Part shown: positions 1 through 64,000 of the stretch, in pieces
How the letters are laid out: each line of letters begins with the position of its first letter
Numbering within the stretch: position 1 is the first letter of the stretch
Source of the DNA: Celeribacter litoreus
GTDB lineage: Bacteria > Pseudomonadota > Alphaproteobacteria > Rhodobacterales > Rhodobacteraceae
Assembly: GCF_020165855.1 (NCBI RefSeq)
Contig: NZ_JAIUFY010000005.1
Coordinates: 186,001 to 250,000, forward strand
Length of the DNA stretch: 64,000 nt
Direction: 5' to 3'
Position numbers and translations under genes: made by a program
The notes under the pieces: model-generated
What the model was told of the DNA's origin: nothing
Database searches by the model: none
What the model saw: the letters and a program-made list of their open reading frames with translations, nothing else

Positions 1-2
1 AA

Positions 3-206
3 GCTGTTGTGGAAGGCGTGAACGTCGCCATCCGTCACACGCGTGCGACCCAAGGTGACCAGGGCGGTCGTCGTCCGGTTGCTATGCCGATCGATCTGTC
101 CAACCTCGCGCTGCTTGACGCCAACGGCAAAGCAACCCGCGTTGGTTTCAAAATGGATGGCGACAAAAAAGTTCGCTACGCCAAAACAACGGGAGACGTG
201 ATCTGA
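3..206 (+). CDS. rplX: 50S ribosomal protein L24, 3' part (rplX)
   Basis: This is the C-terminal end of ribosomal protein L24, an assembly initiator of the 50S subunit. Only the last 67 residues are inside the window; the start lies upstream. The reading frame is open from the left edge and contains the L24 stretch [16 protein letters not shown], followed by a [11 protein letters not shown] segment typical of the second half of the protein. Its TGA stop overlaps the ATG of rplE (TGATG), which implies translational coupling. The L24-L5-S14 order is that of the spc operon. Confidence 0.93.
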
Positions 207-769
207 TGCTCGACACTACTGATTACACCCCGCGCCTGAAGGCAGCATACAAGGACTCGATCCGCGCTGCTCTGAAGGAAGAGTTCGGCTACAAGAACGA
301 CATGCAGATCCCGCGTCTGGACAAAATCGTTCTCAACATCGGTTGCGGTGCTGAAGCTGTGCGTGACTCCAAGAAAGCGAAATCCGCTCAGGAAGATCTC
401 ACTGCCATCGCCGGTCAAAAGGCTCTCACCACGAAAGCAAAGAAATCCATCGCTGGTTTCCGCGTTCGTGAAGATATGCCGCTTGGTGCGAAGGTTACCC
501 TTCGTGGCGACCGTATGTACGAATTCCTCGACCGTCTGATCACGATCGCAATGCCGCGCATCCGCGACTTCCGCGGTGTTTCCGGCACCTCTTTCGACGG
601 CCGTGGCAACTACGCCATGGGCATCAAAGAGCACATCGTGTTCCCTGAGATCAACTTCGACAAAGTCGATGAGGTCTGGGGTATGGACATCGTCTTCGCG
701 ACAACCGCAAAGACGGACGCAGAAGCAAAGAGCCTGTTGAAAGCTTTCAACATGCCCTTCAACAGCTAA
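206..769 (+). CDS. rplE: 50S ribosomal protein L5
   Basis: L5 binds 5S rRNA and helps form the central protuberance of the 50S subunit. The 187-residue product is a little longer than the usual 179 or so and has the L5 landmarks [10 protein letters not shown] near residue 40, a [11 protein letters not shown] segment, [13 protein letters not shown] and the C-terminal [20 protein letters not shown]. The ATG at 206 overlaps the rplX stop, so it is probably read by coupled ribosomes. It is followed after 22 bases by rpsN, in the normal spc order. Confidence 0.97.
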
Positions 770-791
770 TCGCGCGAGGAGTTTATAGAAC

Positions 792-1097
792 ATGGCTAAG
801 AAATCCATGATCGCCCGTGAGCGCAAGCGCGAGAAGCTGGTGGCACAATACGCCGCTAAGCGCGCTGCTCTCAAAGAGGTTATCTACGACCAAGAGAAGC
901 CGATGGAAGAGCGTTTCCGCGCTTCCCTGAAGCTTGCAGAACTGCCGCGCAACAGCTCGGCTACCCGTCTTCACAACCGTTGTCAGCTGACAGGTCGTCC
1001 TCACGCTTACTACCGTAAGCTGAAGGTCTCCCGTATCATGCTGCGGGAACTCGGCTCTTTCGGCCAGATCCCTGGTCTCGTGAAATCCAGCTGGTAA
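792..1097 (+). CDS. rpsN: 30S ribosomal protein S14
   Basis: S14 sits in the head of the 30S subunit. At 101 residues this is the long, zinc-free form: it has the [19 protein letters not shown] block near residues 62-82 but no CxxC pairs. The start follows the leader GAGGAGTTTATAGAAC, which gives a good Shine-Dalgarno sequence. The gene lies between rplE and rpsH with gaps of 22 and 13 bases, as expected for one transcript. Confidence 0.97.
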
Positions 1098-1110
1098 GGA
1101 GGGCACAGAT

Positions 1111-1503
1111 ATGAACGATCCTATCGGCGATATGCTCACCCGTATCCGCAACGCCCAACTCCGTGGCAAATCCACCGTCTCCACGCCGGCTTCCAAGCTG
1201 CGCGCATGGGTTCTGGATGTGCTGCTCGATGAAGGCTACATTCGTGGCTACGAAAAAGGCGTCGATGCCGCGGGTCACCCGACCCTCGAAATCAGCCTGA
1301 AATACTTCGAAGGCACCCCGGTCATTCGTGAACTGAAGCGGGTCTCCAAACCCGGTCGTCGCGTATACCTCGGTGTCAAAGACATTCCGTCCGTCCGTCA
1401 GGGCCTCGGCGTGTCGATTGTCTCCACCCCTAAAGGTGTGATGTCGGACGCAAACGCTCGTGCCAACAATGTTGGTGGCGAAGTGCTTTGCACCGTCTTC
1501 TAA
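1111..1503 (+). CDS. rpsH: 30S ribosomal protein S8
   Basis: S8 is a primary 16S rRNA binding protein and, in enterobacteria, the translational repressor of the spc operon. The 130-residue product starts with [15 protein letters not shown] and ends with the conserved GGEVLCTVF after [15 protein letters not shown] strong AAGGAGG-type site lies about ten bases before the ATG. Whether S8 feedback works here cannot be read from the sequence. Confidence 0.97.
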
Positions 1504-1515
1504 GGAGGTCTTTCG

Positions 1516-2049
1516 ATGTCTCGTATTGGTAAGAAACCGGTCGACCTGCCCAGCGGCGTTTCCGCCTCTGTGTCCGGCCAGACCATCGAAGTGAAGGGCC
1601 CGAAAGGCACTCACTCCTTCACCGCAACGGACGACGTGACCATCGCTGTCGAAGACAACACCGTCACCGTCACCCCGCGTGGTAAATCCAAGCGTGCTCG
1701 CCAGCAGTGGGGCATGTCCCGCACGATGGTCGCCAACATGGTGACCGGCGTCAGCACTGGCTTCAAAAAAGAGCTCGAGATCAACGGTGTTGGTTATCGT
1801 GCTCAGATGCAGGGCAACACGCTCAAACTCAACCTGGGTTACTCCCACGAAGTGAACTTCGAAGTTCCGGCTGGCATCACTGTCACCGCCGCGAAACCGA
1901 CCGAGATCACTGTCGAGGGTTCTGACCCGCAACTCGTCGGTCAAGTTGCGGCTAACATCCGCGAATGGCGCAAGCCGGAGCCTTACAAAGGCAAAGGTAT
2001 CAAATACAAAGACGAGTACATCTTCCGCAAGGAAGGGAAGAAGAAGTAA
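1516..2049 (+). CDS. rplF: 50S ribosomal protein L6
   Basis: L6 lies near the factor-binding site of the 50S subunit. The 177-residue protein has the two-domain L6 pattern: [14 protein letters not shown] at the N-terminus, and the C-terminal RNA-binding end containing [19 protein letters not shown] followed by a basic tail. TAAGGAGG directly precedes the start. The gene is in its standard place between rpsH and rplR. Confidence 0.97.
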
Positions 2050-2060
2050 GGACGCTCATC

Positions 2061-2420
2061 ATGGCAAACAGCAAACGTACACTGTTTCTGAAACGCCGCA
2101 TGCGCGTTCGGAACAAACTTCGGAAGAACAATGTCGGCAAGCTTCGCCTGTCGATCCATCGTTCGAACAAGAACATCAGCGCTCAGCTGATCGACGACGT
2201 TCAAGGCAAAACCCTCGCATCTGCCTCCACTCTGGAGAAAGATCTGGGCGTAGTTGGCAAGAACAACGTCGATGCCGCCGCCAAAGTTGGCGCAGCAATC
2301 GCAGAGCGCGCGAAGAAAGCCGGCGTCGAAGAGTGCTACTTCGACCGTGGTGGCTTCCTCTTCCACGGCAAAGTGAAGGCTCTGGCCGACGCTGCGCGTG
2401 AAGGTGGTCTGAAGTTCTAA
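2061..2420 (+). CDS. rplR: 50S ribosomal protein L18
   Basis: L18 carries 5S rRNA into the 50S subunit together with L5. The reading frame is open upstream to 1965, but the true start is the ATG at 2061. From there the product is 119 residues, the family length, and begins [20 protein letters not shown]. Landmarks are [18 protein letters not shown] and the C-terminal [31 protein letters not shown] leader serves as ribosome binding site. Confidence 0.96.
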
Positions 2421-2429
2421 TCGACTTGT

Positions 2430-2482
2430 GGAGGGCGTTCGCGCCCTCCCGATGATCCAGGTCGGGCGCCCTTTCGGTGCCC
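2430..2482 (+). promoter_or_regulatory. Tandem hairpins between rplR and rpsE
   Basis: The 119-base gap between rplR and rpsE holds two adjacent stem-loops. The first (2430-2449) is an 8-bp stem GGAGGGCG closed by a TTCG tetraloop. The second (2464-2482) is a 7-bp stem GGGCGCC/GGTGCCC with a 5-base loop. Neither is followed by a T run, so they look more like RNA processing, stability or partial attenuation elements than full terminators. The function is inferred. Confidence 0.5.
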
Positions 2483-2539
2483 TTCACTAGGATCGAGTTT
2501 ATCCGGCGTAGCTACGCCACCTGTTCAAAGGAAAGTTCT

Positions 2540-3097
2540 ATGGCAGAACGTGAAAACCGCCGGGACCGTCGCGAGCGCGACGAAGCTCCGGAATTCGCCG
2601 ATCGTCTTGTTGCGATCAACCGTGTGTCCAAAACCGTGAAAGGTGGTAAGCGTTTCGGCTTCGCCGCACTCGTGGTTGTTGGCGACCAAAAAGGCCGCGT
2701 CGGCTTCGGCAAAGGTAAAGCGAAAGAGGTCCCTGAGGCCATCCGCAAAGCCACCGAGCAAGCCAAGCGTCAAATGATCCGCGTGCCGCTCAAAGAAGGC
2801 CGCACCCTGCACCACGACATGAACGGTCGTCACGGCGCAGGTAAAGTCGTCATGCGCACCGCGCCGACCGGTACTGGTATCATCGCCGGTGGTCCGATGC
2901 GTGCTGTGTTCGAAATGCTCGGCGTTCAGGACGTGGTTGCCAAATCCATTGGCTCCCAGAACCCGTACAACATGATCCGCGCCACGCTGGACGGTCTCAC
3001 CAAAGAGGCTTCCCCGCGTTCCGTGGCTCAGCGTCGTGGCAAAAAAGTCGCCGAGATTCTCCGCAAGGATGAAGCTCCGGCAGACGCCGAAGCGTAA
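2540..3097 (+). CDS. rpsE: 30S ribosomal protein S5
   Basis: S5 belongs to the decoding and accuracy centre of the 30S subunit. The frame is open from 2477, but the ATG at 2540 (after AAAGGAAAGTTCT) gives the normal N-terminus [19 protein letters not shown] and 185 residues. The S5 core is present: [36 protein letters not shown], and the [18 protein letters not shown] block near residue 145. Confidence 0.97.
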
Positions 3098-3110
3098 GGA
3101 GACCTGAGAC

Positions 3111-3299
3111 ATGGCTAAAACCATCGTTGTCAAACAGATCGGTTCCCCGATCCGCCGTCCGGCCAAACAGCGTCAGACCCTCATCGGTCTCGGCCTGAAC
3201 AAAATGCACAAGACCCGTGAGCTCGAGGACACCCCGTCCGTTCGCGGCATGGTCTCGTCCATTCCGCACCTCGTCGAGATTGTCGAAGAGCGCGGCTAA
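3111..3299 (+). CDS. rpmD: 50S ribosomal protein L30
   Basis: L30 is a small 50S protein absent from some bacterial lineages. The 62-residue product has the family pattern [22 protein letters not shown] with the [19 protein letters not shown] turn. AAGGAGACCTGAGAC provides the ribosome binding site. It is the last gene before the split in the spc operon: a strong terminator follows 25 bases after its stop, rather than rplO. Confidence 0.96.
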
Positions 3300-3324
3300 G
3301 CCGAACGTGCTTTAGAAATTGAGG

Positions 3325-3356
3325 AGCGCCTCGCTGGAAACAGCGAGGCGCTTTTC
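3325..3356 (+). terminator. Rho-independent terminator after rpmD
   Basis: A perfect 12-bp stem AGCGCCTCGCTG (3325-3336), GAAA tetraloop, and its complement (3341-3352) run into TTTTCTGTTG. This is a strong intrinsic terminator inside what is normally one operon (rpmD-rplO), so rplO-secY-adk should need a promoter of its own. Confidence 0.9.
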
Positions 3357-3607
3357 TGTTGTGTGGGCGAGTTCTGCGTCCTCGCGGCACGACATCGGAT
3401 TAATCCCCGTATTATCTCGCTGTATTAATGAGCTTTTTACGAAATCCGTCTAAAATATAATCAGTTTTAAAACTGCCTGCAAAATATGCATATCAGGGTC
3501 GCAAAAAATGGGGGATGTCGTCTGACCAGAGAGCCCATAGATGAGCGCAAGAACGACGAAATACCTGCGCCGACTCGCTGGCGCGACACAAAATTAGGAC
3601 AAGAACA
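3357..3607. other. AT-rich intergenic leader of the first DUF1127 gene
   Basis: About 250 bases without a convincing gene. The stretch 3400-3490 is clearly AT-richer than the ribosomal genes on either side (ATTAATCCCC, TTTAAAATATAATCAG) and probably holds the promoter of the DUF1127 gene at 3608, but no clean -35/-10 pair could be chosen. Confidence 0.4.
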
Positions 3608-3826
3608 ATGGCACACTACACTGATACGACCCACGCAACCCACTTTGGTCTGCGCTCCGCACTTCGTAACTGGATCGAACGCGTCCGCCACGCCTACGCA
3701 AAAGAACGTGCATACGCGGTTACCTTCAATCAACTCGACGCACTCTCCGATCACGAACTTCACGACATCGGCCTGTCGCGTTCCGACATCACCGACATCG
3801 CGCGTGCAACCGCTGCTCGCGTCTAA
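3608..3826 (+). CDS. DUF1127 domain small protein (first copy)
   Basis: This 72-residue protein carries the DUF1127 motif at its C-terminus: ALSDHELHDIGLSRSDITDIAR, written here as ALSDHELHDIG followed by LSRSDI. DUF1127 proteins are short, basic and arginine-rich; in other alphaproteobacteria some are linked to RNA turnover and to phosphate and carbon metabolism. No catalytic residues are expected. The start follows AGGACAAGAACA, a reasonable ribosome binding site. A second DUF1127 gene lies 388 bases downstream; a short ORF and a terminator separate them. The presence of the family is clear, but the role here is unknown. Confidence 0.88.
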   Translation: MAHYTDTTHATHFGLRSALRNWIERVRHAYAKERAYAVTFNQLDALSDHELHDIGLSRSDITDIARATAARV

Positions 3827-3857
3827 AGCGCACTCTGTATCGAGAAGGTTCCTGTAG

Positions 3858-3986
3858 ATGCAAATCGCTGTTTCCTCCCCGCTGGCACTTCGCCCCTTCG
3901 CAGCAATTCTGAAAATTGTTGCCGACATGTTTGCTCAAGATCCTGCGCCAAGCTGGACGGAATACCTTCGAGAGACCCAGAAATAA
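3858..3986 (+). CDS. Possible 42-residue small protein
   Basis: A short frame starts with ATG 31 bases after the DUF1127 stop and ends 35 bases before a strong terminator, so it would sit in the same transcript. The product begins MQIAVSSPLALRPFAAILKI and ends SWTEYLRETQK. It has a hydrophobic/basic first half, a WTEYLRE tail and no recognised domain. The ribosome binding site is weak (GAAGG about 12 bases upstream). The position between promoter and terminator and the sensible codon choice support it. It could also be untranslated 3' RNA. Confidence 0.45.
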   Translation: MQIAVSSPLALRPFAAILKIVADMFAQDPAPSWTEYLRETQK

Positions 3987-4021
3987 TTTGTGCTTTAATG
4001 GTTCCCCCTCGGGACAAACGG

Positions 4022-4051
4022 ACACCCCGCAGGCCACTGCGGGGTGTTTTG
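4022..4051 (+). terminator. Intrinsic terminator after the first DUF1127 transcript
   Basis: An 11-bp perfect stem ACACCCCGCAG (4022-4032), loop GCCA, and its complement CTGCGGGGTGT (4037-4047) end in TTTTG. It closes the transcript of the first DUF1127 gene and the small ORF. Confidence 0.88.
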
Positions 4052-4214
4052 CGTTTGAGAGCGATGCCTTGCAAGTTTTGCATGGCGGAAAGCTTGAAAG
4101 GGAGGTGGTCGCTTTCTGCGTTGCGGCATAAGTTGCTGGAAAGGGAGTGAGGAACCGAACCAAAGTTTAGCTCCAATGTGGCCCCGAGAGGCGCACAACG
4201 TAAAGGATCCTCCC

Positions 4215-4469
4215 ATGGCTTTCGCAGCTTTCCATCTTCCGCAGACACCGCTTACAAATCATATCGCCGCCTTCGCGCATGGACTTGCTGAAACCATTTC
4301 CGGCATTGCCCAAGGGTTCACAGCGGTCCGCAAGATGGAGCAAGAAGCCCACCGCCTGAATGCAAAGTCGAACCGCGAGCTTCAAGAGATGGGCATCTCC
4401 CGAGCCGAAGTGCGCACGGTCGCAGCGCGCCGCGCGATGGGTCTCAAGGATCTGACTGAAAACGGCTGA
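4215..4469 (+). CDS. DUF1127 domain small protein (second copy)
   Basis: The frame is open from 4176, but the ATG at 4215, seven bases after AAGGATC, is the likely start and gives 84 residues. The C-terminal half has the DUF1127 signature in the form LNAKSNRELQEMGISRAEV. The N-terminal half (residues 1-40) is a variable, mildly hydrophobic stretch. It has its own terminator on both sides, so it is an independent transcription unit rather than part of the ribosomal operon. The function is unknown; an RNA-related or stress role is a family-level guess only. Confidence 0.85.
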   Translation: MAFAAFHLPQTPLTNHIAAFAHGLAETISGIAQGFTAVRKMEQEAHRLNAKSNRELQEMGISRAEVRTVAARRAMGLKDLTENG

Positions 4470-4481
4470 CGACCAGAGATA

Positions 4482-4516
4482 AAAATGCCTCGCGTCGATG
4501 TGGCGGGAGGCATTTT
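4482..4516. terminator. Terminator between the second DUF1127 gene and the RTX-like gene
   Basis: The arms AAAATGCCTC (4482-4491) and GAGGCATTTT (4507-4516) form a perfect 10-bp stem with a partly paired 15-base loop. A and T runs on opposite sides allow it to work in both directions; the convergent RTX-like gene ends at 4627. Confidence 0.75.
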
Positions 4517-4626
4517 ACCCACCGCGGGCCTGCCTGAAACTCGCTTAGGGAGATGGAGCAGATTTTTGCGCCCGCTCCATACGTTTTGGTCCGCGTCTTA
4601 GTTGTCGCTAGCTTGAGCGCCGCGTA

Positions 4627-5535
4627 TCAGAAAAAGATAAACATGTCGTCGATCGCGTAGCCAGACCCACTGCCGCTTGCTCCTCCGTGATGGGTGCCGC
4701 CGTCGGTGATGTTGAATTCCACCCTATCAACCGAGTCAAAGATGGCGTCGTTCAGTTTAACGTACTGGTTTTCGGCATAGTCGAACGTGATGACCTGATT
4801 TCCAATCAGCGCACTGTCATCATATCCGCTAATGGTGATCTCCATACCATCGCGCCATGCCGCAGATACGTAAAATGACTCGAAGTCGAAATTGTCTTCC
4901 GCTTCGATGTAGGCTCGACCACTGCCCTTGATGATGTTGTCGCCGCTGTTGGGGACGTATCCGGTCTCATAGTTTTCGTCGAACTCGTCCGTCTCTTTGA
5001 CGAAAAATCCACCCCAGTCGATGCCTGCGTAGCCATCCTCCATTCGGGCCGTATCTTCGCTTGGTAGGTCGATATCATCGAAGTCCAACAGAGTTCCTGT
5101 GGGGGCGGGCTCTGCAAAGATGAAGTCGTCTTCATCGATGGAGACATTCCCCAGTATTCTGAAGGTCGCCTCTTCAATCTTGACGAAGGTGTCTCCACCC
5201 CGATGTCCGACCCTGATCTCGGACATGTCGGTCAGATCAAGTCCGGAGACATTGAAACGGTCGGTGCCGGCTTGCCAATCAAGGATCGTCGTGTGACCGC
5301 TAGATCCTTCCAGTGGAGCAAAGTAGTCAGCTCCACTTCCGCCAAGAACAACGTTAGGGCCGTTTCCCGCGTAAAAGAAGTCGCTTCCTGATCCGAGCTT
5401 TACTTTATCAAACTGATTTCCTCCGACGACGATGTCATCGCCTCCGAGGCTATTGTAGGCATTGTTCTTATCGTGTGCGCCTTCGAGATAGTCGTCTCCC
5501 ATTGTCCCACGGTAGAGATTGTACTTAATCGCCAC
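4627..5535 (-). CDS. RTX-like calcium-binding protein with C-terminal jelly-roll-like module
   Basis: The 302-residue acidic protein lies antisense to the surrounding ribosomal genes. Residues 10-75 hold degenerate haemolysin-type glycine/aspartate repeats (MGDDYLEGA, LGGDDIVVGG, LGSGSDFF, LGGSGADYF). The C-terminal part (about 145-302) has the GYAGIDWGGFFV, AAWRDGMEITISGYDD and FDSVDRVEFN pattern that also occurs in many roseobacter and PEP-CTERM extracellular proteins and looks like a beta-sandwich. There is no signal peptide, and the RTX repeats suggest type I secretion through the C-terminus, but no transporter genes are nearby. The ATG follows AAAGGAGTAACG on the minus strand. Extracellular adhesion or sugar binding is inference. 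Confidence 0.75.
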   Translation of the reverse strand: MAIKYNLYRGTMGDDYLEGAHDKNNAYNSLGGDDIVVGGNQFDKVKLGSGSDFFYAGNGPNVVLGGSGADYFAPLEGSSGHTTILDWQAGTDRFNVSGLDLTDMSEIRVGHRGGDTFVKIEEATFRILGNVSIDEDDFIFAEPAPTGTLLDFDDIDLPSEDTARMEDGYAGIDWGGFFVKETDEFDENYETGYVPNSGDNIIKGSGRAYIEAEDNFDFESFYVSAAWRDGMEITISGYDDSALIGNQVITFDYAENQYVKLNDAIFDSVDRVEFNITDGGTHHGGASGSGSGYAIDDMFIFF

Positions 5536-5859
5536 TCGTTACTCCTTTACCAATAAACAACTCGCTGAATGAGTATGAGGTTATATTTTCAAGGGGGAAG
5601 GGGCTAGAGAAGCTTTTGCTTCAAGCCCGGCTTGGCGGATGCGTATGGAGCGCTGCACAAATCAACGGCTCCTTTTTCTCAGGTGAGCGGACGATTTGCT
5701 ATTGATTTGATCGCTCCGGGTTTCTCAACGAAGCCTTGATCCATGTGTCGTGAGGGTCTATACGCCCCCAGTGGACAAGTGTGTCCATAAGAATCAACAC
5801 ATGTAAGCCGTGGTTGCCCGCTCCGTCGCTGGAGGGCACATCCGGCAAGGAGAAGCGAC
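5536..5859. other. Intergenic region before rplO, presumed rplO promoter
   Basis: About 320 bases between the divergent RTX-like gene and rplO. It must hold the RTX-like gene's promoter on the minus strand and, given the terminators upstream, a promoter for rplO-secY-adk. A loose plus-strand candidate is TTGATC near 5736 with CTATAC about 16 bases on; it is weak and unproven. No ORF of note was seen. Confidence 0.35.
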
Positions 5860-6336
5860 ATGAAATTGCATGAACTGCGCGACAACGAAGGCGCAACCAA
5901 AAAACGCATGCGCGTTGGCCGTGGCCCGGGTTCGGGCAAAGGTAAAATGGGTGGCCGTGGTATCAAAGGTCAGAAATCCCGTTCCGGTGTGGCGATCAAA
6001 GGCTACGAGGGTGGCCAGATGCCGCTCTACCAGCGTCTTCCGAAGCGCGGCTTCAACAAGCCGAACGCAAAGAAATTTGCTGTTGTGAACCTCGGCCTCA
6101 TCGAGAAATTCATCGAAGCTGGCAAACTCGACGCTGCGAACGTCACCGAGGACACCCTCGTTGCATCCGGTCTCGTTCGTCGCAAGCTCGACGGCATCCG
6201 CGTTCTCGCGAAGGGCGACGTCAAATCCAAACTGACGATCTCCGTAACCGGCGCTTCCAAATCGGCAATTGAAGCCGTTGAAAAAGCAGGCGGTTCGCTC
6301 TCCGTGGCAGCAAAGGCCGACGCGGCAGCCGAATAA
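5860..6336 (+). CDS. rplO: 50S ribosomal protein L15
   Basis: L15 is a late-assembly 50S protein. The 158-residue product opens [20 protein letters not shown], with the glycine-rich [20 protein letters not shown] block and [18 protein letters not shown], all characteristic of L15. CAAGGAGAAGCGAC gives a strong ribosome binding site. Here L15 starts a second spc segment with secY and adk, separated from rpmD by the inserted region. Confidence 0.97.
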
Positions 6337-6384
6337 GGCTTGAGGCAAGGGGATACACCCCTTAAATCATGCTTAAGTTTTCCA

Positions 6385-6420
6385 AGCGCCGCCCCCCGGA
6401 AAACCCGGACGGGCGGCGCT
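6385..6420 (+). promoter_or_regulatory. GC-rich hairpin between rplO and secY
   Basis: The arms AGCGCCGCCC (6385-6394) and GGGCGGCGCT (6411-6420) pair perfectly over 10 bp with a 16-base loop that can itself fold (CCCGG..CCGG). No T run follows (GACGTGATTAG), so read-through to secY is expected. It probably acts as a stability or processing element, or a partial attenuator. Confidence 0.6.
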
Positions 6421-6441
6421 GACGTGATTAGAGAGACCTAA

Positions 6442-7800
6442 ATGGCATCCGCAGCAGAACAAATGGCGGCGAACCTCGACTGGGGCACCTTCGGGAAAGC
6501 CAAAGAGCTTCGCCAACGCATCGTTTTCACCATCGGCCTATTGATTGTTTACCGTCTCGGGACCTTCATTCCGGTTCCTGGCATCGACGGTAACGCGCTT
6601 CGCGACTTTATGGAGCAAGCCGCCTCTGGTCTTGGTGGTATCCTGTCCATGTTCACCGGCGGCGCCTTGGGCCGTATGGGTATCTTCGCCCTCGGGATCA
6701 TGCCGTACATCTCGGCCTCCATTATCGTGCAGCTGATGACCTCAATGGTTCCGTCGCTCGAAAACCTCAAGAAAGAGGGTGAGGCGGGTCGTAAGAAGAT
6801 CAACCAATACACGCGTTTCGGCACGGTCGCTCTTGCGCTGTTCCAAGCCTACGGCCTCGCGGCCTCTCTCGAAGCGGGCAACCTCGCCCACGATCCGGGC
6901 TGGTATTTCCGCGCTGGCGTCGTGATCACCCTCGTTGGTGGCACCATGTTCCTGATGTGGCTCGGTGAGCAGATTACCAACCGCGGCATCGGCAACGGTA
7001 TCTCTCTCATCATCTTCGTCGGCATCGTCGCCGAGATTCCGGGTGCACTCGCTCAGTTCTTTGCATCAGGCCGTTCTGGCGCGATCTCTCCGCTCGTGAC
7101 CCTGATCGTCATTGTGATGATTGTTGCTGTGATTGCCTTTGTCGTGTTCATGGAACGCGCGCTTCGCAAGGTGCATATCCAGTATCCGCGTCGCCAACAG
7201 GGCATGAAGATCTATGACGCCCAGTCGTCTCACCTTCCGATCAAGGTGAACCCAGCTGGTGTGATCCCTGCGATCTTCGCGTCTTCCCTTCTGCTTCTGC
7301 CGACCACCATCGCGACCTTCTCTGGTCAGTCCGATGTAGGTCCGGTGATGTCGACGATCCTCGCCTACTTCGGCCCGGGTCAACCGCTTTACCTTCTATT
7401 CTTCACGGCAATGATCGTCTTCTTTGCCTATTTCTATACGGCCAACGTTGCCTTCAAATCCGAAGACGTTGCCAAGAACCTGAAGAACCAGAACGGCTTC
7501 ATTCCTGGCATTCGCCCGGGGAAGAAAACCGAGGAGCACCTCGATTATATCGTGGCACGTCTTCTCGTGATCGGGTCCGCATATCTCGCTGCTGTTTGTC
7601 TGCTGCCTGAGATCCTGCGGGGCCAGTTCGCCATTCCATTCTATTTTGGCGGCACTTCGGTGTTGATTGTGGTATCGGTGACGATGGACACAATTCAACA
7701 AGTCCAATCCCACCTGCTGGCTCACCAGTATGAGGGGCTGATCGAGAAATCTCAGCTGCGCGGGAGGAAGCGCAGCAAAAGAGGGACAACAAGACGATGA
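6442..7800 (+). CDS. secY: Preprotein translocase subunit SecY
   Basis: SecY is the channel-forming core of the Sec translocon in the inner membrane. The 452-residue protein has ten predicted membrane segments. It shows the family motifs [13 protein letters not shown] near residue 35, [14 protein letters not shown] near 95, the plug and lateral-gate regions, and the cytosolic loop [18 protein letters not shown] near 355-375. The C-terminal tail is basic. It overlaps adk by four bases (ATGA), consistent with the usual secY-adk coupling. Confidence 0.98.
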
Positions 7801-8372
7801 ATATTATTCTGCTTGGACCGCCGGGCGCGGGCAAAGGCACACAGGCGCAGCGTCTCGTGGAGGAGCGAGGCATGGTGCAACTTTCCACCGGAGATATGCT
7901 GCGTGCGGCAAAGACCTCTGGCACGGAAATGGGCAAAAAAGTTGCCGCGATCATGGACGCAGGTCAGCTCGTGACCGACGAGATCGTGATCGGCCTTATT
8001 GCTGAACAGCTCGAGAAGGGCTCCGAAGGGGGCTTCATCTTCGACGGCTTTCCGCGCACCCTTGGTCAGGCAGATGCACTTGATGCGCTGCTCGCTGAAA
8101 AGGGCCAGAAACTCGATGCTGTGGTTCAGCTCGAAGTGGACGACGAAACCCTCGTGAAGCGTATCGTCAACCGCGCTGCTGAAGCTGTCGCTGCTGGCAA
8201 GGAAGCCCGCGCAGACGACAACGAAGAGAGCGTCAAGATTCGCTTGATGGAATACTACAAAAAGACCTCTCCGCTGATCGGCTACTACTATGCCAAAGCG
8301 GACCTGAAGACGGTCGACGGCCTCCAGTCCATGGACGAAGTGGCCGCAGGGATTGCAGAAGCGCTGGCGTGA
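7797..8372 (+). CDS. adk: Adenylate kinase
   Basis: Adenylate kinase interconverts ATP + AMP and 2 ADP in the cytosol. The 191-residue product carries the P-loop [14 protein letters not shown] at residues 7-20, the AMP-site segment [10 protein letters not shown] and the [14 protein letters not shown] motif. The LID is short and has no zinc-binding cysteines. Its ATG overlaps the secY stop. A hairpin follows 25 bases after the stop. Confidence 0.97.
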
Positions 8373-8397
8373 GCCGACGTCTTGCAGAAGAGAGTAG

Positions 8398-8428
8398 AGG
8401 GCAGCAATCACCGCTGCCCTTTCTATTT
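8398..8428 (+). terminator. Probable terminator after adk
   Basis: An 8-bp stem AGGGCAGC (8398-8405) pairs with GCTGCCCT (8413-8420) across a 7-base loop and is followed by TTCTATTT. It is a modest intrinsic terminator that separates adk from the alpha operon. Confidence 0.65.
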
Positions 8429-8633
8429 GAGGCAAAGGCAGCCATAAGGCCTTGACCCTCGCACGATTCGCATCTATGGCACACCATCCCTTTAGGGGTA
8501 AAAGATTCGCAAACGGGCAGCTCCCGTTTCAATCGTCACCTGAATTCAGCTGTTGCTCGCTTGCTTTGCCTTGCGAGCTTCCGTTGTGAAAAAAGGTTCC
8601 GGGACTACGGAACCGCAACGAAAGGAAAATAAC
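8429..8633. promoter_or_regulatory. Leader region of rpsM with small hairpin
   Basis: About 200 bases between the adk terminator and rpsM. A 7-bp hairpin AAACGGG/CCCGTTT (8511-8529, loop CAGCT) lies 100 bases before the rpsM start and could be part of the leader. In other bacteria S4 represses this operon from the leader, but S4 is not encoded in this segment. The promoter is presumed, not identified. Confidence 0.4.
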
Positions 8634-9002
8634 GTGGCACGTATCGCCGGCGTAAACATCCCAACCGCGAAGCGCGTTCCGATCGCGCTCACCTACATCA
8701 CTGGCATTGGCACGACCTCTGCTGAAGCAATCTGCGAAGCAGTTGGCATCGACTTCACCCGTCGTGTGAACGAACTGTCTGACGCCGAAGTTCTCGCGAT
8801 CCGCGAGCACATCGACGCGAACTACACCGTTGAAGGCGACCTTCGCCGTGAAACGCAGATGAACATCAAGCGTCTGATGGACCTCGGCTGCTACCGCGGC
8901 CTGCGTCACCGTCGTAACCTTCCGGTTCGCGGCCAGCGCACCCACACCAACGCTCGCACCCGCAAAGGCCCGGCAAAGGCCATCGCTGGTAAGAAGAAGT
9001 AA
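8634..9002 (+). CDS. rpsM: 30S ribosomal protein S13 (GTG start)
   Basis: S13 lies in the 30S head and contacts the 50S subunit and tRNAs. The frame is open from an ATG at 8553, but the true start is the GTG at 8634, seven bases after AAAGGA. It gives the conserved N-terminus [20 protein letters not shown] and 122 residues, the normal length. The C-terminal block [19 protein letters not shown] followed by RTRKG is diagnostic. Confidence 0.96.
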
Positions 9003-9017
9003 GGGGAGATCTGACCA

Positions 9018-9410
9018 ATGGCACGCGATACCCGTCGTACTACGAAGAAAAAAGTTTCCAAGAACATCGCCGCAGGCGTTGCTCACGTGAACTCCACCTT
9101 CAACAACACCAAAATCCTGATCTCCGACGTGCAAGGCAATGCGATCTCCTGGTCGTCTGCTGGCACCATGGGCTTCAAAGGTTCCCGCAAATCCACTCCG
9201 TACGCCGCTCAGATGGCTGCTGAGGATGCGGGCAAAAAAGCTCAGGATCACGGCGTTAAAACTCTCGAAGTCGAAGTTCAGGGCCCAGGCTCTGGTCGTG
9301 AGTCCGCTCTGCGCGCACTCGCAGCTATCGGCTTCAACATCACGTCTATTCGTGACGTGACCCCGATTGCACACAACGGCTGCCGCCCGCCGAAGCGCCG
9401 CCGCGTGTAA
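9018..9410 (+). CDS. rpsK: 30S ribosomal protein S11
   Basis: S11 lines the 30S platform near the mRNA exit. The 130-residue product has [19 protein letters not shown] near residue 25, [20 protein letters not shown], and the C-terminal [16 protein letters not shown]. It follows rpsM by 15 bases with an AGGGGAGA site. In many bacteria rpsD (S4) comes next, but here rpoA does, as is common in alphaproteobacteria. Confidence 0.97.
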
Positions 9411-9432
9411 TCACAGACTACGATTTAAGGAT

Positions 9433-9452
9433 CGCGGGCCATGTTGCCCGCG
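9433..9452 (+). promoter_or_regulatory. Hairpin between rpsK and rpoA
   Basis: A 7-bp stem CGCGGGC (9433-9439) and GCCCGCG (9446-9452) with loop CATGTT is followed by GTCTCTTTGCGTTTTT. The nearest T-rich tract starts only after several bases, so it could be a weak terminator or attenuator that lowers rpoA expression relative to the ribosomal proteins. Confidence 0.5.
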
Positions 9453-9532
9453 GTCTCTTTGCGTTTTTGAGACCCCTCGGGCGTTCTTTCGCTTTAGGAC
9501 ATGGGCGTTAGAACAAGAATGGAGGCACTAGC

Positions 9533-10549
9533 ATGATCCACAAGAATTGGGCCGAGCTCATTAAACCGCAACAGCTGGACGTGAAACCGGGCAATGAGCC
9601 GGCACGTCAGGCGACCGTCGTTGCTGAACCGCTTGAGCGCGGCTTTGGCCTGACGCTGGGCAACGCGCTGCGTCGCGTGCTGATGTCGTCTCTTCAGGGC
9701 GCGGCAATCACCTCCGTTCAGATCGACAACGTTCTGCACGAATTCTCGTCCATTGCGGGCGTGCGTGAGGATGTGACCGACGTTATCCTGAACCTCAAAG
9801 GTGTATCCCTGCGCATGGACGTCGAAGGCCCGAAACGCCTGTCGATCTCCGCCAAAGGTCCGCTCGTCGTGACCGCTGGTGACATTTCTGAGTCCGCTGG
9901 CATTGAAGTCCTGAACAAAGATCACGTGATCTGTCACCTCGACGATGGCGCTGACCTGTTTATGGAACTGACTGTGAACACCGGCAAAGGCTATGTCTCT
10001 GCAGACAAAAACAAACCGGAAGATGCGCCGATCGGTCTGATCCCGGTTGATGCGATCTACTCGCCGGTCAAGAAAGTCTCCTACGACGTTCAGCCGACCC
10101 GCGAAGGTCAGGTTCTCGACTACGACAAACTGACCATGAAAATCGAAACCGATGGCTCCGTGACCCCGGAAGACGCTGTGGCATTCGCTGCACGCATCCT
10201 TCAGGATCAACTGGGCATCTTCGTGAATTTCGACGAGCCGGAAGCAGCAGGTCGTCAGGAAGAAGACGATGGTCTCGAGTTCAACCCGCTTCTGCTCAAG
10301 AAAGTGGACGAGCTGGAACTGTCCGTGCGCTCCGCGAACTGCCTCAAGAACGACAACATCGTTTACATCGGCGATCTCATCCAGAAGACCGAAGCAGAGA
10401 TGCTCCGCACGCCGAACTTCGGCCGTAAGTCTCTCAACGAGATCAAAGAGGTTCTGTCCGGCATGGGCCTGCACCTCGGCATGGATGTCGAAGAGTGGCC
10501 GCCAGAAAACATCGAAGACCTGGCGAAGAAATTCGAAGACCAGTTCTAA
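9533..10549 (+). CDS. rpoA: DNA-directed RNA polymerase subunit alpha
   Basis: The alpha subunit dimerises to assemble RNA polymerase and binds UP elements and activators. The 338-residue protein has the N-terminal dimerisation domain (about 1-235; [31 protein letters not shown]) and the C-terminal domain (about 260-325) with [20 protein letters not shown] and [17 protein letters not shown]. The C-terminal domain helices that contact DNA are intact. It is followed by a hairpin and then rplQ. Confidence 0.98.
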
Positions 10550-10556
10550 GACTTTC

Positions 10557-10578
10557 GGGGGAGGTTTCGATCTCCCCC
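10557..10578 (+). promoter_or_regulatory. Hairpin between rpoA and rplQ
   Basis: The stem GGGGGAG (10557-10563) pairs with CTCCCCC (10572-10578) across an 8-base loop just after the rpoA stop. No T run follows. It may stabilise the rpoA 3' end or attenuate rplQ. Confidence 0.45.
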
Positions 10579-10683
10579 GCTCAATGCCCGCGTAGGCGGG
10601 GAATATCCGGGCACATGCCCCAAGGAGAGTGGCTGACACGCATCGGCTGCCAGACAAAGCAAAACACGCTAAGGAGATAGAAA

Positions 10684-11112
10684 ATGCGTCACGCTAAAGG
10701 TTACCGCCGCCTCAACCGGACCCACGAACACCGCAAAGCGATGTTCTCCAACATGGCTGGCTCGCTCATTGAGCACGAACAAATCAAAACCACGCTGCCG
10801 AAAGCCAAAGAGCTTAAGCGCATCATGGACAAGCTGATCACCCTCGGCAAACGTGGCGATCTGCACGCCCGTCGTCAGGCTGCTGCTCAGCTGAAACAAG
10901 ACAAAGACGTTGCGAAACTCTTCGAAGTTCTCGGTCCGCGTTACGCCGAGCGTCAGGGTGGCTACACCCGCGTTCTGAAAGCTGGCTTCCGCTACGGCGA
11001 CATGGCTCCGATGGCGATCATCGAACTCGTTGACCGTGACCCGGCAGCGAAAGGTGCAGCTGACAAAGCACGCCTCGAAGCTGAAGAAGCTGCTTTCGCT
11101 GAAGAAGACTGA
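10684..11112 (+). CDS. rplQ: 50S ribosomal protein L17
   Basis: L17 lies near the peptide exit tunnel. The 142-residue product has the L17 core ([60 protein letters not shown]). It also has a 20-residue acidic, alanine-rich tail beyond the usual 120 or so residues, typical of alphaproteobacterial L17. AAGGAGATAGAAA is the ribosome binding site. It ends the alpha operon, with a terminator 37 bases downstream. Confidence 0.97.
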
Positions 11113-11148
11113 TTTTCAGATTTCTTTGCTGACAAGCGAATCATGGAG

Positions 11149-11175
11149 ACCCCGCCATTGTGCGGGGTTTTCTTT
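11149..11175 (+). terminator. Terminator of the alpha operon
   Basis: A 7-bp stem ACCCCGC (11149-11155) pairs with GCGGGGT (11162-11168) across loop CATTGT and runs into TTTTCTTTG. It is the end of the rpsM-rplQ transcript. Confidence 0.8.
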
Positions 11176-11444
11176 GTCTAAAATGACAGGTTTTACATGT
11201 TTCTTTGATTTTATGCGCTATGGCCAATGGCTGCGTCGCTGTGACTTGACGCGATAGCGCTCCCAAATGACCTTTAAAAATGAGTGTGTTATCGCGCGGC
11301 GATGGCTGAAATTCAGGGCGAACTCCATCCCGGATGAGACGGCAGTTAACTAGGTCTCAAGATTTTTTGTTTTCAAATGAAAATCTATAGTTTAACTCTA
11401 AGAACAGTGATCGCCTTTAGGTTGTCGCGCCCTTTATACAGCAA
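11176..11444. promoter_or_regulatory. Promoter region of luxR with palindrome
   Basis: About 270 AT-rich bases between the rplQ terminator and luxR. A short inverted repeat TTTTCA-AA-TGAAAA (11370-11383) lies about 60 bases before the luxR start, next to CTATAGTTTAACTC. It is a candidate regulator site, perhaps for LuxR itself, but it is not a canonical lux box. No gene was seen here. Confidence 0.4.
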
Positions 11445-12065
11445 ATGATCTCAATGGCCGATACAACGGAACTCAATCGACTTTTTGCCCAGCTTCGCGC
11501 TGCGTCGCCTGCCGGTTACTCGGCCGGGCTTCATATTCGATTTGCGTCTCCGCTGGTTGCGGCGTCGACTTATGACCCGAAGTGGTTAGAGCATTACACG
11601 GCGAATGCATATGCGCTTCGTGATCCGATGATCGCGTGGGGTCTGAGCAGTGAAGGGGCAATAAGGTGGAGCGAGATAGAACTCCCCGATCCATTTAATC
11701 TTTGGAGGCAGGCCGCAGAATTCGGCCTGAACTTTGGAGTCGCGGTGTCCTGCGGCCCGGTTCAATCGAGATCTATTGTTGGGTGCGCGCGCGCAGATCG
11801 TGAATTCACAGATGATGAAATCCGGTCGATTGCGAAGGTTGTGCGAACTCTACACGAAATCTCTGAGCCGCAGGTCGATCTGACACAGGCGCAAATTCAG
11901 GCCCTCCGGTGCATTGCAGGCGGTGATCGTCATGCAGCAGCCGCGGCCAAGCTCGGAATTTCTGAGAGCGCTCTAAAGGCGCGTCTCGTTTCCGCGCGCG
12001 AACGTCTCATGGCCCGGACGACCTCAGAGGCCATTCAAAAAGCCAAGGAGATCAAGCTGCTCTGA
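11445..12065 (+). CDS. LuxR-family quorum-sensing transcriptional regulator
   Basis: The protein has about 206 residues. The N-terminal two thirds (about 15-135) match the autoinducer-binding fold, with a W-rich pocket region (PKWLEHYTANAYALRDPMIAWGL) and GLNFGVAVSCG. The C-terminal part (about 143-206) is a LuxR-type helix-turn-helix (LTQAQIQALRCIAGGDRHAA, LGISESALKARLVSARERL). It should bind an acyl-homoserine lactone and regulate transcription, most likely of the adjacent luxI. The start could be 11445 or the ATG at 11454. The luxI gene follows after 52 bases. Confidence 0.88.
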   Translation: MISMADTTELNRLFAQLRAASPAGYSAGLHIRFASPLVAASTYDPKWLEHYTANAYALRDPMIAWGLSSEGAIRWSEIELPDPFNLWRQAAEFGLNFGVAVSCGPVQSRSIVGCARADREFTDDEIRSIAKVVRTLHEISEPQVDLTQAQIQALRCIAGGDRHAAAAAKLGISESALKARLVSARERLMARTTSEAIQKAKEIKLL

Positions 12066-12117
12066 CGGTAGCCGTCTTTGCGATGCGTTGTTCAATCAAC
12101 TCATCTGGAGACCTACC

Positions 12118-12705
12118 ATGCAAACGACCACTCTTTCTTTTTCCAATCTGCACAACCATGGCGATCTTTTTGCGAATATGCTTCGCGCTAGACACGAAAC
12201 ATTCATTCAGCACGCCAAATGGGACCTCCCGCAAGCAGATGGAATGGAATACGACCAATACGACACGCCTGCATCGCGCTGGATCGCGGTGCATGAGTTC
12301 GGAGAGGTCTTGGCCGGCATTCGGCTAACGCCGACGACCACGAAATGTGGCATTTATTCCTATATGATCCGCGATGCTCAACGCGGATTGCTCGATAGTA
12401 TCCCGTCCGATTTGTTGTTCGAAGAAGCGCCCGTTGCCCAACACGTTTGGGAATCGAGCCGTATCTTTGTCTCGCCGCGCGTGCCTGCAAAAAGTCGTCT
12501 GAAGGTTCAGATGAACTTGATTGGTGAGATGACAAATAGTGCGCGTGAATTCGGCGCGACCTCTGTGATTTGTTTGATCCCTGAGAACGGCAATCGTTGG
12601 GGGCGCCGCGTTGGCCTCGATATCGATGTGATCGGTCCGGTCATGGACATCGAAGGCGCGCGCAACGCCTGTATGCGCATCAATCTCAGCAACAAGCTGC
12701 ATTGA
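12118..12705 (+). CDS. Acyl-homoserine-lactone synthase (LuxI family)
   Basis: LuxI enzymes make N-acyl-homoserine lactones from S-adenosylmethionine and acyl-ACP. The ATG at 12118, after CTGGAGACCTACC, gives 195 residues. Conserved features are the N-terminal LRARHETFIQ helix with its Arg, the MEYDQYDTP acidic segment, VLAGIRLTPTT, and the WESSRIFVSP block near residue 120 (the ExxR region). The rest matches roseobacter-type synthases. The acyl chain made cannot be told from sequence. It forms a unit with the luxR gene just upstream. Confidence 0.92.
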   Translation: MQTTTLSFSNLHNHGDLFANMLRARHETFIQHAKWDLPQADGMEYDQYDTPASRWIAVHEFGEVLAGIRLTPTTTKCGIYSYMIRDAQRGLLDSIPSDLLFEEAPVAQHVWESSRIFVSPRVPAKSRLKVQMNLIGEMTNSAREFGATSVICLIPENGNRWGRRVGLDIDVIGPVMDIEGARNACMRINLSNKLH

Positions 12706-12794
12706 GCGATGTGTTTTGAAGCGGGGCCGGAACGCTGCCATTTCGGTCCCGACTCATCTTTCCACCGGTCTCGCCGCGGCGTAGTCTCTGCGCC

Positions 12795-14108
12795 ATGGCT
12801 GACCTCTTTTCCCAAGATGAACCGACACCGGAGGCGACGGGCGCGCATCGCCCTCTGGCGGATCGGTTGCGACCCCAAAACCTGTCCGAAGTGATCGGTC
12901 AAGAACAAGTGCTCGGACCGGAATCGCCTCTGGGTGTTATGCTGGCGTCCGGATCTTTGTCGTCGATTGTTTTCTGGGGGCCGCCGGGCGTCGGGAAGAC
13001 GACGATCGCACGTCTGCTCGCGGATGAGACGGATCTCCATTTTGTTCAGATTTCGGCGATCTTCACAGGTGTGCCCGATCTTCGAAAGGTATTCGAGGCG
13101 GCCAAACTGCGCCGGCAGAACGGGCAGGGGACCCTCCTCTTCGTCGATGAGATCCACCGCTTCAACAAAGCGCAGCAGGACAGCTTTCTCCCGCATATGG
13201 AGGATGGCACGATCCTCTTGGTCGGTGCGACGACAGAGAACCCTTCGTTCGAGCTGAATGCTGCTGTGCTGTCTCGCTCGCAAGTTATGGTGCTGACTCG
13301 TCTGTCGCCTGATGATCTCGCACGTTTGACGGAGCGCGCAGAGGCGGAGCTCGGGGTTCAGTTGCCATTGACGGAGGCGGCCCGCCGCGCCCTCTTTGAG
13401 ATGGCGGATGGGGACGGGCGCACGCTGCTGAACCTCATTGAACAGGTTGCGGCGTGGAAAGTCCCGGCGCCACTAGAGACGGAAGCCCTCGGCAAACGCC
13501 TTATGCGACGCGCTTCAAAGTACGATAAGTCCGGCGAAGAGCACTACAACCTGATCTCGGCTTTGCATAAATCCGTGCGCGGGTCTGATCCCGATGCGGC
13601 CCTCTACTGGTTCAATCGCATGATCGAAGGTGGTGAGGACCCAAAATATATTGCGCGGCGTCTGCTGTGCATGGCTGTCGAGGACATCCAGCTCGCGGAT
13701 CCACAAGCACACACCGTGGCGCTTCACGCATGGGAAACCTACGAACGCCTCGGATCGCCGGAGGGCGAATTGGCGCTGTCACAGTGTGTTGTCTATCTGT
13801 CGCTCGCACCTAAATCGAACGCTGTCTATGCCGCGCTGAAGGCCTCGCGTGAAGCCGCGCGGAGGACTGGTTCGGAGCCGCCTCCCAAGCATATCCTGAA
13901 TGCGCCGACCAAGATGATGGCGGAGCAAGGTTACGGGGAGGGCTACATCTACGATCACGATGCAGAAGACGGGTTTTCGGGCCAGAACTTCTTTCCGGAC
14001 AGTCTGCCACGCACCCAGTTCTACAAACCGGTCGAGCGCGGTTTCGAACGCGAGCTGTCAAAACGGGTTTCTTACTTCGAAAAGCTCCGTAAACAGCGTG
14101 GAACTTGA
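12795..14108 (+). CDS. rarA: Replication-associated recombination protein A (AAA+ ATPase)
   Basis: RarA (MgsA) is a clamp-loader-like AAA+ ATPase that acts at stalled forks and interacts with SSB. The 437-residue protein has Walker A GPPGVGKTTIARLLA near residue 60, Walker B LLFVDEIHRFNKAQQD near 113, and sensor 1 GATTENPSFELN. The C-terminal MgsA domain has DPDAALYWFNRMIEGGEDP and APTKMMAEQGYGEGY. It lies 90 bases after luxI on the same strand, an arrangement I recall from other roseobacter quorum-sensing loci. Confidence 0.95.
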   Translation: MADLFSQDEPTPEATGAHRPLADRLRPQNLSEVIGQEQVLGPESPLGVMLASGSLSSIVFWGPPGVGKTTIARLLADETDLHFVQISAIFTGVPDLRKVFEAAKLRRQNGQGTLLFVDEIHRFNKAQQDSFLPHMEDGTILLVGATTENPSFELNAAVLSRSQVMVLTRLSPDDLARLTERAEAELGVQLPLTEAARRALFEMADGDGRTLLNLIEQVAAWKVPAPLETEALGKRLMRRASKYDKSGEEHYNLISALHKSVRGSDPDAALYWFNRMIEGGEDPKYIARRLLCMAVEDIQLADPQAHTVALHAWETYERLGSPEGELALSQCVVYLSLAPKSNAVYAALKASREAARRTGSEPPPKHILNAPTKMMAEQGYGEGYIYDHDAEDGFSGQNFFPDSLPRTQFYKPVERGFERELSKRVSYFEKLRKQRGT

Positions 14109-14158
14109 CATTCAAGCCTCCTGCGCACAGGAACGCGAGAACGAAAAGAGGACACAGA

Positions 14159-14533
14159 ATGGCACCTTTGATCCAAGTAGCCTTGGGCGGCGCACTCGGC
14201 GCGTCCGGAAGATATCTCACTGGACTTCTCATGAGCCGCCTCATGGGGAAGGGATTTCCGTGGGGCACTCTCACAGTGAATTTCTTCGGATGCTTCTTCA
14301 TGGGGGTCATTGTCGTGGTGCTCGCCCACGAGAACGGCAACAAATTTGCGCCGCTTCTAATGACCGGTGTTTTGGGCGGTTTCACGACCTATTCTGCGTT
14401 CTCGCTTGATGCGATGACCATCTTTGAGCGCGGTGACTACGGTTTGGCCGCGATCTATGTCGTCGGAACGCTTTTCTTGGCGCTGGGTGGTATTGCACTT
14501 GGCCTTTACGCCGCACGGGGATTCTACGCATGA
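14159..14533 (+). CDS. crcB: Fluoride efflux channel CrcB/Fluc
   Basis: CrcB/Fluc proteins are dual-topology fluoride channels of the inner membrane. The frame opens at 14105, inside the rarA tail, but the ATG at 14159 after AAAGAGGACACAGA gives a 124-residue protein of normal size with four membrane segments. Motifs are GGALGASGRYL near the N-terminus, GTLTVNFFGCFFMG, and the sodium/fluoride-site segment GGFTTYSAFSLD. Its stop overlaps the next start (ATGA). No fluoride riboswitch was seen upstream. Confidence 0.93.
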   Translation: MAPLIQVALGGALGASGRYLTGLLMSRLMGKGFPWGTLTVNFFGCFFMGVIVVVLAHENGNKFAPLLMTGVLGGFTTYSAFSLDAMTIFERGDYGLAAIYVVGTLFLALGGIALGLYAARGFYA

Positions 14534-15579
14534 GCCAGGTTCAACTCATCCAAATCGAAGATAGTCAGCCAGAGCAGCGGCTCGACCGCTGGTTCCGGAA
14601 GATGTTTCCACACGTCACGCAAGGGGCCATCGAAAAGATGTGCCGAAAAGGCGAGATCCGTGTTGACGGGGCCCGTGTAAAGTCGAACACACGCGTCGCT
14701 CCGGGGATGGAAGTGCGTATCCCTCCGTTGCCGGATGCAGGGGCGGAGCGGCCGAAACCTGTTGCTAGCAAGGTGAGCAATGCGGACGCGAAGATGATGC
14801 GCGATGCTGTGCTCTATGAGGACGACTATCTCATCGTCATCAACAAGCCCTCCGGTTTGCCGACACAGGGTGGTTCTAAACAGACGCGCCACGTTGATGG
14901 TCTCTCGGAGGCGCTTCGCGGTGATTTCCCTGAGAAGCCGCGCCTTGTGCACCGCCTCGACAAAGACACGTCCGGTGTTCTTGTGCTGGCCCGGACGCCG
15001 GTGGTTGCCACAAAGCTCACTGCAGCGTTCCGTCACAAGAATACGCGCAAGATTTACTGGGCATTGGTCGCAGGTGTGCCGACGCCGTATCTCGGCGAGA
15101 TCAAATACGGCCTCGCCAAAGCTGCAGGACATGGCAAGCGTGGCGAAGGCGAGAAGATGATCACGGTCCACCCGCGCGACATCGACGCGACGGACGGTGC
15201 GAAACGGGCGCATACGCTCTATGCTACGCTTTACCGCGTCGCCTCGCGGGCATCATGGGTGGCTATGGAGCCGATCACAGGCCGAACACACCAATTGCGT
15301 GCCCACATGGCTGCGATCGGGCATCCGATTATTGGCGACGGGAAATACGGCGGGTCGTCCCAAGAGAACCTCGGTGACGGCTGGGGCGCCCAACTTGGCG
15401 GCATTATCTCCAAGAAGCTGCATCTGCACGCACGGTCTCTGACGTTCGAGCATCCGGAGACCAAAAAGACAATGACGGTGACGGCACCTTTGCCGGATCA
15501 CATGAAGCACAGCTGGGATACGTTCGGCTGGACGGAAGATCTCGCAGCGGACGATCCGTTTGAGGAGATCCTCGGTTGA
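14530..15579 (+). CDS. rluC: 23S rRNA pseudouridine synthase, RluC/RluD family
   Basis: The 349-residue enzyme isomerises uridines in 23S rRNA. It has an N-terminal S4 RNA-binding domain (about 15-75; RLDRWFRKMFPHVTQGAIEK) and a catalytic domain with the RluC/D signature LVHRLDKDTSGVLVLAR around residues 140-155, where the Asp of HRLDKDTSG is the nucleophile, plus PITGRTHQLRAH. The assignment to RluC rather than RluD rests on general similarity. It overlaps crcB and the following HAD gene by four bases each, so the three are translationally coupled. Confidence 0.88.
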   Translation: MSQVQLIQIEDSQPEQRLDRWFRKMFPHVTQGAIEKMCRKGEIRVDGARVKSNTRVAPGMEVRIPPLPDAGAERPKPVASKVSNADAKMMRDAVLYEDDYLIVINKPSGLPTQGGSKQTRHVDGLSEALRGDFPEKPRLVHRLDKDTSGVLVLARTPVVATKLTAAFRHKNTRKIYWALVAGVPTPYLGEIKYGLAKAAGHGKRGEGEKMITVHPRDIDATDGAKRAHTLYATLYRVASRASWVAMEPITGRTHQLRAHMAAIGHPIIGDGKYGGSSQENLGDGWGAQLGGIISKKLHLHARSLTFEHPETKKTMTVTAPLPDHMKHSWDTFGWTEDLAADDPFEEILG

Positions 15580-16262
15580 AACTCGTCATCTTCGACGTTG
15601 ACGGGACGCTGGTAGACAGTCAGGCGTATATCATCATGTCGATGAGTGCTGCCTTCGCTGAGGCTGGCCGCCCCGCGCCTGACCGCGGCGAAATTCTTTC
15701 GATCGTCGGATTGTCTTTGCCGCTCGCGATGCGCGAACTTGCCCCTGACGTTGACGACGAGACGCTCGGGCGCATGGTTGAGGCCTATAAATCCGCGTTC
15801 CAGAAACATCGATTGGCGCAGGGCGCGGCGGCCTCTCCGCTTTATCCCGGAGCCGAGGAGATGGTGCGCCGTTTGGCGGGGCGCGGAGACCTTTATCTCG
15901 CGATTGCCACCGGCAAAAGCCGCCGGGGTCTAAATGCTCTCTTGGACGGTTGGGACTTCGCAGATGTGTTTGTCTCGACGCAGTCAGCGGACGAACATCC
16001 GTCAAAACCGCATCCATCGATGGTCGAGACCTGTCTGATGGAGTGCGGTCTTGAGGCTTCAGACGCCGTTGTGATCGGGGACACGACATACGATATGGAA
16101 ATGGCCAAGGCTGCGCGCTGTCATGCGATTGGGGTCAATTGGGGGTATCATGGACCAGATGCCCTTTTGACGGCTGGTGCAGTTGAAGTTTTGTCGGACT
16201 TCTCCGCGTTGGAGACTGCCCTTACGAGACTTTGGCCGGAACTGAGCAAGAAGGACGATTGA
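15576..16262 (+). CDS. HAD-superfamily phosphatase, phosphoglycolate-phosphatase-like
   Basis: The 228-residue protein has haloacid dehalogenase motif I VIFDVDGTLVDS at residues 4-15 (nucleophile Asp8), motif II near IATGKSRRGL, and motifs III/IV in the VVIGDTTYDMEMAKAARC stretch near residue 166. A helical cap lies between motifs I and II. This is the phosphoglycolate phosphatase (Gph)-like subfamily, but the substrate cannot be set from sequence. It is coupled to rluC by a four-base overlap and followed by the ATP12 gene after one base. Confidence 0.85.
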   Translation: MKLVIFDVDGTLVDSQAYIIMSMSAAFAEAGRPAPDRGEILSIVGLSLPLAMRELAPDVDDETLGRMVEAYKSAFQKHRLAQGAAASPLYPGAEEMVRRLAGRGDLYLAIATGKSRRGLNALLDGWDFADVFVSTQSADEHPSKPHPSMVETCLMECGLEASDAVVIGDTTYDMEMAKAARCHAIGVNWGYHGPDALLTAGAVEVLSDFSALETALTRLWPELSKKDD

Positions 16263-16263
16263 T

Positions 16264-16971
16264 ATGGCGGAATGGGCTGCGAAACGGTTTTGGAAAGAGA
16301 CGACCGTTGCCGAAGCAGGTGGCGGATATACGGTGCACCTCGACGGGCGCGCAGTGCGGACGCCTGCCAAAGCACCGCTCGTCGTCCCGAGCCGCGAACT
16401 CGCAGACTGGATCGCGTCGGAATGGGAGGCGCAGGAAAACGAGATCAATCCGAATACCATGCCCGCAACCCGAAGCGCGAATGCGGCCATTGATAAAGTC
16501 ACGATTCAGCATGCCGAGGTGGCGGATATGCTCGCTGAGTATGGCGACAGTGACCTTCTCTGCTACCGTGCGGACTTTCCGACTGACCTGATCAATCGTC
16601 AAGCGGCCTCCTGGGACCCGATCTTGGAGTGGGCTGAGGGCGCTCTGAGTGCCAAATTGACTCCCCGGAGTGGTGTCATCCACGCACCCCAGGACCCGGA
16701 TGCGCTTGCCCGCCTAAGCGCGCTGACGCACGAATTTGACGCCTTTCAACTCACAGCCTTCCACGATCTCGTGGGTCTCTCGGGGTCACTGATTCTCGGG
16801 TTCGCTGTGACTCAGGGATATCTGGATCCGAATGAGGCTTGGCGCCTATCTAGGATCGACGAGGACTTCCAAGTCGAGCAGTGGGGTGAAGACGAAGAGG
16901 CGGCGGAAGCTGCTGAGGTCAAGCGCCAAAGCTTCCTTCATGCCGCGCGATTTTATTGCTTGGTCAAATAA
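16264..16971 (+). CDS. ATP12 family F1-ATPase assembly chaperone
   Basis: ATP12 is the chaperone for the F1 alpha subunit in mitochondria and is found in alphaproteobacteria. The 235-residue product has the family landmarks YTVHLDGRAVRTPAKAPLVV near residue 22, WDPILEWAEGAL, and ALTHEFDAFQLTAFHDLVGL with SGSLILGFAV. It starts one base after the HAD stop, in the last position of the crcB-rluC-HAD group. A role in assembly of ATP synthase is from family knowledge. Confidence 0.92.
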   Translation: MAEWAAKRFWKETTVAEAGGGYTVHLDGRAVRTPAKAPLVVPSRELADWIASEWEAQENEINPNTMPATRSANAAIDKVTIQHAEVADMLAEYGDSDLLCYRADFPTDLINRQAASWDPILEWAEGALSAKLTPRSGVIHAPQDPDALARLSALTHEFDAFQLTAFHDLVGLSGSLILGFAVTQGYLDPNEAWRLSRIDEDFQVEQWGEDEEAAEAAEVKRQSFLHAARFYCLVK

Positions 16972-17023
16972 GTGGCGCTCTCAAGGGCGAAAGCACAATC
17001 GTCGCGCACATCTGATTACGATT

Positions 17024-17037
17024 TGATCAAATGATCA
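17024..17037. promoter_or_regulatory. TGATCA tandem palindromes upstream of bztA
   Basis: Two TGATCA palindromes lie two bases apart (17024-17029 and 17032-17037) about 160 bases before bztA. They resemble a dimeric regulator site, and a TTGACC element follows near 17066. The regulator is unknown; nitrogen control is only a guess from the transporter's substrates. Confidence 0.35.
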
Positions 17038-17197
17038 GTGGTCATGCATTTCTGTGATCGCGCCCTTGACCTTCCTGAATGAATCCTCCCAAACTAAGCC
17101 CATTGAACGGGCATTTGCCCAATTCGATATCGCCTCGACCCCCAGGGAGGGTCGAAAAAAGCGTTCATTAAGGACGCAGTATCAGGAAGAGGTAAAT

Positions 17198-18223
17198 ATG
17201 AAAAAATCCGTGTTTCTTGGCGCGCTGACGATGGCTGGTTTGGCCGCCGGGGCTGCAATGGCTCAGGACTCGTCTACTCTTGCCGCCGTTAAAGAACGTG
17301 GCATGCTGAAATGTGGCGTGAACCCGGGCACCCCCGGCTTCGCTGCGCCGGATGCAAACGGCAAATTTGTCGGTTTTGACGTAGACGTGTGCCGCGCAGT
17401 TGCTGCCGCCGTCCTCGGTGACTCCGAAGCTGTTGAATACACCCCGCTGACCTCCGCAGTGCGCTTTACCGCACTGGCTTCCGGCGAAGTTGACATGCTC
17501 GCCCGCAACACCACGTGGACTTTCTCCCGTGACGTTGACTTGAAAAACACCTTCGTGGGCGTGAACTACTATGACGGTCAGGGCTTCATGGTCCCGAAAG
17601 ACCTCGGCGTGTCCTCCGCGAAAGAGCTTTCTGGCGCGACGGTCTGCATCGAGACCGGCACCACGACCGAGCTCAACCTCGCCGACTATTTCCGTGTGAA
17701 CAACATGGATTACGAACCGGTTCCGGTTGAAAGCTTCACCGAAGCTCAGACCCAGTTCCTTGCTGGCGCTTGCGACGTGTACACCACCGACGCGTCCGCT
17801 CTGGCTGCGTCCCGCGCATCCTTCGAAGATCCTGATGCATATGTGGTTCTGCCGGAAATCATCTCCAAAGAGCCGCTCGGCCCGCTCGTACGTCACGGCG
17901 ACGACGCTTGGGGTGACATCGTGCGTTGGTCCCTCAACGCTATGATCGCTGCTGAAGAATACGGCGTGACCTCTGCAAACGCTGCAGAAATGGCCAACGG
18001 CACCGACAACCCAGAAATCAACCGTCTCCTCGGTGTTTCCGGTGAGCTGGGTGCGATGCTCGGTCTCGAAAACGACTGGGCTCTGAACATCCTGACCCAA
18101 GTCGGCAACTACGGCGAAAGCTTCGAGAAAAACATCGGCGAAAACACTCCGGTGGCACTTGCTCGCGGCCTGAACGCTCAGTGGACCGAAGGCGGCCTCA
18201 TCTACTCGCCGCCCTTCCGCTAA
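17198..18223 (+). CDS. bztA: Glutamate/glutamine/aspartate/asparagine ABC transporter, periplasmic binding protein
   Basis: This is the binding protein of a Bzt/Aap-type amino-acid importer. The frame is open from 17054, but the ATG at 17198 after AGGAAGAGGTAAAT gives a clean signal peptide (MKKSVFLGALTMAGLAAG, cleaved after AAMAQ). The mature part has the SBP-3 pattern LKCGVNPGTPGFAAPDANGK, FVGFDVDVCRAVAAAVLG and the RNTTWTFSRD segment. The length is 341 residues. A hairpin after the stop may set bztA expression higher than the permeases. Confidence 0.95.
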   Translation: MKKSVFLGALTMAGLAAGAAMAQDSSTLAAVKERGMLKCGVNPGTPGFAAPDANGKFVGFDVDVCRAVAAAVLGDSEAVEYTPLTSAVRFTALASGEVDMLARNTTWTFSRDVDLKNTFVGVNYYDGQGFMVPKDLGVSSAKELSGATVCIETGTTTELNLADYFRVNNMDYEPVPVESFTEAQTQFLAGACDVYTTDASALAASRASFEDPDAYVVLPEIISKEPLGPLVRHGDDAWGDIVRWSLNAMIAAEEYGVTSANAAEMANGTDNPEINRLLGVSGELGAMLGLENDWALNILTQVGNYGESFEKNIGENTPVALARGLNAQWTEGGLIYSPPFR

Positions 18224-18235
18224 TACCAACTCAGG

Positions 18236-18263
18236 GAAGGGCGCGGAGCAATCCGCGCCCTTC
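18236..18263 (+). promoter_or_regulatory. Strong hairpin between bztA and bztB
   Basis: A perfect 12-bp stem GAAGGGCGCGGA (18236-18247), loop GCAA, and its complement (18252-18263) are followed by GCCTTTGTG. With only a short T tract it probably terminates partially and stabilises the bztA mRNA, a common way to give excess binding protein. Confidence 0.7.
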
Positions 18264-18363
18264 GCCTTTGTGAACCCTGAATGATTTAACAAAGACAATT
18301 CAACGCACGGACAGCTCTGGGCGTTGGCGGGGTATAAACTGGGGAAATAGGGGACCGTCACTC

Positions 18364-19581
18364 ATGACGACAGCACCAGATCCGCAGCAAGACGGGTTCC
18401 GGCTCAGTCAGCTGATCTACGACACGCGTTATCGCTCTATAACGATTCAGGTGATCGCGTTAATCGCATTCATGGCGATTGCAGCCTTCCTTGTGCGTAA
18501 CACGATCATCAACCTCTCGAATTTGGGCAAGGACATCGATTTCGGCTTCCTGTTCAATCGAGCGGCTTACGATATCAACCAACAACTTATTCCATATAGC
18601 TCGGATAGCACGCACCTGCGGGCGACGATCGTCGGCCTGCTGAATACGCTGCTTGTTGCCATCCTGGGCTGTATCCTGGCGACGATTATTGGTGTGATCG
18701 CCGGCGTGCTTCGCCTGTCCAAGAACTGGCTGACCGCCCGGATCATGACGTTCTATGTCGAAAGCTTCCGGAACATTCCGGTGCTTCTCTGGATCCTCGC
18801 ATTCATGGCTGTTCTGTCCGAAGCGCTGCCGACCCCGCGCGCTTTCCGCGGAGAGAACCCCGAGGCGAGCATGTGGCTGTTTGACAGTATCGCCGTTACC
18901 AACCGCGGGACATATATTCCCGCGCCGGTCTGGGGCAGCGGCTCTGCCTTTGTCGTGATTACCTTCCTGCTTTCTATCCTCGCGATCTGGGCGTTCGGGA
19001 AGTATGCGATGCGGCGTTTTGAGTCGACGGGTCAGATGCTCCCGACCTTCTGGATCAAGCTTGCCATCTTCTTCGTGCCGTCGTTGATCGTCTTTTTCCT
19101 GCTCGGACGCCCGATCGGCTTGTCCATGCCGGAATTGAAGGGCTTCAACTTCGGCGGAGGTCTCCACATGCGGAACTCGATGTTGGCGCTGTGGCTCGCG
19201 CTGTCCTTCTATACAGGGGCGTTCATCGCCGAGATCGTTCGCTCGGGTATTCTCGCGATTTCACGAGGCCAGACAGAAGCAGCCTTCGCACTCGGTCTAC
19301 GTCCGTCCCGCACGATGAACCTCGTGATTTTGCCGCAGGCGATGCGCGTCATCATCCCGCCGCTGATCTCTCAGTATCTGAACCTCACGAAGAACTCTTC
19401 TCTGGCTCTGGCCGTGGGGTACATGGACCTTCGCTCGACCTTGGGGGGCACCACGCTCAACACGACAGGGCGTGAGCTTGAGAGCATGTTGCTCATGATG
19501 GCGATTTATCTCGTTGTGAGTTTGCTGATCTCCACGGGCATGAACGTCTACAACAAATCTGTTAAGCTGAAGGAGCGGTGA
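18364..19581 (+). CDS. bztB: Amino-acid ABC transporter permease BztB
   Basis: This is the first membrane subunit of the Bzt system. The 405-residue protein has an N-terminal membrane segment, a large non-homologous loop and the HisM-type permease domain. That domain is marked by VESFRNIPVLLWILAF near residue 138 and the cytosolic EAA loop GQTEAAFALGLRPSRTMN with LPQAMRVIIPPLISQY around 300-335. It pairs with BztC and is 140 bases from bztA and one base from bztC. Confidence 0.94.
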   Translation: MTTAPDPQQDGFRLSQLIYDTRYRSITIQVIALIAFMAIAAFLVRNTIINLSNLGKDIDFGFLFNRAAYDINQQLIPYSSDSTHLRATIVGLLNTLLVAILGCILATIIGVIAGVLRLSKNWLTARIMTFYVESFRNIPVLLWILAFMAVLSEALPTPRAFRGENPEASMWLFDSIAVTNRGTYIPAPVWGSGSAFVVITFLLSILAIWAFGKYAMRRFESTGQMLPTFWIKLAIFFVPSLIVFFLLGRPIGLSMPELKGFNFGGGLHMRNSMLALWLALSFYTGAFIAEIVRSGILAISRGQTEAAFALGLRPSRTMNLVILPQAMRVIIPPLISQYLNLTKNSSLALAVGYMDLRSTLGGTTLNTTGRELESMLLMMAIYLVVSLLISTGMNVYNKSVKLKER

Positions 19582-19582
19582 G

Positions 19583-20896
19583 ATGAGCGATACGACCAAC
19601 TCTCTCTCCTATGTTCGCAAGGAGATGCTCGATCAACAACCGGCGCCGCGATCCCAAGTGGGCGCGTCACGGTGGATCCGTGAGAACCTGTTCAACGGCT
19701 GGTTCAACTCCATCCTGACGCTGATCTCGATCTTTGTGATCTACAAGGTACTCGCCGGCTCCCTCCCGTGGCTCTTTGGCGGTGTCTGGGATGCGACCTC
19801 TCTCGAAGAATGTCGCGCTATCCTGAATGAACGCTTTGGCAATACGCATTACGCCTGTTGGGCGGTCATCACCGAGCGCTGGAACCAGCTGATCTATGGG
19901 TTCTATCCGGACACCGAATACTGGCGCGCAAACCTCGCGTTTGTCCTGATGCTTGTTGCTTTGGCTCCTGTGCTGTTTGATGCCGTACCGAGGAAACTGC
20001 TATGGCTCACCATTGCATTCCCCTTTATCCTCGTTTGGCTCGTCTGGGGCGGAACGATTTGGGGACCGCTTTCCGTCGCGGTGGGCTTCGCGCTCGCTGG
20101 TCTCGCGTTTAAACTGACTGATGCGCTCGACTCGATGGCGGTTTCCGCAATCTCGGCTGTGATTGTCGCTTTCCTTTGGTGGCTCGTCATTGGACCAATC
20201 ATCGTCGGTGGTTTGGATTCCGCGCTTCCGGTTGGGCACCTTCAAGAGGTCGAGAGCCGTGAACTCGGCGGGTTCATGATCTGTGTGATCATCGGTATCT
20301 CCGGTATCGCGTTTTCGCTTCCTCTCGGGATCGTTCTTGCGCTTGGTCGCAAGTCGGACTTGTTCATCGTGAAAACCATCTGCGTTGGGTTCATCGAATT
20401 TATCCGTGGCGTGCCGCTGATCACTCTGCTGTTCACCGCATCGCTTCTCTTGAACTACTTCCTGCCTCCCGGCACGACGTTCGACCTGACACTGCGCGTG
20501 ATCATCATGGTGACCTTCTTCTCCTCCGCCTACATGGCCGAGGTGATCCGGGGCGGTCTCGCCGCTCTCCCGAAAGGTCAGTATGAGGCGGCCGATGCGC
20601 TTGGTCTCGATTACTGGAAGGCACAGCGCCTTATCATCATGCCGCAGGCCTTGAAGATCTCTATCCCGGGCATCGTGAACACCTTCATCGGTCTGTTCAA
20701 AGATACCACGCTCGTGATGTTCATCGGCATTTACGACATGCTGGGCCTCTCGAACGCCATCCGCGCCAACGCGGCTTGGAACGGCGTGTATTGGGAGCTG
20801 TTCATCTTCATCGGCTTGGTCTTCTGGATCTGCTGTTTCGCAATGTCCCGCTATTCTCAGTGGCTGGAGCGCAAGCTCCGCACCGATCATCGTTAA
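19583..20896 (+). CDS. bztC: Amino-acid ABC transporter permease BztC
   Basis: This is the second membrane subunit of the Bzt system, 437 residues. It has extra N-terminal membrane segments and the C-terminal permease domain with [15 protein letters not shown] near residue 270, and the EAA loop [20 protein letters not shown] with [14 protein letters not shown]. The start follows AGGAGCGGTGAG, which overlaps the bztB end. It should form a heterodimer with BztB and be energised by BztD. Confidence 0.94.
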
Positions 20897-20912
20897 GAAA
20901 GGAGACGACCAG

Positions 20913-21701
20913 ATGTCTCAAGCTGTCGAACGTGCAATCGATCGTTCCAACATGACCGTCTCCGATGAGGTGGCCATTCAGATCACGAACATGAACAAAT
21001 GGTACGGAGAGTTTCACGTTCTCCGTGACATCAACCTGACCGTGAACCGTGGCGAGCGGATCGTGATTGCGGGGCCGTCCGGCTCCGGTAAATCGACCAT
21101 GATCCGCTGCATCAACCGTCTCGAAGAGCACCAGCAGGGCAAGATCATCGTCGATGGGACCGAACTGACGTCGGATCTGAAAAACATCGACAAGATCCGC
21201 TCCGAAGTTGGCATGTGCTTCCAGCACTTCAACCTCTTCCCGCACCTTACCATTCTGGAGAACTGCACCCTCGCGCCGATGTGGGTTCGTAAGACCCCGA
21301 AAAAAGAGGCCGAGGAAATTGCGATGCACTTCCTCGAGAAGGTGAAGATCCCGGATCAGGCGCATAAGTATCCGGGCATGCTCTCTGGTGGTCAGCAGCA
21401 GCGTGTGGCAATCGCCCGCTCGCTTTGCATGAAGCCGCGCATCATGCTCTTCGACGAACCGACCTCGGCACTCGACCCAGAGATGATCAAAGAGGTGCTC
21501 GACACCATGATCGAGCTCGCGGAAGAGGGAATGACGATGCTCTGCGTGACGCACGAGATGGGCTTTGCCCGTCAGGTTGCGAACCGCGTGATCTTTATGG
21601 ACCAAGGTCAGATCGTCGAGCAGAACGAGCCGGAAGAATTCTTCAACAACCCGAAGTCGGAACGGACGAAGCTCTTCCTGAGCCAGATCCTCGGCCATTA
21701 A
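20913..21701 (+). CDS. bztD: Amino-acid ABC transporter ATP-binding protein BztD
   Basis: This is the ATPase of the Bzt importer. The 262-residue protein has Walker [15 protein letters not shown] near residue 55, a Q-loop in [16 protein letters not shown], the signature [15 protein letters not shown], Walker [16 protein letters not shown], and the switch His in [28 protein letters not shown] precedes the ATG. It ends the bztABCD transcript, with a terminator 25 bases later. Confidence 0.96.
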
Positions 21702-21725
21702 GCCGACGGAAACCGAAATCAGAAG

Positions 21726-21750
21726 GGGCGCCCAGTTGGGCGCCCTTTTT
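21726..21750. terminator. Terminator between bztD and sixA
   Basis: A perfect 9-bp stem GGGCGCCCA (21726-21734), loop GT, and its complement are followed by TTTTT. It ends bztABCD. The sixA stop on the other strand starts in the T tract, so the convergent genes share this spot. Confidence 0.88.
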
Positions 21751-22298
21751 CATTTGGTCGGTTCTGGATGATGCCGAAAGACGACCGATCCCGCCGCTTC
21801 GATCTCGCGCGGGACGGCAAAGTCGATCACCGGGTTCTCGCCATATTTCGCCTCGGACCAATCTGTGCTCCCGAGATTGAAGACCGTTGTGGCGCATGTC
21901 GGATAATGATCGAATTTTGGCCTTGCATGGCCTCTGGCGGCAAATCGGGACGCAAATTCGGCGATCCCTGGATTGTGGCCAACCACCAAAACCGTTTGGC
22001 CGGTCGCGCGCTGAAGGGTGCGAAGGATGGCGAGATCTGAGGCGAGGTATAGCTCGTCCAAAATCCGTGCTTCCGGCTTTTTCCGGAGGCCCACCTGAAC
22101 GCGCTCAAACGTTTCTCGGGTACGTGCCGCGGCGGAGACCAGCGCCTGATCCGGAACATATCCGTTCTGCTCCAGCCAATGCCCCATCATCAGAGCATTC
22201 CGATGACCGCGCTCGTTCAGAGGCCGGTCAATATCGTCCTGCAATGGATCATCCCAGCTGGATTTGGCGTGGCGCATGAGAATGAGGCGGAGTGTCAT
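21750..22298 (-). CDS. Histidine phosphatase family protein, SixA-like
   Basis: The 182-residue protein has the phosphohistidine phosphatase motif LILMRHAKSSW at residues 5-15 (RHG-type catalytic His) and the second catalytic His in VLVVGHNPGIAEF near residue 108. SixA removes phosphate from histidine in phosphorelay or PTS proteins. The size and the RHAKSSW form fit SixA, but the target in this organism is unknown. It lies downstream of argB on the minus strand, 55 bases away. Confidence 0.85.
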   Translation of the reverse strand: MTLRLILMRHAKSSWDDPLQDDIDRPLNERGHRNALMMGHWLEQNGYVPDQALVSAAARTRETFERVQVGLRKKPEARILDELYLASDLAILRTLQRATGQTVLVVGHNPGIAEFASRFAARGHARPKFDHYPTCATTVFNLGSTDWSEAKYGENPVIDFAVPREIEAAGSVVFRHHPEPTK

Positions 22299-22353
22299 AG
22301 CGTGATGCTAATGCCGCGTGCCATCCTGTTTCAAGCGCCAACTACAGGTCAGC

Positions 22354-23244
22354 TTAGCCTTTCGAGGGGCGAATGCGCGGCTGCGTGTCGCGGATCAGAG
22401 AGCCTGCACCGTGCTCTGTGTAGAGTTCCAGCAAACATGCATTCGGCGCGCGACCGTCAAGGATCACAACGGCCCGAACGCCGTCTTTGAGGGCGTCGAG
22501 GGCTGTTTGCGTCTTCGGGATCATTCCGCCCGCAATCACGCCTTCCTCGGTCAAATCTTTGATCTGCTGCGAGTTCAGCGAGGTGAGCACCGCGCCGTCC
22601 GCGCCTTTAACGCCAGAGACATCCGTCAGAAGCAAAAGGCGATCGGCATGAAGTGCACCCGCGATGGCACCCGCGGCGGTATCGCCGTTCACGTTGAAGG
22701 TCTCGCCATTGCGACCGGCGCCGACCGGCGCGATCACGGGAATGAGGTTCTCGTCGCCGAGTTCGCGAATGATGCCGGGGTTCATGGAGACAGGCGTGCC
22801 GACGAAGCCCAGATCAGGGTTCGTTTGCTCACAGACCATCAGGTTCGCGTCCTTGCCGGAAATCCCGACCGCGCGGCCGCCCTGACCATTGATCGCTTGC
22901 ACGATGCGCTTGTTTACGAGGCCGGAGAGCACCATCTCAACGACTTCAACGGTTGCTTTGTCGGTGACGCGTTTGCCGTTCACGAAGGTGCTTTCGATCC
23001 CAAGTTGGTCGAGCATCTTGTTGATCATCGGGCCGCCGCCATGAACGATGACCGGTTTGACACCAACCTGCTGCATGAGCACGACGTCGCGCGCGAAGCT
23101 GTCCATCGCTTCGTCCGATCCCATGGCATGACCGCCCAGTTTGATCACGACCGTCGCGCCTTCGTATCGCTGCAGGTATGGCAGCGCCTCGGAAAGAGTG
23201 CGGGCAGTTGCGATCCAGTCTCTGTTCATGTCTTGCTTCTTCAT
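22354..23244 (-). CDS. argB: Acetylglutamate kinase
   Basis: ArgB phosphorylates N-acetylglutamate in arginine synthesis. The frame is open to 23277, but the Met at 23244 gives [20 protein letters not shown], the usual roseobacter N-terminus, and 296 residues. Motifs are [13 protein letters not shown], the substrate loop [14 protein letters not shown], and the C-terminal [20 protein letters not shown] stretch with the nucleotide site. A Met five codons later is an alternative start. It follows engB by 63 bases. Confidence 0.94.
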
Positions 23245-23307
23245 GTCTATCGGATTCCAGATGGGTTTGGCTCTCAATACCGCGTTCGACGGCGTAGGCC
23301 AAGCGCC

Positions 23308-23955
23308 TCAGACGAGCGTTGCGATCACGGCGCGCAAAACGTCAATGCCCCAGCCTTTTTCCGAGGACGTCACAATCATCTCGGGGTAGGCGGCGGGGTG
23401 TTTTGAGACCTTGCTCCTCACCTGTGCGATCACCTTTTCACGTTCGTTTTCTTTGACCTTGTCAGCCTTCGTCATCACGATCTGAAAGGTCACGGCAGAC
23501 TTGTCGAGGAGTGTCATGATCTCTTCATCAACGTCCTTAATGCCGTGTCGGCTATCGATCAGGACGAAAGCGCGGCGCAGGGTCGCGCGACCAGACAGAT
23601 AGGCCTTAAGAAGGCGCTGCCACTTTTCAACGGTTTTGACAGGCGCTTTTGCAAAGCCGTAGCCTGGCAAATCGACGACATAATGGCTGTCTGCACAGGT
23701 GAAGAAGTTGATCTCTTGCGTCCGGCCGGGGGTGTTGGAGGCCCGCGCGAGTGCCTTGCGACCCGTCAATGCATTGATCAGGGTCGATTTGCCAACGTTC
23801 GAGCGCCCTGCGAAGCAGATCTCCAGTCGGTCGTCTGGTGGCATGCCGTCCATTGCGACGACGCCTTTGAGAAAGTCAGTCTCGCCTGCAAACAGCAAGC
23901 GGCCCTTCTCGAGGGCCGCTTCATCTGGTTCAGCGATGGGGAATTGTAATTCCAT
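23308..23955 (-). CDS. engB: Ribosome biogenesis GTP-binding protein EngB/YsxC
   Basis: EngB is an essential GTPase for 50S assembly in many bacteria. The 215-residue protein has G1 GRSNVGKSTLINALTGRK near residue 50, G3 DLPGYGFAKAP near 95, and G4 TKADK near 160. A short N-terminal extension precedes the G domain. It lies 16 bases after yidC on the same strand, a common pairing in Rhodobacterales. Confidence 0.94.
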   Translation of the reverse strand: MELQFPIAEPDEAALEKGRLLFAGETDFLKGVVAMDGMPPDDRLEICFAGRSNVGKSTLINALTGRKALARASNTPGRTQEINFFTCADSHYVVDLPGYGFAKAPVKTVEKWQRLLKAYLSGRATLRRAFVLIDSRHGIKDVDEEIMTLLDKSAVTFQIVMTKADKVKENEREKVIAQVRSKVSKHPAAYPEMIVTSSEKGWGIDVLRAVIATLV

Positions 23956-23971
23956 TCGCGTTTCCGCCTGG

Positions 23972-25771
23972 TCAGGCGTCCTTCTTTTTCAACCGCAGAG
24001 AGCGGAGGATGTTGCCGAAGACATCGGGTTTGTGTCCGTGGCTCCGCATGATCAGATACTGCTGCGTAAATGTGATCGTGTTGTTCGCAATCCAGTAGAG
24101 CACAAGGCCGGATGCAAAGTTGCCGAGCATGAACATGAACACCCACGGCATCCATGCCATGATCATGGCCTGAGACGGATCGGTTGGAGCCGGGTTCAGT
24201 TTTTGCTGCAGCCACATCGAAATCCCGAGCAGGATCGGCAGGACGCCAAGGCTGATGATCGCGAGGAAGGAGGTGGCGTCCGGTGCTGCAAACGGCAGCA
24301 GGCCGAACAGGTTGAGGATCGAGCTCGGATCAGGTGCGGACAAGTCGCGAATCCAACCGATCCACGGTGCGTGACGCAGTTCGATGGTCACAAAGATCAC
24401 TTTGTAGAGCGAGAAGAACACCGGGATCTGCAGAAGAAGCGGCAAACAACCGGAGGCCGGGTTCACCTTGTTCTTTTTGTAGAGTTCCATCATGCCGCGC
24501 TGAAGCTTTTCGCGGTCATCACCAGCAGCTTCTTTGAGCTTCTCCATTTCCGGCTGCAGCTCTTTCATCCGCGCCATGGAGACGTAGGATTTGTAGGCGA
24601 GCGGGAACATGATGCCTTTGATGATCAGCGTCAGCACGATGATCGACCAGCCCATGTTGCCAATCAGGCCATTCAGAGCATGCAGAATGCGGAAAATCGG
24701 CTTCGTGAAGTACCAGAACCAACCCCAGTCAATCGAGTCGACGAAGCGGTAGACGCCGTTGTCTTCCTCGTAGTGCTTGATGGTTTCCCATTCTTTTGCA
24801 CCGGCAAAGAGGTAAGACGTCGTTTCCGTTGACGAGCCCGGAGCAACCTCGACGGTCGGCATGCGGGTTTCGACTTGGTAAATGTCCGAATTGCCGACGT
24901 ATTTTGCAACAGAGGTAAAGCTTTGACCCGGAGCTGGGACGAGCGTAGTCATCCAGTTCTTGTCGGTGAAACCGGTCCAGCCGTTTTCTTCGACCTGAAT
25001 GATGGACGCGCGGCCCGCTTCGCGATCGCTGAAGTCGAAGTCAGCAATATCTTTGTATTTCTCTTCGTTCAATTCCTTGTCGGAAAGGCGCACCAGACCT
25101 TCATGGAGAACGAAGTACTTCGACACTTCAGGCGTGCCGTGACGTGCAACCACGCCGTAGGCAAAGAGACGCGCCGTGTCTGCCGAAGTGTTGTTCACGG
25201 ATTGCGTGATCGTAAAGAGGTAATCCGCGTCGATCGAAATCTCGCGCTCGAATACAAGGCCCTTGCCATTGTCCCATGTCAGTGTGACCGGGCTATCGAC
25301 CGTAAGGCGCGCGCCTGCAGGAGCGGTCCAAAGCGTGTTTGCGCCGGGCACATCCTCAATGTTCAGAGCGCCGCCCGGAGCCCAGCCATAGGTCGCGTAG
25401 TAGGGCGCATCTGTGCCAACCGGTGAGAGCAGGGTAACGATTTCGTCGCCGTCGAGCTCGACTTTGTAGTCTTTGAGCGAGAGGTCGTCGATGCGGCCGC
25501 CAGTAAGAGAGATGGAGCCGATAACGCGCGGCGTGTCGATCTCAATGCGTGGCGCGTCTTCGACCTGCTCAGCCGTTTCGCCAGTCGCGCCGAAGGTCGC
25601 CGTGTCTGACGGTGGCGTCACTGCGACGCTGCCGCCAGTTGCCGATTCCGTCACAACGACTGCATTAGGGTCCGTTACCGGCTCTGGTGCCGGAAAGAAA
25701 TAGGTCCACGCAAGCAACACGATGCCGCTCAGCACTACCGCAAGAATCAGGTTCTTGTTTTGATCGTCCAT
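23972..25771 (-). CDS. yidC: Membrane protein insertase YidC
   Basis: YidC inserts and folds inner-membrane proteins, alone or with SecYEG. The 599-residue protein has an N-terminal membrane anchor (residues 7-26), a large periplasmic beta domain (about 60-365), and the conserved C-terminal five-helix core starting GNMGWSIIVLTLIIKGIMFP near residue 370. That core contains the hydrophilic-groove Arg helix, LQIPVFFSLYKVIF and NNTITFTQQYLIMR. It is longer than E. coli YidC by about 50 residues, which is normal for the group. Confidence 0.96.
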   Translation of the reverse strand: MDDQNKNLILAVVLSGIVLLAWTYFFPAPEPVTDPNAVVVTESATGGSVAVTPPSDTATFGATGETAEQVEDAPRIEIDTPRVIGSISLTGGRIDDLSLKDYKVELDGDEIVTLLSPVGTDAPYYATYGWAPGGALNIEDVPGANTLWTAPAGARLTVDSPVTLTWDNGKGLVFEREISIDADYLFTITQSVNNTSADTARLFAYGVVARHGTPEVSKYFVLHEGLVRLSDKELNEEKYKDIADFDFSDREAGRASIIQVEENGWTGFTDKNWMTTLVPAPGQSFTSVAKYVGNSDIYQVETRMPTVEVAPGSSTETTSYLFAGAKEWETIKHYEEDNGVYRFVDSIDWGWFWYFTKPIFRILHALNGLIGNMGWSIIVLTLIIKGIMFPLAYKSYVSMARMKELQPEMEKLKEAAGDDREKLQRGMMELYKKNKVNPASGCLPLLLQIPVFFSLYKVIFVTIELRHAPWIGWIRDLSAPDPSSILNLFGLLPFAAPDATSFLAIISLGVLPILLGISMWLQQKLNPAPTDPSQAMIMAWMPWVFMFMLGNFASGLVLYWIANNTITFTQQYLIMRSHGHKPDVFGNILRSLRLKKKDA

Positions 25772-25877
25772 GGAGGCCGCCCGATTTAGGATAAACTTTG
25801 TCTCGGTGGTTCAACCGTCCAGAGGGGCTGAGGTCAAGCAGTTTTGGCGGATTTCACCGTAAAATGCGGGAAAAGGC

Positions 25878-27434
25878 TCAACCTGCGCGCTTTCCGATCT
25901 GTGGTGTCTGCGCTTGTTTGCGCCGGTGCGTCTCCATCCAGTCTATGCATTTGTGGCTCGGCAACGGACGCGAGATGGAGAAACCTTGAACGTGATTGCA
26001 TCCGAGTTGTGCGAGCATGGCGTGCTCTCCAATGCTCTCAATACCCTCGGCAAGCGTTTCGACGTTAAGATGCTCCGCCATCGTCAGAATTGCTGCGAGC
26101 ATGTTTTGTTGTTCGCGATCGAGATCACATCGCGACACAAATGATCGGTCGATCTTGATCCGGTTGACGCTGAACCGTCGAATGCTCGCAAGCGATGCGT
26201 GACCTGTTCCGAAATCATCCAAATCAATTCGGCAACCGAGATCATGTAAGGCGCTGATGTTGCGACTAATTGTGTGGTTGTCGGAGGACGTAAGGACGTT
26301 TTCGAGAATTTCGACAGCGAGGCGTCCCGGCTCGATTTCAAACCGGTCGAGTTCCCATTTCACTTTGTCGACGATCTTGGGGTTTGCCAAATCAGAGGCG
26401 GAAAAGTTCACGGCAACCGTTGGAACGTGAAAGCCGGCCTTTGTCCATTGCTGCAGCGCACGAAGCGACTGATAGAGAATGACCTCGTTAAACCGGTCGG
26501 TCAGGCCGTGCTCCCAAATGAGAGAGACAAAGGCATCCGCCGAAATGAGGCCATTATCCGGATGCTCCCAGCGTGCGAGCGCCTCCATGCCGGACACGCG
26601 TCCTGTATCAGTGCAAAGCTGCGGCTGGAACCAGGGAACGATCTGGCCGTTTTCGAGTGCGGCTTCCAGTTCTATGGCAAGGTCGGTTTCCTGTGAAAGC
26701 CGATGAGGCATAGCGGGACTGTAGGCTCTGATTGCGCCCGGCCCGTTGACTAGGGCTTCTCCCAAAGCGCATTCGAGGGCTCCCAGAAGTGCTTTTCCCG
26801 TTCGCGTGCCGAGATGCGATGGTTGGCAAAAGCCAATGGAGCACGTTGCGTAAATTTTTGTTCCGGAAACAAAAAAAGGTTCCGATAGGGCGGCCTGAAG
26901 ACGTGCGGCGATTTGGATCGACTTTTCGAGATCGGTCAGTCGTTTGGTGGTGAGAATGACCGCAAACCGAGCGACGTCCAGGCAAGCGACAAAGTCGTCC
27001 TCTCTCAGGGCCGACTGCAGTCGTGCGCTGAAATTTAGCAAAAGTTGCTGCGTCGCCGCCGCGCTAAACTGTGTCGCAAGCGCGTGAAACTCGTCGACTT
27101 CGACTGCAAGGCAGATCGTTTTTTGGTCGAAGTCTGCCCCCTCCACGAAGAGAGCATCAAGGTGTTCGAGTGCCTCAGTGCGCTTTGGCAATCCGGTGAG
27201 CGGCTCGGGCAAATGCGAGGGGCGAGGGAGTGCCTTTGCGTTCAACGAAAGGAAAGCCTGGTGCGCTAATGGAAATCCAATGGTGAAAGCGATGAGCGCG
27301 AGCTCGCCGCCAAGCAAAAATGCCACGAGGCCAGCCAAAGGGATGAGTGCAATACCAATGCTCTGCGTTTGCTCTCTACGCGCTGCCCAAAGCGTTCCCA
27401 AAGCATTCTTGGCCACGGTTTCCTCCGACGTCAA
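25878..27434 (-). CDS. Degenerate GGDEF plus EAL domain protein (c-di-GMP phosphodiesterase)
   Basis: The 518-residue protein has two N-terminal hydrophobic segments (about 25-65), a GGDEF-like domain (about 80-235) and an EAL domain (about 255-505). The position of the GGDEF loop reads CLDVARFAVIL, so cyclase activity is unlikely. The EAL domain keeps its key residues: MEALARWEHP, VNFSASDL, LDDFGTGHASL, the KIDRSF Lys-Asp, and ETLAEGIES. It should hydrolyse cyclic di-GMP at the membrane. It sits between ttcA and yidC, splitting the usual rnpA-yidD-yidC neighbourhood. Confidence 0.9.
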   Translation of the reverse strand: MTSEETVAKNALGTLWAARREQTQSIGIALIPLAGLVAFLLGGELALIAFTIGFPLAHQAFLSLNAKALPRPSHLPEPLTGLPKRTEALEHLDALFVEGADFDQKTICLAVEVDEFHALATQFSAAATQQLLLNFSARLQSALREDDFVACLDVARFAVILTTKRLTDLEKSIQIAARLQAALSEPFFVSGTKIYATCSIGFCQPSHLGTRTGKALLGALECALGEALVNGPGAIRAYSPAMPHRLSQETDLAIELEAALENGQIVPWFQPQLCTDTGRVSGMEALARWEHPDNGLISADAFVSLIWEHGLTDRFNEVILYQSLRALQQWTKAGFHVPTVAVNFSASDLANPKIVDKVKWELDRFEIEPGRLAVEILENVLTSSDNHTISRNISALHDLGCRIDLDDFGTGHASLASIRRFSVNRIKIDRSFVSRCDLDREQQNMLAAILTMAEHLNVETLAEGIESIGEHAMLAQLGCNHVQGFSISRPLPSHKCIDWMETHRRKQAQTPQIGKRAG

Positions 27435-27487
27435 AGGTCCAGAGGACCGTTTGCGTCGGACTTTGGGGCATAAATGTAGCCGCGCAG

Positions 27488-28369
27488 TTAACGCAGCTTC
27501 GGAATTTCCGTTGAATTGTCGCTATCAGAGGCCTCCAGCGGCGCTCCGGACAGTGCGAGACCGAGAAAATCGTGGAGTTTCGGGTCGAGCATGTGGGACG
27601 GGCGGATGTTGGTGAGCGCCTTGAACATCACCTGACGGCGACCGGGGCTATTCTTCTCCCAGCCGTCGAGGATCTGTTTGACCTGCTGGCGTTGCAACCC
27701 GTCCTGAGAACCACAGAGATCGCAGGGAATGATGGGATAGTTCATCGCCCGCGCGAATTTCTCGCAATCCTCCTCGGCGACATGCGCGAGGGGGCGGTAG
27801 ACAAAAAGATCGCCTTCCTCATTCACAAGTTTCGGCGGCATCGTCGCGAGGCGTCCGCCGTGGAAGAGGTTCATAAAAAACGTCTCGAGGATGTCATCGC
27901 GATGGTGGCCGAGAACGACGGCTGTGCAGCCTTCCTCACGGGCAATCCGGTAGAGGTTCCCGCGACGCAGGCGAGAACACAGCGCGCAGAAGGTCCGACC
28001 TTGCGGGACTTTGTCCATGACGATGGAATAAGTGTCCTGATACTCGATCCGGTGGGGCACTTGCATCTTTTCGAGAAACTCGGGGAGCACCGTGGCGGGA
28101 AAGCCCGGCTGGCCCTGATCGAGATTGCAGGCGACCAGTTCGACCGGCAACATGCCGCGCCATTTCAACTCATAGAGCGCAGCCAGCATCGTATAGCTGT
28201 CCTTGCCGCCGGAGAGACACACAAGCCACTTCGCGCCGCGTTCGACCATGCCGTATTGCTCGATGGCCTCACGAACATTGCGGATGATCCGCTTGCGCAG
28301 CTTTTTGAACTCCGTGGTGGAGGGCGCGCCGTGGAACAGCGGATGGATATCGTCGAGATCGTCAAGCAT
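27488..28369 (-). CDS. ttcA: tRNA 2-thiocytidine(32) synthetase TtcA
   Basis: TtcA thiolates cytidine 32 of certain tRNAs with an iron-sulfur cluster and ATP. The 293-residue protein has the PP-loop [15 protein letters not shown] near residue 50, the cluster cysteines in [14 protein letters not shown] (CxxC) and a later CDLCG, and [20 protein letters not shown]. Its start overlaps the end of yidD by eight bases. A tRNA-Arg(ACG), a known type of TtcA substrate in enterobacteria, is encoded at 33183. Confidence 0.93.
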
Positions 28370-28619
28370 CAGGTGTGTCCTCGGAAGATTTGTCTTTCAC
28401 GTCGGGAACCGGATCATACCCCATGCCACCGAGCGGGTGACATCGTCCGATCCGCCGAATGGTCAGCCAGGTCCCTTTGACCCCACCGTGTTTTTCCAGC
28501 GCCTCTAATGCATACGCAGAGCAGGTCGGCTGATAGCGACAATTGTGCCCAACGAAGGGCGAAAAAATGCGGCGGTAGGCGCGGACGGGCAGGGAGGCGA
28601 TGCACGCGAGGGGGGTCAT
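28362..28619 (-). CDS. yidD: Membrane protein insertion efficiency factor YidD
   Basis: YidD is a small membrane-associated protein that helps YidC insertion. The 85-residue product has the family pattern [20 protein letters not shown] near residues 16-35 with [17 protein letters not shown], and the [16 protein letters not shown] motif near the C-terminus. Three conserved cysteines are present. It overlaps rnpA by four bases and ttcA by eight, so all are in one transcript. Confidence 0.94.
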
Positions 28620-29065
28620 GCGCGCGGTCCCCGATTTTCGCCATGCACTTTTCTCAATGCGTAACGGAGGTCCTTGAGGAGAAGGTCAAAGGGGCGTCCG
28701 CTCGTATCGGTTTTTTTGCCGATGAGCACATAGTCCCATCCGTCTTTTCCGAGATCCGGAATGACAAGGCGCGCAGCTTCGCGAAGGCGGCGCTTCGCAT
28801 GGTTGCGTGCGACGGCGTTGCCGACCTTTTTGGAGCAGGTGTATCCGACCCTAATGCCGGTCGCGTCTTCCGTCTCGGCCCGTTTCCGACCCTGTAGGAG
28901 AAAGCTGCCCGTTCCCTGACGTCGTGCGCGGGCGGCTCTGAGAAAGTCGGCGCGTTTGGCGAGGGTCTCAATCGTCATCTTTTCATCCGCGCATGACAAA
29001 ACCGCCGACTGCGACCCTTCGGCGTCGGCGTGTGCCTTGTCCTCGGGTGCGTCCGGCGGTGTCAT
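28616..29065 (-). CDS. rnpA: Ribonuclease P protein component
   Basis: RnpA is the protein subunit of RNase P, which matures tRNA 5' ends. The core has [39 protein letters not shown] followed by RLREAAR (the RNR-type motif), and [10 protein letters not shown]. From 29065 it is 149 residues. A Met at 28978 would give 120 residues starting at [12 protein letters not shown], closer to the usual family size. I list the long form because roseobacter homologues I recall also begin MTPP, but the start is uncertain. Confidence 0.9.
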
Positions 29066-29103
29066 CAGCTTTATGCCTTTTCAGGCAATCCCTGAGGCGT
29101 AAA

Positions 29104-29238
29104 TTACGCGGAGAGGGATTTGCGGCCGCGGGCGCGGCGAGCGTTCAGAACCTTGCGGCCCGCTTTGGTTGCCATACGTGCACGGAAGCCGTGACGACGC
29201 TTGCGGACGAGGTTGCTCGGTTGATAGGTGCGTTTCAT
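29104..29238 (-). CDS. rpmH: 50S ribosomal protein L34
   Basis: The 44-residue basic protein begins [20 protein letters not shown] and ends with [11 protein letters not shown], an unmistakable L34. It is the first gene of the rpmH-rnpA-yidD cluster. The leader on the minus strand has GGAGATAGCGC before the start. L34 is a small 50S protein near the tunnel. The gene dnaA, often beside rpmH in other bacteria, is not in this window. Confidence 0.97.
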
Positions 29239-29331
29239 CGCGCTATCTCCATCGGTTGCGTTGGGGCCCAAATCCCCACACCGTCTGGCACGACAAAGGG
29301 ATTCGAAGGCGAGTAATCGTTCGAAGCCCTG

Positions 29332-29360
29332 CCAATAGGAGGCTCTTGGCGTCTTGTCAA
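29332..29360 (-). promoter_or_regulatory. Promoter of rpmH-rnpA operon
   Basis: Read on the minus strand, TTGACA (29360-29355) is followed after 17 bases by TATTGG (29337-29332), a near-consensus housekeeping promoter about 95 bases before rpmH. Confidence 0.7.
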
Positions 29361-29527
29361 TTCTCTGCGGGCGGTTTGTTGAAACAAATTCCGCCTCTTT
29401 GCCGGATTATCCTGACATTCCATCACTCGGACGTGAGATGCCTGTAATGCGCTGGCGCGGTGCGAACCGATGGCGCATCTTTGCAATGAATATCAAGGAC
29501 GACAACCCGTAAGACAGGACATCCCCC

Positions 29528-30241
29528 GTGGCGCGCGCGCGATCTAAACAGCATCTCTGGTTGCCGCTTGCGCTCTTCGCGGTCGGTCTGGCGCTGGCCG
29601 TGGCGCTCCGTGATCACCTGAGCTTTGATGCGCTGGCCGAAAATCGCGCGATGCTCATCGACTATACAGATTCGCATCGTGTGCTTTCGGTGCTTGTTTT
29701 TGTTCTCTGCTATACGGTGATCGTTTCTCTGTCGTTGCCGGGGGCGACTGTGGCGACGCTGACAGGGGGCTTTCTTTTTGGCGTCTTGCCCGGTGTGCTC
29801 TATAACATCTTCGCTGCGACGCTTGGGGCGTCACTGCTGTTTCTGGCGGCGCGATGGGGGCTCGGGGAGTGGCTGTCGTCAAAGATTGATGCCTCCGAGG
29901 GACGCGTGCATCGGATCAAGAAAGGGCTCGATGAAAACCAGTGGTCGATGCTGTTTCTGATCCGGCTCCTTCCTGTCGTTCCTTTTTTCGTTGCGAACCT
30001 GTTGCCTGCGTTGCTCGGGGTTCCACTGTTCCGGTTTGTTGTCTCGACGGCGCTGGGCATTGTGCCGGGCGCACTGATCTATACCTCCGTGGGCGCGGGG
30101 CTTGGCTCTGTGTTCGAAAACGGCGAGATGCCGGACCTGAGCGTGATCTTTGAGCCCCACATCCTTTTGCCGATTTTGGCCCTGTGTATTCTGGTGCTGA
30201 TCCCTGTGGTTCGGAAAATGCGTCGGAAGGCATCGACATGA
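29528..30241 (+). CDS. TVP38/TMEM64 family membrane protein (GTG start)
   Basis: The 237-residue integral membrane protein has about five or six membrane segments and the SNARE-associated/DedA-like core: SLSLPGATVATLTGGFLFG near residue 67, GASLLFLAARWGLGEW, and LLPVVPFFVANLLPALLGV with GIVPGALIYTSVGAGL. The GTG at 29528 follows AGGACATCCCCC. It lies 13 bases before an FAD/NAD disulfide oxidoreductase gene, a pairing seen widely (the two are fused in some bacteria). Family members are linked to lipid scrambling or transport; the substrate is unknown. Confidence 0.88.
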   Translation: MARARSKQHLWLPLALFAVGLALAVALRDHLSFDALAENRAMLIDYTDSHRVLSVLVFVLCYTVIVSLSLPGATVATLTGGFLFGVLPGVLYNIFAATLGASLLFLAARWGLGEWLSSKIDASEGRVHRIKKGLDENQWSMLFLIRLLPVVPFFVANLLPALLGVPLFRFVVSTALGIVPGALIYTSVGAGLGSVFENGEMPDLSVIFEPHILLPILALCILVLIPVVRKMRRKAST

Positions 30242-30254
30242 GGTGTGAGGTCGT

Positions 30255-31628
30255 ATGAGAGAGATAAGTACGGATCTATGTGTGATCGGAGCTGGCTCCG
30301 GCGGGCTGTCTGTGGCAGCAGGGGCCGTTCAAATGGGGGCAAAGGTTGTTCTCATTGAAAAGGGTGAGATGGGCGGCGATTGCCTCAACTTTGGCTGTGT
30401 TCCCTCGAAGTCGCTGCTTCATGCCTCAGCCACAGGCCAGAGGTTTAAAGAAGGGATGGCCCATGTGCGATCCTCGATCGAAACAATTGCGCCGCACGAT
30501 AGCCAAGAACGGTTCGAAGGGCTCGGCTGCACTGTGATCCGTGCCGAGGCTTGCTTTACTGGTCCTCGGAGTTTGATTGCGGGAAACGTCAGTGTCTCCG
30601 CTCGCCGATTTATCGTTGCGACGGGCTCTCGTCCTCGCATTCCGGATATCGATGGTCTCGGGGATGTGCCCTATCTCACCAATGAGACGATTTGGTCTCT
30701 GTCTGACCTGCCGGAACATCTGTTGATCATCGGCGGTGGACCAATCGGCATGGAAATGGCTCAGGCGTTCCGGCGGTTTGGCGGCGAGGTCACCGTCGTG
30801 ACACCACATGCGATTCTCGGGCGGGAGGATGCCGAAGCGGTTGGTGTCGTGCGCGGGGCACTTGCTTCAGAGGGCATCCACTTGCGAGAGGGCGCACGGC
30901 CAGTTCGCGCGGCGTTGGACGGTGAAAACATCCAACTGACACTGGAGAGCGGCGAACGTATTTCCGGTTCTCACTTGCTGATCGCCACTGGGCGTAGCGC
31001 CAATGTCGAAGGGCTTGGCTTCGACGCCGCAGGAGTGGAGGTCGATCCGGATGGCATCGTGACGGGGCCAAACCTTCGAACGAGCAACCGCGCGATCTAT
31101 GCGCTCGGAGATGTGCGTTCAGGACAGCGACGTTTCACCCATGTCGCGGGGGATCAGGCGGGCCTCATCGTGAGGCAGGTTCTGTTTGGTCTGCCCGCAA
31201 AGCTCAAGGAAGCGCATCTTCCCCACGCAACTTACACCGACCCGGAACTTGCGCAGGTCGGTCTGACCGAGGCCGCTGCCAAAGACCTCTATGGGGAAAA
31301 ATTGGAAGTCTACCGTGTCGACTATTCCGGTAATGATCGCGCCATCGCCACGGTCCGCGCTGGTCACGGATTTCTGAAGTTGATGGTGCTCAAGGGGCGA
31401 CCCGTGGGCGTCACCATCGTCGGCCCCGACGCAGGTGAACTCATCGCGCTTTGGTCCCTCGCCATATCCGCCAAACTGAAAATGAGTCAGATTGCCGGAA
31501 TGGTCGCGCCTTATCCGACACTTGCAGAACTTAACAAACGGGCAGCCAGTGCCTATTTTACGCCTAGGTTGTTTGAAAATCGCAAGGTGAATTGGATCGT
31601 GCGTTTGATACAAAAGCTCGTACCATAG
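30255..31628 (+). CDS. FAD-dependent pyridine nucleotide-disulfide oxidoreductase, MerA/Lpd-like
   Basis: The 457-residue flavoprotein has an N-terminal FAD site (GAGSGGLSVAAGAVQMGAKV), the redox-active disulfide GGDCLNFGCVPSKSL near residues 39-53, an NAD(P)H site (IIGGGPIGMEMAQAF) near 165, and the second FAD motif (YALGDV) near 288. The C-terminal dimer interface has PYPTLAEL where lipoamide dehydrogenases have HPT, and there is no mercury-binding cysteine pair at the end. So it is neither a typical Lpd nor MerA. Pairing with TVP38 suggests a shared membrane or redox function, unknown in detail. Confidence 0.87.
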   Translation: MREISTDLCVIGAGSGGLSVAAGAVQMGAKVVLIEKGEMGGDCLNFGCVPSKSLLHASATGQRFKEGMAHVRSSIETIAPHDSQERFEGLGCTVIRAEACFTGPRSLIAGNVSVSARRFIVATGSRPRIPDIDGLGDVPYLTNETIWSLSDLPEHLLIIGGGPIGMEMAQAFRRFGGEVTVVTPHAILGREDAEAVGVVRGALASEGIHLREGARPVRAALDGENIQLTLESGERISGSHLLIATGRSANVEGLGFDAAGVEVDPDGIVTGPNLRTSNRAIYALGDVRSGQRRFTHVAGDQAGLIVRQVLFGLPAKLKEAHLPHATYTDPELAQVGLTEAAAKDLYGEKLEVYRVDYSGNDRAIATVRAGHGFLKLMVLKGRPVGVTIVGPDAGELIALWSLAISAKLKMSQIAGMVAPYPTLAELNKRAASAYFTPRLFENRKVNWIVRLIQKLVP

Positions 31629-31650
31629 CGCGACAAAAGAGGTTTTCCGG

Positions 31651-33096
31651 TTGCCGAAATTTCTCAACACACTGACAGGGCGGTTCCTGATGCTCACAGT
31701 CATCTTCGTGATGGCTGCGGAGGTCATGATCTTTGTGCCGTCCGTGGCGCGGTTCCGTGAGGATTTTCTCCTGTCGCGATTGGAGCGGGCGCAGATCGCG
31801 TCTTTGGCGCTCTTGGCGAACGATAGCCTCGACATGGATCTCGAGGACGAGTTGCTCGCCAACGCGGGGGTCTACAACGTCGTCCTTCGACGGAACGAGA
31901 TTCGTCAGCTGGTTCTCTCATCGCCGATTCCCGAACAGATTTACGCCACCTATGACCTGCGCGATGCCAGTGCGCTCGAACTGATCCGCGATGCGACGGT
32001 CACATTGTTCGATCCTGAAGAGCGTGTCATCCGCGTGATCGGCGATCCGGTTAAACAAGCTGGCCTACTGATCGAAGTAACATTGCCGACGGCCCCATTG
32101 CGCGCCGCAATGCTCGACTACGGCCTGCGTATTCTCATGCTGTCGGCGGTGATTTCGTTCTTTACTGCGTCCTTGCTCTTTATTGCCGTGCGGGCGCTGC
32201 TCGTCCGACCGATCAAGCGCGTCGTGAGTGCCATGACGTCTTATACCCTCGCGCCCGAGGATACGCGTCGGATCATTGAGCCCTCTGCAAAAGTGGCCGA
32301 GCTGCGAGAGGCGGAGGTCGCACTTAAGTCTATGGAGACGGAAATCACCTCGGCCTTGCGTCAGAAAGAGCGTCTTGCGCAGCTAGGTGGGGCTGTCGCT
32401 AAGGTGTCTCATGATCTCCGTAATATTTTGACCACGGCCCAGCTCTTTACGGACCGACTGGAGATGTCTCAGGATCCTGCGGTGACACGATCCGCTCCGA
32501 AACTCGTGAACTCCATTCAGCGGGCCGTAAACCTCTGTGAAACCACACTCGCATTTGGCAAGGCTGAAGAGCCTGCCCCCGCTCTGACAGGTGTGCGGCT
32601 CGCTGAACTCGTCGGTGAAGTCATAGACGCAGAGCGTCTTGCGATCGGGGACTTTGATCTCTCGTTTGCTGAGGATGTGCCCGCGACGATGGTCGTGCGT
32701 GCCGATCCGGAGCAGATGCATCGCGTGTTGTCCAATCTGGTGCGAAATGCGCGGCAGGCGATTATGGCGACTGGCGCGTGCGGTGAAATCGCTGTGGCCG
32801 CCCGCGAGGATGAAGACGAGTGGGTGGTCTCAGTGACTGATACGGGACCGGGCTTGCCGCCCAAGGCGCGGGAGTATTTGTTCCAGCCGTTCCAAGGTGG
32901 CGCACGCAAAGGTGGCTTCGGTTTGGGATTGGCAATCGCGGCGGAACTGGTGCGCGGACATGGTGGGCGTCTCGTCCTTGAGCAAACGGATGAGACCGGC
33001 ACGGCCTTCGCGATTCATCTGCCGAAAGGGTTCTCTCTCGTTGAGGAGGGGCAGGGGAGTGCAGCAGAAAAAATGGTGGCAGCTCACCAGGTCTAA
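31651..33096 (+). CDS. Orphan sensor histidine kinase (TTG start)
   Basis: The 481-residue membrane kinase has a first membrane segment at about 12-30, a periplasmic sensor of about 120 residues, a second membrane segment near 155-180 and a HAMP-like linker. The kinase core shows the H box AKVSHDLRNILTTAQL, N box LVRNARQAIM, G1 DTGPGLPPKA and G2 GGFGLGLAIAAELVRGHGG. No response regulator gene is adjacent. The TTG at 31651 after GAGGTTTTCCGG is the most likely start; an ATG at 31690 is an alternative. The signal is unknown. Confidence 0.87.
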   Translation: MPKFLNTLTGRFLMLTVIFVMAAEVMIFVPSVARFREDFLLSRLERAQIASLALLANDSLDMDLEDELLANAGVYNVVLRRNEIRQLVLSSPIPEQIYATYDLRDASALELIRDATVTLFDPEERVIRVIGDPVKQAGLLIEVTLPTAPLRAAMLDYGLRILMLSAVISFFTASLLFIAVRALLVRPIKRVVSAMTSYTLAPEDTRRIIEPSAKVAELREAEVALKSMETEITSALRQKERLAQLGGAVAKVSHDLRNILTTAQLFTDRLEMSQDPAVTRSAPKLVNSIQRAVNLCETTLAFGKAEEPAPALTGVRLAELVGEVIDAERLAIGDFDLSFAEDVPATMVVRADPEQMHRVLSNLVRNARQAIMATGACGEIAVAAREDEDEWVVSVTDTGPGLPPKAREYLFQPFQGGARKGGFGLGLAIAAELVRGHGGRLVLEQTDETGTAFAIHLPKGFSLVEEGQGSAAEKMVAAHQV

Positions 33097-33142
33097 TTTT
33101 TCGGCGAAATGAAGTTTTTTTCACTTTCCTGAAAAATCGCTC

Positions 33143-33171
33143 TTGCACCCCCCAGAGAGACTATGTATTCC
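33143..33171 (+). promoter_or_regulatory. Candidate promoter of tRNA-Arg
   Basis: TTGCAC (33143-33148) and TATTCC (33166-33171) are 17 bases apart and end 11 bases before the tRNA. The C-run and CTATGT between them look like stable-RNA promoters of this group, but the -10 match is weak. Confidence 0.42.
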
Positions 33172-33182
33172 CCGCCCTCAGT

Positions 33183-33259
33183 GGACCGATAGCTCAGCTG
33201 GATAGAGTACTTGACTACGAATCAAGGGGTCGGGGGTTCGAATCCTCCTCGGTCCGCCA
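33183..33259 (+). tRNA. tRNA-Arg (anticodon ACG)
   Basis: A complete 77-base tRNA. The acceptor arms GGACCGA (33183-33189) and TCGGTCC (33249-33255) pair, with discriminator G and encoded CCA. The D loop is AGCTCAGCTGGATAGAG. The anticodon stem CTTGA/TCAAG encloses loop CTACGAA with anticodon ACG. The T arm has GGGGTTCGAATCCTCC. ACG reads CGN arginine codons after A34 deamination to inosine. Confidence 0.96.
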
Positions 33260-33374
33260 CTACCTCCCCTTAAGTCTAAGATGATGATCCAGCCGAGCAA
33301 AGCGCGGCTGACGAGCGCGCTTCTTTCTCTGTTATCCATTCAGAATTTGCTGGGGCGATAGGCCCCTCAAAACC

Positions 33375-34136
33375 CTATCCGGTGTAATGGCGCGCGAGCA
33401 TGTTAGCGATTTCTCGGGTGATTTCGCCAAGCTCTTTTTGCTTGTCCGGGCGTGCCTCAGCGCTCGTCATCGAGATGGCGATGCCTGCGATAGGTGCGCC
33501 GTCGGGGCCGAGAACAGGCGCGCCAAGACACACCATTCCCTCACGAATTTCACCATCGTCTACAGCGTAGCCTTGCGCGCGCCATTTTTCGGCGTCTGCG
33601 TCGAAGGCTTTGAGATCGGACACGCTATTTTCTGTGAAGGGGGTATCCCAGCCGTTCGAAAGAATCGTGTGTCGCTCTTCAACGGGCACATGAGAAAGCA
33701 TTGCTTTGCCTGTCGCAGAATATGCAGCGGGCAGGCGCATCCCGATCTGGAAGGTGAATCCAAGCGGTTTGTTGGAGTTTCGACACGCGAGATAAACGAC
33801 CTGGTCCTCTTCGAGCGTCGAGAGGGTGACGGTGTAATTCGCCAGTCTGCAATCGGCGGCGAGAATCCGTTGGAATTCCGAGACGAGAGACGAGCGGTTC
33901 AGATACGCGCCGCTCCACCGCAAGCAATGCGCACTCAGGCTATAACCGCGTGATTCCGCGTGAAGGACGCCGGTCTCCACGAGGGTTTCGCAGATACCAT
34001 AGACGGAGCTTTTAGGCGCGCCGATATCGCGCGCAAGTTCCGACACCCCGAGCGGCGTTGGGCTCGCGGCGAGGCGATCAAGGATCAACACGGTGCGTTC
34101 GGCTGCTGGTGCGCGCCGCTTGCTCGGTTCGGTCAT
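33375..34136 (-). CDS. IclR-family transcriptional regulator
   Basis: The frame opens at 34232, but the ATG at 34136 follows AAAGGAGTAATC and gives 253 residues. The N-terminal winged helix-turn-helix spans about 15-75 (RTVLILDRLAASPTPLGVSE, DIGAPKSSVYGICETL). The IclR effector domain follows (about 85-250) with GMRLPAAYSATGKAMLSHV and the C-terminal VLGPDGAPIAGIAISM. It is transcribed divergently from the dehydrogenase/transporter operon, which it most likely controls through the inverted repeats between them. Confidence 0.92.
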   Translation of the reverse strand: MTEPSKRRAPAAERTVLILDRLAASPTPLGVSELARDIGAPKSSVYGICETLVETGVLHAESRGYSLSAHCLRWSGAYLNRSSLVSEFQRILAADCRLANYTVTLSTLEEDQVVYLACRNSNKPLGFTFQIGMRLPAAYSATGKAMLSHVPVEERHTILSNGWDTPFTENSVSDLKAFDADAEKWRAQGYAVDDGEIREGMVCLGAPVLGPDGAPIAGIAISMTSAEARPDKQKELGEITREIANMLARHYTG

Positions 34137-34206
34137 GATTACTCCTTTGGCACACAATCCTACCTCAATTTTTGAACAATTGACATAGCGGTATACATCG
34201 GCATAC

Positions 34207-34241
34207 GTTCCACATGGAAAACATCGTTCCATATTTGAAAC
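34207..34241. promoter_or_regulatory. Tandem IclR operator candidates
   Basis: Two similar imperfect palindromes, GTTCCACATGGAAAAC (34207-34222) and GTTCCATATTTGAAAC (34226-34241), lie with centres 19 bp apart, about two helical turns, in the 124-base gap between the divergent IclR and dehydrogenase genes. They fit the TGGAA/TTCCA style of IclR sites. A further TCAATT/AATTGA repeat lies at 34165-34183. The assignment to this IclR protein is inference. Confidence 0.6.
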
Positions 34242-34260
34242 AATTTTACAAGTTAAGAAT

Positions 34261-35718
34261 ATGAGGTCTCAATTGCCCGAGCTTAAAGATCCGACCCTCC
34301 TGAAAGACGCCTGCCTCGTGAATGGCGAGTGGATTCAGGCGGCTTCTGGTGAAACCATTGCCGTCACCAACCCGGCAAATGGCTCTGTCGTCGGAACCGT
34401 GCCGTTTATGTCGCCTGATGAAATCCCGGCAGTAATCGAGGCCTCTCAGATTGCTCAAGCTGAATGGGCGACGTGGGCTGCAAAAGAGCGCGCCGCCGTC
34501 CTGCGCAAGTGGTTCGAGCTTATGATCGAAAACACCGAAGACCTCGGTCTCATCATGACGCTGGAGCAGGGCAAGCCTCTCAAGGAAGCAAAAGGCGAGA
34601 TCGCTTACGCGGCCTCTTTCGTCGAATGGTTCGCAGAAGAAGCCAAGCGCGTCTACGGCGACACGATCCCTGCGCCCGCCCGCAACCAACGCATCACCGT
34701 GCTGCGTCAGCCGATTGGTGTGACCGCAGCAATCACGCCGTGGAACTTTCCGGCCGCAATGATCACCCGCAAGGCCGCGCCTGCGCTGGCCGCCGGTTGT
34801 TCGATGATCGTACGTCCCGCAGACCTCACGCCTCTGACTGCCTTGGCGCTGGGCGAATTGGCCCAACGTGCTGGCATTCCGGCAGGCGTGTTCCAAGTCG
34901 TCACCGGTCCGGCGTCGAAAATCGGCAAGGTGATCACGGACAGCGACGTCGTTCGAAAGCTATCCTTTACCGGCTCGACCGAAGTCGGCCGCCTTCTTAT
35001 GGCTCAGTGTGCCGATACCATCAAAAAAGTCTCTCTCGAACTCGGCGGCAACGCGCCGTTCATCGTATTCGATGACGCAGACCTCGATGCGGCGGTGGAG
35101 GGGGCCATGGCGTCCAAATACCGCAATGCGGGCCAAACCTGCGTCTGTGCAAACCGGATCCTCGTGCAGCGTGGCGTCTATGATGAGTTCGCGAAAAAGC
35201 TCGCGGAGAAAGTCAGTGCGCTCACCGTTGGGGACGGCACCGAGGACGGCACGGACATTGGCCCGATGATCGAGGCGAAAGCGCTCGATAAAGTCGAGAG
35301 CCATATCGCGGACGCTGTGTCCAAAGGCGCGACGCTCGTGCAAGGCGGCAAACGTCTCGGCGGTCTGTTCCTCGAACCTGCGATCCTGACGGGCGTCACG
35401 CCGGACATGGTCGTTGCGACCGAGGAGACCTTTGGACCTCTGGCCCCGCTTTTCCCGTTCGACACAGAAGAAGAAGCGATCGCTATGGCGAACGACACGA
35501 TCTTCGGTCTGGCGGCATATTTCTACACTAAGGATCACGGCCGGATGGTGCGTGTCTCCGAGGGCCTCGAATACGGCATGGTCGGTCACAACACCGGCCT
35601 GATCTCCAACGAAGTGGCACCTTTCGGTGGCGTGAAGCAGTCCGGTCTGGGGCGCGAAGGCTCCAAATACGGCATCGAGGACTACCTCGAGCTCAAATAC
35701 GTCTGCAGCGCTCTGTAA
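34261..35718 (+). CDS. gabD: NAD(P)-dependent succinate-semialdehyde dehydrogenase
   Basis: GabD oxidises succinate semialdehyde to succinate. The 485-residue protein is of family length and has the SSADH landmarks PWNFPAAMITRKAAPALAAG near residue 160, FTGSTEVGR near 240, the catalytic Glu in LELGGNAPFIVFDDADLDAA near 262, and the catalytic Cys in NAGQTCVCANRI near 297. The C-terminus has PFGGVKQSGLGREGSKYGIE. With the Fe-alcohol dehydrogenase next door it would form a two-step oxidation of 4-hydroxybutyrate to succinate, under the IclR regulator. Exact substrate range is inferred. Confidence 0.85.
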   Translation: MRSQLPELKDPTLLKDACLVNGEWIQAASGETIAVTNPANGSVVGTVPFMSPDEIPAVIEASQIAQAEWATWAAKERAAVLRKWFELMIENTEDLGLIMTLEQGKPLKEAKGEIAYAASFVEWFAEEAKRVYGDTIPAPARNQRITVLRQPIGVTAAITPWNFPAAMITRKAAPALAAGCSMIVRPADLTPLTALALGELAQRAGIPAGVFQVVTGPASKIGKVITDSDVVRKLSFTGSTEVGRLLMAQCADTIKKVSLELGGNAPFIVFDDADLDAAVEGAMASKYRNAGQTCVCANRILVQRGVYDEFAKKLAEKVSALTVGDGTEDGTDIGPMIEAKALDKVESHIADAVSKGATLVQGGKRLGGLFLEPAILTGVTPDMVVATEETFGPLAPLFPFDTEEEAIAMANDTIFGLAAYFYTKDHGRMVRVSEGLEYGMVGHNTGLISNEVAPFGGVKQSGLGREGSKYGIEDYLELKYVCSAL

Positions 35719-35788
35719 TCCCTTCCCCATGCGCGGCCTGCCTCACACCGAGCGGGCCGCGCCCTTTATACTTTCAAGGACAAGATCA

Positions 35789-36955
35789 ATGACTGATGGC
35801 ATCAAACCATTCTCCTTCGACACGCCTGGCTCCATGCTCGTGGAATGGGGCGGCGCGAAACGGATGGGCGAGCTTTTGGAAAGCTGGTTTCCCGAACGCA
35901 ACCTGCTGATCGTGACCGACAAGTTCCTGCATGAGAACGGCTTGCTTGCTCCTGCGATTGCGTCGCTCGAAGAACACGGGTTCTCCGTCACAGTGTTTGA
36001 CGATGTTGTCGCCGATCCGCCCGAAGCAGTTCTAATGTCCTGTGTCGAACGCGCAAAGTCCGCTGGCGCAGATATCGTGATGGGCCTCGGGGGCGGGTCT
36101 TCTATGGATATCGCCAAACTCGTCGCCGTGATGCTCCTGTCGGAGCAGCCGCTCGCCGATCTCTATGGCATCGGTAACGTGAAGGGCAAACGCACTCCGC
36201 TGGTGCAGGTTCCGACGACTGCTGGCACAGGGTCCGAGGTGACGAACATCACCATTCTTACGACCGGCGAAACCACCAAGATGGGGATCGTTTCCCACCA
36301 GCTCTACGCCGACCGCGTTTTGTTGGATGCAGAACTGACCATTGGCCTGCCGCCGGTTCAGACGGCTGCGACGGGCATTGACGCTATGGTGCACGCGATT
36401 GAGGCCTTCACCAGCCAGCACAAGAAAAACCTGCTGTCTGACGTGTTCGCAAAAGAGGCCCTGCGTCTCATGGCCGCAAACCTCGTGAAAGCTTGCGAGG
36501 ACGGCAAGGATCGCGCTGCGCGTGAAGCGATGCTCTTGGGGGCGAACCTCGCAGGGCAGGCGTTCTCCAATAGCCCTGTGGCTGCGGTGCATGCTCTCGC
36601 CTATCCGCTCGGGGGGCACTACCACCTGCCGCACGGTCTGACGAACGCGCTCATGCTCGGGCCGGTCCTGCGCTACAACATGCGTGAAGCCGCGCCGCTC
36701 TACGCGGAACTCGCTGAAGTGGTGATGGGCCCGTCTGACGAAGGCGTTCAGGCACGCTCCGCAAAATTCGTCGAATTCATGGAAGACCTGATGGATCGCT
36801 CCGGTGCTCCGCGTCGCCTGCGTGATTGCAAGGTGACCGAAGAGAGCCTGCCGACGCTCGCCAAGGATGCCATGCTGCAAACCCGACTTCTGATCAACAA
36901 CCCGGTCGAAGTCACAGAAGAAGATGCGCTCGCACTCTATCGCGAAGCGTTCTGA
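35789..36955 (+). CDS. Iron-containing alcohol dehydrogenase
   Basis: The frame opens at 35729, but the ATG at 35789, eight bases after AAGGA, is preferred and gives 388 residues. The family III Fe-ADH features are present: MGLGGGSSMDIAKLVAV near residue 98, TTAGTGSEVTNITIL, and metal ligands in GIDAMVHAIEAF and in the AVHALAYPLGGHYHLPHGL block near 270-288. Placed directly after gabD, it is a good candidate for 4-hydroxybutyrate dehydrogenase (4-hydroxybutyrate to succinate semialdehyde), but the substrate is not proven by sequence. Confidence 0.86.
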   Translation: MTDGIKPFSFDTPGSMLVEWGGAKRMGELLESWFPERNLLIVTDKFLHENGLLAPAIASLEEHGFSVTVFDDVVADPPEAVLMSCVERAKSAGADIVMGLGGGSSMDIAKLVAVMLLSEQPLADLYGIGNVKGKRTPLVQVPTTAGTGSEVTNITILTTGETTKMGIVSHQLYADRVLLDAELTIGLPPVQTAATGIDAMVHAIEAFTSQHKKNLLSDVFAKEALRLMAANLVKACEDGKDRAAREAMLLGANLAGQAFSNSPVAAVHALAYPLGGHYHLPHGLTNALMLGPVLRYNMREAAPLYAELAEVVMGPSDEGVQARSAKFVEFMEDLMDRSGAPRRLRDCKVTEESLPTLAKDAMLQTRLLINNPVEVTEEDALALYREAF

Positions 36956-36961
36956 CCCTCA

Positions 36962-37001
36962 TGTCAGGGGGCAAAACGCACCGCAGGTGAGCCCCCTGAC
37001 A
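36962..37001 (+). promoter_or_regulatory. Long hairpin between the alcohol dehydrogenase and transporter genes
   Basis: The arms TGTCAGGGGGC (36962-36972) and GCCCCCTGACA (36991-37001) pair perfectly over 11 bp with an 18-base loop. No T run follows. It probably protects the upstream mRNA or attenuates the transporter gene. Confidence 0.6.
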
Positions 37002-37062
37002 CAAACTATAAAACGCCCCCTGAGGGAGGGGTATTTCTGCGCAAAGTGAGGAGAAATACACA

Positions 37063-38430
37063 GTGAGAAAACTACGCGTCGATGGGCAGGAAACGCCCTA
37101 TTGGCCGGCGGGCCCGTTCAAGATCCGCCTGCCGTTCCTGCACTACCGATTTGAATGGCCGGACTATTTCCAGGGCCTTCTGATGTGTGCCGTGGACTTG
37201 GCCGCAATCCCGCTCATGGTTGAACTGTTAGGGATGCCCTTTGAGGTGGCTCTTGCTGTTGTCATGATGAACGGTGTTCTTTACCTGATGCACCACCTGC
37301 TCGGTGACCCGGTCGTTCCGGGTTGGATTACGCCGGCAATTCCGCTTTTGATGGCCTACTGTGCGGCTTTCCCGGAAGGGCCGGAACGTGTTCACGCGCT
37401 CATTGCCTTCCAGTTGATGCTCGGGCTGTTCTCGATCTTCATCGGGGTTTCGGGGCTCGCTCACCGTGTCGTTCAATTGATCCCGCAAGCGATCAAATCC
37501 GGCGTTATCATTGGCGCAGGTATCGCGGCTGTGATCTCCGTGTTTAAGGTTGGCGGTCGTTTCGACAGCTTCCCCTACACGATCTCTATCGCTGTCGGCA
37601 TTGCGTTCTATGTGATCTTCTCCCGCCATTTCGCGAAACTGAAATCGACCAACAAGATCTTTGGCGCAGTTGGCAAGCTCGGCATTTTCCCGATCGTGGC
37701 TCTCGCTATTGTCGTGGCTCCGATCTTTGGCGAAGCTCCGTGGCCGACCATTGAGTGGGGCATTTCCAAGCCGGACTTCACAACGCTCTGGAAAGAATAC
37801 ACCGTGTTCGGTCTCGGCCTACCGCCGCTGAGCATGTTCATCTCGGCTGTGCCGACGGTTCTGGCTGCTTACATCGTTCTCTTCGGTGACGTTCTGCAGA
37901 GCAAGGCGATCCTCGAAGAAGCCGATCAAGAGCGTCCCGACGAGAAGATCGACTATAACCCTGACCGAGCGCACATGATCTTTGGTGCTCGTAATTCGGT
38001 GATGTCGATCATCGGTCCGGACGTCGCCATGTGTGGCCCGCTCTGGGCAGCCATGCACGTTGTGATCGTCGAGCGTTTCACTCAAGGCAAGAAGACCATG
38101 GACTCGATCTTTGGTGGTGCTGGCTCATTCCGCTGGGGCACAAACACCGGCCTCCTGCTGATGCCGATCGTGACGCTCGTTCAACCGATCCTCGGGATCG
38201 CTCTGGCGCTGACGCTGCTGATCCAAGGCTACGTGTCTGTCCGCATCGGTGTGATGGAAGCCCGCTCGCAACGCGACCTCGGTATCGCCGGTATCGTTGC
38301 GGCAGTTCTGGCGACCCGTGGTGCGGCTTGGGCCTTTGGTGTGGGCGTTGTGCTCTGTGCGCTGGTCTACGGCAAAGACTTCTTCCGCGGCGAGGTCGAC
38401 AAGACCTTCGTGAAAGACCAAGACGCCTAA
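37063..38430 (+). CDS. NCS2/SulP-like membrane transporter (GTG start)
   Basis: The 455-residue hydrophobic protein has about 12-14 membrane segments and the general layout of the xanthine/uracil permease and SulP fold: VPGWITPAIPLL near residue 86, a QAIKSGVIIGAGIAAVISVF segment near 145, and MIIGPDVAMCGPLWAAMH-like sequence near 310. The classical NCS2 purine motif is not evident, so the substrate is probably not a nucleobase. GAGGAGAAATACACA precedes the GTG. As last gene of the IclR-gabD-ADH operon it may import the substrate, perhaps a small hydroxy- or keto-acid. Confidence 0.75.
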   Translation: MRKLRVDGQETPYWPAGPFKIRLPFLHYRFEWPDYFQGLLMCAVDLAAIPLMVELLGMPFEVALAVVMMNGVLYLMHHLLGDPVVPGWITPAIPLLMAYCAAFPEGPERVHALIAFQLMLGLFSIFIGVSGLAHRVVQLIPQAIKSGVIIGAGIAAVISVFKVGGRFDSFPYTISIAVGIAFYVIFSRHFAKLKSTNKIFGAVGKLGIFPIVALAIVVAPIFGEAPWPTIEWGISKPDFTTLWKEYTVFGLGLPPLSMFISAVPTVLAAYIVLFGDVLQSKAILEEADQERPDEKIDYNPDRAHMIFGARNSVMSIIGPDVAMCGPLWAAMHVVIVERFTQGKKTMDSIFGGAGSFRWGTNTGLLLMPIVTLVQPILGIALALTLLIQGYVSVRIGVMEARSQRDLGIAGIVAAVLATRGAAWAFGVGVVLCALVYGKDFFRGEVDKTFVKDQDA

Positions 38431-38454
38431 GCCGATTGGCAAATCGAATGAGAG

Positions 38455-38481
38455 ACGGGGGCCTTCGGGTCCCCGTTTTTT
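38455..38481 (+). terminator. Terminator of the gabD operon
   Basis: The stem ACGGGGGCC (38455-38463), loop TTCG, and GGTCCCCGT (38468-38476, one G-T pair) run into TTTTTTG. It is a strong intrinsic terminator 24 bases after the transporter stop. Confidence 0.9.
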
Positions 38482-38650
38482 GTTACTCGCATCGATATGG
38501 TGAGCGTCAGTAGCGTCTTTCCATCGTCGCCAGCGCAGGGATTACCTCAATTGAATGGTCAATGCTGCTAGGGAGGCGTCAGCAAGGAGGCGTCCACAAA
38601 GGTTTATGAAGTCGCGTGCGTCTGCTCCGGCATTCGAGGCAATCGAACAA

Positions 38651-38676
38651 AAAAGCCGCGCTGCTGCGCGGCTTTT
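38651..38676 (-). terminator. Terminator of the BMP-type ABC operon
   Basis: A perfect 11-bp stem AAAAGCCGCGC / GCGCGGCTTTT with loop TGCT. On the minus strand it is followed by a T-rich stretch, 30 bases after the last permease gene. About 170 bases between this and the previous terminator (38482-38650) hold no evident gene. Confidence 0.88.
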
Positions 38677-38705
38677 GGCTTTGTTTCTATGTGGCTTGGC
38701 TTAGA

Positions 38706-39638
38706 TCACCGCTCGCCCCGCACATATGCGGCGCCGAGCGCGGCGGGCAGCTTGGCATTCCGACCTGCCAGAAGCAGAACGATCATCACGGCGACAAAGG
38801 GGAGCATCTGCACGACGTCGGTCGGGATATCGACACCTGCGACTTGGAGCGCTGTTGCCGCAGAGAGGCAGGCACCGAAGAGGGCCGCTCCGAGCAAGAC
38901 CCAAAGCGGACGGCCACGTGCGAGCATCGCAAGCACGATGCCAATGAAACCGTTGCCGTGGGTCATGAACGGCACGAAGACGCCTGCGCCGACAATGGAC
39001 ATGAATGCGCCGCCGAGGCCGACCAATGCGCCGCAGGACAGGACTGCAAATGTGCGGATGACGAGGACGTTTTGCCCCGCAGAGTCGAGAGCAGCGGGCT
39101 TGTCACCAGCGGCTTGCAGCGCAAGGCCGAGGTGCGTGCGGCGGTAGACGTAGACGAGGATCGGGACGAGCGCGATGGCGAGATAGACGACGGGTTCACG
39201 ATCGAAGAGTGCAGGCCCGACAATCGGAATGTCCGCCAGAAACGGGATGCGCCACGTGCTCACATCCGGCAGGCGCGGGTAAAGGCGGCTGAATTGGACG
39301 TGGTGCAATAGCGCGGTGGCCCCTTCCGCGCCGAGGGTCAGCGCGATGCCGATAACAATCTGGTTGAGGCCCATGCGGACACAGAAGAGCGCCATCAGTG
39401 ATGCCACCAGAATGCCGCCGCCAATGCCGCCTACAAAGCCGAGCGCAGTGCTCTCGGTTGCCCACGCGATATAGAACCCGAGATAGGCCCCGCCGAGCAT
39501 CATGCCCTCGATCCCGACGTTCAGAACGCCAGCTTTCTCCGACAATTGTTCGCCGAGACCCGCCAATAGGAGTGGGACGCCGGAGGCAGCGATGCCTGCG
39601 ATCAGAGCGATCAGGAATGTATCTGTGAAAAGGGTCAT
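38706..39638 (-). CDS. ABC transporter permease, nucleoside/BMP type (second permease)
   Basis: The 310-residue membrane protein has about eight to nine membrane segments and the BPD_transp_2 pattern of nucleoside/BMP importers: LSEKAGVLNVGIEGMMLGGA near residue 33, and later LGLALQAAGDKPAALDSAG with a short EAA-like loop near 170-190. It is the last gene of the minus-strand operon, two bases after the other permease, and should form the channel with it. Confidence 0.88.
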   Translation of the reverse strand: MTLFTDTFLIALIAGIAASGVPLLLAGLGEQLSEKAGVLNVGIEGMMLGGAYLGFYIAWATESTALGFVGGIGGGILVASLMALFCVRMGLNQIVIGIALTLGAEGATALLHHVQFSRLYPRLPDVSTWRIPFLADIPIVGPALFDREPVVYLAIALVPILVYVYRRTHLGLALQAAGDKPAALDSAGQNVLVIRTFAVLSCGALVGLGGAFMSIVGAGVFVPFMTHGNGFIGIVLAMLARGRPLWVLLGAALFGACLSAATALQVAGVDIPTDVVQMLPFVAVMIVLLLAGRNAKLPAALGAAYVRGER

Positions 39639-39639
39639 A

Positions 39640-40722
39640 TCACGCCCCAGCTTTCTGACGCTTCGCGCCGTAGTATTCAGAGATTGCGAGCATTACGAGC
39701 AGGATGCCGATGGTCACGAGGGTGAAGTAGTTCGGGATGCCCGTGCGGCGCGCGGCGCTTTCTGCACCAATCGAGAGGATGGAGAACAGGGCGACAAAGC
39801 CGATGGCTGCGAAGCCGTTGAAGCGCGCGAGGAAGACGAGTGGAACAACGGCGAGCGAGTAACCCGGATTCCAATCGGCACGGACGTTGCCGTATTGGCC
39901 GAGGATCGCGACGCCGCCTGAAAGACCCGCAAGAGCGCCGGAGATGGCAAAGACAGCAACAGTCAGCAGCGGCACAGCTAAACCGGCATGAACCGCAGCA
40001 CTTGCGTTGCCGCCAACGACCCGAAGACGCAAGCCAAAGGCTGTGCGCGTCATCATGAAGTGGACGCCCAGGATAGCGATTAGGCCAATGACCAAGCCAC
40101 TCGAAATTGTTGTGCCGAAAAGAGTTGGCAGGCGGTCATCGACAGCGAGTGTTCGTGTTTGCGGAACGGTCGTAGTCGGATCAAGGAACACGAGCTTTAC
40201 AAGTACCGATGCGAATGAGATTCCGAGGAAATTCATCATCAAAGTCGTGATGATTTCGTTCAGTCCCTGATACGCCCTCAGGAATGCCGGAACCAAAGCC
40301 CAAATCCCTCCGAAAACAGCAGAGATCGCAGCGCCCGCAAGCAGACCGAGCCAAACGGGAACATGAGGTGCCATCAGCGGGGTCCATGCGGCGCAGAACA
40401 CAGCCCCGATCAGGAATTGTGCGTCTCCGCCGAGGTTCCAGATCCCCGCACGGAACGCCACGATGAGAGCGGCCGCAATCAAAAGGAGCGGCCCCATGCG
40501 GGTCAGCGTCGCCTGCACACCCGTCGGGGACAGGAGGCCGCGCCCGAAGACGTAGCCGTAATAGGAGAACGGGTTTACATCGAGAATGAGCAGGATAATC
40601 CCAGAGAGGATAAAGGCGGCGACCACAGGGCCGAGGCTCATCAGTAAGACGCCGGACATGGACTGCAACTTGGCGCGGAAACGATCAGTGCTACCGGTTT
40701 CGGTCATGGTTTGCGTGCTCAT
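39640..40722 (-). CDS. ABC transporter permease, nucleoside/BMP type (first permease)
   Basis: The 360-residue membrane protein has the first-permease features of BMP-type importers: PFSYYGYVFGRGLLSPTG near residue 50, FRAGIWNLGGDAQFLIGAVF near 90, AYQGLNEIITTLMMNF near 150, and the LRVVGGNASAAVHAGL loop near 235. Its start overlaps the ATPase gene by four bases. It pairs with the permease at 38706. Confidence 0.88.
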   Translation of the reverse strand: MSTQTMTETGSTDRFRAKLQSMSGVLLMSLGPVVAAFILSGIILLILDVNPFSYYGYVFGRGLLSPTGVQATLTRMGPLLLIAAALIVAFRAGIWNLGGDAQFLIGAVFCAAWTPLMAPHVPVWLGLLAGAAISAVFGGIWALVPAFLRAYQGLNEIITTLMMNFLGISFASVLVKLVFLDPTTTVPQTRTLAVDDRLPTLFGTTISSGLVIGLIAILGVHFMMTRTAFGLRLRVVGGNASAAVHAGLAVPLLTVAVFAISGALAGLSGGVAILGQYGNVRADWNPGYSLAVVPLVFLARFNGFAAIGFVALFSILSIGAESAARRTGIPNYFTLVTIGILLVMLAISEYYGAKRQKAGA

Positions 40723-42302
40723 TTCTTTACTCCGCTCATCAGCTCGCCGATCTTGTGCCGCGCGCCATCTGTGTTCTCGACGATGCCTTTGATTTCGCCC
40801 TGATCCATCACGGCAATCCGGTGGCTCAGGGCGAGGATTTCGTCGAGTTCTGTGGAAATCAGGATGACAGCCGCGCCGCTTTGTGCGGTTTCGCGGATGC
40901 GTGTTTGTGTTGCCGCGATATTTGCGAGGTCAAGACCGTAGGTCGGCTTCTCAAAAATCACGACGCGGGCGCTGCCCGACAATTCGCGGGCGAGCAAGAC
41001 TTTCTGGATGTTGCCGCCGGACAATTTGCCAATCGGTGTTTCAATCGACGGGGTGCGGATGTCGTAGTCGCGAACCTGTCGGCGTGCGTTTTCGCGGATC
41101 GCTTCGGGTTGTTCCAATCCACTGCGCCAGAACGGCGCTTCGCCGATTTCTTTGAGCAAGAGGTTGATCGACATTGGAAATGTCCCGACGGTGCCTTCGC
41201 CGAGCCGGTCATCCGTGACGTATCTCATGCCTTTCGCACGGCGCTGTCCGATGGACATCCGGTCGATGTAATCGCCGTCCAGAACGACACGCCCGTCCGA
41301 AATGGGGGCCTGTCCTGCGAGGGCCGCGGCCAGTTGTTTCTGACCGTTGCCGTCGATCCCGGCGATGCCGAGGATCTCTCCTGGCCAGACTTTGAATTCG
41401 ATGTTCGACAGAGGAACGCGCCCGCTGTCGGCATAGAGGGCGAGCAATTCGAGCGTCGGTTTCGCGTCGCGGTCAACGGTCGACATGTCGGGGCGTTCCG
41501 CATCACCGGACTGAGCGCCCTGGGTGCCGAACATAAGGCGGACAACTTGATTGGTGGCCTCCTGTGCATCGAGGCTCTTCAACTCTTCGGGCGTGAGGCC
41601 GCCAACCTTTTTGCCGAGGCGCAGCACTGAAATCCGGTCGCCATATGCGACCGCTTCGTTAAGCTTATGGGTGATGAACACGACGGCCATACCTTCGGCG
41701 GCAAGGCGTTGCATCAGCTCGCCCAGACGCGCGGCGTCGTTGGGGGTGAGCATTGCGGTCGCTTCATCGAGAATGAGGAACCGTGCACCGCGCATGAGGG
41801 CGCGTGTGATCTCTGCCTGCTGACGTTCGCCGAGAGACAGATCGCCGGTGAGCGCCATGGGATCAAGTGTGACACCGATCCGTTCAGCAGCTGTTTTCAT
41901 CGCACCAGCGGTGCCCGCGCGGTCCGGCGCCTGCCACCATTTGCGACCAAGGGTCGCGTTTTCCACAAGCGTCAGGCTCGGCACAAGCATCGAATGCTGA
42001 AAGACCGTGCTGATCCCTATGTCGAGCGCGTCTGCGGGGGAGGAAATCGGTTTCTCAACGCCGTCGATCAGGATGCGGCCATCGTCGGGCTGCTGCAGCC
42101 CCGAAAGCATAGAGACGAGCGTGGATTTGCCCGCGCCGTTTTCACCGAGAAGGACATGAACTTCGCCCGCACGAAATTCCATGTCGATGCTGTCATTGGC
42201 GATGATGCCCGGATAGCGTTTGGTAACGCCTTCAAATGTGACAATCGGGGGCGCTTCCGTGCTCGGTTGGGCCGAGTGTTCTGGGGTGGATGCATCTAAC
42301 AT
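40719..42302 (-). CDS. ABC transporter ATP-binding protein with two nucleotide-binding domains
   Basis: The 527-residue protein is a fused double ATPase of the YufO/RbsA type. The first domain has Walker A LGENGAGKSTLVSMLSG near residue 55, signature LSLGERQQAEITRAL, and Walker B FLILDEATAML. The second has a degenerate Walker A GIAGIDGNGQKQL near 320, signature LSGGNIQKVLLAREL, and a Walker B-like VVIFEKPTYGLDLA in which the usual Glu after the Asp is changed. It powers the adjacent permeases. The binding protein gene is 62 bases upstream. Confidence 0.92.
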   Translation of the reverse strand: MLDASTPEHSAQPSTEAPPIVTFEGVTKRYPGIIANDSIDMEFRAGEVHVLLGENGAGKSTLVSMLSGLQQPDDGRILIDGVEKPISSPADALDIGISTVFQHSMLVPSLTLVENATLGRKWWQAPDRAGTAGAMKTAAERIGVTLDPMALTGDLSLGERQQAEITRALMRGARFLILDEATAMLTPNDAARLGELMQRLAAEGMAVVFITHKLNEAVAYGDRISVLRLGKKVGGLTPEELKSLDAQEATNQVVRLMFGTQGAQSGDAERPDMSTVDRDAKPTLELLALYADSGRVPLSNIEFKVWPGEILGIAGIDGNGQKQLAAALAGQAPISDGRVVLDGDYIDRMSIGQRRAKGMRYVTDDRLGEGTVGTFPMSINLLLKEIGEAPFWRSGLEQPEAIRENARRQVRDYDIRTPSIETPIGKLSGGNIQKVLLARELSGSARVVIFEKPTYGLDLANIAATQTRIRETAQSGAAVILISTELDEILALSHRIAVMDQGEIKGIVENTDGARHKIGELMSGVKK

Positions 42303-42364
42303 GGTCGTCTCCGGAAAATAGGCAGAACGGGCCGTTGGGCCCGTCCGGTTCGTATGGGGTACGA

Positions 42365-43399
42365 TTACTCGCCTGTAACGAGGGCGTGCACGGAGTCGGC
42401 GTCGAACTTCGGTTCGATGACGAGAGAGCCTGCGATGATCTCGTCCTGCACTTCCATCACTTCAGCCCAGACATCGTCCGGGATCTGCGGGCTTTTCAGG
42501 AGCGCAACAGAACCGTCTGCGAGGTTGATGTCGTAGTTCCGGGTGCCGAATTTGTCGGCGCGGATGTCTTCGATCATCGCCTCGTAAACCGGCGTCAGGT
42601 TCCAGAGCACGGAGGACAGGAGGTAGCCTTTGTCGATCGGGGTCTTGTCGCCGATCACGTCGATGAACATGACCTTGCCACCGTCGGCAGCCGGCGTGGT
42701 TTCCACAGCTTGCAGCATGCCGAAGGAAGAGCCGTTGCCCTGACCGAAGATGATGTCAGCGCCCGCAGCGATGAGGGATTCGGTTACGCGTTTGCCGCCT
42801 GCTGCGTCAGAGTAAGCAGCCGGTCCAATCACCGCATAGCGGATCACGAGATCGGGGTTCGCGGCTTTGACGCCTTCTGCAAATGCAGCGGATTGGGAGT
42901 TCCATGACGGCGGCTCACCGGAGGTGACGATACCAACAGTGCCGGAGCGGGTCATTTTCGCAGCAAGAACGCCTGCGAGATATGCGCCTTCGTGTCCGGA
43001 AGCGGTGTAGTCGACAACTGCGCCTTCGGTCAGTGCGCTCGGGCTGTCCACGATTGCGACTTTTACGCCGGCTTCAGTGCCGATTTCAGGGGCGGCGGTG
43101 TTGTAGCCACTGGCGTGTGCGATGATGAGGCCCGGCTCTTCTTCAGACAGTTCGCGCAGGGTCGGACGGACGTCGCCGTAGCCGAGGTTTTCCGCGACGA
43201 TGACCTCGACGCCGAGTGCGTCGCCCGCAGCTTTCGCGCCGTCGATACCCTGCTGGTTCCAGCCGAAGTCGGTCCCGGTTTCAGGCGTCAGGATCGCGAT
43301 GCTGGTGATCTCTTCTGCCATGGCGGACGTTCCCAGCCCGGCAGCAAGCGCGAGGGCCGAGATCAGCCGAACCGCACCTTTGGTGGTCTTGTTTGTCAT
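42365..43399 (-). CDS. BMP-family ABC transporter substrate-binding protein
   Basis: The 344-residue exported protein has a signal peptide (about 1-28, ending TSAMAEE) and the basic membrane protein (Med/PnrA-like) fold: ILTPETGTDFGWNQQGIDGA near residue 35, GLIIAHASGYN, VVDYTASGHEGAYLAGVLAA and VMFIDVIGDKTPID. BMP proteins bind nucleosides and, in some species, other heterocycles such as riboflavin. It is the first gene of the importer operon and lies beside the pyridine-type catabolic island, so an N-heterocycle is a reasonable ligand guess. Confidence 0.9.
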   Translation of the reverse strand: MTNKTTKGAVRLISALALAAGLGTSAMAEEITSIAILTPETGTDFGWNQQGIDGAKAAGDALGVEVIVAENLGYGDVRPTLRELSEEEPGLIIAHASGYNTAAPEIGTEAGVKVAIVDSPSALTEGAVVDYTASGHEGAYLAGVLAAKMTRSGTVGIVTSGEPPSWNSQSAAFAEGVKAANPDLVIRYAVIGPAAYSDAAGGKRVTESLIAAGADIIFGQGNGSSFGMLQAVETTPAADGGKVMFIDVIGDKTPIDKGYLLSSVLWNLTPVYEAMIEDIRADKFGTRNYDINLADGSVALLKSPQIPDDVWAEVMEVQDEIIAGSLVIEPKFDADSVHALVTGE

Positions 43400-43504
43400 G
43401 ATTCACTCCATCTGTTGACAAATCTTTTTTTTAGTTTTCCGTTTCCGGTTCTATCGTTGCGCAGCCGCGCATCGAATTTCGTTCCCCCAAAAGAGGCTCC
43501 TCCC

Positions 43505-43972
43505 GTGACCAACTTCATCCGCATTTTCTCCTCCGTCGCCTTCTTCGCTGCCGGCACTTTCTCGGCCGTTGCGCAGGGGCACGGCCCGACGCCGGAGCGT
43601 GGGACGGATGGCTTGTCGCCAGTTGCGTTTGAAATTGAAAACACTGGGGAATTGCCGCTCAGCTGCACAGTGAAGCTGGCGCATTGGTATTCGCTTGAAC
43701 TCGGGCTGGCGGCACATGGTGTCACCTTGTCTGCAACGCTGTGGTCCAACGCTGAGACGGGGGAAGTTTTCTTCCTCAATCCCATCGGGGACCAGATGCC
43801 GGTCGAGCGTCTATGGTGCGGTCTCGCCGGACGCAGCTGGGACACACGATTCGAGATGCCGCTCATCCGCCGTGCCGGAATTGCCGAGGAAGACCTGATT
43901 TTTTCTTGCGCAACATCGCCGGAGAATGCGGTCTCGGAGGAAATCGTAGAGACAGTCTGCGTTGCACCGTAA
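43505..43972 (+). CDS. Exported hypothetical protein with signal peptide (GTG start)
   Basis: The frame is open far upstream, opposite the binding-protein gene, but the GTG at 43505 after AAAGAGGCTCCTCCC gives a sensible 155-residue protein with a signal peptide: NFIRIFSSVAFFAAGTFSAV, cleaved near AVAQG. The mature part has four cysteines (SCTV, WCGL, SCAT, VCVAP), probably two disulfides, and no family I recognise. It is divergent from the ABC operon, across a 105-base gap. It could be a periplasmic accessory protein of the importer or of the island. Confidence 0.65.
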   Translation: MTNFIRIFSSVAFFAAGTFSAVAQGHGPTPERGTDGLSPVAFEIENTGELPLSCTVKLAHWYSLELGLAAHGVTLSATLWSNAETGEVFFLNPIGDQMPVERLWCGLAGRSWDTRFEMPLIRRAGIAEEDLIFSCATSPENAVSEEIVETVCVAP

Positions 43973-44206
43973 AGGGCTCGCAGAAGAGAGACGGAACGCG
44001 GCCCGGAGATTTGGCGGGTCGTGTTCGAAATCGATTTTGAGGTCGGAGCGTAAGTGCTCACCATGTCCCTGTGACTTTCCCTGTCCATGACAGCTGAGAG
44101 AAGTGTTGTGCGTTCGTAAGGGTGTGTGCGGACCATCTTTTGCGGACTCGCTCAGTCAACCAATTTAAGTGAACCATATCGACGCGCTTTTGGTCGTCAA
44201 TAAGTC

Positions 44207-44226
44207 TCAACCGTTTTAATGGTTGA
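44207..44226. promoter_or_regulatory. Inverted repeat TCAACC-N8-GGTTGA (operator candidate 1)
   Basis: A perfect 6-bp inverted repeat TCAACC/GGTTGA with an 8-base AT-rich spacer (GTTTTAAT), about 300 bases before the monooxygenase gene. The same half-sites recur at 44390 and beside gntR (53228-53272), suggesting binding by the island's GntR-type regulator. The link is inference. Confidence 0.55.
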
Positions 44227-44389
44227 AATTGTTCAGTTTGGAAATGGTTGCGCTGAAGTGCGTAAATTTCCGCCAAACGCCACCATTTTCTCAGATAAAC
44301 GCTTTATAATTGAGCAATTTTTGAAAATTTGGCTTTCCTGTGCGATTGTAATTTTGGCGTGGTTGCGAAAATTTTTCAGTTTTTTGCCT

Positions 44390-44409
44390 CAACCATTATT
44401 TTTTGGTTG
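44390..44409. promoter_or_regulatory. Inverted repeat CAACC-N10-GGTTG (operator candidate 2)
   Basis: Half-sites CAACC and GGTTG enclose ATTATTTTTT. The context CTCAACCAT...TTTTTTGGTTGC is nearly repeated between the aminotransferase and gntR genes at 53236-53273, where the spacer is longer. Confidence 0.55.
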
Positions 44410-44520
44410 CACTTTTTGGGTTGGCGTCTCACGTTGAGATCATCGCAGGCACAGACTTGCAATCGGCGAACCGAAATTCGGTAGAGCCGCCCTCACCAAC
44501 AGGGACGTTCAGGAGACGTT

Positions 44521-46014
44521 ATGACAGTTCAACAAACCTCTACAGACGCGGCCAAGCCCGCGCATCGCCTCAAGACGGGGGCAGAATTCAAGGCATCTCT
44601 CGATGATGGCCGCCAGATCTGGATCGGTGGAAAGAAGCTCGACAAAGTAACTGATGAGCCTGCGCTCTCTAATGGTGTCGATCTGATTGCAGAGATGTTC
44701 GACGATCAGTTCAAGCCGGAATTCGAAGACGCGACAACCTATGTTGATCCGAAGTCTGGCGAAGTCGTCAGCCGCGCATGGCAGCTTCCGACCACGGTTG
44801 AGGAGCTGGCTGACCGCCGCAAGATGATCGAATACACCAGCCTCAAGACCGCTGGCACCTTCGGTCGTCCGCCGGATCTTTCGCCTGCCATCGTTGCGGG
44901 TCTCATGGCCTATCAGGATGTTTTCAAAGAGAAAAAATCCATGATCGACGGCTGTAATCCGGATTTCGCGGAAAACATCGAAGCTTACATGGACTTCGGT
45001 CGGAACAACAACCTCACTGCTTCCGAGAGCTTGGCTGGTCCGCAAACCGACCGCTCGAACCCGAAAGCGGCAGAGATGGCGTTCCTTCGCGTGAAGAAGG
45101 CCACCGAAGACGGGATCTATGTCTCCGGCGCGAAAACCGTTGGTTCCATCGCCGCTCAGGCAAACGACATCTTCTTCACCAACCTTGGCGGTCTGACGAC
45201 CACTCCCCCTGAGGCCTGTGTTTGGGGCGCTGTGCCGATCAACACGGACGGCATTCGCATGATCTCCCGCGAGATGGTGTCGCAGCCGAACGCAGACAAG
45301 TTCGATCACCCGGTTTCCTCCATGGGTGAAGAAGCCGACCAATTCATCGTGTTCGACAACGTCTTCGTTCCCAAAGAGCGCATTTTCAACCTCGGTGATC
45401 CGGACGGGATGTCGTGGTATGGTCGCGCAACCGTTTTCGCGCACTGGCACGTTCTGACCCGCATGGCTGTGAAGGCCGAGCTGTTCGTTGGTGCTGGTCA
45501 ACTCGTCCTCGATGTGCTTGGCACGGGCAAAATCCCTGCGGTTCAGCAGATGCTCGGTGAACTCATCCAGTACGCACAAACGCTTCGTGCATTTGTCGTT
45601 GCCGCAGAAGCCACTCCGCAGCAGCTGACCTCTGGTGTTGTAACTCCTGACGTATCGATGCTGACCGCTGGTCGTCTCTATTCCATCGAGCATTACCCGC
45701 GCATCATTCACACGCTGCAGGAAATGTGTGGTCAGGGCCTCGTCATGCGCTTCGGTAAATCCGCGTTCGAGAACCCCGATATCGGCCACTACCTGCACGA
45801 TCTGCTCCCGGGTCACGGTGTCAGCGCAATGCAGAAAGAGCTCCTGATGAACTTCATCTGGGACATGACGAGCGGCTCTCTTGCTGGTCGTGTGGCTCTC
45901 TTCGAGAACGTGAACTCCTCGCCGGCTCCGCGCCTGCGTGCACGTCTCTTCGACGAAGTGAAACGCGAAGCATTCGTTGATCAGGTGAAAACCATCTCCG
46001 GCATGGATTGGTAA
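44521..46014 (+). CDS. HpaB-type FADH2-dependent monooxygenase
   Basis: The 497-residue protein belongs to the 4-hydroxyphenylacetate 3-hydroxylase (HpaB) family, the oxygenase part of two-component flavin monooxygenases that hydroxylate phenol-like rings. It has the N-terminal KTGAEFKASLDDGRQIWIGG, a central acyl-CoA-dehydrogenase-like fold (GIYVSGAKTVGSIAAQAND, FDNVFVPKERIFNL) and the C-terminal helical dimer region. Its reductase partner is probably the flavin reductase at 50326. In this island the natural substrate is likely a 3-hydroxypyridine rather than a benzenoid phenol. It begins the island with GGAGACGTT before the ATG and is separated from the next gene by a weak terminator. Confidence 0.87.
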   Translation: MTVQQTSTDAAKPAHRLKTGAEFKASLDDGRQIWIGGKKLDKVTDEPALSNGVDLIAEMFDDQFKPEFEDATTYVDPKSGEVVSRAWQLPTTVEELADRRKMIEYTSLKTAGTFGRPPDLSPAIVAGLMAYQDVFKEKKSMIDGCNPDFAENIEAYMDFGRNNNLTASESLAGPQTDRSNPKAAEMAFLRVKKATEDGIYVSGAKTVGSIAAQANDIFFTNLGGLTTTPPEACVWGAVPINTDGIRMISREMVSQPNADKFDHPVSSMGEEADQFIVFDNVFVPKERIFNLGDPDGMSWYGRATVFAHWHVLTRMAVKAELFVGAGQLVLDVLGTGKIPAVQQMLGELIQYAQTLRAFVVAAEATPQQLTSGVVTPDVSMLTAGRLYSIEHYPRIIHTLQEMCGQGLVMRFGKSAFENPDIGHYLHDLLPGHGVSAMQKELLMNFIWDMTSGSLAGRVALFENVNSSPAPRLRARLFDEVKREAFVDQVKTISGMDW

Positions 46015-46036
46015 CCCCTGACCATCCATGACCCTC

Positions 46037-46070
46037 GGGCGCGCCTTCCCTGAACTAGGGCGCGCCCTTT
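46037..46070 (+). terminator. Weak terminator/attenuator after the monooxygenase gene
   Basis: The 9-bp stem GGGCGCGCC (46037-46045) and GGCGCGCCC (46059-46067) with a 13-base loop is followed by TTT only. It probably allows partial read-through to the downstream genes. Confidence 0.65.
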
Positions 46071-46099
46071 GAGACTACTCCCTCCTTTCGAGCGAACTT

Positions 46100-46501
46100 A
46101 TGACTGACCAAGATGTGCTGACGGCATTTTATGCCGCCTATAATTCTCATGACGCGCAGGCTGCGACAGACCTCTACGTCGAGGACGGGCGCCATGACGA
46201 GATCGCGATGGGTAAATCGCGCACCGGGCACGCCGCTCTCAGGGAAGGACTGGAAGGATTTTTCGGCATGTTGCCGGACGTTGAGTGGACCTCGAAAGAG
46301 GTGATCCGTTCCGCCGATTGGTTGGCTGTCAGCTACCGCATGACCGGAACCTTTACCCCTCGGGCGAAAGAGGGCGCTCCGTCGCCGTCACCAAAGTCGG
46401 TCGCTCTGGACGGATTGCATCTGCTGAAAGTGGTCGGCGGCAGGATCGAAATCACACAAGATTATTGGAGCAAGGATGCCTTCCTTGCCCAGATCGGATA
46501 A
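46100..46501 (+). CDS. SnoaL-like / NTF2-fold protein
   Basis: The 133-residue protein has the NTF2-like pattern of SnoaL-type proteins: LTAFYAAYNSHDAQAATDLY at the N-terminus, GHAALREGLEGFFGMLPDV near residue 50, and WLAVSYRMTGTF followed by GRIEITQDYW. Such proteins act as small cyclases, isomerases or hydrolases, or as binding proteins; no catalytic residues can be named here. Two bases separate it from the first amidase gene, so it belongs to the catabolic operon. Confidence 0.8.
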   Translation: MTDQDVLTAFYAAYNSHDAQAATDLYVEDGRHDEIAMGKSRTGHAALREGLEGFFGMLPDVEWTSKEVIRSADWLAVSYRMTGTFTPRAKEGAPSPSPKSVALDGLHLLKVVGGRIEITQDYWSKDAFLAQIG

Positions 46502-46503
46502 AG

Positions 46504-47943
46504 ATGATCACTGAATACGACAGTCTCGACGCGACCGAGGTTGCTGCGCTCGTCGCGAGCAAGGAAGTCTCCGCAAAAGAAGTTTTCGAGACCGCGCTTG
46601 CCCGCATTGAAAAGCTTGAGCCGCATCTCAATGCGATCGTTCATCCGCACTACGATCTGGCCGAACAGGACATTGATGCCGGTCTTCCGGACGGCCCCTT
46701 TAAAGGCGTGCCGTTTCTGGTCAAAAACACGGGCATCGCGGTGCGCGGCATGGAGATGTCGACGGGCTGCCGTTTGTTCAAAGGACACGTTGATCAGTCC
46801 GACTGCACCCTCGTGGCGCGCTATCGTGCCGCTGGTGTCGTGCTCATGGGTAAATCCAATACCCCTGAATTCGCCCTGAGTTTTGCGACGGAACCGCGTG
46901 AGTTTGAAAAGACCCGCAATCCGTGGAATCTAGAATATGGGCCTGGTGGGTCGTCGGGTGGCTCCGCCGCTGCCGTCGCCGCAGGTCTCGTTCCGTTTGC
47001 GAACAGTTCCGACGGGGCAGGGTCCACGCGTCTTCCCGCTGCGCACACCGGTCTCTTTGGGTTTAAGCCGAGCCGTATGCGCAACCCCATCGGCCCAGTC
47101 ATGGTCGAGGGCATCGCGGGCATGTCGACGCCGCACGCGCTGACAAAGTCTGTGCGTGATAGTGCCGCTTTGCTCGATATTTCCGGCGGCGCGGACATTG
47201 GTGATCCCTACGCGCAGCCTGTAAAAACAGAGAGCTATGCCGCGTCGGTCAATCGCGATCCGAAGGCGCTCCGTATCGGTCTCACACTCAATTCCCCGCT
47301 CGGAACTCCTGTCGATCCGCAAATCCGTGCCCGTTGTGAAGAGGCCGCGAAGCTGATGGAGAGCCTCGGGCACTCCGTCGAGATAGTTGAGGATGCGGGA
47401 TATGATGCTCACGCCCTCAAAACGGCTTGGCAGGTTATTCCGGGTGTGAATGTTGCAAGCGCCGTGCTGGCCCGTGGACGCGCACTCGGGATCGACGATC
47501 CGATTGCAGAATTGGAACCCGTCAATGAGGAATGGATCCGCAAGGCGCTTACGTTGACGGGCATGGATTATCTCGCCTCGGTGAACCAGCTGCACGCAAC
47601 GGCGCGCGGCCTCGGTCGTTTCTTCGAGCGTTTCGATATTCTGATGTCTCCGGCAAGCGCTGAGCTCCCGCCGAAAATCGGTGAGCTGTCGAGTGAGAAG
47701 GGAACGCTCGACGCGTTCTATGATCGCTTCTGGTCGCACAGCCCATTCACTTGCGCTTTCAATGCCTCTGGTTTCCCCGCCATGAGTGTGCCGTTTGGTT
47801 TGTCAGAGGAAGGCCTTCCAATCGGCGTTCAATTTGGAGCTGCTCTTGGCGGTGAAAACCTCCTGTTTTCCCTCGCAGGTCAGTTCGAGCGCGCGGCCCC
47901 ATGGCGAGATATGCGCCCTGATCTTTCGGAGTTTCTTGCATGA
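46504..47943 (+). CDS. Amidase-signature family amidase 1
   Basis: The 479-residue enzyme has the amidase-signature Ser-cisSer-Lys triad: Lys in GVPFLVKNTGIAV near residue 80, the glycine/serine stretch GPGGSSGGSAAAVAAG near 143-158, and the nucleophile region SSDGAGSTRLPAA near 170 (where many relatives have GGSIR). It should hydrolyse a linear amide in the cytosol. In this island the likely bond is the acyl amide or carboxamide left after pyridine ring opening. The start at 46504 follows the SnoaL-like gene, and its stop overlaps the second amidase start. Confidence 0.88.
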   Translation: MITEYDSLDATEVAALVASKEVSAKEVFETALARIEKLEPHLNAIVHPHYDLAEQDIDAGLPDGPFKGVPFLVKNTGIAVRGMEMSTGCRLFKGHVDQSDCTLVARYRAAGVVLMGKSNTPEFALSFATEPREFEKTRNPWNLEYGPGGSSGGSAAAVAAGLVPFANSSDGAGSTRLPAAHTGLFGFKPSRMRNPIGPVMVEGIAGMSTPHALTKSVRDSAALLDISGGADIGDPYAQPVKTESYAASVNRDPKALRIGLTLNSPLGTPVDPQIRARCEEAAKLMESLGHSVEIVEDAGYDAHALKTAWQVIPGVNVASAVLARGRALGIDDPIAELEPVNEEWIRKALTLTGMDYLASVNQLHATARGLGRFFERFDILMSPASAELPPKIGELSSEKGTLDAFYDRFWSHSPFTCAFNASGFPAMSVPFGLSEEGLPIGVQFGAALGGENLLFSLAGQFERAAPWRDMRPDLSEFLA

Positions 47944-49232
47944 ACGATCTTCTGAAACTCGACGCGACCGACCTCATCGCAAAGGTCAGTTCCGGTGCGA
48001 TCCGTCATCGCGATGTGGCAGAAGCTTACATTGAGCGGATCGCCGAAAAGGACTCTGACGTCGAGGCCTATATCTACCATGATCCGGAGCAGGTGCGCGC
48101 TGCTGCCGATGCTCTTGATGCAGCGGGTGCGGGGCCTCTGGCGGGGCTTCCGACAGGCGTCAAAGATGTGATCGATACGGCCGATATGCCAACGGGCTAT
48201 GGCTCTGAGGCCTATGCCGGAAAGCAACCGTATTGGGATGCGCCCTGCGTGGTTCAGACCAAAGCGGCGGGTGGTCTGATCCTCGGGAAAACGGTCTCGA
48301 CGGAATTCGCGATGGCGAGTTCGGGCAAGACACGAAACCCATGGAACTTTGGACATACGCCGGGAGGGTCGTCGTCGGGGTCCTGTGCGGCTGTCGCCGC
48401 AGGAATGGCGCTCATGGCTTTCGGGACGCAGACAGCCGGTTCCATCATTCGCCCGTCGTCTTACTGTGGTGTGGTGGGCTATAAACCCTCTTTCGGTCTG
48501 CTTGAGCCAGCGGAAGTGAAAGTTCTCGCGCACTCACTCGATACGCTCGGTGTCGTGACGCGAACCGTGTGTGACGCGGCTCTCGTGGCTTCTGTCCTCG
48601 CCGGTCGCCCAAGTCTCTCACTCAGGGATGCGCTTCCAGCCGCCCCCCGCGTTGGCCTCTTCAAGACACCGCCTTTCGATCTGGCCGAAGATGGCACAAC
48701 GGAAGCATTGGACTACGCGATCAAGCGCATTGAGGCCGCTGGCGGAACGGTGGTCGAGATTGATGTGCCTGAGAACTTCGTGACGACGCATGACCTTCAT
48801 GCCGCTGTGATGGGGTGGGAAGTGACACGCGCTCTGTCTTACGAACGTACGGTCCTCTGGGATCAACTGACGCAGACAACGCGCGATTTTCTGACTGAGA
48901 AGGCGCTGGTCGATGCGCCCGCTTACGATGCTGCCTTGGCTGCACTTCCGAAGGTTCGGGCAGCCTTGGCTGAGGCGATGGCTGATGTGGATGTCTTGCT
49001 CGCGCCATCCGCTCCGGGTGTCGCGCCGGAAGGGTTTGCGTCAACCGGCGCCCCTGCGTTTAACACGCCCTGGACTCTTTTGCACATGCCCGCGCTTAAT
49101 GTGCCTGCGATTTTCAAAGATGGTTTGCCCGTTGGAGTGCAAGTGATCGGACGCGTTGGCGAGGATGCGCGCACGCTTCAGGCTGCGCGGTTCGTCGAGG
49201 CCGCGCTCGATGGTGCGAAAGTCGCGGTATGA
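47940..49232 (+). CDS. Amidase-signature family amidase 2
   Basis: The 430-residue second amidase is only distantly like the first. Its triad segments are LPTGVKDVIDTAD (Lys near residue 74), HTPGGSSSGSCAAVAAG near 136-150, and TQTAGSIIRPSSYCG near 160-175. Having two different amidases back to back suggests two successive amide hydrolyses, such as removing an N-acyl group and then the carboxamide ammonia. It overlaps both neighbours by four bases (translational coupling). Confidence 0.88.
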   Translation: MNDLLKLDATDLIAKVSSGAIRHRDVAEAYIERIAEKDSDVEAYIYHDPEQVRAAADALDAAGAGPLAGLPTGVKDVIDTADMPTGYGSEAYAGKQPYWDAPCVVQTKAAGGLILGKTVSTEFAMASSGKTRNPWNFGHTPGGSSSGSCAAVAAGMALMAFGTQTAGSIIRPSSYCGVVGYKPSFGLLEPAEVKVLAHSLDTLGVVTRTVCDAALVASVLAGRPSLSLRDALPAAPRVGLFKTPPFDLAEDGTTEALDYAIKRIEAAGGTVVEIDVPENFVTTHDLHAAVMGWEVTRALSYERTVLWDQLTQTTRDFLTEKALVDAPAYDAALAALPKVRAALAEAMADVDVLLAPSAPGVAPEGFASTGAPAFNTPWTLLHMPALNVPAIFKDGLPVGVQVIGRVGEDARTLQAARFVEAALDGAKVAV

Positions 49233-50329
49233 CGGAAATGAATCCTCTTGAGAACATAGGCTCGTCCGATCTGCGCAAAGGTGTGCAGTGGATCGGTTTG
49301 ATTGCCTTTGCGATCTTTCTCGCGTCCATACTCGGTCTGATCCATTTTCCGGCAGCTCCGCTTCTCGGTGCAATGATCGCCGGAATTGCCTTCGGCGCGA
49401 GTGGGAGCCCCATTCGCGTTCCACGTCCTGCCTATCTGCTGGCGCAGGGGGCCGCAGGTGTCTTCATCGCAACCTCCATGTCGCCTGCGATTTTTGTCGA
49501 TGCGGTTCAGGAGTGGCCTTTGCTCGTGGCGCTGACCATCGCCACGCTGACGGTCGCCTTCTCTATCGGCTGGATCATGAACCGGACGACAGGCATCTCT
49601 GAGGATGTTGCGGTTTATGGCAGCCTTCCGGGTATGTCGGGCGCGATGGTGATCATTGCAAACGAACGTGGTGCGGACGCGCGGATCGTCGCGCTGATGC
49701 AGTATGTTCGACTTGCCGCGGTAATTGTGTCTGTTGCTCTCTTCGCGTCGTTCTTGCCTGACAGCCAGATTGCGCAAATGCCGGATCGGGAAATCTCTCC
49801 TCTCTCTCCGATCGTCACACCTGCGCTTGCCGCATTGGCACTCGTTGCGGTGAGAATTAAGGTGCTTCCCGCTGCGGGGATGCTCATTCCGATGATCATC
49901 GGCGCCACGATTGAGGCAACGGGTTGGATGCACCTGCAAATGCCGCATCTCATGATCCTCGCGACGTTCGGAATTATCGGCCTCGAGGTCGGTTTGAAAT
50001 TCACCCGTGATGTCCTCGGCCATGTCCTTCGCCTCGTGCCCGCTGTTCTGCTCTCGTCTCTGGCGCTCATCGTGTTGAGTGCGGGTCTGGGTCTGGTGCT
50101 CATGGCCGTGACCGATCTTGATATGAAGACCGCACTTCTTGCAGCCGCGCCCGGGAGCATCGAAACTGTCGCGCTCGTGGCGATTGCGACCAAGGCAAAT
50201 GTTGCCGCCGTTCTGGCATTTCAAACCGTGCGAATGTTCACTGTTGTGCTTCTCGGGCCCTTCATTGTGGACCAACTCATGCGTCTTCCGATCTGGAATA
50301 AATGCGCACCTTCAAGGAGTGAGACATGA
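49229..50329 (+). CDS. AbrB-family integral membrane protein
   Basis: The 366-residue protein has about ten membrane segments in two repeats and matches the AbrB/COG3180 family (often called ammonia monooxygenase regulator, poorly characterised). Typical stretches are PAAPLLGAMIAGIAFG near residue 45, VAVYGSLPGMSGAMVIIAN near 128, and TALLAAAPGSIETVALVAI near 300. It lies between amidase and reductase genes with four-base overlaps on both sides, so it is part of the operon and may be a transporter for the substrate or a product. Function by sequence alone is open. Confidence 0.78.
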   Translation: MTEMNPLENIGSSDLRKGVQWIGLIAFAIFLASILGLIHFPAAPLLGAMIAGIAFGASGSPIRVPRPAYLLAQGAAGVFIATSMSPAIFVDAVQEWPLLVALTIATLTVAFSIGWIMNRTTGISEDVAVYGSLPGMSGAMVIIANERGADARIVALMQYVRLAAVIVSVALFASFLPDSQIAQMPDREISPLSPIVTPALAALALVAVRIKVLPAAGMLIPMIIGATIEATGWMHLQMPHLMILATFGIIGLEVGLKFTRDVLGHVLRLVPAVLLSSLALIVLSAGLGLVLMAVTDLDMKTALLAAAPGSIETVALVAIATKANVAAVLAFQTVRMFTVVLLGPFIVDQLMRLPIWNKCAPSRSET

Positions 50330-50844
50330 TCATGTCGACGATCTTTCCCGAAGCAGATATAACCGAAGGCCTGAAATCCGCGATGCGCCTCTGTGCGGCG
50401 GGGGTCACAGTGATCACCGCTGGAAAGGGGGACGAGCGACGCGGCCTGACCGCCACGGCGTTCACGTCGGTGACGATGGACCCGCCCACTGTGCTGGTCT
50501 GTGTAAACCGCAATGGACAGGCGCATGATGCGATTGTCGAGAATGGGCATTTCTGTGTGAATATCCTTTGCGAGGCATCCCGCGATGTTGCTGAGAGTTT
50601 CGCCGGGATGACCGGAAAGGAAGGCGCTGATCAGTTCGAAGGTTTCGAATGGATCGAGACCTCCGTTGGCGCCCCCGCCTATGCGTTCGCTCAGGCGGCT
50701 GTGGCCTGCACCCTGACGCAGGCGATGGAGGCCGGAAGCCACAGCATCTTTATCGGTGAAGTTCAGGAAGCCGCGACCAATCCGGATCGCAGCCCGCTTT
50801 TGTATTTCAACCGCGGCTTTCATGCCGTTGGTGCCCTCAAATAA
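50326..50844 (+). CDS. Flavin reductase of two-component monooxygenase (HpaC-like)
   Basis: The 172-residue protein has the flavin-reductase-like fold: VTVITAGKGDERRGLTATAF with TSVTMDPPTVLVCVNR near residues 25-65, HFCVNILCEASRDVAESF, and the C-terminal GEVQEAATNPDRSPLLYFNR. It reduces FMN or FAD with NAD(P)H for a partner oxygenase, here most likely the HpaB-type enzyme encoded 4.3 kb upstream in the same direction. The start overlaps the AbrB stop (ATGATCATG; a second Met two codons on is possible). Confidence 0.88.
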   Translation: MIMSTIFPEADITEGLKSAMRLCAAGVTVITAGKGDERRGLTATAFTSVTMDPPTVLVCVNRNGQAHDAIVENGHFCVNILCEASRDVAESFAGMTGKEGADQFEGFEWIETSVGAPAYAFAQAAVACTLTQAMEAGSHSIFIGEVQEAATNPDRSPLLYFNRGFHAVGALK

Positions 50845-50862
50845 CGTCCTAGGAGACCTCCC

Positions 50863-51897
50863 ATGTCGATTAGCAACGCAGACTTTGTCATTGCTTGGAA
50901 AAACGTCCTTGAACAATGCCAGCTCAAGCCGGGGGAGCAAGTTGCCATCCTGACCTCTGACGATAGCAACATGCAGATCGTCGAGTGCGCCCGTATCGCA
51001 ACCGGTTTGCTCGGCGGTGTTCTGACGATGATCAACCTGCCCGCAATTAACGGTGACAAGGCACTGTCGCGCGATAAATCCGGCTATGTCGGAAAGACAC
51101 CGCTTGCCTTCAATACGGCGGCGCTTGCGGGGCTAAAGGCGGCAGATCTCGTGATTGACACGATGCAGCTACTGTTCTCTCACGAGCAGGAAGAAATCCT
51201 GAAAACCGGCACGCGGATGCTCTTGGCCGTCGAGCCGCCGGAAACCATGCTGCGCATGATCCCGTCGCCGGAAGCGAAGAACAAGGTGATCGCCGCGAAC
51301 AAGTATATGGAGCCGGCGAAGGAGATGACTGTGACGTCCAAGGCGGGCACGGATTTCCGCTGCAGCCTCGGTCAATATCCTGTCCTGCTGCAATACGGTC
51401 TTGCTGACGAGCCGGGGCGCTGGGACCACTGGCCGAGCTGTATGATTGCGCGTTGGCCCGATGAAGGCAGCGCCGAGGGTGTGATCGTCATTGATGAGGG
51501 CGACATCCTCCTTCCGTTCAAGCGCTACGCCGCAGATAAAGTCATCCTGACCATTGAGAAGGGCTTTGTGACCAAGATCGAAGGCGGTTGGACCGCCGAA
51601 TATATGAAGTCGTTCATGGACAGCTTTAACGATCCTGACGCCTATGCGATGGCCCACGTCGGCTGGGGTCTGGAGAGCCGTGCGAGCTGGACGACGCTTG
51701 GACTTTATGACCGTGAGGCTGCGCTCTCGATGGATGCGCGGTGTTTTGAAGGGAACTTCCTGTTCTCGACCGGTCCGAACACCGAGGCGGGCGGAAGCCG
51801 CGATACGCCATGCCATATGGATATCCCGCTACGCGGTTGTTCCTTGTCGCTTGACGGCGTGCCGATGACCAAAGACGGTGTCGTCGTTCACGACTGA
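50863..51897 (+). CDS. nicX: NicX-type 2,5-dihydroxypyridine 5,6-dioxygenase
   Basis: The 344-residue protein closely resembles NicX of nicotinate degradation, an Fe(II) extradiol-like ring opener in the M29-peptidase-like fold. Shared blocks, from memory of the family, are ILKTGTRMLLAVEPPE near residue 112, LGQYPVLLQYGLADEPGRWD near 169, and STGPNTEAGGSRDTPCHMDI near 302. The three Fe ligands of NicX fall at identical positions: H265, H318 and D320; H189 is also kept. NicX H105 is replaced by Phe105, with a His two residues on, hinting at a changed substrate pocket. It would cleave a 2,5-dihydroxypyridine to an N-acyl maleamate. It is the last gene of the operon. Confidence 0.88.
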   Translation: MSISNADFVIAWKNVLEQCQLKPGEQVAILTSDDSNMQIVECARIATGLLGGVLTMINLPAINGDKALSRDKSGYVGKTPLAFNTAALAGLKAADLVIDTMQLLFSHEQEEILKTGTRMLLAVEPPETMLRMIPSPEAKNKVIAANKYMEPAKEMTVTSKAGTDFRCSLGQYPVLLQYGLADEPGRWDHWPSCMIARWPDEGSAEGVIVIDEGDILLPFKRYAADKVILTIEKGFVTKIEGGWTAEYMKSFMDSFNDPDAYAMAHVGWGLESRASWTTLGLYDREAALSMDARCFEGNFLFSTGPNTEAGGSRDTPCHMDIPLRGCSLSLDGVPMTKDGVVVHD

Positions 51898-51925
51898 TCT
51901 TGGACCTTTCGAGAATACCGAAAAA

Positions 51926-51950
51926 AAAGGCGGCCGTTTGGGCCGCCTTT
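51926..51950. terminator. Bidirectional terminator between nicX and the aminotransferase gene
   Basis: A perfect 10-bp stem AAAGGCGGCC / GGCCGCCTTT with loop GTTTG, flanked by an A run upstream and a T-rich tail downstream. It serves both convergent genes. Confidence 0.92.
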
Positions 51951-51959
51951 CTTGTTTCG

Positions 51960-53144
51960 TCAGGCGGCGATAACGGCATTCGCCGCAACAATTGCGCCGC
52001 CGAGGTCAAAATCTTTTCCTGTAATTTCGGACAGGGCACCGGCCAGCGCCGTCAGGGTGAGAACGGTATAGATCGGGTGCGCAGTCGGTCCCATATGTCC
52101 GACGCGAACAAGCTTGTTAAACGTTTCCGCCCGGCCCGACGAAATCATCACGCCGTATTTCTCTTTCATCGTGTTGCGGAGCACTGTTTCGTCGACGCCT
52201 TCCGGCAGTTTGATCGTCGTGCAGGTGGGCGAGGCGATTTCTTCGCGCGCGGCCCACAATTCAAGCCCAAGGGCTTTTACGCCCGCCCGCATGGCCGCCG
52301 CTGTTTTCGCATGACGCGCCCAGACATTTTGCGGCCCTTCCTTGAGATAGAGGTCGATCCCAGCCTCAAGTCCGTAAATCTCGGAGACGGATGGGGTAAA
52401 GGGGAATCCTTCGGTCGCTTTCCAAGCGTCTTTCCAGTCGAGGATAGACAGGATCGATGCGCGCGGTGCGGCGGGGTTTGCCTCCATCTTCGCCCAAGCA
52501 CGCTCCGACACTGTGAGGATGGAGAGGGCCGGCGGGCATCCGAGGCATTTGTTCGGCCCCGTCACGAGCACGTCGATGCAACAGGCCTCGACATCGACTT
52601 CGACACCGGCCCATGCCGACACGGAATCGACGACGTAGAGCGCGCCGTGTTTGCGCACGATCTGGCCGATTTCCTTGATCGGGTTGATCGTTCCCGAGGG
52701 GGTGTCGTGGTGGCACACCGCAACGAGGGCAGTTTCCGGATGTGCGGTCAGAAAGGCATCAACGTCGGCCGGATCAATCGCGTCATTATAGACGGTGCGG
52801 ATTTCGTGAAAGCTGCCCGCCCGCGGCTTCAACCATTCCCCGTAACCAGCGCCGTAAACGCCGGACGCGAGGTTTAGAACCGTGTCGTCCGGTGCCACGA
52901 GAGAATGCGCCGCGGCTTCGAGACCCAATACCGGCTCGCCCTGCAAAATGATTGGAGTGTCTTTGACGCCGAGGGCGCTTCCGACCTTTCTCATCACTTT
53001 TTCATAGAAAGCCATAAAGGTTGGATCGTAGTCGTAAAGAACAGGTTTCCCCAATGCGGAGAGCACTTCAGGGTAGCAATTGACCGGACCGGTGGTCAGG
53101 GTGAACAGGGCGGGCGCCTCTGCTGCAGTGTTCGTGGGTGTCAT
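51960..53144 (-). CDS. Pyridoxamine-pyruvate aminotransferase-like enzyme
   Basis: The frame opens at 53291, but the ATG at 53144 after AGGAAGATATCC gives 394 residues. The sequence closely matches the Mesorhizobium loti pyridoxamine-pyruvate aminotransferase as I remember it: TLTTGPVNCYPEVLSALG near residue 15, DYDPTFMAFYEK, GEPVLGLEAAAHSLVAPDD, VCHHDTPSGTINPI near 143, and the catalytic Lys199 in VTGPNKCLG. That enzyme converts pyridoxamine and pyruvate to pyridoxal and alanine without bound PLP. The relatives AgxT and PhnW are similar folds, so a related amine substrate is possible. It is divergent from gntR. Confidence 0.82.
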   Translation of the reverse strand: MTPTNTAAEAPALFTLTTGPVNCYPEVLSALGKPVLYDYDPTFMAFYEKVMRKVGSALGVKDTPIILQGEPVLGLEAAAHSLVAPDDTVLNLASGVYGAGYGEWLKPRAGSFHEIRTVYNDAIDPADVDAFLTAHPETALVAVCHHDTPSGTINPIKEIGQIVRKHGALYVVDSVSAWAGVEVDVEACCIDVLVTGPNKCLGCPPALSILTVSERAWAKMEANPAAPRASILSILDWKDAWKATEGFPFTPSVSEIYGLEAGIDLYLKEGPQNVWARHAKTAAAMRAGVKALGLELWAAREEIASPTCTTIKLPEGVDETVLRNTMKEKYGVMISSGRAETFNKLVRVGHMGPTAHPIYTVLTLTALAGALSEITGKDFDLGGAIVAANAVIAA

Positions 53145-53227
53145 GGATATCTTCCTATTTTTCTCGAGGCTTATGGGCGCGAAACGGCGCTCGCCGTCCT
53201 CTCTGCAGCCAGTGAGACACGAGCCCT

Positions 53228-53272
53228 CAACCAGACTCAACCATAATTTGACCATTTTATTTTTTTTGGTTG
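53228..53272. promoter_or_regulatory. CAACC/GGTTG repeats in the aminotransferase-gntR intergenic region
   Basis: CAACC occurs at 53228-53232 and 53238-53242 and GGTTG at 53268-53272, in the 225-base divergent region. The run CTCAACCAT...TTTTTGGTTGC repeats that at 44388-44410 before the monooxygenase gene. It is a likely site for the adjacent GntR regulator. Confidence 0.55.
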
Positions 53273-53369
53273 CGGTGCGCTGAAAATTCACTCAGTATTG
53301 TCGAAACCGGTGGGCTCTGTGTCATTCCGGATGCGAGTATTAATTGGTCTCTTGGGGGGAGTGAGTGCC

Positions 53370-54056
53370 ATGAGCGGACAGGAAGTTGAAAAGCGTATGG
53401 AAAAGGTTTCAGACCCGATCGAACATCTTCGCGAGATGCTCAAAGAAGCAAATGAATTGCCTCCGGAGCGGGTGCTTGCAGAACAGCTTGGCGTCTCCCG
53501 TCACAGCCTCCGGAAATCGCTGAAAACGCTGCGGGACAATGGGGAACTCACGCCTGCCAAAAGCGGTCGCCGTGCCAGCTCGGAGACGCGTTCGGCGAGT
53601 GCAAAGCTGGTCCAGTCGACGAACCCGCTCGAAGTAATGGAAATGCGCCTCATGATCGAGCCAGCGCTTGCTCGACTCGCGGCGATGCGCGCGTCACCGG
53701 ACGAGATCGCACGAATTCTGCAAACTGCGCATTCGCCAAAAGAAATGAGCCCTGCCCAGGCTGACCAAGATTTTCACCGCGCGGTTGCCGCGGGCTCCAG
53801 AAACAGTTTGGCATCTGAACTGCACATCCTGTTGCACCGAGTTCAAAACGACGCACGGCTGCGTTTCACCGATAGCGATGCGGATGAACGCACCACCGAT
53901 GAGCGTGTGAAAGCGCGCGACGCAGAACACCAACAGATCGCGGAAGCCATTGCTGCACGCGATGCAATTGAGGCTGAAAAGGCGATGTATGAACACCTCG
54001 AAAGAACACAACGCAAATTGATGGGCCTCGGCCTGAGGTCCGGCGATGCCGCGTGA
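53370..54056 (+). CDS. GntR-family regulator with FCD domain
   Basis: The ATG at 53370 after GGGGGGAGTGAGTGCC gives 228 residues. The N-terminal winged helix-turn-helix (about 15-75) has LPPERVLAEQLGVSRHSLRK with SLKTLRDNGEL. The C-terminal all-helical FCD effector domain (about 85-215) has MEMRLMIEPALARLAAMR and the metal/ligand-type His residues in DQDFHRAVA and EHQQIAEAI. FCD regulators usually respond to carboxylates or sugar acids. It overlaps the pyridoxine-oxidase gene by 11 bases, so the two are coupled, and it most likely controls this gene pair and the operon at 44521. Confidence 0.9.
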   Translation: MSGQEVEKRMEKVSDPIEHLREMLKEANELPPERVLAEQLGVSRHSLRKSLKTLRDNGELTPAKSGRRASSETRSASAKLVQSTNPLEVMEMRLMIEPALARLAAMRASPDEIARILQTAHSPKEMSPAQADQDFHRAVAAGSRNSLASELHILLHRVQNDARLRFTDSDADERTTDERVKARDAEHQQIAEAIAARDAIEAEKAMYEHLERTQRKLMGLGLRSGDAA

Positions 54057-55581
54057 GACCGATGTTCTGATTTTGGGTGGCGGCTCGGCCGGATGTATTC
54101 TCGCTGCTCGTCTGAGTGAAGATCCGTCCCGAAACGTGACGTTGATCGAAGCAGGGTCTGAGGCAACCGATCCTGATATTGCGAAGCCCGACATGTGGCC
54201 GTTCATTCAAGGCCGTGAGTTCGATTGGGATTTCGAGACGACCCCACAACCGGGCACGGCGGGGCGCAGCCATCGCTGGGCGCGTGGCAAGGTTCTCGGC
54301 GGGTCGAGTAACCTGCACGCTATGTTCCACGTACGCGGACACAAAGAAGATTTTGCACGCTGGGCAGAACTGACCGGCGATGACCGCTGGAGCTTTGACG
54401 GGCTTCTTCCCCATTTTAAGGCGACAGAAAGCTGGAGCAGTGGTGAAGATGAACTTCATGGTGGCAGCGGCCCGATGCCGATCATGCTGCCGACCGACCA
54501 AACGCACCCGCTTGTGAGCGCCTATATCAAAGGGTGGGAAGAGCTGGGGATGCCACGTCTCCATGACCATTGTGGTGAGGAACTCATCGGCACGGCGCCG
54601 AACGCCCTCATGATCCGTGATGGAAAACGGGTGAGTGTTGCGGATGCTTGGCTCACGGAAGACGTTTTGGCGCGTCCGAACCTGACGATTGTGAAAAATG
54701 GCCTCGTGCATCGCTTGGTCCTCGATGGATCGCGTGTTGCGGCGGCCGAAGTTGAGCGCAGCGGTGAAATCGAACGCTACTCCGGCGATCATGTCGTTCT
54801 GTCTCTTGGCGCGATCGGGAGCCCCCTGACCCTCATGCGGTCGGGCATTGGTGATCCGGAAATTCTGAAGGCGGCGGGCGTCGAGTGTGTGCTCGAACGT
54901 CGTGAGATCGGTAAGAACCTGCATGACCACTTGCTCGGTGCGGGCAATATCTATCGTGCGAAGCAACACGTCGGTCCGTCGAAACTCCAGATTTCCGAGT
55001 CTTTGAGTTATCAGGCTGAAGACCCGGCGCAGACGACCGGACGCCCCGACATCGTTGTCGGCTGTGTTTGTGCGCCGAGTGCGTCGGAGATGCTGACGGC
55101 GCCCGAGCTTGGCGAAGGGTTTACCCTCTTGTTCGGTGTGACCAACCCGACGAGCCGAGGTGAACTGTATATCACGGGTCCGAACGTGTCCGACCCGCCG
55201 GTGATCAATCCGAATTACCTTGAGACCGAACGGGACCGTGATCTGTTCCGCGTCGCAGTGAAGCGCGCGCGCATGGTTGGACAATCTGAGGCTATGTCGG
55301 AGTGGGTCGCAGAAGAGGTTCAGCCGACGCCAGCGGATTTAGAGAGTGACGCCGCACTCGATGCATTCGTCGCAAATGCCGTCATCACGCACCACCATCC
55401 CGTTGCGACCTGCCGGATGGGCGCAGATGCCGAGGCTATTGTAGATGCCAATCTGTCGATGCGAGGTCTCGACAACTTGTCGATCGTGGATTCTTCCGTC
55501 ATTCCGGAGATCACGGCTGGCCCGATCCATGCGGTCGTGATGGCCATCGCAGAAAGCTATGCCGCGTCCTACGAGGCGTAA
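54046..55581 (+). CDS. Pyridoxine 4-oxidase-like GMC oxidoreductase
   Basis: The 511-residue flavoprotein belongs to the GMC (glucose-methanol-choline) family and matches M. loti pyridoxine 4-oxidase as remembered: the FAD motif LILGGGSAGCILAARLSEDP, DWDFETTPQPGTAGRSHRWA near residue 60, RGKVLGGSSNLHAMFHVRG near 82, HLLGAGNIYRA, and the C-terminal active-site VITHHHPVATCRMG near 445 with AGPIHAVVMAIAE. The reaction would oxidise the 4-hydroxymethyl group of pyridoxine to pyridoxal. A different pyridine methanol is possible. The neighbouring aminotransferase gene supports a B6-type substrate. Confidence 0.84.
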   Translation: MPRETDVLILGGGSAGCILAARLSEDPSRNVTLIEAGSEATDPDIAKPDMWPFIQGREFDWDFETTPQPGTAGRSHRWARGKVLGGSSNLHAMFHVRGHKEDFARWAELTGDDRWSFDGLLPHFKATESWSSGEDELHGGSGPMPIMLPTDQTHPLVSAYIKGWEELGMPRLHDHCGEELIGTAPNALMIRDGKRVSVADAWLTEDVLARPNLTIVKNGLVHRLVLDGSRVAAAEVERSGEIERYSGDHVVLSLGAIGSPLTLMRSGIGDPEILKAAGVECVLERREIGKNLHDHLLGAGNIYRAKQHVGPSKLQISESLSYQAEDPAQTTGRPDIVVGCVCAPSASEMLTAPELGEGFTLLFGVTNPTSRGELYITGPNVSDPPVINPNYLETERDRDLFRVAVKRARMVGQSEAMSEWVAEEVQPTPADLESDAALDAFVANAVITHHHPVATCRMGADAEAIVDANLSMRGLDNLSIVDSSVIPEITAGPIHAVVMAIAESYAASYEA

Positions 55582-55638
55582 AGTTTGAGATCTGAATTGG
55601 CGCGCGTGCTGTTAGACCAGCCGCGCGTCATTTGATGT

Positions 55639-56241
55639 TCAGCGCATTTCGAGCAGCATATCTAGGCTGGTTTGCAGTCGTGCCTCTAGTGCCGCTTTGG
55701 TTTCGTTGGTTTGCATGTAGTCGCTACTAAGCGTCAGTGCATAAATCGCGATGGCGCGTAGGTGGGCGGTCTCTGTGTCGAACCCTGATGCTTCGAACTG
55801 TCGCGTGAAGAAGGCGATCCGCTCGGCGTCCACTTTCTCCAAGCTTGCACTCACGTTTTCGTCTGACTGCCCCCATTGCCGCATCGCGAGTTCGGTGGCC
55901 GAATCGTAGTCACCGAGAGTGACAAGTTCAACAACGTGCCAGATGCGATCACGCGGTTCCGAGTAGGCGTTCTCGACAAAGACGATGAGCGCGGTCGTTT
56001 CTCGTTTGCGCCAGAATTCGAATAGAGAAATCAGAAAGTCCTGACGATCTTTGAAGTGCCAGTAGAAGCTGCCTTTGCTGACTTTCATCGCGTTGCAAAC
56101 GGTGGCGATCCGCAGCCCCCCTGGGCCGGATTGGCCGAAGATCTTGAGGCCCGTCTCAAGCCAGTCCTCTTTTGAGAGGCGATCTTCTTTCATGCGCCCG
56201 GATGAAACCTGGGTGCGTGGTTCTTGGCCTGCTTGCCGCAT
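55639..56241 (-). CDS. TetR-family transcriptional regulator
   Basis: The protein has about 200 residues (183 if a second Met at 56193 is used). The helix-turn-helix spans about 25-70 with LSKEDWLETGLKIFGQSG, RIATVCNAMKVSKGSFYWHF and FKDRQDFLISLFEFW. The C-terminal ligand domain is helical and not assigned. It is divergent from the TauD-type dioxygenase gene, with a perfect palindrome between them. It probably represses that gene and itself, with the inducer unknown. Confidence 0.88.
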   Translation of the reverse strand: MRQAGQEPRTQVSSGRMKEDRLSKEDWLETGLKIFGQSGPGGLRIATVCNAMKVSKGSFYWHFKDRQDFLISLFEFWRKRETTALIVFVENAYSEPRDRIWHVVELVTLGDYDSATELAMRQWGQSDENVSASLEKVDAERIAFFTRQFEASGFDTETAHLRAIAIYALTLSSDYMQTNETKAALEARLQTSLDMLLEMR

Positions 56242-56395
56242 CGTGCCTGCAATCCTTTCGGGCGTCTTTGGCGTTCAATATCGGGGCTACATTTGCCCAA
56301 ATGCTAGTGCGTCGCAATGACCTGTCCATAAATCGGCGTTCGTTAGCGCAATCGCCAAGAATTTTCATTGACGGGTGTCAGACATATCTATCAAG

Positions 56396-56415
56396 TCCAT
56401 ACCATATGGTATGGA
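56396..56415. promoter_or_regulatory. Perfect 20-bp palindrome, TetR operator candidate
   Basis: TCCATACCAT followed by its exact reverse complement ATGGTATGGA, centred in the 257-base divergent region between tetR and the dioxygenase gene, about 84 bases before the latter. A perfect palindrome of this size in a tetR intergenic region is a classic operator. Confidence 0.78.
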
Positions 56416-56498
56416 GATTCGGATTGGCCCGTGATGGCCCCGTTCGCTTCCTGCCTACGCACGCAAAGATGAAATCTGAATGATGGAAGGACGAAGAC

Positions 56499-57479
56499 AT
56501 GAGCATCATCTTGACCGACAAAATTACGAACCCGGCTGCATGGGTCGCGGCGGATTTCGAGGCTGATCAGAGCTGGATCCATCCGCTGACCGAAGAAAAT
56601 ATCGCGGCGATTGATGCGGCCCTTGTGGGCCTTGAGGCGAGCGGGAAAAGCTTTCCCAAATTCACGCGGGAGGATTTCCCGCTTGGCAAGTTAGAGGAGG
56701 AACTGGCGCTCTGTGCCGACGAACTGGAGAGTGGGCGCGGCTTTTGCGTCCTGCGCGGATTGCCGGTTGAGAAGTATACTGATGAGCAAATCGACACGAT
56801 CTACTATGCAATCGGCCTCCACCTCGGGCAGCCCGTGGGGCAAAACCCGCGCGGCGATCTGATCGGGAAGGTGATGAACGTCGGGGACGTGACAAAGAAA
56901 GAGACGCGCGTTTACGAGACCAATCTCTATCTGCCTTACCACTCCGATCCGTCGGATGTTGTGGGCCTTCTGTCGGTGCGCAAGGCGCGGCAGGGTGGGC
57001 TGAGTAGCTTGATCAGCGTCGCGTCGATCTACAACGAGGTTCTGGAAAACCACCGTGAGTTTCTCGGACTCTTCTATCGCCCATGGTATTTCTCGCATCT
57101 CTGCGAAGACACGCCGAGCTTGTCGCCGATCTTTAGCGTGAACGAGGGTAAACTGAGCTGCCGTTATCTGCGCCAGTATATCGAACTCGGGCATGAGGTG
57201 ATGGAACAGCCGCTCTCCAAGGTTGAAGTCGAGGCGCTTGATCTCTTCGACAGCATCATCGGCAAAGAAGAACTGCGCCTCGACATGATGCTTGAACCCG
57301 GCGATCTGCAGTTTGCCAACAACTACGCGGTGCTGCATTCGCGCAATGCGTTCGAGGATCATGAAGAGCCGGAGAAGCGGCGCAAATTGCTCCGTCTGTG
57401 GCTGAAGATGCCGAATGCGCGGGTGCTTGCGCCGGAGTTCCCGGGGCGCAATGGCTTTCCGCTGCCGGACGTGGCCTGA
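56499..57479 (+). CDS. TauD/TfdA-type Fe(II)/2-oxoglutarate dioxygenase
   Basis: The 326-residue protein belongs to the TauD/clavaminate synthase-like superfamily. The metal motif HxD is in YLPYHSDPSDVVGLL near residues 150-155, the distal His is in NNYAVLHSRNAFEDH near 273, and the 2-oxoglutarate Arg lies in KLLRLWLKM near 298. These enzymes hydroxylate or cleave small carboxylates, amines or sulfonates. Nothing in sequence gives the substrate. The position next to the B6-type genes and its own TetR regulator suggest a linked but separately induced step. ATGGAAGGACGAAGAC precedes the start. Confidence 0.86.
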   Translation: MSIILTDKITNPAAWVAADFEADQSWIHPLTEENIAAIDAALVGLEASGKSFPKFTREDFPLGKLEEELALCADELESGRGFCVLRGLPVEKYTDEQIDTIYYAIGLHLGQPVGQNPRGDLIGKVMNVGDVTKKETRVYETNLYLPYHSDPSDVVGLLSVRKARQGGLSSLISVASIYNEVLENHREFLGLFYRPWYFSHLCEDTPSLSPIFSVNEGKLSCRYLRQYIELGHEVMEQPLSKVEVEALDLFDSIIGKEELRLDMMLEPGDLQFANNYAVLHSRNAFEDHEEPEKRRKLLRLWLKMPNARVLAPEFPGRNGFPLPDVA

Positions 57480-57489
57480 TTGATCTGAG

Positions 57490-57519
57490 GGCGGGGAGGG
57501 AAGTCTTTCCCCGCCTTTT
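57490..57519. terminator. Terminator between dioxygenase and dnaE2 genes
   Basis: An 8-bp stem GGCGGGGA (57490-57497) pairs with TCCCCGCC (57508-57515), followed by TTTTG. It lies between the convergent dioxygenase and dnaE2 genes and may serve both. Confidence 0.78.
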
Positions 57520-57521
57520 GC

Positions 57522-60500
57522 TCAGTGAAAATCTCGACTTGGGAAGAGCCGTTTTGCTTGCTCACGCGGATGGCGCGCGCGGGCGGGATAGCGTGGGGCA
57601 CGGGGGGCGTCGTCGGCTTGGGGCTGGGTGACGCCAATCACGTCATCGAGCGGGTGGCCGAGTTCGGCGAGCTTGTGCGACAGGTCCTCAATGTGGTCGG
57701 CAATGAGATGCACGACGATCCCCTCGCGCTCCAACCGACCCGTGACACGTAGGAGACGCCCGCCCATGACGGTGCGCCGGAACCGTTCGTAAACCTTTGG
57801 CCAGACCACCACATTCGACACGCCGGTTTCATCCTCCAAGGTTAGAAAGATCACTCCCGACGCGGTGCCGGGTCTTTGGCGCGTGATGACGAGACCGCAG
57901 ACGGAGGTGCGTTTCAGAGGGGCTTCGATGAGGCGGTCGTGGGGCGTCAGGCCGGAGATGGTCGGACGCAGCAGTTCCATAGGATGTGCCCTCAACGTCA
58001 GGCGCAGGGCGACGTAATCCTCCACCACCTCTTCGCCCAAATGCATGTTCGGCAGGATCACCTCCGGCTCCCGAATGCCTTCGCCATCGAGCGGGTCCGA
58101 GAACAGCGGTAGAGGCTTCGGCGCGCGGATCGCACGCACTTGCCATAAGGCATCGCGGCGAGTCAGTCCCATGCCGATGAACGCATCCGCTTCCGCGAGA
58201 CGTTCGAGCACCGAGGGCGACACGCCCGCGCGGAGCCAGACGCTTTCGGGGTCCTGATAGCCATTGCCCCGCGCCGCGACGATCCAGCCCGCATCCTCTT
58301 CGCGAAAGCCTTTGATCTGCCGAAACCCGAGCCGGAGGGCCAAGGCCCCGTCGGCGCGGCGTTCGAGCACATTGTCCCATTCGGAATGGTTCACGCAGAC
58401 TGGGCGCACCTCGACACCATGCTCACGTACATCCCGCACGATCTGCGCGGGGGCATAAAATCCCATGGGCTGTGAATTCAGGAGAGCACATGCGAAGATC
58501 GCCGGATGGTGGCATTTGAGCCATGAGGAGACATAGGTCAGCATGGCAAAGGCGGCCGCGTGGCTCTCCGGGAAACCATAATCGGCAAAGCCCTCAATCT
58601 GGCCGAAACAGGCGAGGGCGACCTCTTCGGAATAGCCGTTGTCCATCATGCCACGCACGAAGCGGTCGCGGTGTTCCCCAATGGTGCCCATACGCCGGAA
58701 TGAGGCGAGCGAGCGCCTGAGTTTATCGGCTTCCTCCGCCGTGTATCCCGCGCCGACGACGGCAATCTGCATGGCCTGTTCCTGAAATAGCGGCACGCCC
58801 AGTGTTTTGCGCGTGACCTCTGCGAGGGCGGGGCCGAAAGGCTCCGGCGCTTCCAATCCCTGCCGCCGCCGGATGTAGGGTTTGACCATGCCACCCTGAA
58901 TGGGGCCGGGCCGCACGATGGCGACCTCGATCACCAGATCGTAGAAGGTCGCGGGCTTCATGCGGGGCAGGAAATTCATCTGCGCGCGGCTTTCGACCTG
59001 AAATACACCAACGGCATCGGCGCGTTGCAGCATCTCGTAGGTGTCCGTGTCCTCCTGTGGGACGGTGTCGAGGGTGAGTTCTGTTTTCTCATGCTGCTCC
59101 AAGAGGGCGAAACTCTTGCGCAGGCAGGTCAGCATCCCGAGGCTCAGGATGTCCACCTTGAGAATGCCGAGCGCGTCGATGTCGTCCTTGTCCCACTCGA
59201 TCACCGTTCGGTTTTCCATCGCGGCGTTCTCGATCGGACAGAGTTCATCGAGCCGCCCGCGCGTGATGATGAACCCACCGACATGCTGGCTCAGGTGGCG
59301 GGGAAAGCCGATGATCTCACCAATCAACTGGATGGTTTGCGCGAGCCGCCGGTCCTGTGGGTTGAGGCCAAGCTCCTTGGCCCGCTCCATATCCGCCCCG
59401 GAATTGGTCAGCCCCCAAATGTCACCCGACAGACGCGCGGTCAGATCTTGGGATAGGCCCATGACTTTGCCAACCTCGCGGATCGCGGCGCGGGTGCGGA
59501 AATGGATCACCGTGGCGCAAAGGCCCGCGCGGTGGCGACCGTATTTCTCATAGATCCACTGAATGACTTCCTCACGGCGCTCGTGTTCGAAATCCACGTC
59601 GATGTCGGGCGGTTCTCCTCGGTGTCGGGAGATGAAGCGCTCGAACACCATGCCGATCATGTCGGGCGACACGTCGGTGATGCCCAAGAGATAACAGAGG
59701 ATGGAATTCGCCGCCGATCCGCGCCCCTGACAGAGAATGCCACGGGATCGCGCCTCCTGCACAATGTCATGCACGGTGAGGAAATAGGGGGCGTAGTTGA
59801 GTTCTCTGACGAGGCTCAACTCCTTTTCCATAAGATCATGCACCCGTTGCGAGGCGCCGTGGGGATAGCGTGCTTTGATCCCGTCGCGGGCCAATCGGTC
59901 CAGGCGTTCGTGAGGCGTTTCCCCTTTCGACATCTCGTCGGGATATTCGTAGCTCAGTTCCGAGAGGTCGAATCCGCAGCGCGCCGCGATCTCCAGCGTG
60001 CGTTTCAGGGCGGCAGGGTGCCGATGGTAGAGCCGCGCCATATCCGCCGCGCCCTTGAGACGACGTTCGGCATTGGGGAGCGCCTTGGTCCCGATCCGGT
60101 CGATGGTGATCCCCTCGCGCAAGCAGGTGAGCACATCGGCGAGCTTGCGGCGTTTGGCGTGATGCATGAGCACATCCCCGACCGCCACCATCGGGGTCGA
60201 ACACCGGAGCGCCATAGCAGAGCACGCATCGAACCACGCCTGATCCGAGCCGTCATAAAGGGGTGGGGCCCCGAGAAAGACATGGGCGGGGTAACGACGT
60301 TGGAGTCGCTGAATTGGCGGATAGGCGCGACGCAGGTCTCGTGGCGGAAGCGCGATCAGGATCATGCCGTCGCAGCCCTGTTCCAGATCACGCAGTTCCA
60401 AATGACACTCCGCCTTCTCCGCTCGCCGTTTGCCAAGGGTCAGAAGACGGGCAAGCCTGTGATAGGCCGCGCGATCCGTCGGGAGAGCGAGCCATTCGAC

Positions 60501-60830
60501 GGGGCTATCCATGAGCACGAGGCGGGTGCCGACAATGAGTTTGGGAAACTTCGGTACGGCAGGGCGGGGCAGGTCGATCGGCGAACCGACCTCTTGGCGC
60601 GAACACGGGTCCACCTGATGCGAGGAGCGGATGCGGAGCTTTTCGGCGGCGTCCTCGCGCAGAGTCTTGAGCGCGGAATAAGCGCGCACCACACCGGCGA
60701 GGCTATTGCGGTCCGTGATCGCAATGGCGTCGAGGCCGAGGTCCACCGCCCGCAGCATCAGCTCCTCGGGGTGCGAGGCGCCGGTGAGGAACGTGAAATT
60801 CGTGGTGACGCAAAGCTCGGCATAGGTCAT
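57522..60830 (-). CDS. dnaE2: Error-prone DNA polymerase III alpha subunit DnaE2
   Basis: DnaE2 (ImuC) is a translesion polymerase in the SOS mutasome. The frame opens further upstream, inside imuB, but the Met at 60830 gives the normal start MTYAELCVTTNFTFLTGASH and 1102 residues. An N-terminal PHP domain is followed by the polymerase core with PPDIDVDFEHERREEVIQWI (catalytic acidic residues), then the helix-hairpin region and an OB-fold near the C-terminus (SGVIFLTLEDETGVSNVVVW). Its start overlaps the imuB stop by four bases. Confidence 0.95.
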   Translation of the reverse strand: MTYAELCVTTNFTFLTGASHPEELMLRAVDLGLDAIAITDRNSLAGVVRAYSALKTLREDAAEKLRIRSSHQVDPCSRQEVGSPIDLPRPAVPKFPKLIVGTRLVLMDSPVEWLALPTDRAAYHRLARLLTLGKRRAEKAECHLELRDLEQGCDGMILIALPPRDLRRAYPPIQRLQRRYPAHVFLGAPPLYDGSDQAWFDACSAMALRCSTPMVAVGDVLMHHAKRRKLADVLTCLREGITIDRIGTKALPNAERRLKGAADMARLYHRHPAALKRTLEIAARCGFDLSELSYEYPDEMSKGETPHERLDRLARDGIKARYPHGASQRVHDLMEKELSLVRELNYAPYFLTVHDIVQEARSRGILCQGRGSAANSILCYLLGITDVSPDMIGMVFERFISRHRGEPPDIDVDFEHERREEVIQWIYEKYGRHRAGLCATVIHFRTRAAIREVGKVMGLSQDLTARLSGDIWGLTNSGADMERAKELGLNPQDRRLAQTIQLIGEIIGFPRHLSQHVGGFIITRGRLDELCPIENAAMENRTVIEWDKDDIDALGILKVDILSLGMLTCLRKSFALLEQHEKTELTLDTVPQEDTDTYEMLQRADAVGVFQVESRAQMNFLPRMKPATFYDLVIEVAIVRPGPIQGGMVKPYIRRRQGLEAPEPFGPALAEVTRKTLGVPLFQEQAMQIAVVGAGYTAEEADKLRRSLASFRRMGTIGEHRDRFVRGMMDNGYSEEVALACFGQIEGFADYGFPESHAAAFAMLTYVSSWLKCHHPAIFACALLNSQPMGFYAPAQIVRDVREHGVEVRPVCVNHSEWDNVLERRADGALALRLGFRQIKGFREEDAGWIVAARGNGYQDPESVWLRAGVSPSVLERLAEADAFIGMGLTRRDALWQVRAIRAPKPLPLFSDPLDGEGIREPEVILPNMHLGEEVVEDYVALRLTLRAHPMELLRPTISGLTPHDRLIEAPLKRTSVCGLVITRQRPGTASGVIFLTLEDETGVSNVVVWPKVYERFRRTVMGGRLLRVTGRLEREGIVVHLIADHIEDLSHKLAELGHPLDDVIGVTQPQADDAPRAPRYPARARHPREQAKRLFPSRDFH

Positions 60831-62290
60831 GCGAATTCCCCCTGCACGAACCAGCCGGGATTTTGCGGCGTGTGAAAGAGCCAAAGCCGCCGCCCCTCCC
60901 GCGTCTCGACCCGCCAGTAATCGCGCACGCCGGACCGCCATCCGTCGTCCGCCATCCACCACTCTGGTGCGATGCGTTCGGGGCCGATGATCCGCCCTGA
61001 CGTGAGGGTCATGCGCCGCCATCGAAAGCGTGTCGGGGGCTGTGATCCTGTGGTGGCAATCGGTTCCGGCGGGAACAGGCGCAGAGGGCGCGGGCGTAGG
61101 GTGGACCATCCGCTGTCCGGCTGGCTGAAGGCCGCTGGCGCGATAGTGAAGGCATGGTCGGGGATGTGGCTGTCCGCAGGGAGAAACCGCTGAATGTTCT
61201 CCAGCCCGATCCGCGTGCCGATGCGCGTGATCAGGTCGTTCAACTGATCCGGAGAGCTTTGCCGCGATCCGATCTGTTGGACTGGGAGAGGTTCGACCTG
61301 TGTTGCCTCTAGACGGAGTTGGTCGATCCCGAACCCTGCGTCGACCTCCCCCACACCGCGTTCGAACAGCGGCAAAATCCGGTGCGGATCGCGCATCGGT
61401 GCGGCCAGACGCAATTCGACCTGCTGCTCGCCCTGATCGACGCGCCGCAGGGTGAGGCAGAGCCGCCGTGCGCCGGCCTCTTGGGCTTTGAGCTTGTCAC
61501 ACAGGGGGGCGAGGAGCCGCATGGTGATCCCCATCACATCTTCGGTGAGGCCGATGGGTTCGGGAAGGCTCATGCGCGTGGCGTAATGCGGTGGATCACT
61601 TTCGGGCGTGACGGGTTCGGGGATCGCCCCCACGGCCTGATCAAGTCGGATCATCAACTCGGGTCCGAACCGTCGGGCCAGAGGGGCGCGGGCAGCGGCG
61701 TTTAAGTCGCCAATGGTGCGCAGGCCCAGCCGTTGAAGTGAGGTGATCGTTTGGTCGTCAAGGCGTAGCGCCGCGACGGGGAGGTCATCCAAGCGGGTTT
61801 GCCCGTTCCCGAAATGCGCAAAGGCCCATGCCGCGCCGCGCGTCTCGGCGCATCCGAGGTGGAGGGCGACACCTGCACGGGCGGCGCGGTCACGCATATC
61901 CGCGAGCATATCGACCTCTCCGCCCCAAAGATGGGTGGAGCCGGTGACGTCCAGCACGAGACCATCCTCGCCCTCATAGCCAACCCACGGACAATAGCGT
62001 GTCGCCCACCGGCGCAGGGTGGCGAGGAACCGCGCGTCGAGGTCTGGTCGCGCTGGGCGGCTGACGAGGTCGGGACAAAAGGCGCGGGCATCGGCAAAGC
62101 TCATCCCGCGCGAGAGACCGAGGCGCTCTGCCGCCTCGTTGAGGCAGTAGACCCGCTCTGTGTTGTTGGTTTTCAGCGTGAGCGCGAAGGGTCCATCAAT
62201 GGGATGCGCGCGGAGAACCCGGTCACTCGACAGCCGGGGGAACCACATGCACACGACGCGTTTTCTGATTCCATCGAACATTCCAGACAC
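60827..62290 (-). CDS. imuB: ImuB, inactive Y-family polymerase-like mutasome protein
   Basis: ImuB is a catalytically dead Y-family polymerase relative that bridges DnaE2, ImuA and the beta clamp. The 487-residue protein has MWFPRLSSDRVLRAHPID near the start, RGMSFADARAFCPDLVSRPA, LVLDVTGSTHLWGGEVDML in the palm, and LRLDDQTITSLQRLGLRTIG (helix-hairpin-helix) near 175. Met15 is a possible alternative start. Its 5' end overlaps imuA by 68 bases and its stop overlaps dnaE2. Confidence 0.93.
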   Translation of the reverse strand: MSGMFDGIRKRVVCMWFPRLSSDRVLRAHPIDGPFALTLKTNNTERVYCLNEAAERLGLSRGMSFADARAFCPDLVSRPARPDLDARFLATLRRWATRYCPWVGYEGEDGLVLDVTGSTHLWGGEVDMLADMRDRAARAGVALHLGCAETRGAAWAFAHFGNGQTRLDDLPVAALRLDDQTITSLQRLGLRTIGDLNAAARAPLARRFGPELMIRLDQAVGAIPEPVTPESDPPHYATRMSLPEPIGLTEDVMGITMRLLAPLCDKLKAQEAGARRLCLTLRRVDQGEQQVELRLAAPMRDPHRILPLFERGVGEVDAGFGIDQLRLEATQVEPLPVQQIGSRQSSPDQLNDLITRIGTRIGLENIQRFLPADSHIPDHAFTIAPAAFSQPDSGWSTLRPRPLRLFPPEPIATTGSQPPTRFRWRRMTLTSGRIIGPERIAPEWWMADDGWRSGVRDYWRVETREGRRLWLFHTPQNPGWFVQGEFA

Positions 62291-62786
62291 CTAATGTTCC
62301 TGATTTGTTCTTTTTAATTTCCCACCGCATCAGAGTCGAGTCTTCCTGCAAAGGATCGGGGGTTTGGTTGAACATCGGAGCGGCGAGCCAACGTGTTTCG
62401 GCCGCGTTCGATCCCATGCCTTCGGGGATGATGCAGAGTCCTGTGGTGCCGCCCGCCTTGGCCGCCAATTGCAGCCTACGTCCCTCGCGGAGGTTCAGAG
62501 GTCGTGTTATTTCAATGACAACAAATGGCAATGCACCGTCTTTGAGAGCCTCTTCGGCAACGGCGAGACTGTCGATCTGTTCCTTCGGGCGCGCCAAGAG
62601 GAGGCGGCTCGGATCACAGAAGGGCAACAGGCCCTGCGGTGTCATTGTGTCAGACAGCCAGCTTTCCCGAATCCAGAGCAGATCTCCCTGTGCCGCCATT
62701 GCGGCAAAGGTCATCGCGCTCGGGCCAAAGACCTCATGGACCCGGGACCGGCGCAGGGGAAAGCAGCTATGGAAATCGACTCGCAT
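62223..62786 (-). CDS. imuA: ImuA, SOS mutasome RecA-like protein
   Basis: ImuA is a short RecA/SulA-like partner of ImuB and DnaE2. The 187-residue product has SRVHEVFGPSAMTFAAMAAQ near the N-terminus and GLCIIPEGMGSNAAETRW in the middle, the usual ImuA pattern, with a basic C-terminus (KTRRVHVV). It is the first gene of imuA-imuB-dnaE2. The SOS box ends only five bases before the ATG and no Shine-Dalgarno is visible, so the mRNA may be nearly leaderless. Confidence 0.9.
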   Translation of the reverse strand: MRVDFHSCFPLRRSRVHEVFGPSAMTFAAMAAQGDLLWIRESWLSDTMTPQGLLPFCDPSRLLLARPKEQIDSLAVAEEALKDGALPFVVIEITRPLNLREGRRLQLAAKAGGTTGLCIIPEGMGSNAAETRWLAAPMFNQTPDPLQEDSTLMRWEIKKNKSGTLGVWNVRWNQKTRRVHVVPPAVE

Positions 62787-62791
62787 AAAAA

Positions 62792-62806
62792 GAACATAAA
62801 GTGAAC
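62792..62806 (-). promoter_or_regulatory. LexA (SOS) box upstream of imuA
   Basis: Read on the minus strand, GTTC-ACTTTAT-GTTC fits exactly the alphaproteobacterial LexA consensus GTTC-N7-GTTC. Its place just before imuA predicts DNA-damage induction of the mutasome operon. Confidence 0.92.
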
Positions 62807-62914
62807 ATTAACCATTTCCAATGGGCCTGCGGGTGGCTCGTGCGGAGAGAGGTGTTCAACTCGGTGACTTATCTCGTCTATGCTTTCGAAAAGATTTTAA
62901 GAGGTAGGGCAAAG

Positions 62915-63784
62915 ATGAGTGCACAAGGGCGGGAGTGCCAATGGGATGTGGATGATCTGCATCTGACGGGACTGGCATGGGGTCCCGAGGACGGTGTGCC
63001 CGTTTTGGCCCTTCACGGCTGGATGGATCACGCCGAGAGTTTTCGCGAGTTGGCGCCGCGATTGACGGGCTGTCATGTGGTCGCGCTCGACCTGAGTGGG
63101 CAGGGACTTAGCGGGCATCGTGCGGCCCATGCGACCTATAATATCTGGGATGACCTACCGCAGATCGTAGGCCTTCTGGACCTCCTCGGATGGGAGGAGT
63201 GCGTTCTTCTCGGACACTCTCGCGGGGCAAACATCGCGGCCCTTCTCGCCGCCTCGCTGCCGGAACGGGTGAAAGCCCTCATCTCTCTCGACTCGCTTGT
63301 CTCCATGCCGACGGAAAACGACATCGTCGCGACGCTCCGCGCGTTTCTTCAGCAAACGCAAAAACAAAAGAGCCGCCCGCCGAGAACCTTTCAAACACAC
63401 GAAGACTATATCCAGCGCCGCTCTGGTCAGGGGAATGCCAGAGCAACGGCAGAGGCGCTCGCAGCCCGCGCCCTCGAAAGTCACGAGGGTGGTTTCCGGT
63501 TGCGCGGCGATCCGAGGCTGTTTGCCAGCTCCGCAGTCAAACTGACCCCGTCCGATGTCGAGGCCGTGCTCAAAGCGATCCAATGTCCGGTTCTGAACAT
63601 TTGGGCAAAAGAGGGGATGCTGCAGACGCGCCCCGACAACGGGGTGTTGGCTCGCTTGGGCGCGGACCTCATCCTGCGGTATGAGGCGATTGAACTTGCG
63701 GGGGATCACCATTTCCACCTTGAGCCGCAGGCGGCCGAAGAAATGGCGCAGGCTATTCAAGATTTCCTGCAACGGGTCGAATAG
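62915..63784 (+). CDS. Alpha/beta-hydrolase fold protein
   Basis: The frame is open from 62801, but the ATG at 62915 after AGAGGTAGGGCAAAG is the better start and gives 289 residues. The fold markers are LALHGWMDHAESFRELAPRL near residue 35 (oxyanion region HGW), the nucleophile elbow LLGHSRGANIAALLA near 104 (Ser in GHSRG), and the catalytic His in ELAGDHHFHLEP near 270. It is similar to small esterases, lipases or C-C hydrolases; the substrate is unknown. It diverges from imuA but does not share its SOS box position with a clear promoter. Confidence 0.82.
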   Translation: MSAQGRECQWDVDDLHLTGLAWGPEDGVPVLALHGWMDHAESFRELAPRLTGCHVVALDLSGQGLSGHRAAHATYNIWDDLPQIVGLLDLLGWEECVLLGHSRGANIAALLAASLPERVKALISLDSLVSMPTENDIVATLRAFLQQTQKQKSRPPRTFQTHEDYIQRRSGQGNARATAEALAARALESHEGGFRLRGDPRLFASSAVKLTPSDVEAVLKAIQCPVLNIWAKEGMLQTRPDNGVLARLGADLILRYEAIELAGDHHFHLEPQAAEEMAQAIQDFLQRVE

Positions 63785-63869
63785 CTTCAGGGATTGAGCA
63801 AAGCTGTGGCATGTGTGAGTTTCGGATGGATGGCGAGATTTCTGACCAAAAACTCAGCAGTTCAGCCCG

Positions 63870-63960
63870 TATGGATGACAAATCAAAAATGAAATAAAAA
63901 ATTCATTTGTATTTATAAATAAAAAATAAGAAAAAAAGATAACATTTATCAGAGAGGGTA
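63870..63960. other. Strongly AT-rich stretch
   Basis: From about 63880 the sequence changes to long A and T runs (AAATGAAATAAAAAATTCAT, TATTTATAAATAAAAAATAA), very unlike the rest of the window. A 7-bp inverted repeat AAATGAA/TTCATTT lies at 63887-63908. It is a probable promoter/UP-element region for the gene starting at 63965, or the edge of an acquired segment. Confidence 0.5.
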
Positions 63961-63964
63961 TTCC

Positions 63965-64000
63965 ATGAAACAGTCAGACGTCATGTTGGCTTGTATCGCG
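63965..64000 (+). CDS. Start of an unidentified gene (runs off the edge)
   Basis: An ATG nine bases after GAGAGGG opens a frame that stays open to the right edge. The 12 residues seen are MKQSDVMLACIA. The good ribosome binding site and AT-rich upstream region support a real start, but 12 residues do not allow a product call. Confidence 0.5.
   Translation, partial: MKQSDVMLACIA

Follow-up and report, generated by a model that had tools for sequence, protein, structure and literature searches.

The window analyzed here, a stretch of 64,000 nucleotides from Celeribacter litoreus, carries a gene module that, as predicted from its gene content, probably encodes a third route of vitamin B6 catabolism in marine and soil bacteria. 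The module would combine uptake and breakdown of the vitamin, the ring being opened by a chemistry other than those of the two textbook routes. Gene content, conservation, catalytic residues and an importer common to classical B6 clusters were all observed directly. The open reading frames and profile matches reproduced every gene position of the original prediction, which had proposed a pyridine or B6 catabolic island, and its pyridoxamine-pyruvate aminotransferase (PPAT), GMC flavoenzyme and NicX-type dioxygenase indeed have pyridine or B6 enzymes, rather than non-pyridine enzymes, as their best characterized matches.

Profile analysis assigned the protein encoded at 51960–53144 on the reverse strand to PPAT, with a score of 631.6 bits against NF046070 (cut-off 600) and an E-value of 1.8e-151 against Mesorhizobium loti PPAT (2z9u). 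Its open frame reaches 53291 and the family match starts at residue 58, the likely start being the ATG at 53144. Residues E70, K199, R338 and R347 are present in all 44 relatives. The GMC flavoenzyme (54046–55581, forward strand) is a probable pyridoxine 4-oxidase, which matches the M. loti enzyme (4ha6) with 584.6 bits (E-value 1.7e-174) and equally well 3t37, named a “probable dehydrogenase”, compared to at most 257.9 bits for the remaining GMC proteins among the matches listed. None of the NCBIfam matches of the block is a pyridoxine 4-oxidase model. Its 4ha6 score exceeds that of the GMC protein in the classical B6 cluster L122 (479.5 bits). Residues H451 and P493 are kept in 44 of 44 relatives. 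Between the two genes lies a GntR/FCD-type regulator (53298–54056, forward strand; PF07729 and PF00392), with a true start probably further in, which is found in 25 of 43 related loci.

The HpaB-type flavin-dependent monooxygenase (44521–46014, forward strand), the proposed C6 hydroxylase, contains both the HpaB_N (PF11794) and HpaB (PF03241) domains, with 221.9 and 140.6 bits against cut-offs of 35 and 25, respectively, and shares 97% identity with HpaB of C. neptunius. It falls below the equivalog cut-offs for 4-hydroxyphenylacetate (4-HPA) 3-monooxygenase, scoring 226.4 against 480.2 bits for HpaB-1 and 148.6 against 885.2 bits for a second model. The best solved relatives are 7dbw, named 4-HPA 3-hydroxylase, tied with the 4-nitrophenol monooxygenase 9j9j, followed by chlorophenol 4-monooxygenases. 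The 4-nitrophenol and chlorophenol enzymes count for the B6 reading, whereas the ortho-hydroxylating name of 7dbw counts against it. A flavin reductase (50326–50844, forward strand; PF01613), present in 38 of the 43 loci, would serve as the partner. The pair resembles the two-component phenol monooxygenases HpaB/HpaC, HadA, TcpA and TftD in both Pfam domains and in the reductase partner, but differs in the score below the HpaB-1 cut-off and in its expected substrate, a hydroxypyridine. A SnoaL/NTF2-like protein (46100–46501, forward strand; PF12680/PF07366) accompanies them in 41 of 43 loci; this gene, the GntR/FCD regulator and a TetR gene (55639–56241) had not been listed in the original prediction.

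The predicted ring-opening enzyme is a NicX-type Fe(II) dioxygenase (50863–51897, forward strand), which aligns with Pseudomonas putida NicX (7cn3) over residues 1–341 with 395.8 bits (E-value 1.2e-117) and has no match to any Pfam or NCBIfam model at an E-value of 0.001. In the alignment, all iron ligands are kept (H265, S302, H318 and D320). Among the substrate residues, as assigned in PMC7910607, H189 is kept, whereas E177 is replaced by Q and H105 by F in all 53 aligned rows, which include repeat copies of the own genome and of genome G115. E177 contacts N1 and O1 of the substrate, and P. putida NicX is reported to be specific for 2,5-dihydroxypyridine (PMC7910607); the homologue would have to attack a methyl-bearing carbon, which counts against our reading. 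So do E177Q, which sister HpaB-NicX clusters lacking PPAT carry as well, and H105F. The former was accordingly rejected as a mark unique to B6 clusters, and the latter as a B6-specific mark, as nearly all other relatives, at 38–47% identity, also have F. A LigB-type extradiol enzyme was discarded as ring opener, the genome having two such matches, both outside the window.

Two amidases of the AS family (both PF01425) are encoded on the forward strand at 46504–47943 and 47940–49232, each proposed for one of two hydrolyses following ring opening. Their catalytic triads are intact, with K74, S151 and S174 of the first kept in 57/57, 57/58 and 58/58 relatives, respectively, and K75, S146 and S168 of the second in 45/45. 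Both amidases are present in 41 of the 43 loci. It counts against our reading that in two Neorhizobium loci (L043 and L045) neither amidase nor the flavin reductase accompanies NicX, although a second HpaB-NicX locus lies about 25 kb away on their contigs. An AbrB-type membrane protein (49229–50329, forward strand; PF05145; TIGR03082 with 220.7 bits, cut-off 94.7), seen in 15 of 43 loci, is regarded as accessory. Compared to the nic pathway (NicX, NicD and NicF) and other 2,5-dihydroxypyridine routes, the module shares the NicX iron ligands and a ring opening followed by two hydrolyses, but differs in the E177Q and H105F replacements, in a hydroxyl group added by an HpaB-type enzyme and in an expected N-acetyl, not N-formyl, product. 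Moreover, NicD and NicF belong to families that differ from the AS-family amidases used here instead.

Just upstream, on the reverse strand, lies a PnrA/BMP-type ABC importer (38706–43399), which the original prediction had not included. It consists of permease 2 (38706–39638), permease 1 (39640–40722; PF02653), a double ATPase (40719–42302; two stretches of PF00005) and a substrate-binding protein (42365–43399; PF02608), a candidate binder of B6 vitamers. The ATPase and the binding protein are each found in 42 of 43 loci, and permease 1 in 25, the remaining loci stopping short of its place or lacking the permease. The importer was compared with those of the clusters L122, L126 and L127, all of which have classical B6 genes; L122 exceeds the cut-offs for pyridoxal 4-dehydrogenase, 4-pyridoxolactonase and FHMPC dehydrogenase. 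Identity to these counterparts is 64–66% for the binding protein, 58–62% for permease 1 and 64–67% for permease 2, compared to only 27–31% between the binding protein and other such proteins of the same genome. An importer of this kind in classical B6 clusters adds support for B6 as the substrate. The characterized prokaryotic B6 transporters given in PMC9997740 are PdxU, PdxU2/HmpT and P5PA; the window's importer would share B6 import with them, but as a PnrA/BMP-type ABC system is not among these three.

Also absent from the original prediction was a small conserved secreted protein (43505–43972, forward strand; start codon inferred) between the importer and HpaB, which occurs in 42 of 43 loci. 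C54, H60, W61, C105, G106, C135 and C152 are invariant among 25 sequences, and profile searches gave no Pfam or NCBIfam match. The predicted structure is all-beta (mean pLDDT 88.0); a fold search gave none among 1670 matches at an E-value of 0.001 or below, those listed being generic beta folds with query-normalized TM-scores of at most 0.40.

Conservation was counted over 43 related loci with at least 17 kb of DNA each, which range over Rhodobacterales, Rhizobiales and some others. NicX, PPAT and GMC stand beside HpaB in all 43, in three gene orders, which excludes a chance grouping, and the set co-occurs across genomes, a point that the original prediction had put up for checking. Outside the clade, PPAT was found at one of 27 loci and, genome-wide, in one of the 14 genomes searched for 14 of those loci; the sole bearer, Komagataeibacter, has its own locus of HpaB, NicX, two amidases and PPAT. 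In the order sample, PPAT occurs in 4 of 390 genomes and a NicX of at least 80% identity in two, both among the four PPAT-positive genomes and one of them the window's own. Two PPAT loci (L124 and L125) showed no importer in their available DNA. The TauD-type dioxygenase of the predicted gene set (56499–57479; PF02668) was rejected as a part. Neither TauD nor the TetR gene had a tblastn match at an E-value of 1e-8 in 73 loci, on which TetR was rejected as a part. TauD was checked further, because loci with the window's gene order stop just past GMC: it has no match beside the G115 cluster, whose sequence extends past GMC, and among four related genomes two lack a match at an E-value of 1e-20 and two carry TauD away from the cluster.

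With B6 pathway I of Pseudomonas MA-1 and M. loti the module has in common the pyridoxine 4-oxidase-like GMC enzyme, PPAT and an ABC importer of the same PnrA/BMP type. It differs in the ring opening, for which HpaB and an Fe(II) NicX would take the place of a single flavin oxygenase (MHPCO), and in the amidase pair that would stand in for E-2AMS hydrolase. In the own genome, moreover, no match exceeds the cut-offs for SDR-type pyridoxal 4-dehydrogenase (NF047923; best of 37 matches 212.6 bits, cut-off 325), 4-pyridoxolactonase (NF047925; one match, 42.7 bits, cut-off 325) or FHMPC 5-dehydrogenase (NF042925; best of five 162.7 bits, cut-off 500). Pfam searches found no MHPC-oxygenase-like or E-2AMS-hydrolase-like protein among the ten scanned proteins of the block; visual inspection of the open reading frames listed for the clusters L122 and L128 revealed no MHPC oxygenase. 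Hydrolysis of E-2AMS in the known pathway yields acetate as well (PMC3538738), so that acetate release, which the two pathways would share if the proposed chemistry holds, is by itself no novelty. Among the papers listed in the literature searches, none joined HpaB or NicX to B6 breakdown.

From these enzymes we infer all reactions, their order and their intermediates. We propose that the importer takes up B6 vitamers, whereupon the GMC enzyme would convert pyridoxine to pyridoxal and PPAT would form pyridoxal from pyridoxamine and pyruvate. HpaB and the flavin reductase would then hydroxylate C6 of pyridoxal, or alternatively of 4-pyridoxate formed from pyridoxal by some dehydrogenase, 4-pyridoxolactone being a further candidate. 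C6 is the only hydrogen-bearing carbon among C2, C4 and C6, the positions ortho or para to the 3-hydroxyl, and the product would therefore show the 2,5-dihydroxypyridine pattern required by NicX. Cleavage of C2-C3 (C5-C6 of 2,5-dihydroxypyridine) by the NicX homologue would yield a maleamate derivative that is N-acetylated, not N-formylated, from which the two amidases would free acetate and ammonia. What remains would be a C4 di- or tricarboxylate with a hydroxymethyl group, or the corresponding lactone. Adjoining enzymes like carboxymuconolactone decarboxylase (CMD), lactonase, hydroxyisobutyrate dehydrogenase (HIBADH) and PrpD may complete the pathway in some relatives. It counts against our reading, however, that homologues of CMD, HIBADH, PrpD, SDR2 and MBL adjoin only 18–28 of the 43 relatives and have no match in the 64-kb window, and that no pyridoxal dehydrogenase was recognized next to the window's own cluster. 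The C6 hydroxylation, N-acetyl product and two amidase steps of the original prediction fit the enzymes. We consider it reasonably likely that this is a third pathway with its own importer, of a class not previously assigned to B6, in which HpaB hydroxylates C6 of pyridoxal or 4-pyridoxate and an E177Q NicX attacks the methyl-bearing carbon to open a ring that is fully substituted.

Within the B6 reading, a tentative variant, which we hold somewhat less likely than even, is that HpaB acts directly on pyridoxal or its hemiacetal, with the SDR and lactonase of Rhizobium-type clusters serving a lower pathway of butenolide opening instead of 4-pyridoxate formation. Homologues of these two proteins are missing from the available DNA of 25 of 43 loci. 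The lactonase-like protein is only weakly similar to 4-pyridoxolactonase (35.1 bits), and the SDR, with 129.4 bits, falls short of the pyridoxal 4-dehydrogenase cut-off of 325; their assignment as orthologues is unsupported, and they are possible analogues. The absence of a classical pyridoxal 4-dehydrogenase or lactonase above cut-off from the own genome is in line with this variant. So is the fact that the substrates of CMD-type decarboxylases are carboxylated lactones. Nevertheless, a housekeeping aldehyde dehydrogenase, such as the SSADH-type enzyme at 34261–35718, could yield 4-pyridoxate, and the SDR adjoining GMC in G115 shares 35% identity with the pyridoxal 4-dehydrogenase of L122.

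HpaB-NicX pairs also occur without PPAT or GMC. The sister clusters, with HpaB at 60–64% and NicX at 38–43% identity, lack both. Their substrate must be a different one, and the pair is therefore not specific to B6; the same importer type is present in three of these clusters. The whole cluster might thus degrade another 3-hydroxypyridine, such as a pyridine alkaloid or a B6 analogue, by merely B6-like enzymes, but this is unlikely given a PPAT above its equivalog cut-off and an importer common to classical B6 clusters. Slightly less likely still is the 5-pyridoxate route (pathway II of Pseudomonas IA and Arthrobacter Cr-7), whose genes are, to our knowledge, unassigned and for which the GMC enzyme could act as pyridoxine 5-dehydrogenase: PPAT, present in 43/43 loci, produces pyridoxal and does not fit into an isopyridoxal route, and the 5-pyridoxate ring-opener is a single flavoprotein, not a pair of HpaB and Fe(II) NicX. 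Ordinary salvage, in which PPAT and GMC merely interconvert B6 vitamers beside an unrelated HpaB-NicX pair, is very improbable, for although PPAT can stand without the rest of the module, as on a Haematobacter plasmid, all 43 loci hold both halves in three gene orders and PPAT is otherwise rare (8 of 385 and 4 of 390 genomes).

If true, the third route of B6 catabolism would account for the use of the vitamin as a nutrient by many marine and soil bacteria, and genes labeled, for instance, 2,5-dihydroxypyridine dioxygenase or 4-hydroxyphenylacetate 3-hydroxylase could be named more accurately. If NicX opens a fully substituted ring, the range of this iron enzyme family would be widened. The sister HpaB-NicX clusters that lack PPAT suggest that such pathways form a larger family, which acts on other substituted 3-hydroxypyridines as well.

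All genes named in the original prediction were found in the window where it placed them, among them the HpaB-type monooxygenase (44521-46014), two amidases (46504-47943 and 47940-49232), the flavin reductase (50326-50844), the NicX-type dioxygenase (50863-51897), the pyridoxamine-pyruvate aminotransferase (PPAT, 51960-53144) and the probable pyridoxine 4-oxidase (GMC, 54046-55581). The source genome is 3.66 Mb in size and 99.63% complete. The PPAT scores 631.6 against the curated cut-off of 600 for the pyridoxamine-pyruvate transaminase model, and its closest solved structure is M. loti PPAT (E = 1.8e-151), followed by PucG (E = 7.6e-41). The GMC aligns to M. loti pyridoxine 4-oxidase with 584.6 bits and to 3t37, named “probable dehydrogenase”, with 584.7 bits, compared to at most 257.9 bits for the remaining GMCs among the matches listed. 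The NicX-type protein matches P. putida NicX with an E-value of 1.2e-117 over residues 1-341. Among characterised enzymes, the best matches of all three are thus B6 or pyridine enzymes, as had been anticipated. The residues aligned to E68, K197, R336 and R345 of M. loti PPAT, as well as H451 and P493 of the GMC, all of which we take to have functional roles, are the same in all 44 relatives that were examined for each enzyme. A TauD-family dioxygenase (56499-57479; nearest solved relative FrbJ, E = 7.5e-50), originally counted in the island, lies outside the cluster according to the comparison with related genomes.

Further analysis of the NicX-type protein, using the residue roles given in PMC7910607, revealed that the iron ligands H265, S302, H318 and D320 are retained together with the substrate residue H189, whereas two substrate residues are changed, E177 to Gln and H105 to Phe. 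In P. putida NicX, E177 contacts N1 and O1 of the substrate, as described in the same text. The Gln at this position is present in 53 of 53 close NicX rows, a count that includes repeated copies from the source genome and from one related cluster-bearing genome (G115), and also in all 13 rows from the sister clusters grouped with this comparison. With its counterparts in Celeribacter neptunius and C. ethanolicus, the HpaB shares 97% and 93% identity, respectively. Its top solved relatives are 7dbw, named 4-HPA 3-hydroxylase (231.6 bits), and the 4-nitrophenol monooxygenase 9j9j (231.5 bits), followed by tri-/chlorophenol 4-monooxygenases (204.8-215.4 bits) and other 4-HPA 3-hydroxylases (at most 177.5 bits); as these are of mixed type, similarity does not settle the position of attack. 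Both amidases retain the Lys-Ser-Ser triad.

All four genes HpaB, NicX, PPAT and GMC are found within ~14 kb on three plasmids, of Rhizobium daejeonense, Rhizobium sp. ACO-34A and Ochrobactrum quorumnocens, with identities to the window of 73%, 70-72%, 57-58% and 52-56%, respectively. When GTDB species genomes were searched with the HpaB alignment, the best 80 of 90 relatives gave 73 distinct loci, 46 of which have an HpaB at least 70% identical; 43 of these with at least 17 kb of DNA were counted and three short ones excluded. At presence thresholds chosen in this analysis (e.g. identities of 60% for NicX, 50% for PPAT and GMC, and 45% for the amidases), NicX, PPAT and GMC each accompany HpaB in 43 of 43 loci, in line with the expected co-occurrence. 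The importer binding protein, its ATPase and a small secreted protein are each present in 42 of the 43, amidase 1, amidase 2 and a SnoaL-like gene each in 41, the flavin reductase in 38, a CMD-like gene in 28, GntR and permease 1 in 25 each, SDR2, MBL, PrpD and HIBADH in 18 each, and AbrB in 15. Three gene orders occur. In addition to the window's own arrangement, GMC-GntR-PPAT-importer lies upstream of HpaB in a second order and PPAT-PrpD-HIBADH-SDR-MBL-CMD in a third. Altogether, the gene set is a real module, not a group of chance neighbours.

The remaining 27 loci, with an HpaB below 70% and some of them short, contain one PPAT, no GMC and no NicX above 60%; genome-wide, PPAT was found in one of the 14 genomes covering 14 of these loci. 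In the HpaB tree of 77 rows, where clades were labelled by identity rather than by measured PPAT, one branch separates the 47 rows of at least 67% identity, with a support of 90/49 including a Komagataeibacter row and of 100/99 for the 46 rows without it. The exception, Komagataeibacter rhaeticus (L102), has HpaB, two amidases, NicX and PPAT but lacks GMC, and its NicX is only 43% identical; it looks like a separately assembled version. Among 390 genomes sampled from the order, PPAT exceeds the cut-off in four and a NicX of at least 80% occurs in two, both within those four; as one of the two is the source genome, this overlap is merely supportive. In the class sample, eight of 385 genomes have PPAT and five an HpaB at an E-value of 1e-100, which is 38-39% identical in the four besides the source genome.

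Several loci bear on the distribution of the genes. A Haematobacter massiliensis plasmid carries a PPAT homologue (L033:14986-16164, 64% identical), with no other cluster gene found in the stretch examined around it. Most of the cluster is present on two MAG contigs labelled Enterobacterales (L054 and L066, the latter without the SnoaL-like gene), which reflect either a transfer into gammaproteobacteria or wrong binning of the contigs. Two Paracoccaceae loci (L046 and L047, Pseudogemmobacter and Paracoccus) have the Rhizobium-type arrangement and cluster with the Rhizobium type in the HpaB tree, which points to lateral transfer.

Sister clusters (L076-L085, L089, L091, L092, L107, L108) have an HpaB of 60-64% and mostly a NicX of 38-43% identity, and contain neither PPAT nor GMC; they probably serve other substituted hydroxypyridines. 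L107 also encodes an isochorismatase-type hydrolase; L077, L078 and L107 have the same importer type as the window, and the Pseudooceanicola cluster (L078:9980-20491) combines two HpaB genes with one NicX. In Bacillus, Neobacillus (e.g. Neobacillus niacini), Aneurinibacillus and Brevibacillus (L094-L099, L101, L103-L105), an HpaB of 48-49% accompanies a NicX of 46-47%, and PPAT and GMC are unmatched at these loci.

Just upstream of HpaB and divergent from it lies a PnrA/BMP-type ABC importer (38706-43399), consisting of a binding protein, a double ATPase and two permeases. PPAT surroundings were examined in six of the seven other PPAT-bearing genomes of the class sample, and three (L122, L126, L127) have classical B6 genes beside PPAT. 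In L122, pyridoxal 4-dehydrogenase (412 against 325), FHMPC dehydrogenase (521.6 against 500) and 4-pyridoxolactonase (490.8 against 325; E = 1e-112 to M. loti 3aj3) all exceed their cut-offs, and L126 and L127 encode proteins 63-82% identical to these three. Their importer is the same as that of the window, with identities of 64-66% for the binding protein, 58-67% for the permeases and 52-54% for the ATPase. By comparison, the three further Bmp proteins encoded in the source genome match these importer queries at 27%, at 31% and not at all, and their ATPase/permease neighbours at 34-38%. In the DNA examined around PPAT, the importer is present in L123 (binding protein 68%), where the lactonase and FHMPC dehydrogenase have no match, and was not seen in L124 and L125. 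In the source genome, 4-pyridoxolactonase (best 42.7 against 325), pyridoxal 4-dehydrogenase (212.6 against 325) and FHMPC dehydrogenase (162.7 against 500) all stay below cut-off, and neither MHPC oxygenase nor E-2AMS hydrolase is found among the scanned proteins of the block, consistent with the original prediction. The two pathways thus have only the upper end and the importer in common, most simply explained by the same substrate. The importer is a candidate for B6-vitamer uptake, and its class is missing from the known B6 transporters listed in PMC9997740. Between importer and HpaB, a small secreted protein (43505-43972) is encoded in 42 of 43 loci. It has four invariant cysteines, an A-H-W motif and an all-β predicted model (mean pLDDT 88.0), with no family match in Pfam or NCBIfam and no convincing structural neighbour.

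In B6 vitamers, the 3-hydroxyl activates C2, C4 and C6, of which only C6 bears hydrogen. Since HpaB-type enzymes hydroxylate phenols at positions ortho or para to the hydroxyl, C6 is left as the one open site. We propose that HpaB would hydroxylate C6 of pyridoxal or 4-pyridoxate, creating a 2,5-dihydroxypyridine pattern. According to PMC7910607, NicX cleaves 2,5-dihydroxypyridine at C5-C6; its homologue would cleave the equivalent C2-C3 bond of the B6 ring and, as C2 bears the methyl group, the ring-opened product would be an N-acetyl amide. Two amidases would be enough to release acetate and ammonia, leaving a hydroxymethyl-bearing di- or tricarboxylate that could form a butenolide by ring closure. 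For further breakdown of this acid, Rhizobium-type clusters would have suitable candidates in their CMD-like, lactonase-like, HIBADH-like and PrpD-like genes. As to which of the two compounds would be hydroxylated, pyridoxal or 4-pyridoxate, 25 of the 43 loci have no homologue of the SDR and lactonase of Rhizobium-type clusters in the DNA examined, whereas in G115 an SDR adjoins GMC. None of the Rhizobium-type lower-pathway genes has a homologue within the 64-kb window. A few kb from the importer, the window has possible lower-pathway genes (34261-36955), for an SSADH-type aldehyde dehydrogenase (712.6 against 646.35, TIGR01780) and for an Fe-alcohol dehydrogenase, adjacent to an IclR regulator.

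Against the B6 reading, PMC7910607 describes P. putida NicX as acting specifically on 2,5-dihydroxypyridine. Moreover, HpaB-NicX pairs exist without PPAT or GMC, so the pair alone is no proof of substrate; that role in the argument falls to PPAT, GMC and the importer. Overall, the island was soundly recognized, its action on vitamin B6 is a strong assignment, and the particular HpaB/NicX/amidase mechanism, as inferred chemistry, is likely. Among the matches listed, no description of this route was found in the open-licence literature. If true, it would represent a third route of B6 degradation beside the two listed in PMC3538738.
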